From assembly GCA_025786725.1 (NCBI GenBank), contig JAHLTZ010000055.1, forward strand, positions 36,040 through 100,039: a stretch of 64,000 nucleotides of DNA, in the 5' to 3' direction. Below the pieces are notes generated by a model. It was not told where the DNA came from. It did not search any database and was given only the letters and a program-made list of their open reading frames with translations. Shown piece by piece: positions 1 to 64,000 of the stretch. Positions within the stretch are counted from its first letter, which is position 1, and each line of letters starts with the position of its first letter. A program made the position numbers and the translations under genes. This DNA is from Syncephalis fuscata (Eukaryota > Zoopagomycota > Zoopagomycetes > Zoopagales > Piptocephalidaceae).

Positions 1-1804
1 CCGAACGCACTGAAGCTCAAATTATTGCAGAGCGTCGAATCTTATGCTTTCAGTTTCAACGTTGGATGTTATTGCCAGCAGCCTTCTTAATTCAATTTGC
101 ACTTGGATCTATTCATGCCTGGAGCGTGTTTAATAGGCCAGTCGATGAATACATCTACGGCGATGGTCAACGAGGTATGTTTTATTGTCTTTATGTGTAG
201 TTAGTTCGTGTGGACTAATAAGTTAATTGTAATTGCTATAACTATAAATATAGGCATGGCACCCACCACCTATTCGATTCTTATTCTATTCAATGGTATA
301 GCCGCATCACTTATGGGCCCATGGCTGGAACGACATGGACCACGACCAAGTCTGATTATTGGTGCTTCGCTCTTTGCTCTTGGACATCTTATTGCTGCTC
401 TAGGCGTTTATGTGCGTCAAATATCCGTCGTCTACATAGGCTACGGTGTTGTCACCGGCTATGGTCTTGGTCTATCGTATATCTCACCTGTATCCACGCT
501 GCAGAAATGGTTCCCTGATCGTCGTGGTTTTGCCGCTGGTTTTGCCGTTTGTGGATTTGGTGCAGGCAGTATGGTGTTTGCTAAGGTGCCACTTCCTGTA
601 ATGCACGTCGTGGGTCTCCCATTGACATTTGTCATTTTGGCTGCTATCTATTTTACCATTATAATTGTTTCGTCGCGAGTGATGCGTACTCCACCGCCTG
701 GATTCGTTGTAAATGGCATGAGTTCCGACGGTGTTGCCATGGAACTTGATAGCAATGGTCAATATGTGCCGGTTAAGAAGTCTGAAGACAACAAAGAGGC
801 TGGACCAACACGTATTCAATACACGCTTATCGAATCGCTAGCCAGTCGTGAATACCGCCTATTGTATCCGGCATTCTTGGCCACTTGTCTACTAGGTCTC
901 GTTTCCATTGCTCGTCTCTCGGACATTGCATCCAATCTCTTCCATGTCGATAGTGACATGGCTTCAACTGTCGTTTCTGGTAAATATCCAATTTATTTAC
1001 AAAATGAATTATATTAACATTTTATTATTTCTAGGTGATGGTGCGTTTAGCATTATTGGTCGTATTCTATTTGCTTGGTCATCCGATGCTATTGGTCGCA
1101 AGTTTACACTCGTCACCATGTTGGTCATCCAAATTATTTGCCTTATTCTTATGATTATCTTTGCCAATACCGGTGCCTTCTGGCCGTTTACCATTGCTAT
1201 CTGGGTGGTTACTGCATGCTTTGGTGGTGGCTTTAGCGTCATTCCCGCCACACTTACCGATCTCTTTGGCAGCAAGAACGTCGGCGCCTGCCACGGGTAA
1301 GTTACAGTCTATTATTTTACAAAATATGGGCTATTACAACAAGTGTGATACATATACTAATCATATCCGCTATTCTACAGTGTCATTCTTACCGCTTGGG
1401 CCATTGCTGGTGTAGGTGGTGGTTTCTTGTTCACCGGTGTTTACAATCACCTACGAGCAAACGGCTACACTCCGGCCGATCCATATATTTATAATGCCAA
1501 CTTTTACTGGGTATTGGCCATTTGCATTGTGGGCGTTATTATCGAACTTTGCATGCGTATGAGTGTTCGTGATCGTCTATTCCCGCCTGTGGCCGGTCAA
1601 ATTACGCGGTTCCGCTTTGGCTCACGAATGGTACGCATCAGTACTACTCGCGGCATTGAGATGTTGACAAAGGAGACCGAAGATAACGAATGGAATGCCT
1701 TCTGGACCGCTTACCAACCTCCTCTTGAGTCAGAGATTGTACCGGCATCCACAGTTAAAGAAATCGCTTGTAGCGCAAAAAAGACTAACACCGTGCCTGT
1801 TTAG
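1..1804 (+). CDS. MFS transporter, oxalate/formate antiporter (OFA)-like, 5' partial
   Basis: The 3' part of a multi-pass major facilitator protein in four exons: 1-174, 254-979, 1035-1296 and 1381-1804, stop TAG at 1802-1804. All three introns are GT-AG and join in frame, the first with an ACTAAT branch-like box. The first exon reads RWMLLPAAFLIQFALGSIHAWSVFN, the hallmark first transmembrane helix of OFA/monocarboxylate-type carriers. A central hydrophilic loop lies around 690-840 and further hydrophobic helices follow, with a short cytoplasmic tail. Family members are plasma-membrane or organellar carriers of small organic anions; the substrate cannot be read from sequence. The true start lies upstream of the window. 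An AATAAA at 1863-1868 is a plausible poly(A) signal. Confidence 0.85.
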
Positions 1805-2132
1805 TTACGAAAGCTAATTATAAAACAGAGCAGGTGTTATTCGTTAGCAATTTTGTTTAAATAATAAAGTACATAATCTTCCCTCTATTGAAAGCTACTA
1901 AAATGATGATATATACATTTCTCATTATAAAATTTAATTGTTAGGATAAATTGCGATTTATTGATTTAGCAATGCTATTAAACTTTGTATAAAGTAAAAG
2001 TTACTAAACTAAACACACATTTGTATAACTGCAGTATATTCAGATATACGTTGTTTAGCTAGTATTAACACGCTATAATTACGAATGATAAGTCTATGGA
2101 ATACGATCATTATTACCCCTTAGTAAGCTTGC
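1805..2132. other. Intergenic, convergent 3' ends
   Basis: AT-rich spacer between the MFS gene (+) and secreted-family gene A (-). It holds the MFS poly(A) signal; I see nothing else. Confidence 0.5.
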
Positions 2133-3247
2133 TTAATTGCCATTATTTCTTGAAGAACTCGCTTGACGATTGGTAGAAGGTGTCCAATAGTTTATAGGAT
2201 CCCTAAAACTCTGGTCATTTTCTGACGAATATCGATAATAAAAAGGCGGGTGAATTGTCGGTATCGCTAAATCTTTGTATTCCTTTCTAACATGTTTTAC
2301 TGCATCTTTGAACTGCAAAGACGGTTCAATTTTCCGATAAAAAATGGCTAGACAATACCATAGTCGATTATTCATTTTCTCAATTTCAATATCATACACT
2401 CGTCCATTAGAAAAACGCCCAACCATATCTAAAGGACGCACACGATCAACGGAAGTAAATGTTATGCGATCACCATCGATGCATCCATCTAATAGTCGTA
2501 TAAGCATATTGGCAAGTACAGACAATCGGATATTCAACTCACTGTGCTTAATGGCGTCAATGATCGACCACCCCTTTGTCTCCATGTCTTTTATAACTAT
2601 TTAGTTGATAGTTAGCATAAGGTTATTGTAATTGGTATATACTTACAACCTACAAGGTTTGAAAATCTAGATTTTGCTACTTGTGGCGTAACAGATTCAG
2701 AAATACTATAGGTATAAATGGATTCCTTGCATTGTGGATTCACAGCCATATAGCAAAGATAGCCATCATTTAAAGTAAATTTTTTAACAATAGAATAAAA
2801 GGAGCTTGGCGGAGAATTTGATTCAAATACGTTGAAATCTCCAGAATACATATCCTATCAATAAAGCATTATGATTAGTGCTTAAAATAATAATGTATAT
2901 ACTTACGTTGTATAGGTTAAAGGCCCAGTAATTTGTTTGTTTATTTCTGCATATAACTCTGGATTGGGCTGATAGGATTGTTTACATAATATTTTCCTTC
3001 CATAACATAAGCGCCATTCCTTTCCACTGCATTATTATTAAGGGTAAGACCTTTAATATCAAATGCGCCAGATCGGCCTAATTGATACCCAAAAACAGGA
3101 TCTATGTTTATAATATAATATTACTATTGCAGTACAAGTTTACTATACTGTTACCATTTTCACCGAATATCAGTTTAAGCATTGCCATACTTTGCCCAGC
3201 TGACAGCAGCACTATTAATGGTAAAAATATTTCGCTCCAGATAGCAT
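2133..3247 (-). CDS. Unrecognised secreted-family protein, copy A
   Basis: First of three paralogues in the window (B 4165-5448, C 56848-58048). Exon 1 starts at ATG 3247-3245, equivalent to the second Met of copy B, with a hydrophobic leader ending near QSMA. It then carries the family segment LKLIFGENGNSIVNLYCNSN. Exon 1 ends at 2907 (GTAAGT donor). Exon 2 starts at 2854 and contains FESNSPP, GGYLCYM and NPQCKE. A phase-1 intron leads to the last exon (KDMETKGWSI... to stop at 2133), which holds KEYKDLAIPTI. Conserved cysteines suggest a disulfide-stabilised extracellular fold. Exon 1 needs two one-base homopolymer corrections (near 3225 and 3117), so it is either a decaying copy or carries assembly errors. 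I do not recognise the family and assign no function. Confidence 0.55.
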
Positions 3248-4164
3248 TATAAAATTTTTGTTTAATATTTATATCTCTGTGATTTTGTAAATATTGTAGT
3301 TGTGACAATAAAAATAATAGACATAAAATAAGTTGTGAGAGATAAAGAAATAAAAAATGGCAAATTACTCGGCTATTTATAGCAAATAGTAGTATATAGT
3401 AATAGTGCACGCTTTGTGTTTAAACAAAAAAATGTATTTTAACAATGGGCAGCATGGAAATAAAACAATCTAATTAAACGACAGCTTAAAATGGAAATTA
3501 GTAATTATTTATGTTAATTAAAATGTCGTCTTTTATAAAATTAGCTATTGATTTGCCACGTTAATGGCATAGAATAAATATGGCAACAGTGATATGGTGT
3601 AGTTGGAATAGAATAATCAAGGCAACAGTAAACAACATATTCCTTTGTTCAGATTTTATCATAAAATATAGTGTATAGTGTAATCTTACATGTAACATTG
3701 CCATGGCTTTCTTGACTCAATGGTTTTATTACCAAACTTATACAATATAACTATTTATTAATCTTATAAATTTAATCATAAAATTAATTATGTAGCAAAT
3801 AGTAATATTGAAATGTTTTGTTTATTGCTGTATATATAAGCGCAGATTGCATTTATCAACTCGCAACATTGCCAAGGTTTTGTAAATTAGCAAGATTAGC
3901 GGACATATAAGTGTAGTCGAAACGCACATATAACATTTCTTCCTGGACAGTACAATAGTTGCGCCAGTATGCTGATTTACAATCAAACAAAATGCCATTG
4001 TGATGGAAATCATGACATGCATTAAAATGTTTATTCTGTATGAACTGAGACATGAAATTCAATATAATAAGAAAAGTTTGTAATAACTAATTTACGATTA
4101 ATTTTCAGTTTTTCAGTATAAATAAAAAAGTATAATTGAAATAGTACCAAACACATAGTTTATA
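3248..4164. other. Intergenic, AT-rich
   Basis: Spacer between copies A and B of the secreted family. Short frames on both strands lack support from splice sites or conserved motifs. I see no gene. Confidence 0.4.
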
Positions 4165-5448
4165 CTATGTTAAATCTCTAATAGCGCTTACATCAAATTG
4201 TAATAAATTCAATCTTAGTTTATTGGTTAAGCAACGAAAAGAATTAAGACAAATTATATGCATAGCATATTTAGATATACGCTTTTCGCCCAATGTAATC
4301 ATACTATGATCGCGGATATAAAGCGGTAGAGGCTCTTCGTCCTCACTACTTGATGGACTAGATTGATGTCTAATAACAGGTGTACTATCGAGCAAAGGAT
4401 CGTTGTAATGTTGGCCGTATTGCTGTGGATGTTGATAAGGAGGTGCATTAATTGTCGGTATTGCTAAATCCTTGTATTTATTTTAACATATTTTAATGCA
4501 TCCTTGTGATTCAAACGAAGTTCAGTTTTACGATAGAAATAAGCTAGCCAATACCATAGTCTATCATTTGCTATTGTAATTTCATCATCGTATACCCGTC
4601 CATCAGCAGAATAGGAGAGAGACTCTATAGGACGTATAGTATCAATGGAAAAAATGTTATGCGATCATTCTCAATGCAACCATCTGATATCATATAAGCA
4701 TACTAACAATTATAAACAGTCAAATATGTAACTTACAATTTTCAATAGCATTACTAATCGACCATCCTTTTGCTTTCATGTCTTTGACCACTATTCAATT
4801 GACAGTTAGCAAAATAGTATTGCAACAATATGTACTTGCAGTTTGTAAATTTTAAAAGTCTAAATTCTGCTACTTGTGAAGTAACATATCTATAATTGAT
4901 ATACTGAGAAATAGTTTCTCTGCATTGTGGATCAACAACCATGTAACAAAGATAGCCGCCATCGTAAGTAAATTTCTTAATAACGGAGTAAAAGGGACGC
5001 GGAAAAGAATTTGATTCAAACATGTTAAAATCTTCAGAATATATATCCTACAAACAAAATTACTATAACTGAAGTTTATAATAATAATAAATATGCATAC
5101 CTGGTAGAATTTAAATGATAAATACTTTGTCGGCCTATTTCTGCATATAACTCTAGCATCAAGTTGATAAGTAATGTTTACATAATATTCCCCTTCCGTA
5201 ACATATGCATTATTATTTTCCACTGCATTGTTATTAATAATAAGATTTTTGATACCAAATGCGCCAGGTCGGCCTAATTGATACCCAAAAACAGGATCTA
5301 TGTTTATAATATAAATATTACTATTGCAGTACAAGTTTACTATACTGTTACCATTTTCACCGAATATCAGTTTAAGCATTGCCATACTTTGGTTAACCAA
5401 TAGCAGCACCAGTAACAATAAAAGATAGTTAGTTCTAAATAGCATCAT
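4165..5448 (-). CDS. Unrecognised secreted-family protein, copy B
   Basis: Tandem paralogue of copy A in the same orientation. It starts at MM (5448-5443) and has the clearest signal peptide of the family (MMLFRTNYLLLLLVLLLVN). Exon 1 is intact to the GTATGC donor near 5101 and includes GYQLGRPGAFGIKNL and ARVICRNRP. Exon 2 begins DIYSEDFNMFESNS and ends at a GC donor (GCAAGT) where copy A has GTAAGT. Later exons hold KAKGWSISNAIEN and, after a probable one-base loss near 4480, a C-terminal part with an acidic SSPSSSEDEEPLPLY segment. The far 3' end is uncertain. Role unknown. The A/B pair looks like a local tandem duplication. Confidence 0.5.
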
Positions 5449-5929
5449 TGAATTCTTATTAATGTGTATGTCTTTGTAACTTTGCAAATTATTATATTTG
5501 CAATAATAAAAATAAAAAACGTAAAATAAGTCGTGTGAAAACAAAGAAATAAACAAGGTGGGCTGTTCAATTGCTTATAGCAAATGGTAATATATAGTAA
5601 TTATGCACGCTTTATTGTTTAAGCGAAAAAAAACGTGTATTTTGATGGCTGCTAGCATAAAAGTAGAGCATTCTAATTGAATGAAAGCTCAAAATGGAAT
5701 TTATAATCGTGCATGCTAGTTGAAAATGCCGCTTTAGGTTTGAATACATTTTTATTCAAATTGGTAGTTGACTTGCTATATTAATGCTTTAGCAAAAATA
5801 TAATAGCAGCAATTTGAAGCTATTTAAAAGAGATAAATGGACAATAGCATACAGCTCAGTCATCAATTTGGTTTTTTATTTTATCAATTAAGTTATAAAA
5901 TATAGTATTAATTGTGATTACTTTACTAA
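5449..5929. other. Intergenic, upstream of copy B
   Basis: AT-rich upstream region of gene B. It resembles the region upstream of gene A (both contain a CGCTTT...GTTTAA segment about 150-180 bp upstream of the ATG), so the tandem duplication seems to include promoter sequence. Confidence 0.35.
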
Positions 5930-6581
5930 TGATATAAATAAAATAGAATGTAACATACCATTTGGTTTTTTTGAAACATTTGAGGTTGACTACTATTATT
6001 ATTGCTGGCCATGCATAAAAAAATTGACTGAATATTAATAGAAGCCATATAATTACGATTTCGTATCGCTCCGCAGTCGTTGTTATTGTTGCGTCTGAAT
6101 GGTCTCTTCTATTTTTCAATCTTCTATTGTTGCATTTTGGGCATATTTGCAATGTAAAATACTCGTCTATGGTGACAAAAAGGTAGAAAGACTAGCATTT
6201 CTGATGTTCACCATTCTCTTAAGCATTCTTAGTATTAACTTGGTAGGCACAGTTTATTTGCCAACCATTGATGAAGCAAATGGTCTCCACCATATGCAAT
6301 AATGATAGATTGAGTGTCTTCATCAGAAACATCTTGTGGCGACGGCTGTAGCCAGAATATGCGGCATGCCGTTGAGGTTACTTGAACAGATGTTAATGTA
6401 AAATAAGAGAAGTAAAAACTAGAGATTAAATAATGTTATTTATTGCTGTACAAATACACATGTTATTTGTATTGTCATATTCAACATTATTGTATAATAT
6501 ATTACTGCATAAAACAATACGATAGCGATAGGAAAAGAAGAGTGAAATAAGTAAATAAAAATGTGGAAGTCAAAGTAAAAT
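5930..6581. repeat. Dispersed repeat, copy 1
   Basis: About 650 bp that recurs in the same orientation at 32560-33198, with many single-base differences, several of them run-length changes. Part of it recurs at 46640-46748. On the minus strand both long copies keep an ORF of about 60 codons ending at 6237-6235 (other copy: 32859-32857), with RIFWLQPSPQDVSDEDTQ and GGDHLLHQWLANKLCLP. It could be an exon of a dispersed gene family or the remnant of a mobile element. No terminal repeats or target-site duplication were seen. Confidence 0.5.
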
Positions 6582-7130
6582 AATTTCCATATTAATTAAT
6601 AAGTAAATTCATATGATTTAGTGTCAAAAAACCAAGATTGACATCCTTTACTTGATTGAAATATACATTTGTTGCTCTACTAAACATGGAATTGGATGGT
6701 GAGTGACATTAAGTATCAAACTATAATGCTTTGAATACTTTACAGCAATAACAATACGGATTAACATTTGTTTGTTTATTATATTTTATTGTAAGTAACA
6801 TGAAATACTATTTAATATTTATTTTAATAATGAAAACAATGCAGACTGGTTCAATTTCAGCTAATTCAATCGGAGTTGAGGTGGCACTGCTTCAACAAAC
6901 AATAATTTTCAGTATTAAAGACTGGTCGATGGTTTATTATTCAAATTATGGATCTTTTTGTTCCCATTTAACCTAGGGGGCACAAATTACAATAAACCCC
7001 CTTTTTGTAACAAAATCTCATGCACCACCCTGCCATATCATATAGTGGGACTACTGTAAAGTCTAGGTGGGAACGATACAATATGTCGTTTATATAATTA
7101 ATCTAAATAGCCTAACTATAGTAATCTATA
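6582..7130. other. Intergenic, upstream of SMYD-like gene
   Basis: Non-coding AT-rich sequence including the presumptive promoter of the 7131 gene. A short C/G run near 6975-7010 is locally unusual. No gene seen. Confidence 0.4.
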
Positions 7131-9676
7131 ATGGCAACGACAAACATTAATGGACGACGACGCGTACCTTTAAGGAATCTAGTGCAGAATGCGCTTGAAT
7201 CTATAAATTTGTCAAGTAATTGTAATGAAATTAAAGCATACGAATCTCTTATGCAACATGAAAAGCGACTGTTGCAACTACTTGAAATGTGGCGTGACAA
7301 TAAGTCACTATGTTTGTCTATTGATTGGGAAGATAATGACGTGTTAAAGTCGTTTGAATGGAAGCAGCGCGGAACCATCGCCTTCCGAGAACAGCGATAT
7401 ACTGACGCTCTTGTCTGTTATCAAGAGGTAGGTACTATACCTGATACAACTAGTTGTTGCGATTGACCATGGCTAGTGTGTACGCTATGCAGTAGAATCA
7501 AATATGGCAGATAAACAAAGTAACGAGCATGTTCCGTTATGTATTGCTTACGCCAATCGTTCTGCCGCGCTAATTGAGGTGGCAAGCGAATTATCCAACA
7601 AATATGATAAACACAACATATTGCAGCCAGTATCCATACAGCAAAAAGAGTTATTGCTTGCTGCAAAGCATGATGTTATTCGCGCTCTATCACTCAATTA
7701 CCCAAATCAGCGTGCTTCCAAGCTTTATTTACGATATATCTATTGTTTACAAAAAGAGCTAATTGCTCAAAATACTACGCATGAACTATGCTCAGTTTAT
7801 ATAAACGAAATTGAAAAAACATTTAATACTGCATTAGAATGTGCAAAGAACGCAGCCACACTAGAAGAACGCAAACAATTTACATCCAAAATAATCAAAC
7901 AGCAAAGTATATGGCAACAGATGATTGAAGACTTACCAAGTTGTTTAAGTACCAAGCGTGATTCTATAAACAAATTCATATCACAAAAATCACCGCAAAT
8001 TAAATTGGATCGACAAGATGATCAAGGTCGATGATTACTGCATCGTCTAATATATCTATTGGTACTTCATTACTAACGGAATTACCAGCTATTGCTTGCA
8101 TCGATCCTAGTGTATATCGCAGTGTTTGCGAATATTGTCTATGTAAACTACCATTCGATTATATCTCGTAAGTTTAAATAAGTTGCTGTATTAAAGCTGT
8201 TTAATATACTAACAACTATTAGTTGCAAAGTTTGTCCCGACGCATTTTATTGTTCCATTAGTTGTCGAGATGCTGGATGGACTGCCTATCACAAATACGA
8301 GTGTAAAAAGGCGTGGTCGTTGATTTGGCACCTGAAATTCTACTGGCTGTCCGATTAATGTTTAAGCTAAATGATGAACAGATATCACAGCGAACAATAA
8401 AACATGGCGATTCAATAGATGATGGATGGCCACGTAAGTATTTATTGGTATATGATACGTTGGATTAATGTTTTGTAGAAATAATACAGCTAGAGGATCA
8501 TAAAAAGGAATTACCACCATTGATACAAGCCACCGACCAATGCATAGCTCTATTGTTAACACAAACAATTGGTCTTAATCAACAACAACAGCAGTTGCTG
8601 CTACGCTGCCAAGCCTTAGTACGTTATAACGCGATGGCCATACGACAGCTGCAAACTACATCGCTTCCATCCGTTTTGCTGCCCGTTGAATCGTCAAATA
8701 ACGAAGTAATTGCAGTACAAACAGAAGTTGTAGTCGGCCATGCGCTTTATCGCTATGCTGCTATGCTAAATCATAGCTGCCAACCCAATGCTTTTCTTTT
8801 TTTAATAGCGTTAACGGCAATAGTAGAGAGAATAGGCAATGGTTAAACTCGCCAGTGATAGATAAAGGTGTTATACCAGGCATATGGCTATCACTAAGAC
8901 CTACAGCGCCAATTAATAATGGCGAGCCGATATATATTAGCTATGGTCCACTAGCTGCAGCAGAACAAATAGATAAACGAAAAGCATTTTTGGAAACTCG
9001 CTATTTGTTTTCATGTCACTGCTTTGCATGCAGGTAAATAATAGATAATACAAGTTAATTACTATCAATAATAGAAAGATTAACAAAATTAATGTAATTG
9101 TAGATCGACTGATAATACAATTGGGCTTTGCTATAAAAAGGACATTGATTCTTGCGAACAACTTAAAGTAATAAGCGTAATATCAGCATTAGTCAATTGG
9201 CTAATATATTGTATAGATTTTAAAACAAATCGAAGAGCTTGAAGCACGTATTGCTGGTGCATTGGATATTGAATCCATTAAAAAACTTCTACAGCTACAA
9301 CAAAAATATATAACCGCTACAGTATCAATGTAGGAAAGACGCTAGATTGTCTAGCATTGGCATATGCTACACTTGGTAATATGGAGATGGCCGTCAAATA
9401 CAGCAAAGACTCCTTAGAAGTTGTAAAAACAACTATGGCAAGATTAGCGTTGAGGCAGCAAGAGAGACTGTTAAATTGCTTGATATTTTAAAGCATTGGT
9501 AAATATTAATATTTTAACTATACTATTTGATTATTTTTATTAATGATATATTTAGCAATTATCATGAATTCAATGCACTATGGAAGGAAGCAATTGAATT
9601 GCATAGCCAGTTATTCGGTGCTATGCATCCGGAAACACAGCATCTTTACGAACTTAATCATTTAAATATAAAATAA
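7131..9676 (+). CDS. TPR/MYND/SET-domain protein (SMYD-like lysine methyltransferase)
   Basis: Exon 1 is 7131-7431; exon 2 starts at 7496 and joins in phase 1 to give a TPR-like helix pair (REQRYTDALVCYQ ... CIAYANRSAALIE). Downstream is a MYND zinc finger (CEYCLCK...CKVCPDAFYCSISCRDAGW...H..EC, about 8125-8310), then SET motifs NHSCQPNA (about 8770) and GEPIYISYG (about 8922), and a post-SET CHCFACR (about 9017). A C-terminal TPR-like region ends HPETQHLYELNHL, stop at 9674-9676. The family transfers methyl groups from SAM to lysines of histones and other proteins. The frame is broken at three homopolymers: GG 8026, A5 8305 and T7 8797. This is either a decaying gene or assembly error; motif conservation favours a functional gene. 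Confidence 0.7.
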
Positions 9677-9868
9677 GCAATGATTTATTAACAAATCTTG
9701 TGCTAATTATACATTGACTTGTTATATTTCTATTTGCCGTTTAATTTATTAATGGTAGAACAAATATTATAATGTTCTGTTTGGTTAACACTTGTTGAGC
9801 GCTGAATGAGAATTAAACATGGTCATAACTATAGCAATTTGATCGAGTATTTATAATAAAACCATGTG

Positions 9869-9874
9869 TTTATT
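9869..9874 (-). promoter_or_regulatory. Putative poly(A) signal of mu1
   Basis: AATAAA on the minus strand within a TAGTAATAAACA context, which is shared with mu3 (51515-51520) and, in part, mu2 (36202-36207). Confidence 0.5.
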
Positions 9875-10103
9875 ACTACAGACGTGCATAGCTGAATAGA
9901 CACAGCTGAATACATGCTTATTAGTAAGATAATGGTACCACCGATTAGAATATGAATAAACTGGACATTGGCTGCAACTTGATATATAAATAGGCTGAGT
10001 GGCAGCTATCAAATGGTCTTGTTCTTTATTGAATATATACCTAAAGTGCGTTGGGCTAGCAAATGTGGCTACAATATCAATGCTGATGTCTTGAAAGCAG
10101 CGG

Positions 10104-13100
10104 TTAAGCTATATTATAAATATATGCAATACATGTCATATAGTTAGTGTATAAACTAAGCATATAATATCAAGTACGCTTCATTATATCATACTAAACA
10201 CGCACGATGAATAATATATGTTTAACGTATTGGCAATCAATATACAATGTCACTTACAGCCTGTTAACACATATTATTCAATAAACATGGCGTATAGTAA
10301 TTGCTTAGCGTATATTTGATTACTGTACAGTGTCACTTACTAACTATCAATATAAATTATTGACCACACGCAGTGCATGGTATATATTTAGCGTATAATT
10401 GATTAGTATTCAATAGTACTTACCGGCTATTCATACAAGTTATTAAACATGCATATTGTATAACATATATTTAATGTATTATTAATTGGTCTACCATGAC
10501 ACCTACCCCCTATCAATAAAAGTTATTAAACGCGCATAGTACATAGAATATACTTGGTATATTACTAATTAATATACAATGACACTTACAATCTATCAAC
10601 AGAAATTATTAAGCATGCAAAGTGTACAACGTATGTTTAACCTATAGCTGATTAACATAAAATATAACCTATCAACTATCAATGCAAGTCATTAAGCGCG
10701 CATATCACGTGGTTAACGCACATTGACTAATATAAATGCTACTTACAACCTATTAATATAAGTTGTTAAATAAGCACAGCGTACAACATATGTTAACATA
10801 TAGTTTATCAATGTGCAATTCCACATACCAGCTATTGATGTCAGATTATCAAACAGACATAGTGTATCACATAAGTTTAGTGTATATTCAATTGCTATAC
10901 AATGCCACCTACCATCTATTAATGCAAATCATTAAATATCCAAAATGTATAAAATATGCTTAGTTCATAGTTAATTAATGTATAACGTCACCTACTAACT
11001 ATCGATGTCAGATTATCAAACATACAAATTGTATCACATATATTTGGTGTATATTCAATTGCTATACAATACTACTTGCTATCTATTAGTGTTATTTTAT
11101 TAAACACACATGAAGGACATATACTTAGTGTATAGTTAGCTGCCATACAATGCCACTTAAATCCTATCAACAAAATTATTCAACATACACGGTATATGGA
11201 TATGCTTAGTGTATGGTCAAATGGTGTCGTATTACTATTATGAAGGGGGACTGAGTAATACGGCAAGGTAGATAAAACACTAGGATCTTGTAATAAAAGG
11301 TTTTTCTTAGGATTGAACTACTTTATTAATAAATGTAAATATTCCAGCTTTTATAGCTGGCTTGACACATCGATTACGTGGTACCCGTGTACCACGTGTT
11401 CTGAATATGTCGCCACATCACTCCCTCACTAAGTGTCGAACGTCCCGTTGACACATTAAGTGAATTAGTGGAAAGGTTAGATAATGATATTTGGTTAATT
11501 GATATGTTGGGTAATAATAAATGGGCAGGTCGTGTGTGAAGTGGAATTATTCGATCAGCGTGTTCTGAAAACATTCTTTGTGTTTCCAAATCCTTGAGTC
11601 TGTAGTTGACAGCTGACGTTTGTTCTATCACTTTAAAAGGACCTTTCATTCTTTCTTTCATCTTTCTCAACTTCGTACCTTTTAGTAGTTGTTCTTCTAT
11701 CCACACTAAGTCACCTTCTTTAAATGGTTCTTTTCTTCTTCCTTTATTATACCTAGCCGACTGCCGACGTTGGGCCGCTTCAATCATTAACTTGGCTCTT
11801 TCCCTGACATCATTGAGTCGGAGTTGCAGATCGGTGACGTATTCCTCATATTCTTCTACTCTCTTATGGAACCGAACTGGAGCCGTTGAAACAGGGCCAA
11901 CTGCTACTTCTAATGGCTGAGTCGCCTCTCGGCCGAATAGTAACTGAAATGGTGAGTGGCCAGCGGATGACTGTTTCGTTGTTCTGTATGCAAACAATAG
12001 CAGGGGTAGATATTTATCCCAATCTTTTTCGAAATCACTAGTGAACTTAGCGATCATCGATGCAAGTGTATGATTAAAACGCTCAACTAGTCCGTCAGTC
12101 TGTGGACGTCGTGCGGAGGTAATCCGTCGCTGTATGCCAAGTCGTTTCGCAATACCGGCAGTTAATCCAGATGTAAAGTTAGTACCACCATCAGTAAGTA
12201 GTACACTAGGCATGCCGTGTCTAGCAATAACGTTATTCATCAGGAACTGTACTGTAGTTTCTGCAGTTGCATCTGGGATAGCAGCGGCTTCAATCCAACG
12301 CGTGGTGTAATCACAGCATACAGCTACGTACTTATTACCATGTTCAGACTCAGTAAATGGACCCATAAGGTCGATGGCAATAAAGTCGAATGGCTTTTCT
12401 GGCACTGGTAGTGATTGTAATAATCCAGATCGTTGGTGTATTCGTCGTATCTTCTGACATACTGTGCACGATGTCACATAGTCGCATACATCACTATGCA
12501 TATTCTGCCACCAGTAGCTCTGACGTAGTCGTTGGTAAGTACGAGTAATACCCAAATGACCAGCTAATTCTTTATCATGACAATGATATAGAACTATAGG
12601 TCGATATTGATTAGGCACAACATCCAACAACTCTGTCATCACATCGCCTTTCATAACCTTCCTCTTCAACCGACCAGTCACTAGCTCAAAGCGTTTAGCA
12701 CGTTTTCGTAAAGCACGCCGACTAGCATCGGACATTAGCGTCATATACTCAGCACCTTGTTGTAAATAAGCATATACATCAGCAGTAGTTAACTCTGTTT
12801 GTTGTGCATATACCCATTCTTCTTCAGTTGGTAGCAACGGTGTTGTATTTTCAGCTATGTGCATTACTTCTTCTACTTTGTCTTGTTCAGCTAGTTCAAC
12901 TAGTTCGTGCCATGGCAACGGATCTCGTGACAAGGCATCTGCATTGGCATTGGCAGTACCACGCCTATATTCGATAGTCGGACGGTATTCCTGTAACTTC
13001 AATGCCCAACGGCCAAGTCGACCAGTTGGATTGGGTCGTGACATTAACCAACGTAGAGCTGAGTGATCAGTGACTACTGTAAATTCACTACCGTATATAT

Positions 13101-16100
13101 AAGGTCGGAACTTCTCTATGGCCCATACAATAGCCATACATTCGCATTCGGTAGCTGAATAGTTCTTTTGTGCATCATTCAACGCTCTACTGGCATAAGC
13201 AATCGGTCGCCATCCATCGTCGATTTGTTGCGATAATACTGCGCCCAAACCGTAAGTAGAAGCATCAGTTTCAATTCGAAACGGCTTAGATAGTGTTGGA
13301 TAAGCTAACACAGTATCACTAGTCAATGTAGTGCGTAAATCATCGAAGGCGGTTTGTTGTTCGTCTGACCACACGAAGGGTGTACCTTTCTTCTCAAGGC
13401 GACGAATGGGCTCGGCTCGTTCGGCAAAACGGCTAATAAAGCGTCGATAATAGGATGCAAGACCAAGGAAACTTTTACAGCCACGTATATCAGTAGGGCG
13501 AGGGAAATTATGCACAGCAGCGACTTTATCTGGGTCTGGTTTAACACCATTAGCATTCACGACATGGCCAAGATAGGCTATTTGTTGTTGGCCAAAGTGA
13601 CATTTGCTACGTTTAAGGCGAAGTCCAGCATCGCGTAGACGATTAAAAACTGTTCGTAGACGTTGTAGGTGTTCATCAAACGTCCTACCAAATACAATAA
13701 TATCGTCTAAGTAAACAATACATGAATGCCACTTCAGACCAGCCAATACTTCGTCCATTAATCGTTGAAAGGTCGCTGGCGCGTTGCATAAGCCAAATGG
13801 CATGACACGGAATTGATATAGGCCAGCATGTGTAACAAAGGCTGTCTTTTCCTTGTCTGCTTCGTTCATTTGGATTTGCCAATAGCCAGAGGCAAGGTCC
13901 AAAGTAGTAAACCAACAGGCACCAGATAACATATCTAGTGCATCATCAATGCGAGTCGTAGGATATGAATCCTTCTTAGTGGCGTCGTTCAATTTACGAT
14001 AATCGACACAAAAACGTTCACCACCATCTTTCTTACCAACAAGGACAACTGGAGATGACCAAGGACTGCGAGATGGTTCAATAATGCCATTCTCAAGCAT
14101 ATCGTTAATGGCTTCAGTTATCTTTTCACGTTGACGGTAAGCAGAACGGTACGGAGGAGTATTAATGGGTTTAGAGTCACCAGTACTAATGGTATGGCGA
14201 ACTCTAGTAGCTGCTTGTGGATTATTCGGATTTACCGCGAATAGATCCGTATATTCCAGTAACAGTTTGTTGAGTCGGGCTAGTCGGATGGACTCAGACA
14301 GATCTACTCGAGGTAGTTGGGATAGTGCCAATGATACCACGGCATTATCAACTTGCTCGGTAGGTCGGATATCCCGTCTTACTAAGTGCTGTTGTAACTT
14401 AGAAAGTATCCGGCCATTACGGACTTTTCCAGCCACGGCAACTACATGTATACCGTGCGATGGAGTGTTGGACAATTTCATGTCAATGGATTGGCCATCA
14501 ATAAACAATTTGCCAGCTGCGCAATCAATGCTGGCACCAGCGGCGGATAACCAATCCATGCCTAATAATACTGGATACGGGGAAGTATCTAATACTATTG
14601 CTTTAACCTTCCGAACAACGCTAGCTATTTCGATATCCACCAAGGAGTGGCCACGAGTGTTAGCGTGTCGGCCATCAGCTAATCTAACGAATGAATCAGT
14701 GAACGGGCCTAAGACAAGGCCAATATTTCTACATATAGCGCTAGAAATAACCGTTCGTTCAGCACCCGTATCAATTAACATCGATACCATATGTCCATTA
14801 ATCGTTCCATCCTGCAATAATGTGGTAGCGGAAGCAACATTAATTGCGGATATGGTCGATAAGGGATTTACTTGGGGTGGGACGTCGTTACCCTTACACA
14901 TCGACGTCCCATTTAGTTTTCCGCCTGTTTGGCATCACCAGCAGGTAGTTTACTGGTTATCGATGCACGGGCAGTGGCTAAATTTGGACATTGATGCGTG
15001 TAGTGATTCGTATCATCACAGAGGGTACAAGGGAAGCGACGTGTAGCTGGCTGTTGTTTGGGGCGACGGTTATTGCCGGAACGGGTACCTACTTGCATTG
15101 CATTGGGTGCCGTCTTGGACACGGACAGAGATTGGTCATTAGTAACAACGTTTATGCTGGCCTTAGCCGCATGCAGTAACTTATGGGTGTATCTTCCTAA
15201 TTCAATACTATGACCAACAGATCGAAAGTCATCGATAGAACGGATTCGTAACGAGCGGACATTGCTGCGGACGTAGTCGTTAGAACCGATTTTGATCTGT
15301 TTCCAAATTTGTCTAGGCGTCCTTTTGGCATTGGTACCAGCTCTTTCAACTCTATCGGCGTATTCGAATAATGTTTCTTTGTCGTTTAAGCGAAGTAAGT
15401 AAAATTTGTTTTTCAACGCTTCTTTTGGATCACCAGCACACCATTTAATCTCTAACTCCTTTACTAACGTCGCGAATAGGCCAGGCTGGTACGATTGGAC
15501 ACGCGGCATATTGAGTAGGCACCATGCATTCTCGCGGTCACGCAGACCGTACATCAATCGACTGCATTTCGTGGGTTCATCCCATCCTGACAAACCAGCA
15601 ATCAAGTGGAAGCTACGCAGCCATTCAAAAGGATCCGCTTTAAAATCTAGTTTGTCAATATCCATTTTTGGTAGTTTAGTCATCACTTGAGGGACACTCA
15701 AGTCGGGTGGCTGTGTGACCACAGGTGGTACAACAGCAACAGGTTCAGGCTGACTATCTGCAATGGAAGGGAAAGATGAGGTGATGGATGTGGTGTCAGA
15801 GTCGTCCGAATCTATGGACGAAATGGACACTCGTCTGTTGATGCGTGTGGGTGTGGTGTTGTTGTCAGGTGGACCAAGTTCTGCAATTGGGGCAGTGCCA
15901 GGCGTTTCTACAGTGAACTGTGGAGCTGGTGTGTAGGTAGGAATTGGAGGATTTGGGTCTCCTGGGTTGAGTTGTCGAAAAGCGTGTACCAGCGACATTG
16001 TCAATTGAGCTGTTTGGTGAACAGTGAGTCCGTTGGTAGGATTTAGAATGGTGCGTAATAAGTTATCTACTAATGCTTGACTAGCGACGGGTACAGCTAC

Positions 16101-17574
16101 CGTTAAGTTATTAGTATCAGTAGGTGTATCGATTGGAGTAGCGAATGTCACCGGACGAGTACTAGTAATATTTTCTTGTTGTTGAACCGTAGCTATTGGT
16201 TGGTCAACTTGGACGACTTCATCAACGGTTTCTTCTGTTTCAGTTGATGCTACTTCATCAGTACCGCTTACTTCGGACATATTGTCGGGTACCGGCTCGT
16301 CAGTAGCCATTGCGGCTGCTGAGTTACGCGTACTACGACCAGAACGGGTTATACTAGACATGGTTATTAACAATGAACAATGAACAATGAGATGATTTGA
16401 TGGAAGTGAGGTACGAGAATGAATATGAATGTTACGATGGTAGAGACTATCAAATAGTGTTATATCTGTAGTATTGGGACTACGCGAACGGGCAGTTTAT
16501 GGGCAAACTGCCCAGGTCCTCCACCAATTGTCGTATTACTATTATGAAGGGGGACTGAGTAATACGGCAAGGTAGATAAAACACTAGGATCTTGTAATAA
16601 AAGGTTTTTCTTAGGATTGAACTACTTTATTAATAAATGTAAATATTCCAGCTTTTATAGCTGGCTTGACACATCGATTACGTGGTACCCGTGTACCACG
16701 TGTTCTGAATATGTCGCCACAAATGGTATACAATACTACTTACCAACTACCCATGCATGTTTAATAACAGGCACCATAAATGATACATATATATATGTTT
16801 AGTGTATAGCCAAATGGTCTAAAATGTGCCACTCACAATCTATTAATACAAGCCAACAAACAAACACAATGATAAAATATGTTTAGCATTGAATTAATCA
16901 ATATACAATACAACTTACCATCTATTGACGTTAATTTAGTAAACATACACAATATACGGCATGTGTTAGCATATTGTTAATTAATATACAATGTTGCCTA
17001 CAATCTATTAACACAAGATGTTAAATATAAACGATACATAACATATTTAGTGTATTTCTACTTGATATAAAATGTAACTTACTCCCTATTAATACAGGTT
17101 AATGAACATGCACGATGCATAATATATAGCTAGATTGTAGTCGATTAATATACAATTCACTTACAATCTATTAATGCAAGTTATTAAAAGCACATAGCAT
17201 ATGGCACATGTTTAGTGAATGGCTATTGCTATGTAATGGCACTTACAATCTATTAATAAAAATCATCAACCACACACAATGCATAGTATATGGTTAGAAT
17301 ATATTTAGTTAATATGCAATGCTACTCAACACCCTCTAATAGAAATTATTAAAAACACAATGTATAGAATATGTTTAGCTTATAATTGATTGGTTACAGT
17401 GCTAATTACCATCTATCAAAGTTAATTTAGCAAATAACAGCTTTTAGCTAAATGAATACTTGATTGGTTTAATTGCAACATACCACGACGAACTAGAACC
17501 GGTTTAGCGTCCACTATGGCTGTATTGACCATAGTTACGAGGACGGTGCAGACAACAGCAATAGAAAACCTCAT
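10104..17574 (-). CDS. Secreted-peptide precursor mu1 with single-codon microexon array, intron carries Ty3
   Basis: Paralogue of mu3 in opposite orientation. Leader exon 17574-17484 (91 nt) encodes MRFSIAVVC...AKPVLVRR plus one base, then a GTATGT donor. About 21 repeat units follow, each AG + NNN + donor. Examples: 17333-17335 (AGG), 16744-16746 (TTG), 11161-11163 (GAT), 11080-11082 (ATA), 10996-10998 (TTA), 10341-10343 (TTA), 10258-10260 (GCT). The terminal exon starts at 10108 and reads CT then TAA (10106-10104). The Ty3 element sits in the intron between units 9 and 10, in the same orientation as the gene, stretching that intron to about 5.6 kb. Unit 10 has a dead donor (TTAAGT) and unit 11 a GC donor. 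Whether it is still expressed is unknown. Deduced mature part: DEDYWNYDFG, then YINAGFDWAVSS if every unit is used. Confidence 0.55.
11225..11417 (-). repeat. 3' LTR of Ty3 copy 1
   Basis: 193 bp; the pol reading frame ends inside it (11374). It contains a TATAAAA flanked by CCAGC/GCTGG inverted repeats and a GTGGTAC/GTACCAC palindrome. Confidence 0.95.
11374..14901 (-). CDS. pol: Ty3 Pol polyprotein (protease, RT, RNase H, integrase), intact
   Basis: An 1175-residue frame starting MCKGNDVPP. Aspartic protease motif LIDTGAERT near residue 42. Reverse transcriptase with GKKDGGERFCVDYRKLND and the catalytic YLDD (IVYLDDIIVFG). RNase H segment starting RIETDASTYGLG. Integrase with an HHCC zinc finger (H...H...CTVC), a D,D,E core including DLMGPF, LLTDGGTNF and a downstream Glu (GLVERFN), then a C-terminal GPF module (KGPFKVIE). 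Domain order PR-RT-RH-INT defines Ty3/gypsy. The start codon lies 11 nt after the gag stop in a different frame, so Pol synthesis needs reinitiation or another recoding route. No chromodomain was recognised. Confidence 0.93.
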   Translation of the reverse strand: MCKGNDVPPQVNPLSTISAINVASATTLLQDGTINGHMVSMLIDTGAERTVISSAICRNIGLVLGPFTDSFVRLADGRHANTRGHSLVDIEIASVVRKVKAIVLDTSPYPVLLGMDWLSAAGASIDCAAGKLFIDGQSIDMKLSNTPSHGIHVVAVAGKVRNGRILSKLQQHLVRRDIRPTEQVDNAVVSLALSQLPRVDLSESIRLARLNKLLLEYTDLFAVNPNNPQAATRVRHTISTGDSKPINTPPYRSAYRQREKITEAINDMLENGIIEPSRSPWSSPVVLVGKKDGGERFCVDYRKLNDATKKDSYPTTRIDDALDMLSGACWFTTLDLASGYWQIQMNEADKEKTAFVTHAGLYQFRVMPFGLCNAPATFQRLMDEVLAGLKWHSCIVYLDDIIVFGRTFDEHLQRLRTVFNRLRDAGLRLKRSKCHFGQQQIAYLGHVVNANGVKPDPDKVAAVHNFPRPTDIRGCKSFLGLASYYRRFISRFAERAEPIRRLEKKGTPFVWSDEQQTAFDDLRTTLTSDTVLAYPTLSKPFRIETDASTYGLGAVLSQQIDDGWRPIAYASRALNDAQKNYSATECECMAIVWAIEKFRPYIYGSEFTVVTDHSALRWLMSRPNPTGRLGRWALKLQEYRPTIEYRRGTANANADALSRDPLPWHELVELAEQDKVEEVMHIAENTTPLLPTEEEWVYAQQTELTTADVYAYLQQGAEYMTLMSDASRRALRKRAKRFELVTGRLKRKVMKGDVMTELLDVVPNQYRPIVLYHCHDKELAGHLGITRTYQRLRQSYWWQNMHSDVCDYVTSCTVCQKIRRIHQRSGLLQSLPVPEKPFDFIAIDLMGPFTESEHGNKYVAVCCDYTTRWIEAAAIPDATAETTVQFLMNNVIARHGMPSVLLTDGGTNFTSGLTAGIAKRLGIQRRITSARRPQTDGLVERFNHTLASMIAKFTSDFEKDWDKYLPLLLFAYRTTKQSSAGHSPFQLLFGREATQPLEVAVGPVSTAPVRFHKRVEEYEEYVTDLQLRLNDVRERAKLMIEAAQRRQSARYNKGRRKEPFKEGDLVWIEEQLLKGTKLRKMKERMKGPFKVIEQTSAVNYRLKDLETQRMFSEHADRIIPLHTRPAHLLLPNISINQISLSNLSTNSLNVSTGRSTLSEGVMWRHIQNTWYTGTT
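14913..16361 (-). CDS. gag: Ty3 Gag, intact
   Basis: About 482 residues from the ATG at 16361 (MSSITRSGRSTRN). The N-terminus is acidic and Thr/Ser/Pro-rich. A capsid-like region follows (KMDIDKLDFKADPFEWL ... SGWDEPTKCSRLMYGL). Near the C-terminus is a CCHC zinc knuckle, CTLCDDTNHYTHQC. Gag forms the virus-like particle and binds the genomic RNA. It ends with TAA at 14915-14913, followed at once by an ATG and, 11 nt after the stop, by the Pol ATG. Confidence 0.92.
   Translation of the reverse strand: MSSITRSGRSTRNSAAAMATDEPVPDNMSEVSGTDEVASTETEETVDEVVQVDQPIATVQQQENITSTRPVTFATPIDTPTDTNNLTVAVPVASQALVDNLLRTILNPTNGLTVHQTAQLTMSLVHAFRQLNPGDPNPPIPTYTPAPQFTVETPGTAPIAELGPPDNNTTPTRINRRVSISSIDSDDSDTTSITSSFPSIADSQPEPVAVVPPVVTQPPDLSVPQVMTKLPKMDIDKLDFKADPFEWLRSFHLIAGLSGWDEPTKCSRLMYGLRDRENAWCLLNMPRVQSYQPGLFATLVKELEIKWCAGDPKEALKNKFYLLRLNDKETLFEYADRVERAGTNAKRTPRQIWKQIKIGSNDYVRSNVRSLRIRSIDDFRSVGHSIELGRYTHKLLHAAKASINVVTNDQSLSVSKTAPNAMQVGTRSGNNRRPKQQPATRRFPCTLCDDTNHYTHQCPNLATARASITSKLPAGDAKQAEN
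16529..16721 (-). repeat. 5' LTR of Ty3 copy 1
   Basis: 193 bp. The internal sequence next to it, in element orientation, begins ATTGGTGGAGGACCTGGG. The TGGTGG... stretch is the probable tRNA primer-binding site; the tRNA was not identified. Confidence 0.93.
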
Positions 17575-17684
17575 AGTAATATTGAATTGCTAAAACAAAC
17601 AAGTAAAATACACAGCAGAGTGTAAATGCTAGAGAGCAGAGAGTAGAATGCGATGTTGATATTGCTAGTTAGTTGTATATACTG

Positions 17685-17699
17685 TGTGGGCTATTTAAA
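17685..17699 (-). promoter_or_regulatory. Core promoter element of mu1 (TATA-like)
   Basis: TTTAAATAGCCCACA about 110 bp upstream of the start codon. The same 15-mer is found upstream of mu3 (49198-49212) and mu2 (34671-34685), with partly conserved sequence to the ATG. Confidence 0.55.
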
Positions 17700-18095
17700 T
17701 CTTTATTTATGCCGAGATGTCAATATGCTGCACTTTATGGCCTATACCATTGCTGTGCAATAAAGCACACTCATATGATAGCTTAAAGCATTTGTATACC
17801 AGCATATCGATGATGCAGTATTCTGCAGCTAAACCTTTGCTGTAATCTGCTCGGCATTTACACAGATTACACAGCAAGATCAATGACCTAGTATATATTT
17901 GGTAGAAGTACACCTATCAGCTATCCTATATTGCTACACAGCCCATTCGATTATAGAATGCAAATAAGATCTATTGGTTCTAGAAATAGCAACAATGCAT
18001 TACTATACCTTTGCTGTTGCTTTCACCGACAATTTCAATGCTCGATATCTGCATGGAATTGAACAATGTTTGACACCGATGCAACATTAATCCAT

Positions 18096-18371
18096 TGACA
18101 TTGTACTCCTTTACAATTCCATTGATTAATCATTCAATATAGGTAGATTCAATAATAGAGTATTGTAGCCAGTATGGATTTAGTTGACTATTCAGTCTTA
18201 AAGCAATTACCGATTAAGCAAATTGTGTATAGAGCAATTGACAAATATCGCGCTACACTTATAAGAAATGTTAGCAAATATAGTTAGTTATTTGGTGTTA
18301 TATATATATCTAGAAACACAGTATCCTACAGGCTCAATCGTTCAAATAACGAATAAACAACATAATGAATT
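18096..18371. other. Spacer between mu1 block and Aquarius 3' end
   Basis: Short AT-rich stretch beyond the duplicated block. Nothing recognised. Confidence 0.4.
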
Positions 18372-21300
18372 TTATTCTTTTGTAGAGGAATCAACTTCCA
18401 TCGCTTCAATTTCAACTTGAGCAGCAAGTTGCAATGCTTCAATCACTTCGACCGTCTGCTCCTTTCTCGAATCATTACTGCCTAATTGACTTTGAATCAT
18501 GTTATGAACACGTTGTCCCATGTCGGCTATATCGGCCACCGCTCAGCATGTTTATGATCCGCCATCTAACGGCCATAATAATCATAATTAGCCTCTATAC
18601 CATATCAATATGCAAGTGCATCTTACCTTGCGCTCACTATTAAACGTTTCCTTTGTATGTAGGCTTAGTTGTAGTGGTCGTGCCCGCAATTGATCAAACA
18701 TTGGCTTTAGTTCAACGCACGAAGCGAATAGTCGCATACGACCAAAGATGTAAAGACCAAGACGGGCTCGCGACATAGCAACGGTTAAACGACGAATATC
18801 ACGCAGATAGCCTATATGATTGGTGCGCACCAAAGAAAGTAGTATATCTATAAACGACATATTAATTAGACGATGCTATTAATTAAATAAATTATTGCTT
18901 ACAGTCATTTTGCTGTCCTTGGTATTTATCGACAGTTGTCACTTTGGATGGCATACCAAAGTAGGAATGCCAGCCACATCGTCGTTGCAACACATCCATC
19001 AACAAGGCGCGTTGACCATTATACGTTGTCAATAAAGTAATCTTATCGGCGGGATATCCAAGTAGACGCATGTACTGATAGACAGCCACTACATATTCAG
19101 CTTCACCAAGATTCTATAGAATAAAAATAGATAAACTAACAAGTACAGTATATTTATCTATACTAATTATTACCTGATAATAGTGTGGTCGAGGCGAACT
19201 TTCACCTTTGCCTTCATAATCGCCTACATCAATAAACTGATACTCAAAGCTAAATCTATTCACATAATAAGCGTTAACTAGCTAGTTCTTGTGTATTCTA
19301 TTAATTTACCCTGGATTGGCCAAATGGAATATATGCGAATCAGTTACTGATGGTAGATCACCTAGTCGTTCATAGCGCCAATTATACAATTGAGCAATTG
19401 AAGGACGTGCTCGGCCCTAACGAATGTATATAGAGTTAGCTATTTAATATTATACAAATCCTTGAACCTACTTGTCTATCCAACTCAATAGTAGGCACAC
19501 CTAAACGAACAAATCGTCCAAACATACTCTGTTCCATATTACAATACTTTTCAAATGCTGGATTCTGCACAACCGGTGGCAATTGATGATGATCGCCAAT
19601 AAGTACAACACGTTTAAGTCGACTCTGACCATCTTTTGGTTCTTGTAGCAGTAGTGGAATAAACGTTTCACCCTCAAGTACTTGACCCGCCTCTTCCATA
19701 ACAACATTATCATATTCAAATCCTAATGAGACTAATTCGCGTCGCTACAATCATTCAATAATAAGTCGTCGAATTAATGCTGTAGTTATTATTATTATTA
19801 AGTTACCTTGAGAGCAGCGTGCATTGTGGTCATGGCAATCACTTTTGCTTCTTTGGTCAATAAATAGTTGGCACGATCTTTTGAAGTACGCAATAACTCA
19901 AAAGCACGAATCTGCTCCAACTCTTCAAATATATGTTTAATATGCCGGAAACAACCATGGGCCACCTCCATTGCTTCTTCCGATGAACTATTAATGGCAA
20001 ATAGTGGCTGAGGTGCATCAGCAAAATAAGCAACTATATCAATAATATTAATACCAAAAACAACAACAACAACAACAACAATAGTACTTACTGAATGGAA
20101 ACTTTAAAGCAATTTGGCTTGAATCCCAGTGTTGTTGCGTCATATCAGCTTCAAAGAGTTCCCAGCGCGATAATACATGATAAAGGAAAAAGTAACCAGC
20201 CGTCTCACAAGTATAACCATGATCACCCGATTCACCAAGTGATACGGCTAGTCGTGATACTTGTTGCAGTAATACAATACGCCGTTCCTAATTGAATATA
20301 GTTAATGAATTAATGAACTAGTATTACTGTACTAATTCGATCTACTTACTAAAAATGATGAAACACGTCCCGCCTTATTAAAGCTTTCTTCTGTGTCCAA
20401 TTCTTCTTCTCCATGTCCCAATCGAAGTAAATGGCGATCATCAATATCTAGTGCCACAATCTTTTCAAATAATTGATTCAACGCTTGATTACTACGAGCA
20501 ATAAGTAGTGTGCGTTGTTGTGGGAAATTATGATAGATATTGGAAATAATCTGTACTGCAACATCAGTTTTACCAGTGCCTGGTGGTCCAACAATTAAAG
20601 TAAGACCTGGACTTGTACCAGCTCTAATCGCTTCAACTAAATTCATTCAATTATTAATATTTATCTTTTATATACCCACCAATACTTACTCTGTGTTGGT
20701 GTAAATGGCACAGTATTTTTACGAATTAAATCTGATGCATATGGACCCATATTTAAAAGTTGATATGACTTGACAAGTAAATGTTCTTGTTGTTCTGATG
20801 AATCTTCAGCCTCTTCAAGTACAAAAGGTGGCTCGTCCGGTAATACATCTCCTTCAACCGGGGTCAGTTTCTAATTATTTGTTAATATAATAAACCATAT
20901 AGATAGTTATCAAACTTACAGCTTGAGGAAAACTTGATTTCAAATGATCAGCATCTAAAAATGTATCTCTAAAATCAATTGATTGTGGCTTATTAGGCAT
21001 TTGTTTATAATAAACACTACGGGATCCCCATAGCCTATAAATAAATAGATAAATAAACAAATATGTAAATAGATAAATAAATAGATAATAAATAGATAAA
21101 TAGATAAATAAATAAATATGTAAATAAATAAATAAAATTTACCTAAAAATACGTTTTGTAACCAATCAGGCACAAGTAATTCGGATTGCATTAAATCACG
21201 AATAGTTTCTAAAACACCTTTAAAATTATTTTCCTATTATCATTACTATTAGTCTATTATCGTTTTAATATTATTCTCTTATTGTTATTACTTTGGCATT

Positions 21301-22675
21301 TCTACGTAATAATACGTTTAATGTTGAATAAACATCCTTTGTAGATTTACGATTTACATCTTCATAGTATTGATTAGGATCCAGTAATACACGTATTAAT
21401 CGCTCATCTGTATCCATCTTTGGTAATTTGCCTCCCATTTCCACACTTAATCCTTTGCCTATTTAATTATATTAACCATTAATATTTATATGCATATTCT
21501 ATATAACTGACCAGCAATAATCTCCACAATCTGTGCACCTCGAGCATAATCTAATCCAAATGCTCTCTAATATACCATGTAAACCATTATACTATTCTAG
21601 TATACTCTAGCTATACATCCTGCTTACCTAAATGGTCTTTGTTGATCCCATGCTTGATGTGTCCAATCTTGAGCACTTATAGACAATAAATATATAATAT
21701 CTCCTGGTCGAAGTATATCCCAATCTCGTCGAATTGAATCAGAAAAAAATCCCAATTTAATTCGTATTTCAGCTATCACTTTCTGTGGTCGCTCTTCTCC
21801 CAATGCAGGCTGACCAATATCAATAACATTAAACGTATCTATCTTAGTGGCCATACGTGACCATCCATTAAATACAGTAACACCATCGGGAATGCCCGTT
21901 GTGGAGACAGTCTCTCGACTGCATCTTCAATATCTTGACGGATTTCATAAGCAGATTCCAATTGAAACAACGTAAATGATCGACGTAGATAGTCGTAGAG
22001 GGTTAGAAACTGTAAATTTAAACGAGGTAATGGTAAAACAGCATCCGTTGTATATTGACTTGTTCGATTAAGTATATCATCAAATAATGCCATCTATAAA
22101 GTCAACATAATATATTGATTAGTTTATGAAGTAATACAAATCTATCCATCTAATCAATTACCTCATTCGGATAAAGAGATGTTTCATTAATACGATCCAA
22201 TTGACTTGTCCGTTGATGATACCGTTGAATAAAGGCATCAATAAGAAATTCTGGCGTATAATCTTCACTTGGTATATCTGGTCTACTTGGTTGAGTGCGT
22301 CTTAACTGTACGGCATCACATAATCGATTCAAATCAACCGTGCTTAGCTGATTCAAATGTTCACGTAATACAGACGGTTGTTCAATGGCCGATAAATGAG
22401 AAAGAGCCAAGTCGGTTAATTGATCTTTGAATTCAGCATAGGCTATACTCTATTATATACATTCATTACTATTAATACACTATTATATACTTATATTATA
22501 TGGACTGTACCTGAAATGCCAGTAATCGATCATGATGACGAGCTACTCGTTCCTCTACCGTTAATGAACGTCCTGTATGATCATCTACTTCAAAATCTAC
22601 ATAAGACTCAAGTATATCCAATAATTGACTCAATGATTGTCTATTGTGTACTATCTATTAGTTATCTATACCATA

Positions 22676-22706
<31 letters not shown>

Positions 22707-24111
22707 GTATCTTACCCTTCAGGCATCTGCTGAACAATGGCTGTTTGTTTACATAGTAGAACAACATGATGATCATCCAATAATGTATTAACAAATCGAC
22801 GTGTAGGTAATTGTGCTATTAACCCAATAATCAGTTCAAAGAACCGTTCACAATAATGAATAGCCATATCATCTACTAATACAATCATTAGTAATTAGTA
22901 ATTAGTAATTAGTAATTAACTAGCATATTAACATATTAACTAACCCGATTCAGTTTCTGTAATAGATGCCATAATTTGTGTAGCATCCATAATTAACCAT
23001 GACAACCAATGCCATTCTAATTTCATATTCTTTTGTCCATCAACATCTGTCATTTAATTAGTTAGTTAATACTTTTTAATGTATATTAATACTTACCGGC
23101 TACTTTATATCTTTTATCCAGTGCTTTCCATAACTTTTTAACCATAGGTGGTACACTGGCCAGCGCACTTTCTTGTCTAGTCTTTGTACAAAGCGTATGC
23201 CAAATACCAACTGAGAACAATCTATATAATAACATTAATATAATCTATATAGAATAGCTATAATATATACTCACCGCATTGTTTCCACACGAGTTAATGG
23301 ATTCTCAAGACTTTGCGTGGCATGGCTCATAAATGTAAGTAAACGCTCTCTTTCCCATAGATCTCGACCACTATTCACTAAGGACAACTCCATTACTTTA
23401 TGGAATAAAGCACTGAATCGAGTAGTATCCTCGTTAAAAACCTCTAAATATAGTTATCATATTAGTTCAAATCCATGATTAATTACTAAATAGATTATAT
23501 TACCCCATACTGGTACTCTTAATCGACGCTTTTCATTAACCAATACCGCAATACTAATAATATGTTCTTCGGTAGCAGTTGCTGGATCATAATTAGACCA
23601 TAAATACTAAATATAGTTTACATAGTTATTTACTTTGTATTAGCAATACTATACTAGTAACAACAGTAGGCTTAATAATTACCCGTTCTAGATACTGTGT
23701 ACTTTCGAGTTGAGCAATACACTGTGCTGCTGTTACAGCTGCTGTCTCAGTAGATAGTGCATCACCATGAATATATCCTTTATAGATATGTGTTACTAGA
23801 GTGCTATCAAACGGCTTTGTATAGGCGTTAATAGACGTGGTTATCGTGGTGGTTACGTCGTTAGATTCAGGTTCAGTAGCTTGATCAGTCTCCAAATCAC
23901 GCCAATAGACACGCGATAAACGATGAATATCTGTATGTTGTAGTATCGTAGTTATATCATCGCTACTCTGTTCTATGGCTGCCTCAGAATGATGTTGAGT
24001 AGTAGCACGATTATTGCTACGACTACCACTACCACTAGTAGTAGTACTACTAGTACTGGCCTGTTGGCCGCGACTTGATGCCGCTCCTTTACGGCGTGCC
24101 ACTGGCATCAA
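18372..24111 (-). CDS. AQR: RNA helicase Aquarius (intron-binding protein; Cwf11-type)
   Basis: A large multi-exon gene, ATG at 24111. An N-terminal Ser/Thr/Gln-rich tail leads into the armadillo-like region ([13 protein letters not shown] near 23690). Downstream are Walker [10 protein letters not shown] (about 20590), helicase motif II as [16 protein letters not shown] (about 19690; Aquarius has EEA in place of DEA), DKYQGQQND (about 18920) and motif [17 protein letters not shown] (about 18770). The stop TAA is at 18374-18372. Aquarius is an SF1 helicase that binds introns upstream of the branch point and couples splicing to intron-encoded RNP assembly. Exons are separated by about 20 short introns. 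The last small exon could not be joined in phase (one base unresolved near 18560). Confidence 0.88.
20061..20081. repeat. (CAA)n microsatellite
   Basis: Seven CAA units inside an Aquarius intron. Confidence 0.8.
21035..21137. repeat. AAAT/AGAT tetranucleotide tract in Aquarius intron
   Basis: About 100 bp of AAATAAAT/AGATAAAT units on the + strand. It makes this intron longer than its neighbours; the long ORF seen here is low-complexity and not coding. Confidence 0.75.
22679..22706. repeat. (TA)n microsatellite
   Basis: About 14 TA units in an Aquarius intron. Confidence 0.8.
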
Positions 24112-24254
24112 TTAAAATAGTCAATCGCCAATCAGTAACCGTAAACAACACGAAATAGAGAAAAGTAAACGATACACGAGATTCAGTTCCAACTAGATTA
24201 AATATAAAGAGAATATTCAAATTTACTCGTATTTATTTACTTTTTATTTCTATA
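24112..24254. promoter_or_regulatory. Bidirectional promoter region, Aquarius / Rpp14
   Basis: Only 143 bp separate the start codons of divergent genes for Aquarius (-) and the Rpp14-like protein (+), so both promoters must lie here. No TATA-like box is obvious. Confidence 0.5.
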
Positions 24255-24770
24255 ATGACACCAACAGACTCACTAACAACATCCACTCGATTAGTGGTTA
24301 CTGATCAGCCATGGCACTATTTGGACGTTAAACTGTAGGTATAGTCTTGATATTGCGTATACTACTTTATTTATAGTGTCTATTAGCTGTTTTGACGGTT
24401 CTTCAATCGATGGTCCCTTGATTGAGCTTGTTCGATTCCGTACATTAATTGCACAACAGTGCCAACAACTTTATGGTCTTGCTGGTTCAGGTATGCAATA
24501 GATGTACTTCGCTATGACCGTGATACAGGTAAAGGTATACTTCGGGTAGCTACAAGGTAAATAGGTGTAGTAGTTGATAGGGATACTAAATACGAGTCGT
24601 CTATTGATCATAGTGATGTATCAGCTATTTGGAGTGCACTGGCTATAGCAACCCCACAAAAGATCGGTAATCGTCAATGTAGTCTACGTATTTATGGTGC
24701 ATCAGCCAGTCTAATGGCGCTGGCTTGTCCCTCTCGATCATGGCATCATTCATTGTTAGATGAACCATAG
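24255..24770 (+). CDS. RNase P/MRP subunit, Rpp14-like
   Basis: Starts MTPTDSLTTSTRLVV at 24255. Exon 1 ends at 24334 (GTAGGT donor), and the AG at 24386 gives the in-frame continuation CFDGSSIDGPLIELVRF. The later segments VLRYDRDTGKGILRVATR, VSAIWSALAI and CSLRIYGASASLMALA match, in order and spacing, the C-terminal half of Rpp14. This is a small subunit of the tRNA 5'-processing ribonucleoprotein and works with Pop5/Rpp30-type partners in the nucleus. Stop TAG at 24768-24770. Two oddities: a one-base shift at GG 24490, and an in-frame TAA at about 24559 (see findings). It ends 25 bp from the convergent HLTF-like stop. Confidence 0.6.
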
Positions 24771-24794
24771 TAGTAGCATATTCTATTTATTTAC

Positions 24795-27700
24795 TTATAA
24801 ATCATTGAAAATGGATTGTAAATCGGCAATACGTGTTTCTCGTCTCTCTTCCGTTGGTTGTCCTTCGTGTTGTATTCCGGAAAATGCTTTGGCAACCAAG
24901 GCCCGCTTCTTGGCCTGAATATCCATCACCTTTTCCTCTATAGAGCCCTATAGCACATATTAATAATAAATAGAAAACCAATGATGAGTGTAGCCTACTT
25001 CAATGACAAATTGAAATACATTCACGGGTCGCGTTTGACCAAGTCGATAAACCTAGTAATCATCTATATTAGCGGTCTATAGCCTGTTAACCTGTTAACC
25101 GGTCATCATTACTCTATCAATGGCTTGATCTTGTATACTTGCATTCCACCATGGATCAAGTAGAAACACTTGACTGGCTGCAGTTAGATTAAGACCCAAG
25201 GCACCACTATGACCAACAATCATTTGTATTTAATAGTTGTTATATAATCATTTACCTACCATTTCAATGATATAAGCATGACTATTGGTATATCTGTATG
25301 ACTATCGTGTATATCAGACTGTGAACGGTGTCTTTTATGATTTGATTCATCAACTGGTATACTAAATCGTTCAATGATGGTATCTCGCTTTTTACGAGAC
25401 ATGGTACCATCAAATCGAACAAATGGAATACCGACACTTTCTAGATGTGGTTCAATCTATTATAGATTAATATAATTACTAATAAATTACTATTATTAAT
25501 TACTTTATCTAACATAGATGTCCATTGAGAGAATACAACTGATTTGATGCCTACTGGTGTGGCATGTAGGAATGTTAATAATGCATTGATCTTGGCACTT
25601 GGTTCAAGAGTAGGTCTATCTGTATTTGATACATGTTCTTCTTTCTTTTCTTTCTCCCCTTTCTCTTCTTCTTCTATTTCTTGAGTATTTTCTACAAGTG
25701 GTGGTGTGGGTGGTAATTCTAATAATTGATTAGATTTAATTCGTTTCCTACACATTGGACAAGTAGGTTTAGTAGCAATGACTCTTTCAATACACATCTA
25801 ATAATAAATATTAATATATTAGTACATTAATTTATCAATTGTAATGATGCAGGTTAACTTACTCGACAGAAGAAATGAGCACATGGTGTAATACAGCCTT
25901 GAACTAATGCTTCTAAACAGATACAGCAATCTTCACCATTCTCAATGGCATCTCTTAATAGCTCGACTAATCGTTGCACTAAAGGATCATCCCAGTTTAT
26001 TGGTGCTTCTTCATTATGTATAGCAGCTGGTATATTTTGAATACTTAATTCATGATTTGCGACTGCAGTTCGTAGTCTCTCTAAATAAGATTCAGGACAT
26101 AGTGATGGATGGTCACATAATTGACGCATACGCATTAACATTTCAAGTAATTCGGCGTAATTATTCATCTAAATAACATTAATATACTAATAACTATTAT
26201 CATAATAGTTACTTACTAATTCATTATCGTGCATGGCGTGTCTAAATAGACGTTGATTTTGTTGTTTAACCAATGCGTATAATTCACGTTCACGATCACT
26301 AATCCATTTTACTTTATGTAGATACACGTTACAGGGTGGCATTTGTATTAAGGGTCGACCCTGCAATTTCATGGCTTTTGTACGTCGAATACATAAACTT
26401 TGCATTAATACTTTAAGTCGATCCAGTCCTTGGGCATCTCCACGTCTTATTGGTCTTTTAAATACCATATTATACCATTCCATATTATCAAATGGTTTAT
26501 AATTTAAAAACCTATTATTATAATTATTATTAAATAAATAAATAATATATATATAGAATATAAATAAATACTTACTTGATTAAACTGTATAAATCATTCA
26601 ACTTTATCATACATTATTATTAAATAGATATACTTTATTGCTACTTACATCATTGGTGACAGGGGTACCTATTGGTTATATACAGCGATAAATAGTTAAA
26701 TCTATTTATATAGTAATTATACTTACCACTAATAATCCATCTTCTTTCGGCTTTAATTCGGCATGCTGCCAGACTCATTTGTGTTTTAGGATTTTTAATT
26801 AAATGTCCCTAATAGACGTATTTAATTAACTATTTAATTAATATATTAAATAACTTACCTCATCTAATACTACTCTTAGCCATGGAATAGAGAATAAAGG
26901 TGATGAATCTGCATCAGCTGCCATAGTCTATATAATATAATATAATATAATATATTATTACAGTGATTATTATACAATGCTTATATCTACCTGATAGGTT
27001 GTCAATATAATGGAGTGCTGTTTTAAAAACTCAACATTTTTATACGTTGTGCTCCATGATAGACATACCAAGTGAGACGGTCAGGCATAACATGGGTCTA
27101 ATTATTGCATATTGATATGTATCAATGATATAGTCACCAGATTAGAAGGTAATAAACTTACCGTCAATTGCGTCTCCCAATTACCAATGACTGAGAGTGG
27201 ACACACCACTAAAGTAGTATTACAGTAATCTTTACTAGTACCAGTGTTTCTATCCATTGTATCTTTATTTGGTGTAATTATAGGATATCCACTAGGATCT
27301 GTTAATAAAAGAGCAATTGTTTGTAGTGTTTTGCCCAATCCCATCTATAAAGTAAATGTTAATAATATAGGTATTATTATAATAAAAACTTACATCATCG
27401 GCTAGAATACCACCTCTCATTAATGCTGGTGTTTCACGTTGTAGTGAATTAGTGGCCACATTACAGTAAATAATACTCTATTATTGTTATTGTTAATAAT
27501 TAATCAATACTATTTAATACTCAAGTAACTATTTTACTTACATCTTTCTCTTTTCTAGTAGCCCAGAATTGTGTATGATGTTTATCAAGCTTTTTAGTTG
27601 ATGGTGCTGCTAATCTCGGATGTTCTGCTTGTACCATCCAGGCCAACCCTTGTAATTGATAATGGAGTAGCTGAACTTTAAGTGAGCCTTCTTGTGGACC

Positions 27701-28863
27701 AGGTGGCGATGGATGTACAGGTAATTTGGCCAAATCTTTAACCGATGATGCCAATTCAGTCTATTGTTTCATAGTTATATTAAGATGATTCATCTATCAT
27801 TTGTTCATTACCATAATTTGTTGTGAAGAAAGGCGTGTTACACGACTGCCTTCTACTAAACGCTCCGCTGTATTATCCCCCATACGTGGACGTGTTAGAT
27901 TAATAGCAAATCGTCGAAGTGCCTCTAATACGTCTGTCTTTAAATCGCTTGGCCCATAAATGATGACATCCAATCGAGCTTGATAGGTACTGCCCACTAT
28001 TCATATCCATATCTTATTGTTCTATATTATTGTTTTTAGGGCATCCATAACTTACCTGTACCTAAAGGACAAACACCCTCTAATCGAATACATTTTCTAT
28101 CGATCATTGGAGCAAAAGCAGCGGCATGTCCTTTTGGTATGTGTCCAATCTATTATTACCATTAAATGTTATTGATACTGTATAAGAGACTAGTATGGTA
28201 TAACTGAATATTACCTGTTCTCCAGCAATATTCATAGCACGTATAGCGTTTGTATCATATGGATTGTCTGGTTGACGTTCAAGCACAACACTTTGATTTC
28301 TGCCCACCATACCATGATAATATCGAAGGCCTATTACTTGTCAGTCTATATTATAACTAAATTGATTAATTACTTACCCACAATATTAGTGGTAAATCTG
28401 CCAAATTCTATTTCATTTTCACTTTCATCCTCGCTTTCATCATCTTCAATAACTATAACTGATGAATTGGACTCGTTATCTACATCGATTGATGTTTGAC
28501 GGTTAGAACAATTTATCTCGTTACTGTCACTATTACCTTGATTAATCGTCTGTCTATCATGTTCTGTTGCACTTTAACAGTCGTATTAGCAGTTATAGTT
28601 AATTTAATTCTACTAACATACCTATCTCTATTTACTGGAGATTGTGTCTGAGTTACATGACCATATTCATATAGACGTGTTAAACCGTCAATACTGGGAA
28701 GGTGCGGACCACTATTAATTGGCGTGTTGCCAGTCTCTAGTGGTCGTTTTCCTAATTGAATGTATTATGTTATATTATATTACAAAGTAAGAATTCATTA
28801 GGTTTAAAAGTATAGATTTCACTAAACAATACCTTGTCGTCGATTATTAGCTGAAGAAGACAT
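24795..28863 (-). CDS. HIRAN-SNF2-RING DNA translocase/E3 ligase (HLTF/Rad5-like)
   Basis: Multi-exon gene from ATG 28863 ([10 protein letters not shown]) to TAA 24797-24795. Domain order: an acidic/Ser-rich N-terminus; a HIRAN domain ([46 protein letters not shown], about 28330-28050); SNF2 motif I ([15 protein letters not shown], about 27340); a DEGH box (about 26870); a RING finger embedded between helicase halves (CCICLEAL...C.H.FC...C.MC, about 25950-25740); and the C-terminal helicase lobe with QAIDRVYRLGQ. This is the arrangement of Rad5/HLTF, which remodels stalled forks and polyubiquitinates PCNA. The HIRAN domain binds 3' DNA ends. Introns are short and numerous. Confidence 0.88.
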
Positions 28864-29684
28864 TACGCGAACAATGAACAAGTTAAATATGTTCTTTTGT
28901 TATTGATATATTTATTAAAAAAATTAGATTCAATATAGATTAGGTGTTTGACTCGATGCTAATTCGTTCCACCTTTTTAGTTGTACAGAATACTGAGTAG
29001 TAAGCTAGTTTAAAAAGAATGTTATTAAACCATTATTATTTATTAATATATTACAACTCGTCTTCTACTTTCTGTTAACTATTCATCACCTACTATACAC
29101 TATTATTTATTATCTATTTATTTGTTTATTTATTTGTTTTAATAATTCAATATTAGTTTTCTATGTTGTCATTTGTATCATATTCATGGCTTTTGTAGTT
29201 AATATAGCCATCGTGGACACTATACCTGCTATAGTTTGTTGTACATAAATTTGTAGTAATAGTATTAATAATTTGTTTTAATTTATAACACTAGTTATTT
29301 TGCTACTACAAGCAATACTTTAATATAAATTAAAGCACTCAATTCATTCATTTCTTTAATGCGATTTACAAACCGGTTTAAATATTGTTAAAACAATACT
29401 TTTGTATTACATCATCTACATTAGTTTCAGTGCTAAATACTGTTAATATAATTTATAAAGCACAAATTGTCATTAGTAATAACTGCAATACTGTTTAATG
29501 AAATAATTAAAGTTAAATATTCGGTTTTAGTGTTAAAAAGAATGTAGTATATCTATTAAGACAATAATCAAGGTTACATTCAAAAACATAACTATAATGT
29601 TAACCAATTCAACATCTATGCAAACACATACACACGCACAAGCAGCGTAGCCAATATGTTACTCATTGACTGTTTATAGCCTTC
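28864..29684. other. Intergenic, AT-rich
   Basis: Promoter side of the HLTF-like gene and 3' side of the 29685 gene. It has very AT-rich runs; nothing recognised. Confidence 0.4.
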
Positions 29685-31500
29685 TTATTGTAGTCGATGG
29701 CGACGTACTCGTCCCGCTAGCATATCATCATGTCTAATGCCACATTTTTGACATATTTTAGGGCCCTGTTATAATAACATTAATTGGTAATTAGCAACTA
29801 ATAGTAATTCAATATAACTTTACTTACCGAAGCACCACAACCACACACTCTATCGCCTGCAATCTCTGGTCCTTCCGTTGTACAACTACACATAATACTT
29901 TTAAGACAAAGTATTGCGCAATAACAAGGACAAAACAGTCCTACACACAGATAGTCAAAAAACTTCCATTCCCGTGCAAAGTCATGTACACCACCCCCTG
30001 GACATGGCTGGTTATTATAATCGATGTAGGGCGCATAACGTGAGCTTTGCGGTGATGTAGGCGCCGCCGTCATCTCAATAGCCTCTGGATAGCCGGTGTA
30101 TTTGTTATGTGTGGGATGAACAGCCGCATTGGGACGATCTGGACTACGGTGCTGTCCATTAACACCGCCATTGCCGCTGGTGGTCGGTGATAGTGGATAG
30201 GCCGGTGGCGGTGATACAGGATTAGCAATGGGCCTATTATTCGGAGATTGATGATGTGGTAAAGGTGGTGATGGATGAGAGTGCTGTGAATGTCCTGAAT
30301 GGTATGAATGTGGCGATGAAGGCCCATGCATTGTCGATAGATTGGCTGTTTGAATAGGTTGTGGTGGTGATGAAATATTTAACTGCATATTTGGACCAGG
30401 TGATGGCTGTCGTGATGATGAGGCAGTTGGATATGGCATAAGTGCATTTGGCTGTGGCGGTGTACCATATTCTGAACGACCATCGTATGGTGGCCGATTA
30501 TGATCCATACTAGGCCGTTGATCGAAACTGGGCCGTTTAGGATTCATACTGGGCCGCGGTGCTTCCATAGTTAGTCGACGATTATTATTATTATTATTAC
30601 CATTATTATTGTTATTATATGTGTTATCTTGATTTTGATAATTACGAGATGGCATAGCATCTGGTGGTCCCGTATAAGACTGTGGTTGATATGAACCCTT
30701 ATGCTGGTCATGATGTTGAGCTGAATATTCCTCCACATGAGATTGCTTCGGCGTATCTTCCTTTACGGCTGGCTGTGAAGTAGTTGTCATTGGTTCTTTA
30801 TCAGCTATTACTGTAGGCGATAGAGGTGGCTCGCTGTTATTTGGTATTTCAGTCTGATTAAGCCACTTTTCAATACGTACAAAACTAGACGGTGGCCTGA
30901 CCGCTTCGGGCATTGGCATTGGCCGAAATGCCGGCATAGACGGTGCTGATGATGCGTTTGGGTCATTGTTGCTATTGTTATTGCTATTGGAGGCTGGCCA
31001 AGGTAATCGTTGTGGTGGTTGTGACGATTGATTAAATGGAGGCTGTATCTGCTGCTGTTGCTGATGTTGATGTGGTGCCGGTGGCGGATGTTGTGGTGGT
31101 GGCGGCGGCATAGATGGTAGCAATGGCATAGGTGAACCAGTACGAGATGGATTTTCAAGTCGCTGCGCAAAAGAATTAAAACTACGTACACTCGATGAGC
31201 GGCTTTTTACACCTGGTCGATAAGCTGCTCCCATAGAACTGCCATTGAATGGTGGTGCGGGCGACGATGACGACATAGGCACTGGTGCTCGATCATGATG
31301 AGCTGGTGAACGTGAATACTGATTACGCATATTCTCCGCTGCCACTAATGAGAAGGGACTGGCGGAGAATTTCGATTAAATTGTCCTGGCGGTGGCGGTA
31401 AAGGCCGTGGCCCACTCATTGACTGACGCGGGCCGGATGACATACTTTGATCCGCATTTATTGATTCATTGTGAGCATACATAAATGAATTTTCCGTCAT
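29685..31500 (-). CDS. Pro/Gln/Asn-rich protein with Cys-rich hydrophobic C-terminus
   Basis: Exon 1 is 31500-29828; a GTAAGT/AG intron leads to exon 2 (29765-29685). The N-terminal 470 or so residues are disordered: polyproline (PPPPPQHPP), Gln and Asn runs, and repeated NPKRPSFDQRPSMDHNRP-like motifs. The C-terminus is a short hydrophobic, cysteine-rich module (DFAREWKFFDYLCVGLFCPCY ... CGCGAS) followed by CQKCG in exon 2. This could be a membrane-associated zinc or palmitoylated module, vaguely like BRI3-type proteins; I do not assign a family. A start at 31500 needs one extra base at TT 31345; otherwise translation starts at 31345. The Asn run is coded by an ATT/AAT repeat near 30580. Confidence 0.6.
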
Positions 31501-32559
31501 AATAGCAATTGAACCGTTATCGACAACAGTTTGCTACTAATTAGCCGATGGAGTTAATAATGTTGAATCTTAAAGTGTAGCTGCACTAGATTCTTAAATA
31601 TAACGTGATAACCCGCACTGCAGGCAATACTGTTAATATTGGTACTATTAGCAATAGTAGTAGTCACTACACGAGTTGTGACTGTAAATGTTGATTAAAC
31701 AAGTAATGGTAATAGTAGCTACAACAGCAGTAGCAACAAACGATCCACGAGTCAGTCGCGCCGCTGTTGTTGATAGTTGGAACGTGTTGGATGAGAATAA
31801 AAGATCAATAAAATAGATTTTGTGTTATGAAATTGGACGTGTGTGTGTGCGAGAATAGAAAGAGAAAGAGAAAAGAGCCAGTCTGACAAAGAAAGGCCTT
31901 TACTAAGCCACCAAGAACAACACTGTTACCTTTAATGGCACGAGACAAAAGAGTCACGCCTAGTTTGTTGTACGCGTAACGAAAGAGAATGAACTAACGA
32001 TTTAATGAAAGAGATGACTAAAGAGAAGCAAGATTAAGGCAATATTAAAGCAATACTAGGAGTTAAGTAGCGTAGTTAAACAGAGGCCAGAATACACCAG
32101 GGCGGAGTAATGTAAAGGAACAAACGGCGTTTAAAATAGCTACTATTACCAAATAAGTCGTTGTTCTAATTTAAGTAGTAAAAGTCAGGATATTTTTATT
32201 ATGGCTTATCTTTTTTTACTGGCTTTTAATTATAGCTCTGGTATAGTAAAATGTATACTTGCTATGGTCAATATAACCCGTGTTATTGTTGTATATAACT
32301 AAGGATATTACAACAATAATCGTTTTTAGCGGTTCTTGGACACAATAAGAGGACTGCACCTGCCAGAAACGGTCAAGGAGACGAGGCACGTTTGTATGCA
32401 TCTAGTGAGAAAATCAGGTTCGCTGTGCCATTGTTTCAGTTGATTGAATTTTACTCTGCCTTCCATGTTTTAGTCTCCATAGCAAACTTGGTTCCAATTG
32501 AAGTTGCGCTGTTATGCATAACACAATTATAATGTTTTCTAACAAAATGTTATTAATAA
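31501..32559. other. Intergenic, upstream of the Pro-rich gene
   Basis: Contains purine-rich GAGAAAGAGA stretches near 31850-31880. From about 32480 it starts to match 46560-46640. No gene seen. Confidence 0.4.
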
Positions 32560-33198
32560 ATTGATTTAAATAAGCAATGTAACATGCTATTTGATTATTT
32601 GGAACATTTGAGGTTGATCATTATTGTTGTTGGCTATGTGTAGAAAGATTGACCGAATATTAATAAAAGCCATATAATTACGATTCCGTATCGCTCCGCA
32701 GTCGTTGTTATTGTTGCGTCTGAATGGTCTCTTCTATTTTCCAATCTTCTATTGTTGCATTTGGGCATATTTGCAATGTAAATACTCGTCTATGGTGACA
32801 AAAAGTAGGACGGCCAGCATTTCTGATGTTCACCATTCTCTTAAGCATTCTTAGTATTAACTTGGTAGGCACAGTTTATTTGCCAACCATTGATGAAGCA
32901 AATGGTCTCCACCATATGCAATAATGATAGATTGAATGTCTTCATCAGAAACATCTTGTGGCGACGGCTGTAACCAGAATATGCGGCATGCCGTTGAGGT
33001 TACTTGAACAGATGTTAATGTAAAATAAGAGAACAAAAACTAGAGATTAATAATGTTTTTATTGCTGTACAAATACACATGTTATTTTATTGTCATATTC
33101 AACATTATTGTATAATATATTACTGCATAAAACAATACGATAGCGATAGGAAAAGAAAGTGAAATAAGTAAATAAAAATGTGGAAGTCAAAGTAAAAT
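32560..33198. repeat. Dispersed repeat, copy 2
   Basis: Direct repeat of 5930-6581. Its 5' part, including upstream sequence from about 32483, also matches 46560-46748. Differences from copy 1 include several one-base run-length changes. The minus-strand ORF ending at 32859-32857 is retained with few amino-acid changes. Confidence 0.55.
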
Positions 33199-34456
33199 GA
33201 CTTGAGCATGTAAATATTACACACTCAATCTAATGTTTTATTTTAATATATAGCTATACAACTTTTATTAATGGTCAATAAATAAATTAATATGTCTTTC
33301 TATTATTGCAATAATGATAATATTATTACTTATTCTGATAAATAATTAGATTAAGCCTTGTAATAGTTGACTTAGTTGGGGTCGTGTACATGTGAGTATA
33401 TAAGAAGTTACAATTTGATTGTAAATATTTATCCATACAAACAGCCAGAATTATAAATTATAGTGACAATAATCAGTTATTTGCCTACTAAACTCGGTAA
33501 TTCAATTATATTTACATCTCTCTGTTTTTGTGAGTTATTCGGTTTAACATTGCTGCTGTTATGGTCGCATTAGCAACAATCGACTTTTGATGAACACAGT
33601 TCAGTTTAACATAACTATAATAATTTGCTACATGCTAAACCAGTAAGCCTTTAAGTTGCCAGTTGTTTTTCATTGATTTCTGATTTGGCTTGTGCTTCTA
33701 TATTCCAACTTGCTTAACTTGTTAGAAGTGGTTCAGAAATGCGAACAAAACTTAGACCTTGGATAATTACCAATTGATATACAATTCACAGTCACTATGC
33801 ATTTGAAATTGCTGATATTTGGTTAGAACTTTCTATTGTGTTTAACTAGTGTTTGCATATTGTATTGCGTGTAATTTAGCCGATACAATTTAGTCTACAA
33901 CTGAAACTGATAAAATGACTTGTTAGAATGCTTCATTGCTCAAAATTCTGTGATGTATCATGTTACAAACAGTACTTATTGTATAGTCGATTCCAGGTGA
34001 TTTAGATTAGCCGCCATTTGAATGATGGTAGTTGCACAGCATGTAGCATGATATGCTTGGATACGATATATTTGTGAATCCAAAACAATTATTACCCCAT
34101 AACAATGGGCATAGTGTCGAATGGAATGCATACATGTACCAATCAACACACTTTATAATTTAAGGAATTACAACCTACCTATGTATAGCAGTAAAAACCT
34201 GTATAAAATACTAGTTTGATACATTAAACTTGTTTTTGTATCAGTGTTGTGTGTTATTCTGTATGCATGCAGATATTGAGGACTGAGTCGGTAGAAATGG
34301 TAGTAAAGACACCATTATTGTTTTCACAAAATTAAACAATATTTTGCTTTCACCAAATAGTTAGACCGTGTAACAAAAAAATGCAGAATAATGTATATGT
34401 CTATCACATATGTACTGGATTAGGAATTGCTGCATTATTTATGTAAATGCCGAAAA
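33199..34456. other. Intergenic, AT-rich
   Basis: No coding pattern or repeat recognised. This is distal upstream sequence of mu2. Confidence 0.4.
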
Positions 34457-34532
34457 GATTGAAGTAAAGACCAGGCAGGTTAAAATCAAGGCCGGACAGG
34501 TTGAAATCAAAACTGGGCAAGTTAAAGACTGG
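34457..34532. repeat. 21-bp tandem repeat, about 3.6 units
   Basis: Units at 34457-34477, 34478-34498 and 34499-34519 plus a partial fourth, related to GGTTGAAATCAAAACTGGGCA. It lies about 280 bp upstream of the mu2 start. The 21-bp period keeps an open frame but no gene model is supported. Confidence 0.65.
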
Positions 34533-34670
34533 AAAGCATGCTAGCACGCCCTGAATCAATTAGTACACGCGTGCCTCAAACCATCGCTTGAATTACCTAT
34601 TGGTTCATACTACACATCAATGATATATATCGTATACTACAGTATACTAGCATCTCAGCATAGCCATAGG

Positions 34671-34685
34671 TTTAAATAGCCCACA
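34671..34685 (+). promoter_or_regulatory. Core promoter element of mu2 (TATA-like)
   Basis: TTTAAATAGCCCACA, identical to the element upstream of mu1 and mu3. Conservation extends patchily through the 5' leader to the ATG. Confidence 0.55.
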
Positions 34686-34815
34686 AAATATACACAACCA
34701 ACTGCAATATCATCAGCACACTCTACTTCTTGCTATACACGCACTACTATACACTTTATACCAGCCACACTCTACTATCTCTTTTATTTGTTTGTCTTAA
34801 CAAATCAATATCATC

Positions 34816-35975
34816 ATGAAGCTTTCCATTGCCGTTGTTTGCATCGTCGTGGCTTTGATAGCCGCTACAACCATGGTCGATGCTAAACCAACCATGGTGG
34901 ATGATAAACCAACTTTGGTTCGTCGTGGTATGTTTAATGACAATAATATATATATTATTATGCTTACTAACAGTATTTTAACTTAATATTAATAGAGGGT
35001 AAATTATATAATATATTAACTGATATGCACTAATTATGTATCATGTATTATGCGTATAAATAATTCAATATTAATAGACTGTAAGTTGCATTATATGTTG
35101 ACTGACTACGCACTAATTATGTACCATGTATTATGCGTATAAATGACTTAATATTAATAGGTTGTAAGTTGCATTACATGTTGACTGACTATGCACTAAT
35201 TATGTACCATGTATTATGCATATAAATAATTTAATATCAATAGGGTGTAAGTTGCATTACATGTTGACTGAATATATACTAATTATGTATTATATATTAT
35301 GCATATAAATAATTTAATATTAATAGGGTGTAAGTTGCATTACATGTTGACTGAACATATACTAATTATTACCATGTATTATGCGTATAAATGACTTAAT
35401 ATTAATAGTCCGTAAGTTGCATTACATTTTGACTGACTATGCACTAATTATGTACCATGTATTATGCATATAAATAATTTAATATTAATAGGGGGTAAGT
35501 TGCATTATATATCAACTGACTACGCACTAATTATGTACTATGTATTATGCATATAAATAACTTAATATCAATAGGTTGTAAGTTGTATTATATGTTAACT
35601 GAATATATACTAATTATGTATATATATTATACTATAAATGATTAATATTAATAGGGAGTAAGTGCATTATATATTAACTAACTATGCACTAATCATGTAT
35701 CATGTATTATGCGTATAAATAATCCAATATTAATAGGGAGTAAGTTAATTATATATCGACTGACTATGCACTAATTATGTAGCATATATTACGGTATAAA
35801 AATTAATACTAATAGCTTGTAAGTTATATTATATATTAAATAAATAAATACTAATCATGTGTCATTTACTATATGTATTAAAACTTGATACTAATAGGCG
35901 GTAAGTAGCCTTTTTATTGATGACTATGCATTAACCATATAACATATAATATATTTATTCGTAAATACAGCATAA
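34816..35975 (+). CDS. Secreted-peptide precursor mu2 encoded by 12 single-codon microexons
   Basis: Leader exon 34816-34927 encodes a signal peptide (MKLSIAVVCIVVALIAATT), an internal MVDAKPT/MVDDKPT duplication, and LVRR plus one base. Twelve 3-nt exons follow: 34996 AGG, 35078 ACT, 35161 GTT, 35244 GGT, 35327 GGT, 35409 TCC, 35492 GGG, 35575 GTT, 35655 GGA, 35737 GGA, 35816 CTT, 35898 GCG. Each is preceded by AG and followed by GTAAGT (GTAAAT after the first). The terminal exon begins at 35971 (CA, then TAA). Joined in phase 1, the product after Arg-Arg is EDCWWFRGWRTCA. Introns are 68-80 nt. This looks like a Kex2-processed secreted peptide with a potential Cys3-Cys12 disulfide. Role unknown: pheromone, signal, antimicrobial and effector are all possible. 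No transcript evidence is available here. Confidence 0.75.
34928..35970 (+). repeat. Tandem array of intron + 3-nt exon units (mu2)
   Basis: Thirteen introns of 68-80 nt in head-to-tail near-repeats. Each has a GTAAGT donor, a CACTAAT-like branch box about 30 nt in, and a TTAATAG or similar acceptor. The first intron has a perfect TACTAAC (34965-34971). The units are strongly alike, but the three bases between acceptor and donor differ from unit to unit. Confidence 0.85.
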
Positions 35976-36201
35976 TCGATGTTTTAAGACATCAGCATTG
36001 GTATGCAATCAAACCACTATTCCAATACACTATAGGTATATATTCGGTGAAAATCAAGGCCATTTGACAACTACGCCGTCCAGTCTATTTATATCAAGTA
36101 TTGGCCAATGCTTTGGTTTATCCAGTCTTTAATCAATGGAATCATTATTTTGCCAACAACTTTGCATTTAGTTGTCCTATTCAACTGTGCAAGTTTATAG
36201 T

Positions 36202-36207
36202 AATAAA
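36202..36207 (+). promoter_or_regulatory. Putative poly(A) signal of mu2
   Basis: AATAAA about 230 bp after the mu2 stop, in a TAGTAATAAAC context shared with mu1 and mu3. The 3' UTR also shares AAGACATCAGCATTG with the paralogues. Confidence 0.5.
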
Positions 36208-38365
36208 CTATGGTTCCATCTTAATTATATACAATCAAATTGCTATATCTATAATTACATAATGTAAGCTATAAACATAGATTGGTATGGATAGTAGCAA
36301 AGCTATCATTATCATATAGCCAAATAACAGTATACTGAAATTAGAATAAAGCATTTTTAATAAAACATAGCAATAAAGCATAGATATTATAAAACAAAAT
36401 AGATAGACAAATCAGATACGTGAATAGTAATAGTGAAACTATACTGTATGCAATTTACAATATTAATGATATAGATGGACATATAGTATATGTATACATG
36501 ATAGATATGTACAGTACAATAGTAACGATAAATAGATCTTTTATCACCAATGACACTCACCACTCAGTTTCATTTTCAATAATACGGCTATTTAGTTTAA
36601 ATGTGCGGCTATTACAGTTATTTAACCGCCAAATCACATTAAACAATCAATAGTGTGCTTAATATTGTGAAAAAGTTCTTTTTATTTAGCTGGTAGAAAT
36701 ATTACAAGATCTAATACAAATCAAGTGGCTTAAATGATCCGTCATAACACTCTTTTAAGCTTCTTTCGCCATGTTTACGATTTTTCTAAATTAAAACATT
36801 GAAGCGACTACTGTAACATTTAAGAATGGATGTTACGAGTAGATTGTTCTAGTTTATCAATGACAAATATCATGACGGCTTTATTTTGCATATCTTCACT
36901 CTTGCTTGACAAACCAACTAATTAATTTGGGTTAATCAGAGCAATAATATTTCATGTAATTCAAGATTTTTAATGGCTAAATCTGATATCTGAGCGCTCT
37001 AAGCCAATCTAATTTTATTTGTTGGCTAAAGCTAAATTTGAAAATATTTATTAATTAAATCATTTTGTTTGCATGACACTTTATTTATTTATTTTGATGT
37101 CTTTCCATTAATAGTTTGTATTTATTGAATAAAACGTTTATTTAATATTAACTAATAGTCAATATTATTAATACTAATCCTTACAAGCATGTTCTTGTAT
37201 TGTATTTTTGAGTTGCATTTGCCACAAGTATATTGTTGGAAGTTTTTAACAAATAAAACACGATTGGCATTGCTAATAACATTGCTACAATTGACTAAAT
37301 TACATAAATAAAGTTTTAAATTAAATTTATTGCATTTATTGTAAATGACTTTTTCTTATCAGGTATTTTAGCTTTTTAATTTTTATTATTCAATAATATT
37401 GTAAATACACAATACTGCTACTCAAATAATAATAAAATGTTTTTGTAATTTAATTCGTTTAGTTTATTATCAGGATTTATAAAATTACGACTTTTGTTAT
37501 AAGTTAAAGTCATTTGATAATAATTTTTTTATTAAATTGATATTAAAACATTTAAATAAGCTACTTCTATTTCTTTTCTTCATTTAATTACTTGATTAAA
37601 GTTACATCACTTTATTACTGTTGTTGTAACAATGTCATTTTTTTATTGAATTAAAAGCAGATCAGGGTTTGTAATAAGAAATAATAGCATTTGTTAAGCT
37701 ATTACAACTACATAACAAATTAAACAATAACAATTATTACAACAAATCAAGTGTTAAAAATATTGCAATATTAGTTACATCACCTTCATTGCACTTCTAT
37801 AAATAACATCAATATGATTTTTAAACTTGTTTCTAGTATAAAGATTACACATTTAACATTGTTACCACAATACGTTTACTAACTGGATGCAACATAGTAA
37901 TATTTAATACTCTGATTGCGCTTTTAACGCCATCTATTGATAACACGAATTAACCTAAAGCATTTTTCTACGCACAATTAACACTAGCTCACACTAACAA
38001 TGTCTACACTTTGCGATTTATTTCTAATTATTAATCATATTTTATTCTTTGTTCTATAATAATTTTTATATAATAAAATATGGCGACTAACATTAGTTAA
38101 AAAAACAATACGTTTACTAACAAATATCACAGCTATAAAATAGTTTAACAATACACATACTCTAATAAACATTAATACGCTCATACTCACGCTATTCTTT
38201 CCAGTGTCATTTAATTTGAAATATTTAATAAGTTGGAAGGTTTAATTTAGCATGTTTATTATAGAGAAACAATAAATGGCTGCGACATTGATGCACTGCA
38301 CAAAAGTCCGATTATACTATGACTTGTAGAATATCATGCATCTTAGTTCGATATACTTTGCTTCT
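36208..38365. other. Long AT-rich intergenic region
   Basis: About 2.1 kb dominated by A/T runs. Frames in it are short and lack splice or motif support. I see no gene. Confidence 0.4.
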
Positions 38366-40818
38366 CTACACATTGATTTTTACCCCGACACTTTTGGACG
38401 AACTAGCATCTGATTTGAGAATGCTATTTGACTTTTTGTTATTAGCCAAGTCTTCTTCGTCTTCATCTTCGTCTTCTCTTTGAAATGCTGGTTTAAGGTT
38501 TTGAACGGGTGCTTGGGGCAATGGTGAGCGTGGGGCTGCTGAATTAGATGTAGGAGCGGGGGCAGGGGTCGATGTAGATGTAGAACTAGAGGTAGAACTA
38601 GAAGATGTAGCTATAGATGTAGTAGCTGGAACAGATGCTGGGGAAGGTGGCGACAATTTTTGTTGTGGATTTAGTGAAGCTGGCTTAATTTCGGAGGCAT
38701 TAATAGGTGGTGTAGGCTTTGAAGCTGATGGGATAGGTGTGGAAGTAGTCGTGGAAGTAGTCGTGGAAGTAGAGGTAGCTAAATTTGAAGCTGGCGTAGT
38801 TGTAGTGTCTTGTGGAATTAATTCTGAATCAGCACGCTTTTGTTTCGAATCTGGAGCAGCCAAAACTTGTGGCGGAGAAGTTAGCTGTGCAGATTCTGGC
38901 ATTTTAGTAGCTTGAACTGAGGTGGGCATAGCTTGTGTCGTAATAGAGGCTGGAGTAACTTGAGCTGAAGTTGAACTAACCTGCACTGAATCTGGCTTTA
39001 CAATAGATTGAGCTGGTACTTTTCTTTTGTATTTGTATTAGCTTGAACTGATGGAGGAGGAACCACTTGAGCTGGCCCTGAAGCTGGATTTGCTTGAGCT
39101 GGTACTTTTGTATTTGTATTAGCTTGAACTGATGGAGGAGGAACCACTTGAGCTGGCCCTGAAGCTGGATTTGCTTGAGCTGGTACTTTTGTATTTGTAT
39201 TAGCTTGAACTGATGGAGGAGGAACCACTTGAGCTGGTCCTGAAGCTGGATTTGCTTGAGCTGGTACTTTTGTATTTGTATTAGCTTGAACTGATGGAGG
39301 AGGAACCACTTGAGCTGGCCCTGAAGCTGGATTTGCTTGAGCTGGTACTTTTGTATTTGTATTAGCTTGAACTGATGGAGGAAGAACCACTTGAGCTGGC
39401 CCTGAAGCTGGATTTGCTTGAGCTGGTACTTTTGTATTTGTATTAGCTTGAACTGATGGAGGAGGAACCACTTGAGCTGGTCCTGAAGCTGGATTTACTT
39501 GAACTGGTATGTTTGAATCCGAATTTGATTGAGCTAATGGTGGTAAAAGATTGAGTACTGGAGCAACTCCTATTTGTACTGTTGCAATTAAAGAATTAGG
39601 ATCAGAATCTAAGTTAGCTGGCGTTGTGCTTTCAGAGGGAGCTGCGTTTTGAGCTGGTGTTGACGCCGGTAATGGGCTAGAAGCTGGCTTATTGGAATCT
39701 GGTGGCGTTTGAGCAGGATGCTTAAAGCCAGGCTGACTTAGAACTACAAAGTTTCTCGGTAACAGATTGGCTGGACGTGGTGCTTGTTGTGTAGGCGGAT
39801 GAGGCGCAGGTTTATTTCCAGCTTCAGAATGATCTTGCAAGTTGTTGATTGAAAGAGGCGACTTTTGGGCAGGTGCCTTTAACTCAGGCTGGGTTTTAGC
39901 TGTAGAATTTGGTTTTAATTCATTTAAAGATCCTAGCTTTATATCTATTATAAATTCATATTTAGTTGCTGTTTGCAAACTACTATGAATTAACTTACCA
40001 GTTGAACCCGTCACAGGTATCAAAGGCTGACCTTGCTGCGATGACGGCGATGATGAATTATCTGCAGTGTCTTTAGAGTTTGCATCGGTTACTTTACTAG
40101 GTATTGGAATAGTATCGATAAAGTTGTTATTTTCTGAGTTAGTATTTGGATTAACAATAGCTGCCGTTTGTATTGGTGCTTCTTTATTGCCAATAATAGC
40201 CAGACTAGTTGCTGAGTTTGATGGCATAGTAGTAGGCAAAGGTTTTACCGATGCCTTTGGGGGTGGTTCTACCTTTGATGAGCTTGTAGCTGCTGGTGCT
40301 ATTGCTGTAGGTTTTACATTAGGTGCATTGCTAATAGCTGATGAAGCAGGCTTTTTTGCGCCGTTAGTTAATGTTGCCATACACACTAGCGAAATCGACC
40401 CAATGGTTAATTTTTTGCACCTTTTCTGCAGTTCGTTAAATCGATTACACGAAAAATCAACCATCTGTCCAACAGGAGCCGGTGCTCCACCAAACTTATT
40501 CCAAGTAAAGTTTGAGAGACATTCACTGGCGGAATGTCCGTTTTCAATGCACACCTCGCGATTACATCTTAACATAAGCTCATCACAGCACGATTTATCC
40601 ACGTTGCAAGTGGCGTAGCAGCTGGTATGCATTTTGTAGCATTCTGGCAATTTTGTATCTTCAGGTTTGAATCTGCTCACAATTGATGGTTGCGTTGGCT
40701 GTTGCGCAGCGTTTGGCAATTTACAGTTGCCTATGGGTGTTATGTCTTTGTCGTCGGCTACAGCGGATGCAATCAGTATTGCTGCTGTGAAGACAGCCCA
40801 TGTTGTATGATGTTTCAT
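38366..40818 (-). CDS. Secreted PLA2-like cysteine-rich protein with 27-residue Pro/Ala repeats
   Basis: Starts at 40818 with a signal peptide (MKHHTTWAVFTAAILIASA). Residues about 60-135 hold a cysteine-rich domain with CYKMHTSCYATCN...CCDELMLRC, which resembles the helix-loop-helix of group XII secreted phospholipase A2 (HDxCYxTC...CD). The His is kept but the calcium-binding Asp next to it is Thr, so catalysis is doubtful. A long Pro/Ala/Ser/Thr-rich region follows, with about six near-perfect copies of a 27-residue unit (VPAQANPASGPAQVV...) at about 39010-39530. The C-terminus is acidic (EDEDEDEED). One base is missing in an A run near 39022; without it the frame ends at 38998. The gene is probably an extracellular or wall-associated protein. 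Confidence 0.65.
39010..39530 (-). repeat. 81-bp in-frame tandem repeat
   Basis: About six units encoding the 27-residue Pro/Ala/Gln-rich motif. Units are nearly identical, which points to recent expansion or homogenisation. Confidence 0.9.
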
Positions 40819-43747
40819 AATGTTAGATGCTGTTGGCTATAAACAGTTGCTGTATGATGCAATAAAATAAAATGCGATGTTTAGAGAAATGAAAACAAAT
40901 GCTAGAAGACGATAGACAATGGCCGTGTCGACATGGCACTGGATGATTTAAATGGACTGGCACTTCAAGATAAAATTAGACCAACCTACCAAATTGGCAT
41001 CCTACGTGGCGACACACTTGTTTTGATAGGATGAAAATCATGCTCCACGTCGTTCATGACAATCGTTTTTCCTTGTTTTTTTCTAAAAGGCCTTTGCACT
41101 ATGATTATTTTGAGCCATTGCACGAAAAGAGCAGCAATAATTAGCATGTTATTTGCATGAAGCAATAAGACTGTGCAACAACTAGGCTATCTATTTGATT
41201 CAATGGCAAGTATGACGATTTGTTACACTGCCCTCTTACACACCGATAACAACAATAGTAATAGTAAATAAAACAATTTATTAAACGCTACAGTCATTGA
41301 TGTTTAAAATGGTCTAATTAACCAAAAAAACTACTGTTTTTGCATTGCAAAACAATATCTGGCCCATTTGATTGTTTAAAAATAACCAACTATTTTAGAA
41401 TTAGGCACTGTTTATAAAATAGTCGATTTATCATTGTTGTGTATATTCCATTTTCATCTAGACGACTTGTGTACTGAGGGATTTAGAATACGACACACGT
41501 GATCTGCATCAAACGCAATGGTTGAACAATGGATTTTTTATAGATTTCTTTGTAAAATCACTCCATTACTAGATTTATAGTATACTTTTATAAAATATCA
41601 TTTTGTTTTGTAAATATACAGCAAATCATATTACTTTAAACATTGTTACCATTTCACTTTCATAATAATTGGGATAAAGTTTAATTATGTCGATTACCAT
41701 ACTTGGCAATCAATTTAATTATTCATAGTTACATCACGTGATTTATACCACTATAGTACTATCCATGATCAATACTCGAGTAAGCATTTAGTTTTGCTAA
41801 CTCCTAATAACAGTGTTGATCAATTACTACTATTACCAACAATTCGTGTTTTTTTGCAAAAGATTTTCTAATTGCTGTCAACAATGCCACCTATTGTACA
41901 GGCACTATTCTATTTATTAAAGACTTAAAAACTAAGCATTCGTAATATTAACAGCACTATTTTATAAACTATTCAAGCTTGGTGTAACGTTGGCCACAAG
42001 TTTATCATTTTTGCTCCCAGTAAAATAGCAACAACACTATGTTGGTTGTACCATATTATTACAGTGCTAACCGATTAAGCCAATTTACATGTTTATGGTT
42101 TCAATTCATGACTGTTTATTAATAAAGTATTATTAGAATGTATACCGATAAACATGAATTAGTTTCAAGTTGTTCTTTCGTTTTGGCCTGTACAAACGTG
42201 CCACTATAATCATATCAACCAATGATTAAGGCCTACTGTAGTTGCTATTAATAATAAAAGCACATCTGACTTGAATACATTCATCATAACATTCTTCTTC
42301 TTTTTTCTTTCTTTACGCCACTTCGTATCGCTATTGTCGAACGACTTGCTAACGAAACACCACAAGTACGTCAACAATAGTCATATCAACTATTGACTAG
42401 TCTTTTGTCTACTTAGCGTTTTCTTTTTATTGTTTTTTCTCTCAAGCATAGCTTTATATGGTTGCAAACTCGTTTGAACTCTACTCAGCTATTAACGAAC
42501 TATTTGTACGCTAACTGGTTTATAACTTGACACACGATTGCATACAGATCAATTTCTGGTGAGTAGCCAACTAATATTCATTACTTTACTACATATTAGT
42601 CGATTTCACTATGACTTTACCTGATCACTGCTAGACATTGTCTGATGCTGTCATGCGTGTATTTGTATCACGTTGAATTGAAGCTGCTCCCTTGTCCTGC
42701 CTCGGATGTCTCATACCCGACTGTGTTATGGTTCATAATTAGCTATTACATTTGTAGCAAATATGAAACACTTTTTGTGTGGCAGCATAGGCAGTGGCCG
42801 TGTTGTTTTGTCGCTATTATAATTTAGCATAGCACGCGCTTGCTTTAATCATGTGTTGATGATCTGGCACTATGATGTTTTTAATTGAAAGGTCTAGCCA
42901 CGTATATAATACGTAATACATAATATATATATCGATGACGTGGAAATTAGTAATATTACATTTATTATTGACTCAAGTGATATTATTTCAACATTCATTG
43001 GTTTAAATTATTGAAACGAATCACTGGGTATATTTAGATATGAGATGTTACAATAAGGATTGGTCTTGTCGTTTTAATGATACCGTAAAGGAGACGGACA
43101 GAGATGGAACGGGGAGAGTGCGTATGGTGGAGGTACAGGATATGACTTGTAGAACGGGGCAGCAAGTATGAAAGAGAGAAAGCGTGTACTACCGGTTCAC
43201 CGCCTCGTGCATTCATAAAACTGCCTTCTTATGTTTCCTTCTCTTTCTCTCTCTAAACAACACACACAGAGAGATAGATAGATAGATAGGAAACAAGCAC
43301 ACTTGCGCATTCTTTACTTGCCAAAATTGGTATTTTCCCTACCAGCCACCACTTGAACTAGCATTACACTCTTTCCGTAAACGTGCCACACCTTTTTGGA
43401 CGTCTTATTATTCTTTTCTTTTTATTACTACTACACTACTACGACTACTGTTGCTGTTGCTACTCTTGCTTTAGCTGCTACATTCCTTTAACCACCGTTT
43501 GCTCTTTTACTACACTGACTACTTGCAGTTGCTTTGTGTGCTGCTGATACAAAGTGCCGCATACCGTCCGTCAACACACTTGCATCTCGTTAACTGGTGG
43601 TTTCCCCATTATATTATTACTTTCTTTACCATACAGCTATCTGCACCCTTCTCTTTCCTGCATAGTCTTATTGCTTTGCACTAATTAAAGTATCTATCTA
43701 GTTTGCAGTAAGACTTTATTTGGTTGACCGTGCACATCCCCGTGGCA
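40819..43747. other. Long intergenic region, divergent promoters
   Basis: About 2.9 kb between the secreted PLA2-like gene (-) and the PX-kinase (+). It contains CT-rich segments (42290-42310, 43230-43250) and a GATA microsatellite (43267-43288). No exon recognised. An upstream non-coding exon of the kinase is possible. Confidence 0.4.
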
Positions 43748-46086
43748 ATGGGACATTTCTGGCTATTTCGTCTGTTTGCTAAGCACAATCTCGACGATGA
43801 CCAAAGTTCCACGGGCACTGGAAGTATCCATAGTGCTCGTAAATCTGATCTAAGAAAAAGTAACACAGAGCCGTTGAGTCCCAAACGCTTGCTTGCTTCG
43901 TCGCCGCATACAATAGATGTCATTGGATCTACATCGTCAACAACCTCGCTACCTGCCGTGCACTATAACGCTTCGTGTATTAGCTCGGAAATACGACGCG
44001 GTGCCAATGGACGTGGTCAGTACACAGTGTTTCGCGTACACGTTAGCTACGAATCGGATCAATGGTGGCTTTTTAAGCGATATAGCGAATTTCGCGCTCT
44101 ACATGCTCAGGTAAGCAATAAACGATGGAATACAGATGATTAGTTGATAGTTTAGTTTTACTGTTAATAACCAATTGATTACATTGTACTATAATATTAT
44201 TCATAACTAATATTTTATTAATAGCTTCGCAAAGATTATCCACAACGCGGATTACCATCACTGCCGGCACGTCGCTTCTTCGGCGACAACTTTTCTAAAT
44301 CCTTTTTGACTAAACGTCGTGCTGGATTACACGCTTATTTATTAGGCATTGTTGATGATTCAGTAATTCGTCGATCAGTGCCGCTACTTGAATTCTTTGA
44401 TGACGGACGACGTGTATTGCAGCAGGCACATGGATTCCAGCCACGCCATTTGGGATCAGCCTCGTCACGTTTAAGCACATCTACCAATAATACAGCACGT
44501 TCATTAAGTGCTATGATCGGTATGAAGCGTGTTATCAGCCTAGCTTCATCTAAATCGGCTCCACATCCCACATTGGCCGCACAGCGGTCGTCGGCTGCTG
44601 CTGGTCGATCCAAAGCAGTACCTGGCTCACGGTCTCGTGCTGGCTCATTGGCTAGTGTACGTAAAGGTGGTGAAATGCGCAAGCTAGCTCCAGCTGCTCC
44701 GGTTAGTCGGTCTCGCACTGCATCGGCAGCAGTTAGTATTGATGAAAATACCGCAACTAAACAGCCAACTGGTTCAAGTTCAGAGACTTCATCAACAACA
44801 GTTGTTACAAAAAACGCAGCATCTAAACCAAATCATAAAATGGGATTGGACGACTTTTGTCTTTTATCAGTTATTGGCAAAGGTAGCTATGGCAAAGTTA
44901 TGCTGGCTCGTCACAAGGAGACTGGAACAGTATATGCTATTAAAGCTATATCAAAATCAAAGATTCGTGGTCGACCTGCTGATATCCGTCGTGTTATGAG
45001 TGAACGGGAAGTATTGCGTTGCAATGCAGCTCATCCATTCCTTATTGGCCTACGATATAGCTTCCAATCGGCACAAAAGCTTTATTTGTGCGTAGATTAT
45101 GTCAGTGGCGGCGAACTATTCTTCCATTTGCAGCGCGATCGTCGTTTTCCTGAAGCACGTGCTCGTTTCTATGCTTGTGAAATTTTATCAGCACTCGAGT
45201 ATTTACACGACCTAGGCTTTGTTTATCGCGATTTGAAACCAGAAAATCTTTTACTTGACTCTGAAGGCCATATTCGACTAGTGGATTTTGGCTTGGCAAA
45301 GAATACTGGAGAAGGAAAGACATCCACGTTCTGCGGTACTCCTGAATATCTTGCACCCGAAGTATTAAAACGTCAACGTTACGGCAAAGAAGTAGACTGG
45401 TACTGTTTTGGTTCTGTGCTTTACGAAATGCTCGTTGGATTGCCGCCATTCTATTCGCCAGATGACCGTGATATGTTTGATCGTATTTTGCACGAACGTG
45501 TACGCTTTCCTAATTTCGTGTCAAAGGCAGCTCGCGTTCTTATTGTCAATCTACTTGAACGTAATCCAAAACTACGTTTAGGATCGCGTGGAGCGGAAGA
45601 AGTAAAGAACCAAGCATTCTTCCGTGGTATTAACTGGGACCGTGTCTATCACAAGCAATACCCAGTACCATTTGATCCACAGGTAGCCGGTACGATGGAT
45701 CTACATAACATCGATCCAAAGTTTTGTGGGAACCTATTCCTAACTCACTACTTGGTGAAATCCGTAACTCTAACTACTTGAGTCAAGCACGTGAAGCCCA
45801 TAAAGACGCATTTGACGAAATATTTGACGTGCCAGGACTTGACGATAATAGTGGCCATACTACGGATAAACAACGTAATGCCAATGGCGCTAGAAGAGAT
45901 AATGACGACAATGAAGACGACTTTATAGATCCACATGGCGATGAATGGGATGCTACCGTTGACCGAGTTATGAATGAGCGAGTCACTGAAGCAGAAATCC
46001 AACGCCAAGTGGATACAGCCTTCGTTGGCTTTTCCTACGTACCGGAGGGTACTTTGGCTAGTCCATTATCAGCCAGTCGAGTCTAG
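43748..46086 (+). CDS. PX-domain AGC protein kinase
   Basis: Exon 1 is 43748-44110; the intron is 44111-44224. The N-terminal PX domain (FRVHVSYESDQWWLFKRYSEF ... GLPSLPARRFFGDN) should bind phosphoinositides on endosomes. A Ser/Thr/Ala-rich linker follows. The kinase domain has GKGSYGKV, AIK, YRDLKPEN, DFG and the activation loop TSTFCGTPEYLAPE, with the Thr expected as PDK1 target. The C-tail ends with the hydrophobic motif FVGFSYV, the usual TORC2-type site. The arrangement resembles SGK3/Ypk-type kinases. The frame shifts by one base at a T4 run near 45721; the downstream frame 45724-46086 continues the AGC tail (EPIPNSLLGEI), so a lost T is likely. Confidence 0.85.
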
Positions 46087-47106
46087 TTTGTTTTCTATTA
46101 ACAACGAGTGAATGAAACAGCGCAAACAACAATCAAGCATTATTTGAAGCTAGGATGTATACTATATTATTATTATTATTATTATTACAAGGAAACTGGC
46201 TTGCTTTTAGTTACGATAAATTATTGTTATCACTTCTATTCTATTCATGTTATACGCTCTCTTTCTCTCTCTCATTCTAACATTAAATGATTGATCGATT
46301 GAGCTCTACTATTTATTGCACTGATAAACAAGTCATTATTTTTATATCATACATCTGAACAAACCATTGATCGTCATTGATGCATAATTTCAGCTTACCA
46401 TTCCATTCTATCTATATAAATTATATTTACTACATACGTATTCTATATTTACTGTGTTTTCTTTTTTAAAGCAACACTCTTATAGCCACACTTTTATTTA
46501 TTTTTATCACTTTTTTACAGCATAGCTTTTAATTAATACAATTTAGGATTAAATCTTTACCTTAGCAAACTCATTCCAATTAAAGTCGTGCAGTTATACA
46601 CAACGCAACACGATTATATTATTTCATATTAAAATATTGTTAATAAATTGATTTAAATAGATAATGTAGCATACTATTTGATTTATTTGAAACACTTGAG
46701 ATCGATTATTGCTGTTGTTGGTCATGTATAGAAAGATTGACGGAATACTAACATATTACAATGAGTTACATTCACTATAATTGCAGCCATGCTAGTATTT
46801 TAGCAATGATATCAATCATTATTTAATTAATTGCTATGTTTGATTGTGCTAATGTTGTTACATTAATATATACATGTTATATACCATTTCATTTTTAACT
46901 TTTAATTTTAATGTTTGTTAATTGAGTTAAATAAACTGTATCATTATATAAAATATTATATGCCATTTAACATTATTATACAATCTAACAGAGATTTATT
47001 TAATAAAACAATCAACCAATCATCAAGTATTAAGCTTCGTACAATGAATTTGTATAGCATCGGCTTTATTTCACACTCTATTCATTTTTGAACAATTAAA
47101 CTAGCA
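46087..47106. other. Intergenic with ATT microsatellite and repeat fragment
   Basis: An (ATT)n tract lies at about 46167-46188. The stretch 46560-46748 matches the 5' part of the dispersed repeat (32483-32640). The rest is unremarkable AT-rich sequence. Confidence 0.45.
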
Positions 47107-48469
47107 ATGACTGTCCTCACTCAGGATGATGCACACTCACATTATTCCAAAGCTATTGCTTCTAATCTGACCCGGTTGAACAGCCTGTTGGGTAATCCTT
47201 ATATGACATGGCACATTGCCTTGATGCTTGTAGCCTATGTGGGCTTATTGCCAGCAGGTGTTGCGCTTGGTCGCAGTCGTCACTGGCTACATGTACCGCT
47301 TCAGATTGCTATGACCGTCTGCGCCGGTATAGGCTACTATTTGGCATTTCATCGTCATGATTACAATAGCCAGCCACAGAAGCAGCATCATTCAACAAAA
47401 AGCTTTTTTAAAAAGTCGCCACATGTTTGGTTAGGTATTATGCTTGCTTGGTTGCTGGGAATTCAAGTTATGGTCGGTGTGGTACGAAAGATACTAAAAA
47501 CGCGGTGGCCTGACCAAAATGCTGATAAAACGACTGGAACTCGAATGGTGCACGCTATTAGCTCGGCTCTGTCAATTGGCCATCGGTGGATTGGCGGTGT
47601 TCATATATTTGTCATATTTATGCAAATTATACTGGGTGTTGTTAAAATGGGCCACTTCTGCCAGGCAGATGCGGCAGATATGTGTTGGCGGCAATACACG
47701 TCAGGTAATTGGTATTTTAGATTGTAATTCTAGCTATTGACTGATATACAACTAATCATTAGGGTCATTGTTGTGGTGGTGGGCACTTACTCGACTACTA
47801 GGATTAGTTGCTCCCCGACTATTTGGACGTGGATGGTCTAAAAGACAATGGGATGCTATAGCGCTGGTATTATTTGGTATTATTATACTGGTTAGAGGAT
47901 ATAATCGGCAAGAATCATTGCTACTTGGTCTTATATGGAGCATAGGAGGTGTAGCTAGTTTAATTGCTCGATATGTCAATCGATATCGTGTCAAGGGTGT
48001 TCAGCCGATTATTTCAACTACTTTTACTATAACTGGGCTGTTGTATATTTTTACGGGAGAAATACTAATGAGAATAGCGGGTGCGTGTATTATAGGTGCA
48101 TCAATTCTAGATGGCATCACTGGCTGGATGGGATGGCGCCGGCGTTATCGATACCAACAAATTGGTCGGGATAACGCAGAATCTAAATCTAGAAAACGGT
48201 TTATGTTGTGTGGACATGGCTTACCGCCTGCCCGTACAACATTGCGGCTAGTATCGGGTCTTTGCCTTTTATGGGCTGGCATGCTAACAATGTCAAGCAC
48301 AGAGGAATGGCGCCAGTTTATTACTGTGCACGGTTTGTCCACAAATGTTTATATGCTATTGCTAGGAGCACTAGCGATACTATCAATGACATTTATTCTT
48401 TCCTTGGGATCGCTAGTTAGCGAACGGCCTGTAATAGTCGCAGTCAGGACCATATTGGCAATCCACTAG
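47107..48469 (+). CDS. DUF2427/Ytp1-like multi-pass membrane protein (cytochrome b561-like)
   Basis: Two exons, 47107-47704 and 47763-48469, joined in phase 1 by a GT-AG intron with a CTAAT branch box. The N-terminal third has b561-like helices with spaced histidines (TWHIALM, LHVPLQ, PHVWLG, GHRWIGG) that could hold haem. The C-terminal part has further hydrophobic helices and an Arg-rich loop (GWRRRYRYQQ). This two-part build matches the fungal DUF2427-Ytp1 group, whose role is poorly defined; transmembrane electron transfer is a guess. The protein has no signal peptide. Confidence 0.6.
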
Positions 48470-48814
48470 CAACTCCATCTAATAGAATAGAAACCATTCC
48501 TATGCATTCCATAAGTTAAAGTAATATCATAGAAATAAATCTTTTTACGCTTTTATAATTTCGTTGTTCTTTTGTTAATGTATATAAAATATAAAATATT
48601 TTATTTTATTATAATAAGTGATGGAACAGTCAAATGTTTTTACATTACTTTACAATTAATAAACTAATTATTCTTTTAACCAAGTTGCAATATTAAATTG
48701 AATACAAGCGTGAAGTCAATTAGTATATCATCATAGTTTAAAAGACTGTAACTAGCTTATACATTATAGTATATGTCTGTGAAAAGTACAAGTTTGGTGT
48801 AGTAGTGCTGGCCC
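48470..48814. other. Intergenic
   Basis: 3' side of the Ytp1-like gene; an AATAAA lies at about 48535. Nothing else seen. Confidence 0.4.
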
Positions 48815-49197
48815 TGCATCGGTGTTAAACATCGTTCAATTCCATGCAGATATCGAGCATTGAAATTGTCGGTGAAAGCAACAGCAAAGGTATAGTAATG
48901 CATTGTTGCTATTTCTAGAACCAATAGATCTTATTTGCATTTTATAATCGAATGAGCTGTGTAGCAATATAGGATAGCTGATAGGTGTATTCTGCCAAAT
49001 ATATACTAGGTCATTGATCTTGCTGTGTAATCTGTGTAAATGCCGAGCAGATTACAGCAAAGGTTTAGCTGCAGAATACTGCATCATCGATATGCTGGTA
49101 TACAAATGCTTTAAGCTATCATATGAGTGTGCTTTATTGCACAGCAATGGTATAGGCCATAAAGTGCAGCATATTGACATCTCGGCATAAATAAAGA

Positions 49198-49212
49198 TTT
49201 AAATAGCCCACA
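49198..49212 (+). promoter_or_regulatory. Core promoter element of mu3 (TATA-like)
   Basis: TTTAAATAGCCCACA about 110 bp upstream of the mu3 ATG, shared by all three mu genes. Confidence 0.55.
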
Positions 49213-49322
49213 CAGTATATACAACTAACTAGCAATATCAACATCACATTCTACTCTCTGCTCTCTAGCATTTACACTCTGCTGTGTATTTTACTTGTTT
49301 GTTTTAGCAATTAAATATTACT

Positions 49323-51285
49323 ATGAGGTTTTCTATTGCTGTTGTCTGCACCGTCCTCGTAACTATGGTCAATACAGCCATAGTGGACGCTAAACCGGTT
49401 CTAGTTCGTCGTGGTATGTTGCAATTAAACCAATCAAGTATTCATTTAGCTAAAAGCTGTTATTTGCTAAATTAACTTTGATAGATGGTAATTAGCACTG
49501 TAACCAATCAATTATAAGCTAAACATATTCTATACATGTGTTTTTAATAATTTCTATTAGAGAATGGTAAGTAGCATTGCATATTAACTAAATACATTTT
49601 AACCATATACTATGCATTGTGTGTGGTTGATGATTTTTATTAATAGATTGTAGGTGCCATTACATAGCAATAGCCATTCACTAAACATGTGCCATATGCT
49701 ATGTGCTTTTAACAACTTGCATTAATAGATTGTAAGTGAATTGTATATTAATCGACTACAATCTAGTTATATATTATGCATTGTGCGTGTTCATTAACCT
49801 GTATTAATAGGGAGTAAGTTACATTTTATATCAAGTAGAAATACACTAAATATGTTATGTATCGTTTATATTTAACACCTTGTGTTAATAGATTGTAGGC
49901 AACATTGTATATTAATTAACAATATGCTAACACATGCCGTATATTGTGTATGTTTACTAAATTAACGTCAATAGATGGTAAGTTGTATTGTATATTGATT
50001 AATTCAATGCTAAACATATTTTATCATTGTGTTTGTTTGTTGGCTTGTATTAATAGATTGTGAGTGGCACATTTTAGACCATTTGGCTATACACTAAACA
50101 TATATATATGTATCATTTACGGTGCATGTTATTAAACATGCATGGATAGTTGGTAAGTAGTATTGTGTACCATTTGACCATACACTAAGCATATCCATAT
50201 ACCGTGTATGTTGAATAATTTTGTTGATAGGATGTAAGTGGCATTGTATGGCAGCTAACTATACACTAAGTATATGTCCTTTATGTGTGTTTAATAAAAT
50301 AACACTAATAGATAGTAAGTAGTATTGTATAGCAATTGAATATACACAAATATATGTGATACAATTTGTATGTTTGATAATCTGACATCGATAGTTAGTA
50401 GTGACGTTATACATTAATTAACTATGAACTAAGCATATTTTATACATTTTGGATATTTAATGATTTGCATTAATAGATGGTAGGTGGCATTGTATAGCAA
50501 TTGAATATACACTAAACTTATGTGATACACTATGTCTGTTTGATAATCTGTCATCAATAGCTGGTATGTGGAATTGCACATTGATAAACTATATGTTAAC
50601 ATATGTTGTACGCTGTGCTTATTTAACAACTTATATTAATAGGTTGTAAGTAGCATTTATATTAGTCAATGTGCGTTAACCACGTGATATGCGCGCTTAA
50701 TGACTTGCATTGATAGTTGATAGGTTATATTTTATGTTAATCAGCTATAGGTTAAACATACGTTGTACACTTTGCATGCTTAATAATTTCTGTTGATAGA
50801 TTGTAAGTGTCATTGTATATTAATTAGTAATATACCAAGTATATTCTATGTACTATGCGCGTTTAATAACTTTTATTGATAGGGGGTAGGTGTCATGGTA
50901 GACCAATTAATAATACATTAAATATAATTATACAATATGCATGTTTAATAACTTGTATGAATAGCCGGTAAGTACTATTGAATACTAATCAATTATACGC
51001 TAAATATATACCATGCACTGCGTGTGGTCAATAATTTATATTGATAGTAGTAAGTGACACTGTACAGTAATCAAATATACGCTAAGCAATTACTATACGC
51101 CATGTTATTGAATAATATGTGTTAACAGGCTGTAAGTGACATTGTATATTGATTGCCAATACGTTAAACATATATTATTCATCGTGTGTGTTTAGTATGA
51201 TATAATGGAGCGTACTTGATATTATATGCTTAGTTTATACACTAACTATATGACATGTATTGTATATATTTATAATATAGCTTAA
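49323..51285 (+). CDS. Secreted-peptide precursor mu3 with about 21 microexons
   Basis: Leader exon 49323-49413 encodes MRFSIAVVCTVLVTMVN...AKPVLVRR plus one base, then GTATGT. Microexons: 49485 ATG, 49561 AGAATG (6 nt), 49647 ATT, 49729 ATT, 49811 GGA, 49892 ATT, 49975 ATG, 50057 ATT, 50150 TTG, 50231 GAT, 50312 ATA, 50395 TTA, 50477 ATG, 50561 CTG, 50643 GTT, 50717 TTG (donor ATAGGT), 50800 ATT, 50883 GGG, 50965 CCG, 51048 TA (TTA in mu1), 51129 GCT. The terminal exon starts at 51281 and reads CT, TAA (51283-51285). Using TTA for the 51048 unit, the phase-1 product after Arg-Arg begins DENDYWNYDFG and continues YINAGFDWAVSS. It is acidic and aromatic, unlike the mu2 peptide, while leader and promoter are conserved. 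Function unknown. Confidence 0.68.
49414..51280 (+). repeat. Tandem array of intron + 3-nt exon units (mu3)
   Basis: Introns of 71-90 nt, mostly 78-81, each with GTAAGT/GTAGGT-type donor, a CTAAA/CTAAC-like box and an ATAG acceptor. The last interval is 149 nt, about two units long, and contains a degenerate acceptor/donor near 51209. Confidence 0.82.
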
Positions 51286-51514
51286 CCGCTGCTTTCAAGA
51301 CATCAGCATTGATATTGTAGCCACATTTGCTAGCCCAACGCACTTTAGGTATATATTCGATAAAGAACAAGACCATTTGATAACTGCCACTCAGCCTATT
51401 TATATATCAAGTTGCAGCCAATGTCCAGTTTATTCATATTCTAATTGGTGGTACCATTATCTTACTAATAAGCATGTATTCAGCTGTGTCTATTCAGCTA
51501 TGCACGTCTGTAGT

Positions 51515-51520
51515 AATAAA
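51515..51520 (+). promoter_or_regulatory. Putative poly(A) signal of mu3
   Basis: AATAAA in a TAGTAATAAACACATGG context identical to mu1. Confidence 0.5.
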
Positions 51521-51705
51521 CACATGGTTTTATTATAAATACTCGATCAAATTTCTATAGTTATGACCATGTTTAATCCTTACTCAGTGCTCAACAAGTG
51601 TTAACCAAACAGAACATTATAATATTTGTTCTGCCATTAATAAATTAAACGGCAAATAGAAATATAACAAGTCAATGTATAATTGCACAAGATTTGTTAA
51701 TAAGC

Positions 51706-52123
51706 TGCTACATATGTACAAACGATTATAGATTGTATATAACATAATTGAAAATAGCGCAAAACTAACATCTTAATATTTGTTTTGATTACACGCATTG
51801 CTACAAACTTGAATTATGTATATTGCTTGTTTGACCTGACATTGTGTCATTCCAGTTATCCATTTATGCCGAAGATGCTGCTATAAGCTTGATTTATAAG
51901 AGTCTATCTCCCTTAATTTATTAAACCATAAAATCACTTAAATTCAAATAAATAATCAAAACTGATATGAATTTATGATAATGTTTAGTATATATATACA
52001 TATCATTATACATTATGCTTTACAAGTTAGTATGGTAGTGTCTAGAGGGAACACTAACATAAAACCAATACAACACTTTTATATTACTTTTCCACATATT
52101 CAATCATCAACTAGTTCTACACC
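51706..52123. other. Intergenic, upstream of CRIPT
   Basis: AT-rich; promoter of CRIPT expected here. Nothing specific recognised. Confidence 0.4.
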
Positions 52124-52679
52124 ATGGTTTGTAAAAAGTGTAAGCAATTTGTTTATTCATTTCCCTTTAATATTCATATTATATATATATATAACTATAG
52201 GCGAGAAGAAACTAGGCAAGATTGCCTGCCCAGAGGTTTGGAAAGAAGGGTCGCGCAATGCAAAGTGTAAGTAGAATTACACATCTTTACATCTACTTAC
52301 CAACGCTGTCTACAGTAGGTAAAGACCGAAAGCTCAACGAAAACAAGCTATTGAACAAAAGCAAAAACCGGTAATTATTATAGTAGCTCTAGCAACTACA
52401 TACAACTAACAGCGCTTTAGTCTCGTACCCTATGAAAACAAATGTCGTCTGTGCAAATCCCGCGTTCATCAAGATAAAGCGCACTACTGCCAAGGCAAGT
52501 TCATCAAAGTAAAAAATAGAAATGTAATAACATCTGCTTATTATAGGCTGTTCCTACAAGAAAGGTAGAACAAATATAGACATGTACTGGAACAACCATC
52601 TAATCAGTGTATAGGTATATGTGCTATGTGTGGCGTCCGTATTCTTGATATCAGCGGCTATAAACAGAGCTCCAAATAA
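52124..52679 (+). CDS. CRIPT: CRIPT (cysteine-rich PDZ-binding protein homologue)
   Basis: Six exons: 52124-52139, 52201-52266, 52316-52370, 52421-52494, 52547-52564 and 52615-52679. They read MVCKKCEKKLGKIACPEVWK, RKLNENK, PYENKCRLCKSRVHQ, HYCQGCSYKKGICAMCG and end GYKQSSK. This matches the CRIPT family over its full length of about 98 residues, with all four CxxC zinc-binding pairs. In animals it was found as a PDZ-binding protein, but it is conserved across eukaryotes and has been linked to the minor spliceosome. Intron 4 has a GC donor (GCAAGT at 52495). It lies 41 bp upstream of NTH1 on the same strand. Confidence 0.93.
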
Positions 52680-52720
52680 TAAACATGTAGACTATATTTA
52701 CTTTTTGTTTCTATTAAATC

Positions 52721-54099
52721 ATGCAATTACGCTCTTCTTCTCTTTCCTCCTCTACCGCACGTAATGCTGCTCAACATGCGGTGGCTCGTGCCATGACAGG
52801 TGCGCGTTCCTCGTTAAAACAAACGAAGAAAACGTTTACGGCCAAGGAATCGCCATACTTTATGCAATCAACGCCTACACTAACCAAACCCACAAATAAG
52901 AAGAAAAAGCCGGCTCAAACGAGTAAAGCGTCAGCGATGGCTGTAACAGATATTGAAGCACTAGTGCCTCATGTATCAGTAATGCCAAAAAACTGGTCTA
53001 CAGTTTATGAGGCAATTCGAACGTATCGTGCCCAGTTAACAGCACCAGTCGATGTTGTTGGCTGTCATATCCTTGGTGATCGTTGTCATGGCCCAAAAGT
53101 AAGTCGTTTATAATGAATAGATATGACACGTTTATTTACACACTGCCCATACCGCCTATATCACACGGAATAGACCTATAGATTCCAAACACTCGTTGCA
53201 CTTATGCTCTCAGCACAGACAAAAGATCAAACGACTGGTCAAGCAATGCACGGATTAAGAGTGCGGTTTGGTCGACCAGGTGATGCTGAAGCCTATAAAA
53301 AACAAGATATAAGCGAGGCTGGTGAACTAGGCGATGCTATTGTATCAGGCACGGATCAAAAGGAAGGATTTACAGCATGGACATTATCTACAGCTTCTCA
53401 TTTTGATATTGATATGTGTATTAACAAAGTGGGATTTCATACACGCAAGGCAAAGTAAATAGATTACTATGATTTAATAATTATATTGTATTTATAATGT
53501 TAATGGATCACCTAATAGATTCATTCAAGAAACAGCTCAACTGTGTGTAGAGAGCTATCACGGTGATATTCCTGACACATTACCCGGTCTACTGGCATTA
53601 CCTGGTGTAGGACCCAAAATGGTAAGTAGATCTATTAAATATTAAGTGATCGATAGATAGTATAAGCTATTATTAACATAAATACACCATTAGGCATTTC
53701 TTGCATTACAGGCCGCATGGGGAAAGTAAGTATTCTATTTAGATACATTCATTTAGTTAACATACTTTGTGTCAAATAGGAGTATAGGAATTGGTGTTGA
53801 TACACATGTACATCGTATTTCCAATCGATTAGGCTGGGTTCACACCAAACAACCAGAAGAGACACGCCAAGTAAGTAAAACCATATATATATATTAATAA
53901 ATACTAGTATTAATCATATGCAATATATTAGATATTAGAAACATTTGTTCCGCAACAATATTGGGCTCCTATTAATCCTTTATTAGTAGGATTTGGACAA
54001 ACAACATGTTTACCCGTCTCTCCACTCTGTCAACAATGTCCTGTCCGTGATCAATGTCCATCTAGTCATTTATCTAGAAAAACGAAAACATTGAAATAA
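52721..54099 (+). CDS. NTH1: Endonuclease III homologue, DNA glycosylase/AP lyase
   Basis: Six exons: 52721-53098, 53174-53454, 53519-53621, 53694-53725, 53780-53870 and 53932-54099, all in frame with GT-AG introns. The N-terminal 85 or so residues are basic and Ser/Thr-rich, suitable for nuclear or mitochondrial targeting. The core has [11 protein letters not shown], the helix-hairpin-helix LPGVGPKM with its catalytic Lys in the preceding region, [15 protein letters not shown] with the catalytic Asp, and a C-terminal 4Fe-4S loop (C-X6-C-X2-C-X5-C). It removes oxidised pyrimidines in base excision repair. Stop TAA at 54097-54099. Confidence 0.92.
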
Positions 54100-54441
54100 A
54101 AGCCATATTATTAATTACAGTTTTATTTAATTATCTATATATTAATAGTAATTTATTTTTTACTTTTTACATTAATAGAATGCCAAGTCACAAGTGATGC
54201 CAACATGCCTGCCATCATCACATGTACAAGCACTCCGTCCATACACACTTGTGTATCTCACCTATGTTTTATAGTAGCACAGTGTTGCTGTTTCTTTCAA
54301 TCGCTTTTTCACGTCCTTTATCATCTATACCGTTACCGTTACATTCATTGTTCATCTATAGTTATACTAGTGTTGGTTACTTTTATACCTTGATTGTTCG
54401 TGCATCTATGTTTCCGGTGTCTTTTCATCACCGGTCTAACT
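54100..54441. other. Intergenic
   Basis: Short spacer between NTH1 and the GOST-type gene. Overlapping frames without support; nothing else seen. Confidence 0.4.
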
Positions 54442-56526
54442 ATGAAATCAGCATATGGTTATTGTTGTTATTATTGGTGGTGGTGGTGGTTTGCTCTTTT
54501 GGGTTTGCTCACGGCGCTGATTGTTCCGCAGGCGGACAGTTTACACTTGACTAATAAGAATGTAGCGCTTTATTATGGCGATAACGCGGTTACATCGCTG
54601 GCTAGTTTCCGATACAGTCACAATGGTCAGTTCAAATACCAGGCAACATCGATGCATTTAGCCGATAGCAATGACGAGCAAAATCAAAATACCACTTATC
54701 AAGAAAGTGTCACGCTCGTTATTACAACAGAAGAGATCTGGTTGTCCGTAAGTTAATGACTATTAAATACTAGTGTTGATATAACCATTCTATTATGTTG
54801 GATATAGTTTATTCAATCGATTAAAACGCTTCATGTTGATGTTTGTCCCGACTGGCCTCAACATCTTAAATCAACAACTTATATTTCATTCGCTAATTTG
54901 ACGAAACCACATCTACCCGAGTATGTCTTACCTATTCAAAGTATGGGCGAATATTTGGTTTTAATAATCAATTGTTCAAATAAAAAAATTAACTTGGAGG
55001 TAGGTCATTATATTGTTTAAATAGGCTATTTAAATAACTATTTATTGGTATCAGTTTAATTTGGAAATGCTTAATATGGGGCCTAACGGAAAATGGACTC
55101 AATTTACTTATGGGCTATTTCAACTGCCATGGGTTTACTTAGGCTTTGCAGGCGGTGTATGGCCGGCTATTTGTATTATTTGGTGGTCTTTACGATACAA
55201 AAATCGAAAGGTAATTATTTAGTTAATATAGGATGGTAGTAGAATGCAGTTACTTATAATAGCTATTATAATATAGAATGATACTTTATTGAATCGACTA
55301 CTAATGATCATTCCTCATTGTCGGCTTATTTTTGCCACGCTTTTGTGTTTAGAAGCATTTTACTATTCTCGTCACGGTAAGTATTAAAATAACTATATAT
55401 ATATATATTTCAATAATTAATTATTAATAATAATATATGGGCCATAATAGGTGAAGAAAGTTATATTTTGTTGCCATTTCAAGCCATATTTCGCTTTTGT
55501 TCGGGCATGCTTATATACACTACAAATATGCTTGTATCAAAGGGCTGGTGTGTTACACGTCGACATATGTTAAAACTTGAATTACGTACAGTTCTAGGTA
55601 AATATTGCTCAATTGATTATTGTTGATATTCAAAGCTAAGTTTTTTATTATTATTTAGGAACGGCGTTTTTTGCTGCAGTAGCCGATGTTTTCTATGCCA
55701 TAGTCCATGAAGGAGCGGTAGTATGTTAAGATGTCAATTGTATTAAAATGAGGTTATTGATTATTGGTGGTTCTATTAGCTCGCTTTAGGTACCATGCAA
55801 GCAATTATGTTTATGTATTTGTGGCTTAATTTCCGACACCAGCAAGTGGTTCTTGCCGCTCATCTTTACCGATTACGGGCTGAACATAGTCCACATGAAG
55901 TGTTACATGCCTATGCTCGCAAGGCTCTTTTATTATTGTAAGATTCTTTGCAGTGCCTAACTACTGATCTAATATAACTGACAACACTGATGATTAGTTA
56001 TGCCCAACGATTATTGTTACCTTTGGTCTAATAGCTATTGCGGTAAGTATGCTATTTATAAGCATTAAAACAATACTTACTATATAATAGATTAATTTCT
56101 TTGCCAACTACCTAATTGGCGGATCGAGTGTGGCCTATGTATCGTATTTAGCACCTGAATTGACGGCAGCAATATCGATTGCATGGCTTGGGTAAGTGTT
56201 TATTATAAAGAATGAGCAATTGGTGTTTAGTTCGGTTGATTGATTTATATACGATTAGATGGCTATTTAGATTACGCAAAATAGTACCTATTGATTTATC
56301 GCATATCGATCCAGATGAAGATGAAGATAATGATAATGAATGGAATAATTTCAATCCCTTTATGCCTGGTGGCATGCACCCGGCAGCCATGCCTGTAACG
56401 CCTACAGCACCGAGTCATGCCTTCAATGACACACCAGTTGTGGCGGGTATTGGTGCGGCAGGTGCACGTCGTCGTATTATGGATCGACTGTTTCGACGTG
56501 AGAACATAACCCCAAGAACCATGTAG
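54442..56526 (+). CDS. GOST-family seven-transmembrane protein (Lung_7-TM_R type)
   Basis: ATG at 54442 gives a signal peptide (MKSAYGYCCYYWWWWWFALL). Exons: 54442-54747, 54808-54999, 55055-55210, 55277-55376, 55451-55597, 55659-about 55717, 55780-55937, 55998-56042, 56091-56191, 56259-56526. A lumenal beta-rich N-domain is followed by seven hydrophobic helices including LVSKGWCVTR, the family's characteristic KGW motif, then a cytoplasmic acidic tail (DPDEDEDNDNEWNN). Members such as GPR107/TMEM87/yeast Ptm1 act in Golgi/endosome trafficking. The join at 55937/55998 is off by one base, probably a T lost from the T4 run near 55930, because the downstream frame is clearly a TM helix (CPTIIVTFGLIAIA). 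Confidence 0.8.
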
Positions 56527-56847
56527 CCTACCAATTATTATTATACTACATATACTATTAATAAACATATAGCATTTATTTATACTGAGCTATTAAATAA
56601 TAACTTGGTTTAAAATGAAACTGGTTTAATAGGTTAGCCAGTTATAATCATAACTATAATAGCATGAATAGCATTTGGTAAGCATATAATGAATGGTATT
56701 AAAGTGGTATTTATAGCGTATAAGCACAATTCTAATTATTATTTACATTGTACTACTTTCTCTTGAGCATTAAGCTAGTTATGCCAATATATTAAATTAA
56801 ACATCTATTGATACTCATATCAAAGCATAATAAAATTCAATCTTAGT
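56527..56847. other. Intergenic
   Basis: 3' flanks of the GOST gene and copy C of the secreted family. Nothing recognised. Confidence 0.4.
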
Positions 56848-58048
56848 TTATTGGTTAAGCAACGAAAACGAATTAAAGACAAATATATAGCTGTGTATAT
56901 TTAGATATACGTTTTCGCCCAATGTAATCATACTATGATCGCGAGATATAAAGCGGTAGAGGCTCTTCGTCCTCACTACTTGATGGACTAGATTGACGTC
57001 TAATAACAGGTGTACTATCGAGCAAAGGATCGTTGTAATGTTGGCCGTATTGTCGTGGATGTTGATAAGGAGGTGCATTAATTGTCGGTATTGCTAAATC
57101 CTTGTATTTATCTTTAACATTTTTAATGCATCCTTGTGATTCAAACGAAGTTCAGTTTTACAATAGAAATAAGCTAGCCAATACCATAGTCTATCATTTG
57201 CTATTGTAATTTCATCATCGTATACCCGTCCATCAGCGAATAGGAGAGAGACTCTATAGGACGTATAGCATCAATGGAAACAAATGTTATGCGATCATTC
57301 TCAATGCAACCATCTGATGATTATATAAGCATATTGACAAGTATAAACAGTTAAATACGTAACTTACAATTTTCAATAGCATTACTAATCGACCATCCTT
57401 TTGCTTTCATGTCTTTGACCACTATTCGATTGACAGTTAGCAAAATAGTATTGCAGCTAATATGTACTTGCAGTTTATAAAATTTAAAAGTCTAGATCTT
57501 GCTACTTGTGGCGCAACAAACTCACGAAAACTATAATAATAAACAGTTTCCTTGCATTGTGGATTAACGACCATGTAGCAAAGATAGCCTCCGTCTATAG
57601 TAAATCTTTTAATAATAGAATAAAATGGCTTTGGTGGTGAATTTGATTCAAACATGTTGAAATCCCAGAATACATATCCTACAAGCAAACTTATTAAGAC
57701 TAATGTTTATAGTAATAATGGGTATGCATACGTTTATAATTTAAATGGTAAATACTCAGTTGGTCCATTTCTACATATAATCTTAGTATTGGGTTGATAA
57801 AATCCATCTACATTGTATTGCCCCTCCATAACATATGCATTATCTACTTTTACTGCATTTTTAATAATGGTAAGTTTGTTAATGCCAAATGCACCAGGTT
57901 GATTTAGTTGATACTCAGAAAAAGGATCTAACATTATAATATAAATATTACTATTGCAATACAAGTTCTTTAGGCTACTACCTTTTGCACCAAAAATACT
58001 CTGTAGTATTGCCATGCTTTGGTTAACTAATAGCAGCACCAGGAGTGG
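56848..58048 (-). pseudogene. Secreted-family copy C, 5' end removed at a Ty3 LTR
   Basis: Third paralogue of the 2133/4165 family. It retains the end of the leader (LLVLLLVNQSMA), the Cys-containing exon 1, exon 2 (DPQC-like NPQCKE, GGYLCYM) and the C-terminal exons with KDKYKDLAIPTI and the acidic SSPSSSEDEE segment. The match to copy B stops at 58048, where the LTR begins, so the start codon and promoter are gone. What follows the Ty3 element at 63545 does not resemble the missing 5' region. Exon 2 ends at a GC donor, as in copy B. Confidence 0.65.
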
Positions 58049-58241
58049 TGTGGCGACATATTCAGAACACGTGGTACACGGGTACCACGTAATCGATGTG
58101 TCAAGCCAGCTATAAAAGCTGGAATATTTACATTTATTAATAAAGTAGTTCAATTCGAAGAAAACCTTTTATTTACAAGATCCTAGTGTTTTATCTACCT
58201 TGCCGTATTACTCAGTCCCCCTTCATAATAGTAATACGACA
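58049..58241 (+). repeat. 5' LTR of Ty3 copy 2
   Basis: 193 bp with a few differences from the 3' LTR near 58150-58175. Confidence 0.93.
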
Positions 58242-58262
58242 ATTGGTGGAGGACCTGGGCAG
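58242..58262 (+). other. Probable primer-binding site of Ty3 copy 2
   Basis: Sequence just inside the 5' LTR, containing TGGTGGAGGACCTGGG. TGG is expected opposite a tRNA 3' CCA. The tRNA is not identified. Confidence 0.5.
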
Positions 58263-58408
58263 TTTGCCCATAAACTGCCCGTTCGCGTAGTCCCAATACT
58301 ACAGATATAACACTATTTGATAGTCTCTACCATCGTAACATTCATATTCATTCTCGTACCTCACTTCCATCAAATCATCTCATTGTTCATTGTTCATTGT
58401 TAATAACC

Positions 58409-59856
58409 ATGTCTAGTATAACCCGTTCTGGTCGTAGTACGCGTAACTCAGCAGCCGCAATGGCTACTGACGAGCCGGTACCCGACAATATGTCCGAAGT
58501 AAGCGGTACTGATGAAGTAGCATCAACTGAAACAGAAGAAACCGTTGATGAAGTCGTCCAAGTTGACCAACCAATAGCTACGGCTCAACAACAAGAAAAT
58601 ATTACTAGTACTCGTCCGGTGACATTCGCTACTCCAACCGATACACCTACTGATACTAATAACTTAACGGTAGCTGTGCCCGTCGCTAGTCAAGCATTAG
58701 TGGATAACCTATTACGCACCATTCTAAATCCTACCAACGGACTCACTGTTCACCAAACAGCTCAATTGACCATGTCGCTGGTACACGCTTTTCGACAACT
58801 CAACCCAGGAGACCCAAATCCTCCAATTCCTACCTACACACCAGCTCCACAGTTCACTGTAGAAACGCCTGGCACTGCCCCAATTACAGAACTTGGTCCA
58901 CCTGACAACAACACCACACCCACACGCATCAACAGACGAGTGTCCATTTCGTCTATAGATTCGGACGACTCTGACACCACATCCATCACCTCATCTTTCC
59001 CTTCCATTGCAGATAGTCAGCCTGAACCTGTTGCTGTTGTACCACCTGTGGTCACACAGCCACCCGACTTGAGTGTCCCTCAAGTGATGACTAAACTACC
59101 AAAAATGGATATTGACAAACTAGATTTTAAAGCGGATCCTTTTGAATGGTTGCGTAGCTTCCACTTGATTGCTGGTTTGTCAGGATGGGATGAACCCACA
59201 AAATGCAGTCGATTGATGTACGGTCTGCGTGACCGCGAGAATGCATGGTGCCTACTCAATATGCCGCGTGTCCAATCGTACCAGCCTGGCCTATTCGCGA
59301 CGTTAGTAAAGGAATTAGAGATTAAATGGTGTGCTGGTGATCCAAAAGAAGCGTTGAAAAACAAATTTTACTTACTTCGCTTAAACGACAAAGAAACATT
59401 ATTCGAATACGCCGATAGAGTTGAAAGAGCTGGTACCAATGCCAAAAGGACGCCTAGACAAATTGGAAACAGATCAAAATCGGTTCTAACGACTACGTCC
59501 GCAGCAATGTCCGCTCGTTACGAATCCGTTCTATCGATGACTTTCGATCTGTTGGTCATAGTATTGAATTAGGAAGATACACCCATAAGTTACTGCATGC
59601 GGCTAAGGCCAGCATAAACGTTGTTACTAATGACCAATCTCTGTCCGTGTCCAAGACGGCACCCAATGCAATGCAAGTAGGTACCCGTTCCGGCAATAAC
59701 CGTCGCCCCAAACAACAGCCAGCTACACGTCGCTTCCCTTGTACCCTCTGTGATGATACGAATCACTACACGCATCAATGTCCAAATTTAGCCACTGCCC
59801 GTGCATCGATAACCAGTAAACTACCTGCTGGTGATGCCAAACAGGCGGAAAACTAA
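58409..59856 (+). pseudogene. gag: Ty3 Gag, copy 2, one frameshift
   Basis: Matches copy 1 Gag until about 59463, where AAATTT has become AAATT, shifting the frame. The zinc knuckle lies in the downstream frame. This may be a real lesion or an assembly error. Confidence 0.8.
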
Positions 59857-59867
59857 ATGGGACGTCG

Positions 59868-62800
59868 ATGTGTAAGGGTAACGACGTCCCACCCCAAGTA
59901 AATCCCTTATCGACCATATCCGCAATTAATGTTGCTTCCGCTACCACATTATTGCAGGATGGAACGATTAATGGACATATGGTATCGATGTTAATTGATA
60001 CGGGTGCTGAACGAACGGTTATTTCTAGCGCTATATGTAGAAATATTGGCCTTGTCTTAGGCCCGTTCACTGATTCATTCGTTAGATTAGCTGATGGCCG
60101 ACACGCTAACACTCGTGGCCACTCCTTGGTGGATATCGAAATAGCTAGCGTTGTTCGGAAGGTTAAAGCAATAGTATTAGATACTTCCCCGTATCCAGTA
60201 TTATTAGGCATGGATTGGTTATCCGCCGCTGGTGCCAGCATTGATTGCGCAGCTGGCAAATTGTTTATTGATGGCCAATCCATTGACATGAAATTGTCCA
60301 ACACTCCATCGCACGGTATACATGTAGTTGCCGTGGCTGGAAAAGTCCGTAATGGCCGGATACTTTCTAAGTTACAACAGCACTTAGTAAGACGGGATAT
60401 CCGACCTACCGAGCAAGTTGATAATGCCGTGGTATCATTGGCACTATCCCAACTACCTCGAGTAGATCTGTCTGAGTCCATCCGACTAGCCCGACTCAAC
60501 AAACTGTTACTGGAATATACGGATCTATTCGCGGTAAATCCGAATAATCCACAAGCAGCTACTAGAGTTCGCCATACCATTAGTACTGGTGACTCTAAAC
60601 CCATTAATACTCCTCCGTACCGTTCTGCTTACCGTCAACGTGAAAAGATAACTGAAGCCATTAACGATATGCTTGAGAATGGCATTATTGAACCATCTCG
60701 CAGTCCTTGGTCATCTCCAGTTGTCCTTGTTGGTAAGAAAGATGGTGGTGAACGTTTTTGTGTCGATTATCGTAAATTGAACGACGCCACTAAGAAGGAT
60801 TCATATCCTACGACTCGCATTGATGATGCACTAGATATGTTATCTGGTGCCTGTTGGTTTACTACTTTGGACCTTGCCTCTGGCTATTGGCAAATCCAAA
60901 TGAACGAAGCAGACAAGGAAAAGACAGCCTTTGTTACACATGCTGGCCTATATCAATTCCGTGTCATGCCATTTGGCTTATGCAACGCGCCAGCGACCTT
61001 TCAACGATTAATGGACGAAGTATTGGCTGGTCTGAAGTGGCATTCATGTATTGTTTACTTAGACGATATTATTGTATTTGGTAGGACGTTTGATGAACAC
61101 CTACAACGTCTACGAACAGTTTTTAATCGTCTACGCGATGCTGGACTTCGCCTTAAACGTAGCAAATGTCACTTTGGCCAACAACAAATAGCCTATCTTG
61201 GCCATGTCGTGAATGCTAATGGTGTTAAACCAGACCCAGATAAAGTCGCTGCTGTGCATAATTTCCCTCGCCCTACTGATATACGTGGCTGTAAAAGTTT
61301 CCTTGGTCTTGCATCCTATTATCGACGCTTTATTAGCCGTTTTGCCGAACGAGCCGAGCCCATTCGTCGCCTTGAGAAGAAAGGTACACCCTTCGTGTGG
61401 TCAGACGAACAACAAACCGCCTTCGATGATTACGCACTACATTGACTAGTGATACTGTGTTAGCTTATCCAACACTATCTAAGCCGTTTCGAATTGAAAC
61501 TGATGCTTCTACTTACGGTTTGGGCGCAGTATTATCGCAACAAATCGACGATGGATGGCGACCGATTGCTTATGCCAGTAGAGCGTTGAATGATGCACAA
61601 AAGAACTATTCAGCTACCGAATGCGAATGTATGGCTATTGTATGGGCCATAGAGAAGTTCCGACCTTATATATACGGTAGTGAATTTACAGTAGTCACTG
61701 ATCACTCAGCTCTACGTTGGTTAATGTCACGACCCAATCCAACTGGTCGACTTGGCCGTTGGGCATTGAAGTTACAGGAATACCGTCCGACTATCGAATA
61801 TAGGCGTGGTACTGCCAATGCCAATGCAGATGCCTTGTCACGAGATCCGTTGCCATGGCACGAACTAGTTGAACTAGCTGAACAAGACAAAGTAGAAGAA
61901 GTAATGCACATAGCTGAAAAATACAACACCGTTGCTACCAACTGAAGAAGAATGGGTATATGCACAACAAACAGAGTTAACTACTGCTGATGTATATGCT
62001 TATTTACAACAAGGTGCTGAGTATATGACGCTAATGTCCGATGCTAGTCGGCGTGCTTTACGAAAACGTGCTAAACGCTTTGAGCTAGTGACTGGTCGGT
62101 TGAAGAGGAAGGTTATGAAAGGCGATGTGATGACAGAGTTGTTGGATGTTGTGCCTAATCAATATCGACCTATAGTTCTATATCATTGTCATGATAAAGA
62201 ATTAGCTGGTCATTTGGGTATTACTCGTACTTACCAACGACTACGTCAGAGCTACTGGTGGCAGAATATGCATAGTGATGTATGCGACTATGTGACATCG
62301 TGCACAGTATGTCAGAAGATACGACGAATACACCAACGATCTGGATTATTACAATCACTACCAGTGCCAGAAAAGCCATTCGACTTTATTGCCATCGACC
62401 TTATGGGTCCATTTACTGAGTCTGAACATGGTAATAAGTACGTAGCTGTATGCTGTGATTACACCACGCGTTGGATTGAAGCCGCTGCTATCCCAGATGC
62501 AACTGCAGAAACTACAGTACAGTTCCTGATGAATAACGTTATTGCTAGACACGGCATGCCTAGTGTACTACTTACTGATGGTGGTACTAACTTTACATCT
62601 GGATTAACTGCCGGTATTGCGAAACGACTTGGCATACAGCGACGGATTACCTCCGCACGACGTCCACAGACTGACGGACTAGTTGAGCGTTTTAATCATA
62701 CACTTGCATCGATGATCGCTAAGTTCACTAGTGATTTCGAAAAAGATTGGGATAAATATCTACCCCTGCTATTGTTTGCATACAGAACAACGAAACAGTC

Positions 62801-63395
62801 ATCCGCTGGCCACTCACCATTTCAGTTACTATTCGGCCGAGAGGCGACTCAGCCATTAGAAGTAGCAGTTGGCCCTGTTTCAACGGCTCCAGTTCGGTTC
62901 CATAAGAGAGTAGAAGAATATGAGGAATACGTCACCGATCTGCAACTCCGACTCAATGATGTCAGGGAAAGAGCCAAGTTAATGATTGAAGCGGCCCAAC
63001 GTCGGCAGTCGGCTAGGTATAATAAAGGAAGAAGAAAAGAACCATTTAAAGAAGGTGACTTAGTGTGGATAGAAGAACAACTACTAAAAGGTACGAAGTT
63101 GAGAAAGATGAAAGAAAGAATGAAAGGTCCTTTTAAAGTGATAGAACAAACGTCAGCTGTCAACTACAGACTCAAGGATTTGGAAACACAAAGAATGTTT
63201 TCAGAACACGCTGATCGAATAATTCCACTTCACACACGACCTGCCCATTTATTATTACCCAACATATCAATTAACCAAATATCATTATCTAACCTTTCCA
63301 CTAATTCACTTAATGTGTCAACGGGACGTTCGACACTTAGTGAGGGAGTGATGTGGCGACATATTCAGAACACGTGGTACACGGGTACCACGTAA
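59868..63395 (+). pseudogene. pol: Ty3 Pol, copy 2, two frameshifts
   Basis: Same domains as copy 1. The frame breaks at about 61430 (TTT to TT, between RT and RNase H) and at about 61918 (A4 to A5, before the integrase). All catalytic motifs remain across the three frames. Confidence 0.82.
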
Positions 63396-63544
63396 TCGAT
63401 GTGTCAAGCCAGCTATAAAAGCTGGAATATTTACATTTATTAATAAAGTAGTTAAATCCTAAGAAAAACCTTTTATTACAAGATCCTAGTGTTTTATCTA
63501 CCTTGCCGTATTACTCAGTCCCCCTTCATAATAGTAATACGACA
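63352..63544 (+). repeat. 3' LTR of Ty3 copy 2
   Basis: 193 bp, preceded by the purine-rich AGTGAGGGAGTGA, the probable polypurine tract. Confidence 0.93.
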
Positions 63545-63560
63545 ATGACCAATAGATAGA

Positions 63561-63579
63561 ACACACACACACACACACA
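63561..63579. repeat. (AC)n microsatellite
   Basis: About 9-10 AC units just outside the Ty3 copy 2 right LTR, in the TRAPPC8 promoter region. Confidence 0.8.
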
Positions 63580-63742
63580 AATAAACATTCATGTTCGTTA
63601 TTTGGAATTCTATCATCATTACACTCCCATTGACCAAAGTCTTGTTTTTATTCTACTACTTGCTTGTTCTATCTATCAGCCAGCTGTATTATTGTCATTT
63701 TGACGTTTAGACGTGTCTATTTCCATATATACATGTGTCAGT

Positions 63743-64000
63743 ATGGCACAGCCCGATCGCGCCGATGTAGAACACCATGTAGAGGCAGCACTACGGTTTC
63801 CACGTCTATCTCCATTACGAACCGTTAGTCGGGCATTAAGTCCACGTATTGCCGTTGTATCCTCGGCTGATGTGGACGATATTTGTCAACGGTCGCGTCT
63901 CCATTCGCTCGCTGACCTCCTACTGCCATTTGGTGACTTGGTCGACGGTAAAGGTAAGTATATCGACTTGAAAGCTACTCGATATTAATAAATCCTATGG
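63743..64000 (+). CDS. TRAPPC8/Trs85-like trafficking subunit, 3' partial
   Basis: MAQPDRADVEHHVEAALRF from ATG 63743. The segment SPRIAVVSSADVDDICQRS and SLADLLLPFGDLVDG match the start of TRAPPC8/Trs85, a subunit of the TRAPPIII complex that activates Rab1/Ypt1 in autophagy and Golgi traffic. Exon 1 most likely ends at 63953 (GTAAGT donor) and the window stops in the intron. Its promoter lies within about 200 bp of a Ty3 LTR. Confidence 0.75.

What the first reader, a model, noticed from the sequence alone, without database searches (positions are those of the whole stretch)
34816..35975. mu2: a gene built from twelve consecutive 3-nt (single-codon) exons
Seen directly: after a signal-peptide exon there are 12 head-to-tail units in which AG, exactly three bases, then GT(A)A(A/G)T recur (triplets at 34996, 35078, 35161, 35244, 35327, 35409, 35492, 35575, 35655, 35737, 35816, 35898). 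The leader ends in phase 1. Joining the triplets in phase 1 gives no stop until TAA, two bases into the terminal exon. Unit flanks are conserved while the triplets vary. Micro-exon genes (Schistosoma MEGs) and isolated 3-nt exons are known, but I know of no array in which each residue has its own exon. Each AG-NNN-GT resembles a recursive splice site that leaves one codon behind.
Basis: partly seen in the sequence, partly recalled or inferred. Interest (0 to 1): 0.97.

Follow-up and report, generated by a model that had tools for sequence, protein, structure and literature searches.

The report
Genes with one exon per codon
In the genome of a fungus that parasitises other fungi, thousands of exons only three bases long appear to sit in long rows, so that small secreted peptides would be assembled by splicing one codon at a time, a gene structure for which the searches made here found no earlier description.

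Summary
WATAG-NNN-GTAAGT occurs 3,287 times against 60 in the control; spacers of 2, 4 and 6 nt are at or near background. In 19 of 19 gene models the leader ends in phase 1; products are signal peptide, usually Arg-Arg, then a short, often Cys-rich peptide. Intronless paralogues share leader, peptide type and terminal exon; their profile scores 10 decoded arrays 115.7 bits in sum against 26.7±9.5 for shuffled triplets. One intronless gene with 97-99% identical flanks holds four neighbouring microexons already joined. Best reading: real 3-nt exons, one codon each, removed by ordinary short-intron splicing. No RNA was available here; S. fuscata transcriptome data seem to exist and could settle it.

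The parts
34816..34927 (+). leader exon of mu2: ATG, signal peptide (by eye), pro-region ending Val-Arg-Arg; 112 nt, ends in phase 1; donor GTATGT
   Evidence: a relative of the leader finds at least 150 places in the genome (capped at 150 scored)
34928..34995 (+). intron 1 (68 nt)
34996..34998 (+). microexon 1 AGG (donor GTAAAT)
35078..35080 (+). microexon 2 ACT
35161..35163 (+). microexon 3 GTT
35244..35246 (+). microexon 4 GGT
35327..35329 (+). microexon 5 GGT
35409..35411 (+). microexon 6 TCC
35492..35494 (+). microexon 7 GGG
35575..35577 (+). microexon 8 GTT
35655..35657 (+). microexon 9 GGA
35737..35739 (+). microexon 10 GGA
35816..35818 (+). microexon 11 CTT
35898..35900 (+). microexon 12 GCG
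35971..36010 (+). start of terminal exon: CA then TAA stop at 35973-35975, then a conserved 3' part (AAGACATCAGCATTG at 35986); its 3' end was not mapped
   Evidence: a like terminal exon follows arrays and intronless paralogues
49323..51285 (+). mu3: second array gene; leader MRFSIAVVCTVLVTMVNTAIVDAKPVLVRR ends in phase 1 after 91 nt; 17 units called from 49485 to 51131; terminal exon from 51281 with TAA at 51283-51285; some units degenerate
10104..17574 (-). mu1: near-identical copy of mu3 on the minus strand, leader ATG at 17574, array split by a Ty3-type element (its reading frames span 11374-16496; ends not mapped); described only, halves not joined

Best explanation
mu2 is a spliceosomal gene for a small secreted peptide whose mature part is written one codon per exon. 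A leader exon codes for a signal peptide and a pro-region that ends in Arg-Arg (a likely Kex2-type cleavage site, from general knowledge). Then come 12 homologous modules, each an intron of about 79 nt plus a 3-nt exon, then a terminal exon that supplies the stop. All introns are in phase 1, so codons are completed across junctions (last base of one microexon, first two of the next). Because a 3-nt exon can hardly be bound at both ends at once, splicing probably runs stepwise by intron definition: each removal brings the next GTAAGT to the exon end, like a recursive splice site that leaves one codon behind. Modules can be gained or lost by recombination between similar introns, adding or removing whole residues in frame. 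Shown by sequence: units, phase, frame, homology to intronless genes, whole-unit gain and loss between duplicates. Inferred: actual splicing, its order, cleavage at Arg-Arg, and the role (most likely peptides acting on the fungal host or on competing microbes).
For: Only a 3-nt spacer stands out: 583 TAG-N3-GTAAG against 3-26 for every other length 0-39 in the 32 sequences used, and genome-wide. Codons across introns in phase 1: 1 stop of 502, expected 29.6±4.0 over all arrays or 25.9±4.1 with shuffles inside arrays; phase 2 control 34 against 35.7 and 38.6. Cys 64 against 39.6 and Trp 36 against 19.1 expected. 19 of 19 leaders in phase 1; 18 of 19 pro-regions end in RR, L012 in GR. Intronless paralogues with the same leader and a like terminal exon; three equal database proteins exactly (P0002, P0003, P0014). 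Profile of 18 intronless peptides: 10 decoded arrays sum to 115.7 bits against 26.7±9.5 shuffled (maximum of 200: 51.8), phase 0 -34.6, phase 2 -21.9, reversed order -7.3, unreported scores set to -5. Twin pair L012 (array) and L020 (intronless): 96.6% over 500 bp upstream, 99.1% over 705 bp downstream; spliced L012 aligns to L020 at 58 against 38.9±5.8 shuffled (2 of 1000 reach it), all-skipped 8. The database model P0001 splits exactly at a predicted leader donor and first-microexon acceptor. Candidate introns of ordinary genes show the same signals, e.g. 114 nt in the PX-kinase gene ending TATTTTATTAATAG. Whole-unit indels between duplicates.
Against: No transcript was seen. Database gene models with this leader do not decode the arrays: P0001 joins leader to the first microexon and then runs through that microexon's GTAAGT donor to a stop. 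P0008 (locus L029) is one residue off the path leader, microexons 1 and 2, read-through of microexon 3, but no exact GT/GC-AG path gives it; P0005 was not located. In the profile test 3 of 10 arrays (L028, L034, L037) are not clearly above shuffles (27, 52, 17 of 200). One in-frame stop exists (L014, between units 9 and 10 of 10). Several models hold weak units or unmodelled gaps of 161-893 bp. Triplets are not more conserved than introns in recent duplicates. The L012/L020 match rests on one pair; six other arrays do not clearly beat their shuffles against L020 (65-849 of 1000).
Confidence: 0.92

Rival explanations
1. The array is one large intron: the leader splices straight to the terminal exon and the triplets are always skipped, leaving a signal peptide with almost nothing behind it.
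For: The leader donor and terminal acceptor are compatible in frame and give an immediate stop. Recent duplicates show no excess conservation of triplets over introns.
Against: Skipped triplets would not avoid stops only in the leader's phase nor decode to peptides homologous to intronless paralogues; the twin L020 aligns to the spliced form, not the skipped form (58 against 8).
Confidence: 0.04
2. The arrays are decaying relics or a satellite built from a former gene: they once were spliced but are no longer expressed.
For: Some arrays carry damage: mu3 has degenerate donors and a 2-nt unit (seen), mu1 is split by a Ty3-type element, L014 has an early stop.
Against: 502 pairs with 1 stop need continued selection or very recent origin; the duplicates L031/L079 and L034/L080 differ by whole units and show 1 change in 132 triplet bases.
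Confidence: 0.04
3. Direction of origin reversed: intronless genes are ancestral, and introner-like elements inserted at every codon in phase 1. The present mechanism is the same; only the history differs, so this overlaps with the best explanation.
For: Intronless and array forms share upstream and 3' regions, so either direction is possible.
Against: Units are tandem homologues (TRF 84% matches) and vary by whole-unit indels, which points to module duplication. Loss of all introns at once with intact flanks is the usual sign of cDNA-mediated loss (general knowledge).
Confidence: 0.2

Closest known systems
Schistosoma micro-exon genes (MEGs)
   Same: signal peptide followed by many short exons, mostly multiples of three, coding for a secreted, variable protein
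   Different: MEG exons are given as 6-81 bp (the abstract says 3-81), mostly 15 bp, with introns of about 0.1-5 kb (PMC10526429, passages read). Here every internal exon modelled is 3 nt and introns are 57-90 nt tandem homologues.
Aphid bicycle genes
   Same: large family of putative effectors with many small exons, almost all starting at codon position 2 (PMC9168663, passages read); the microexons here start at codon position 2 as well
   Different: their exons are larger than one codon (size recalled); no one-codon arrays are mentioned in the passages seen; different organism, protein not compared
Recursive splice sites / ratchet points (Drosophila)
   Same: acceptor followed at once by a donor, so one splicing step creates the next donor
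   Different: ratchet points are juxtaposed acceptor and donor in long introns and appear as zero-nucleotide exons (PMC8605326, passages read); here 3 nt stay at each step and introns are short
Single very small exons: 1-nt exon of Arabidopsis APC11, 1-nt exon of Fusarium CYP621A, 3-bp exon of Drosophila homothorax
   Same: show that spliceosomes can include 1-3-nt exons; the Fusarium case was also supported by an intronless relative
   Different: isolated exons (PMC4674806 and PMC12940212, passages read; PMC7392893, abstract start in listings)

Membership tests
Micro-exon gene (Schistosoma MEG type) | N-terminal signal peptide before the micro-exon part | tested here: inconclusive
   leader MKLSIAVV... 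looks like a signal peptide in 19 of 19 models, but no signal-peptide predictor was run
Micro-exon gene (Schistosoma MEG type) | many short exons, largely multiples of three | tested here: met
   9 to 47 internal exons of 3 nt per model; predicted, spliced RNA not seen
Micro-exon gene (Schistosoma MEG type) | exons 6-81 bp, majority 15 bp, introns 0.1-5 kb | tested here: not met
   exons 3 nt; 539 introns between neighbouring units 57-90 nt, median 78
Micro-exon gene (Schistosoma MEG type) | sequence homology to MEG proteins | not tested
   not compared directly; profile search of intronless relatives hit only S. fuscata, 15 of 15 proteins
Aphid bicycle genes | internal exons start at codon position 2 | tested here: met
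   all modelled introns lie after codon position 1; feature as given in PMC9168663
Aphid bicycle genes | bicycle protein sequence or fold | not tested
   no bicycle protein was compared
Recursive splicing ratchet point | AG directly abutting GT, zero nucleotides retained | tested here: not met
   three nucleotides lie between AG and GT in the units counted; stepwise order itself could not be tested
Known Cys-rich peptide families (defensin-like, trypsin inhibitor-like) | significant profile match | tested here: not met
   Pfam: best Fer4_10 0.0096 and TIL 0.018, for 1 of 12 members each; PDB best 0.45, big defensin 0.57; structure model poor, mean pLDDT 62.9

The most novel reading that the evidence does not exclude
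Because every microexon is exactly 3 nt and every intron is phase 1, skipping any subset keeps the frame. One gene could therefore yield a combinatorial library of secreted peptides, a programmable peptide diversifier evolved by a mycoparasite.
Probability: 0.25. Interest if true: 0.98.

Novelty: categorically new. Interest (0 to 1): 0.95.

Why it matters
Very short exons are thought to hinder spliceosome binding (argued in PMC4674806, passages), and the 1-3-nt exons met in the papers seen are isolated ones, apart from the 3-81 bp range in one MEG abstract. Here runs of 9 to 47 3-nt exons per gene, with about 4,200 units extrapolated for one genome, would make S. fuscata a natural laboratory for intron definition and stepwise splicing at the limit. 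It would also expose a gene class that the database models seen do not decode, and a way of evolving peptides residue by residue through recombination between introns. It descends conceptually from micro-exon genes, but a gene that gives each residue its own exon was not listed in the searches made here.

Tried and rejected
Rejected: a one-off or chance satellite. Rejected as general: hypervariability of triplets. L002/L003 differ more in triplets (8 of 54) than in introns (74 of 1501; p=0.0061), and the distant pair L016/L024 did too (46 of 93 against 416 of 3029), but L013/L015 (1 of 27), L031/L079 (0 of 63), L034/L080 (1 of 69) and the two mu1/mu3 parts (0 of 21 and 0 of 21) do not; no claim of positive selection is made. 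My note that triplets are hypervariable is withdrawn, and the note that guessed a chytrid.

Led nowhere: Pfam and PDB profile searches; structure model too poor to use, fold search not run; TTAGGG-type repeats not found in the first 600 bases of four contigs; ARAGORN on eight loci found no tRNA. Two scripts failed on hmmsearch options, and the scoring part gave nothing for the same reason; the profile was built and searched.

Dropped before counts: 7 redundant loci; 4 of 40 arrays; L023 dropped and L065 cut to 40 residues before the profile; only the 10 of 19 models with at least 20 units were scored. The 19 models are those with both a leader and a terminal anchor, so they say nothing on how many arrays lack either.

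Full report
What was checked. Each triplet lies between AG and GT; 11 of 12 donors are GTAAGT and the first is GTAAAT. The 13 predicted introns are 68-80 nt. The joined frame reads MKLSIAVVCIVVALIAATTMVDAKPTMVDDKPTLVRR-EDCWWFRGWRTCA, stop.

Where it is. The window is G000:C251:36040-100039 of a 28.95-Mb assembly. A profile of related proteins hits 15 database proteins, all Syncephalis fuscata, on 11 different contig lengths; 10 of these 11 equal lengths of G000 contigs seen (e.g. 571950, 819655, 782257, 180743), and 154476 was not met. So the organism is S. fuscata, of a mycoparasitic genus of the Zoopagomycota (taxonomy; habit in PMC6784888 and PMC10386755, passages).

Not one gene but a class. 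Exact WATAG-NNN-GTAAGT occurs 1450 + 1837 times, against 27 + 33 for the pattern read backwards. With spacers of 2, 4 and 6 nt the counts are 103, 104 and 67 against 98, 91 and 48; other spacers were counted only in the fetched loci. There the strict pattern catches 494 of 634 units, so about 4,200 units are expected genome-wide (an extrapolation). A relative of the leader finds at least 150 places (only 150 candidates were scored). Two more arrays lie in this window: mu3 on the plus strand, and mu1 on the minus strand, nearly identical to mu3 but split by a Ty3-type element.

Frame test. In 36 non-redundant arrays (4 of 40 dropped as duplicates) there are 502 neighbouring unit pairs 55-100 nt apart. 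Codons built from the last base of one triplet and the first two of the next hold 1 stop; shuffling triplets gives 29.6±4.0 (5000 shuffles, minimum 13). Codons built from the last two bases and the next first base hold 34 stops against 35.7. Shuffling only inside arrays gives 25.9±4.1, and without the window's arrays 25.1. The single stop is in L014, between units 9 and 10 of 10. The triplets themselves, read alone, hold 2 stops of 591 against 7.7 expected, so the third frame is also poor in stops; the cross-intron contrast is the telling one. This is the signature of codons assembled across introns, in the phase set by the leader.

Gene models. For the 19 loci with both a leader and a terminal anchor, taking the first donor-like GT after the leader, all 19 leaders end in phase 1. 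18 of 19 pro-regions end in Arg-Arg; L012 has Gly-Arg. 17 of 19 run open to a stop at the terminal junction or in the first codons of the terminal exon. L014 stops inside the array, and for L037 no terminal acceptor was called by my rule. Arrays have 9 to 47 units. Products are often Cys-rich, e.g. NGHQICTDCTYSECKKCKTYCEK (L038) and CDQCVRDQCDPNSWKITRWFCKREWC (L016). Some arrays (L031-L033) encode other kinds of peptide. Several models contain long gaps or weak units and are approximate.

Intronless relatives. Many leaders run straight into an uninterrupted Cys-rich reading frame, followed by a stop and a like 3' part (TAATCGATGGTTTCAAGACATCAGCATTG and variants). Of these, L046, L074 and L060 equal database proteins P0002, P0003 and P0014. 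They show what the arrays should encode. A profile from 18 such mature peptides was run on the 10 array models with at least 20 units. The sum is 115.7 bits; 200 shuffles of triplet order give 26.7±9.5, at most 51.8; phase 0, phase 2 and reversed order give -34.6, -21.9 and -7.3, with unreported scores set to -5. Individually 7 of 10 are reached by at most 3 of 200 shuffles; L028, L034 and L037 are not (27, 52, 17 of 200).

A natural near-cDNA. L020 (intronless) and L012 (14 microexons called) are 96.6% identical over 500 bp upstream and 99.1% over 705 bp downstream. L020 contains AGCCATGTTGGC, which is L012's AGC, CAT, GTT and GGC joined; the last junction also aligns, with a 3-nt gap. The alignment score of 58 is reached by 2 of 1000 shuffles of L012's triplets (mean 38.9); skipping all triplets gives 8. 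Six other arrays, mu2 among them, do not clearly beat their shuffles against L020 (65-849 of 1000), as expected for a pair-specific relation. The peptides of L012 and L020 are related, not equal. The simplest history is loss of all introns through a cDNA, which requires that the spliced RNA existed; the opposite direction is not excluded.

Database models. P0001 resolves exactly to a 94-nt leader exon with donor GTATGT, joined to an exon that starts at the first microexon (ATG) and runs through its GTAAGT donor (locus L081). So an existing model uses the predicted first junction; whether from prediction or from transcripts is unknown. P0008 differs by one residue (N for D) from leader, microexons CTC and AGG, and read-through of ATC in L029; no exact path was found. 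Both stop short of decoding an array.

Splice signals. Array introns (539 between neighbours) are 57-90 nt, median 78; the 161 of exactly 80 nt have consensus GTAAGT...CACTAAT...TTAATATTAATAG; CTAAY occurs in 344 of 539. Candidate introns in ordinary genes of the window look alike: 114 nt ending ACTAATATTTTATTAATAG in the PX-kinase gene, and 84 nt GTAAGTTA...CTACAG in a transporter gene (chosen by eye among listed candidates).

How it would work. Acceptor and donor three bases apart can hardly both be occupied, so stepwise removal by intron definition is likely. The Arabidopsis 1-nt exon paper argues the same for its exon (PMC4674806, passages). This step is inference.

Evolution. Duplicates differ by whole units: L031 has 162 nt (two units) more than L079, and L080 has several units that L034 lacks. 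So the peptide changes by whole residues in frame. Faster change in triplets than in introns was seen in L002/L003 and L016/L024 but not in the recent pairs.

Literature. Searches for micro-exons in chytrids and fungi, small exons, single-codon exons, MEGs and bicycle genes, recursive splicing and Syncephalis listed no report of arrays of 3-nt exons. Some lists were cut: 15 of 43 papers shown, 25 of 31, 15 of 411, 20 of 88, 15 of 149, 12 of 13; shown whole were. Only listings and the passages named were seen, and the library lacks most subscription journals.

Limits. No RNA evidence. No signal-peptide or cleavage predictor was run. Function is inferred from apparent secretion, Cys content and the organism's lifestyle.

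Noticed in passing
window 11374-16496 (-) and 58274-63395 (+): Two near-identical Ty3-type elements (gag and pol reading frames). The first sits inside array mu1; the second has its frames broken into pieces.
   Followed up: partly
window 50370-51060: mu3 differs from mu1 by single-base deletions, including a unit with only 2 nt between AG and GT and a weakened donor: decay or sequencing error.
   Followed up: partly
L012, between units 8 and 9 (493-nt spacing): About 400 bp of unlike DNA sits inside one array intron; part of it looks tRNA-like by eye, but ARAGORN finds no tRNA.
   Followed up: partly
window 39024-39509 (-): Six nearly perfect 81-bp coding repeats inside a 612-aa frame that starts with what looks like a signal peptide.
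   Followed up: no
window 3108-3419, 4870-5574, 57734-58168 (-): A small repeated family of possibly secreted proteins (SMAMLKLIFGENGNSIVNLYCNSNI and variants), by eye unlike the array leaders.
   Followed up: no
L031, L032, L033: Arrays whose decoded products are not Cys-rich (e.g. PLPVPVDENGRKSGSAGRTVTPTP), so the architecture is not tied to one peptide type.
   Followed up: partly
L029 and database protein P0008: P0008 is one residue off a path that would include two 3-nt exons of L029, yet no exact GT/GC-AG path gives it. If its gene model rests on transcripts it would be direct evidence for the microexons.
   Followed up: partly
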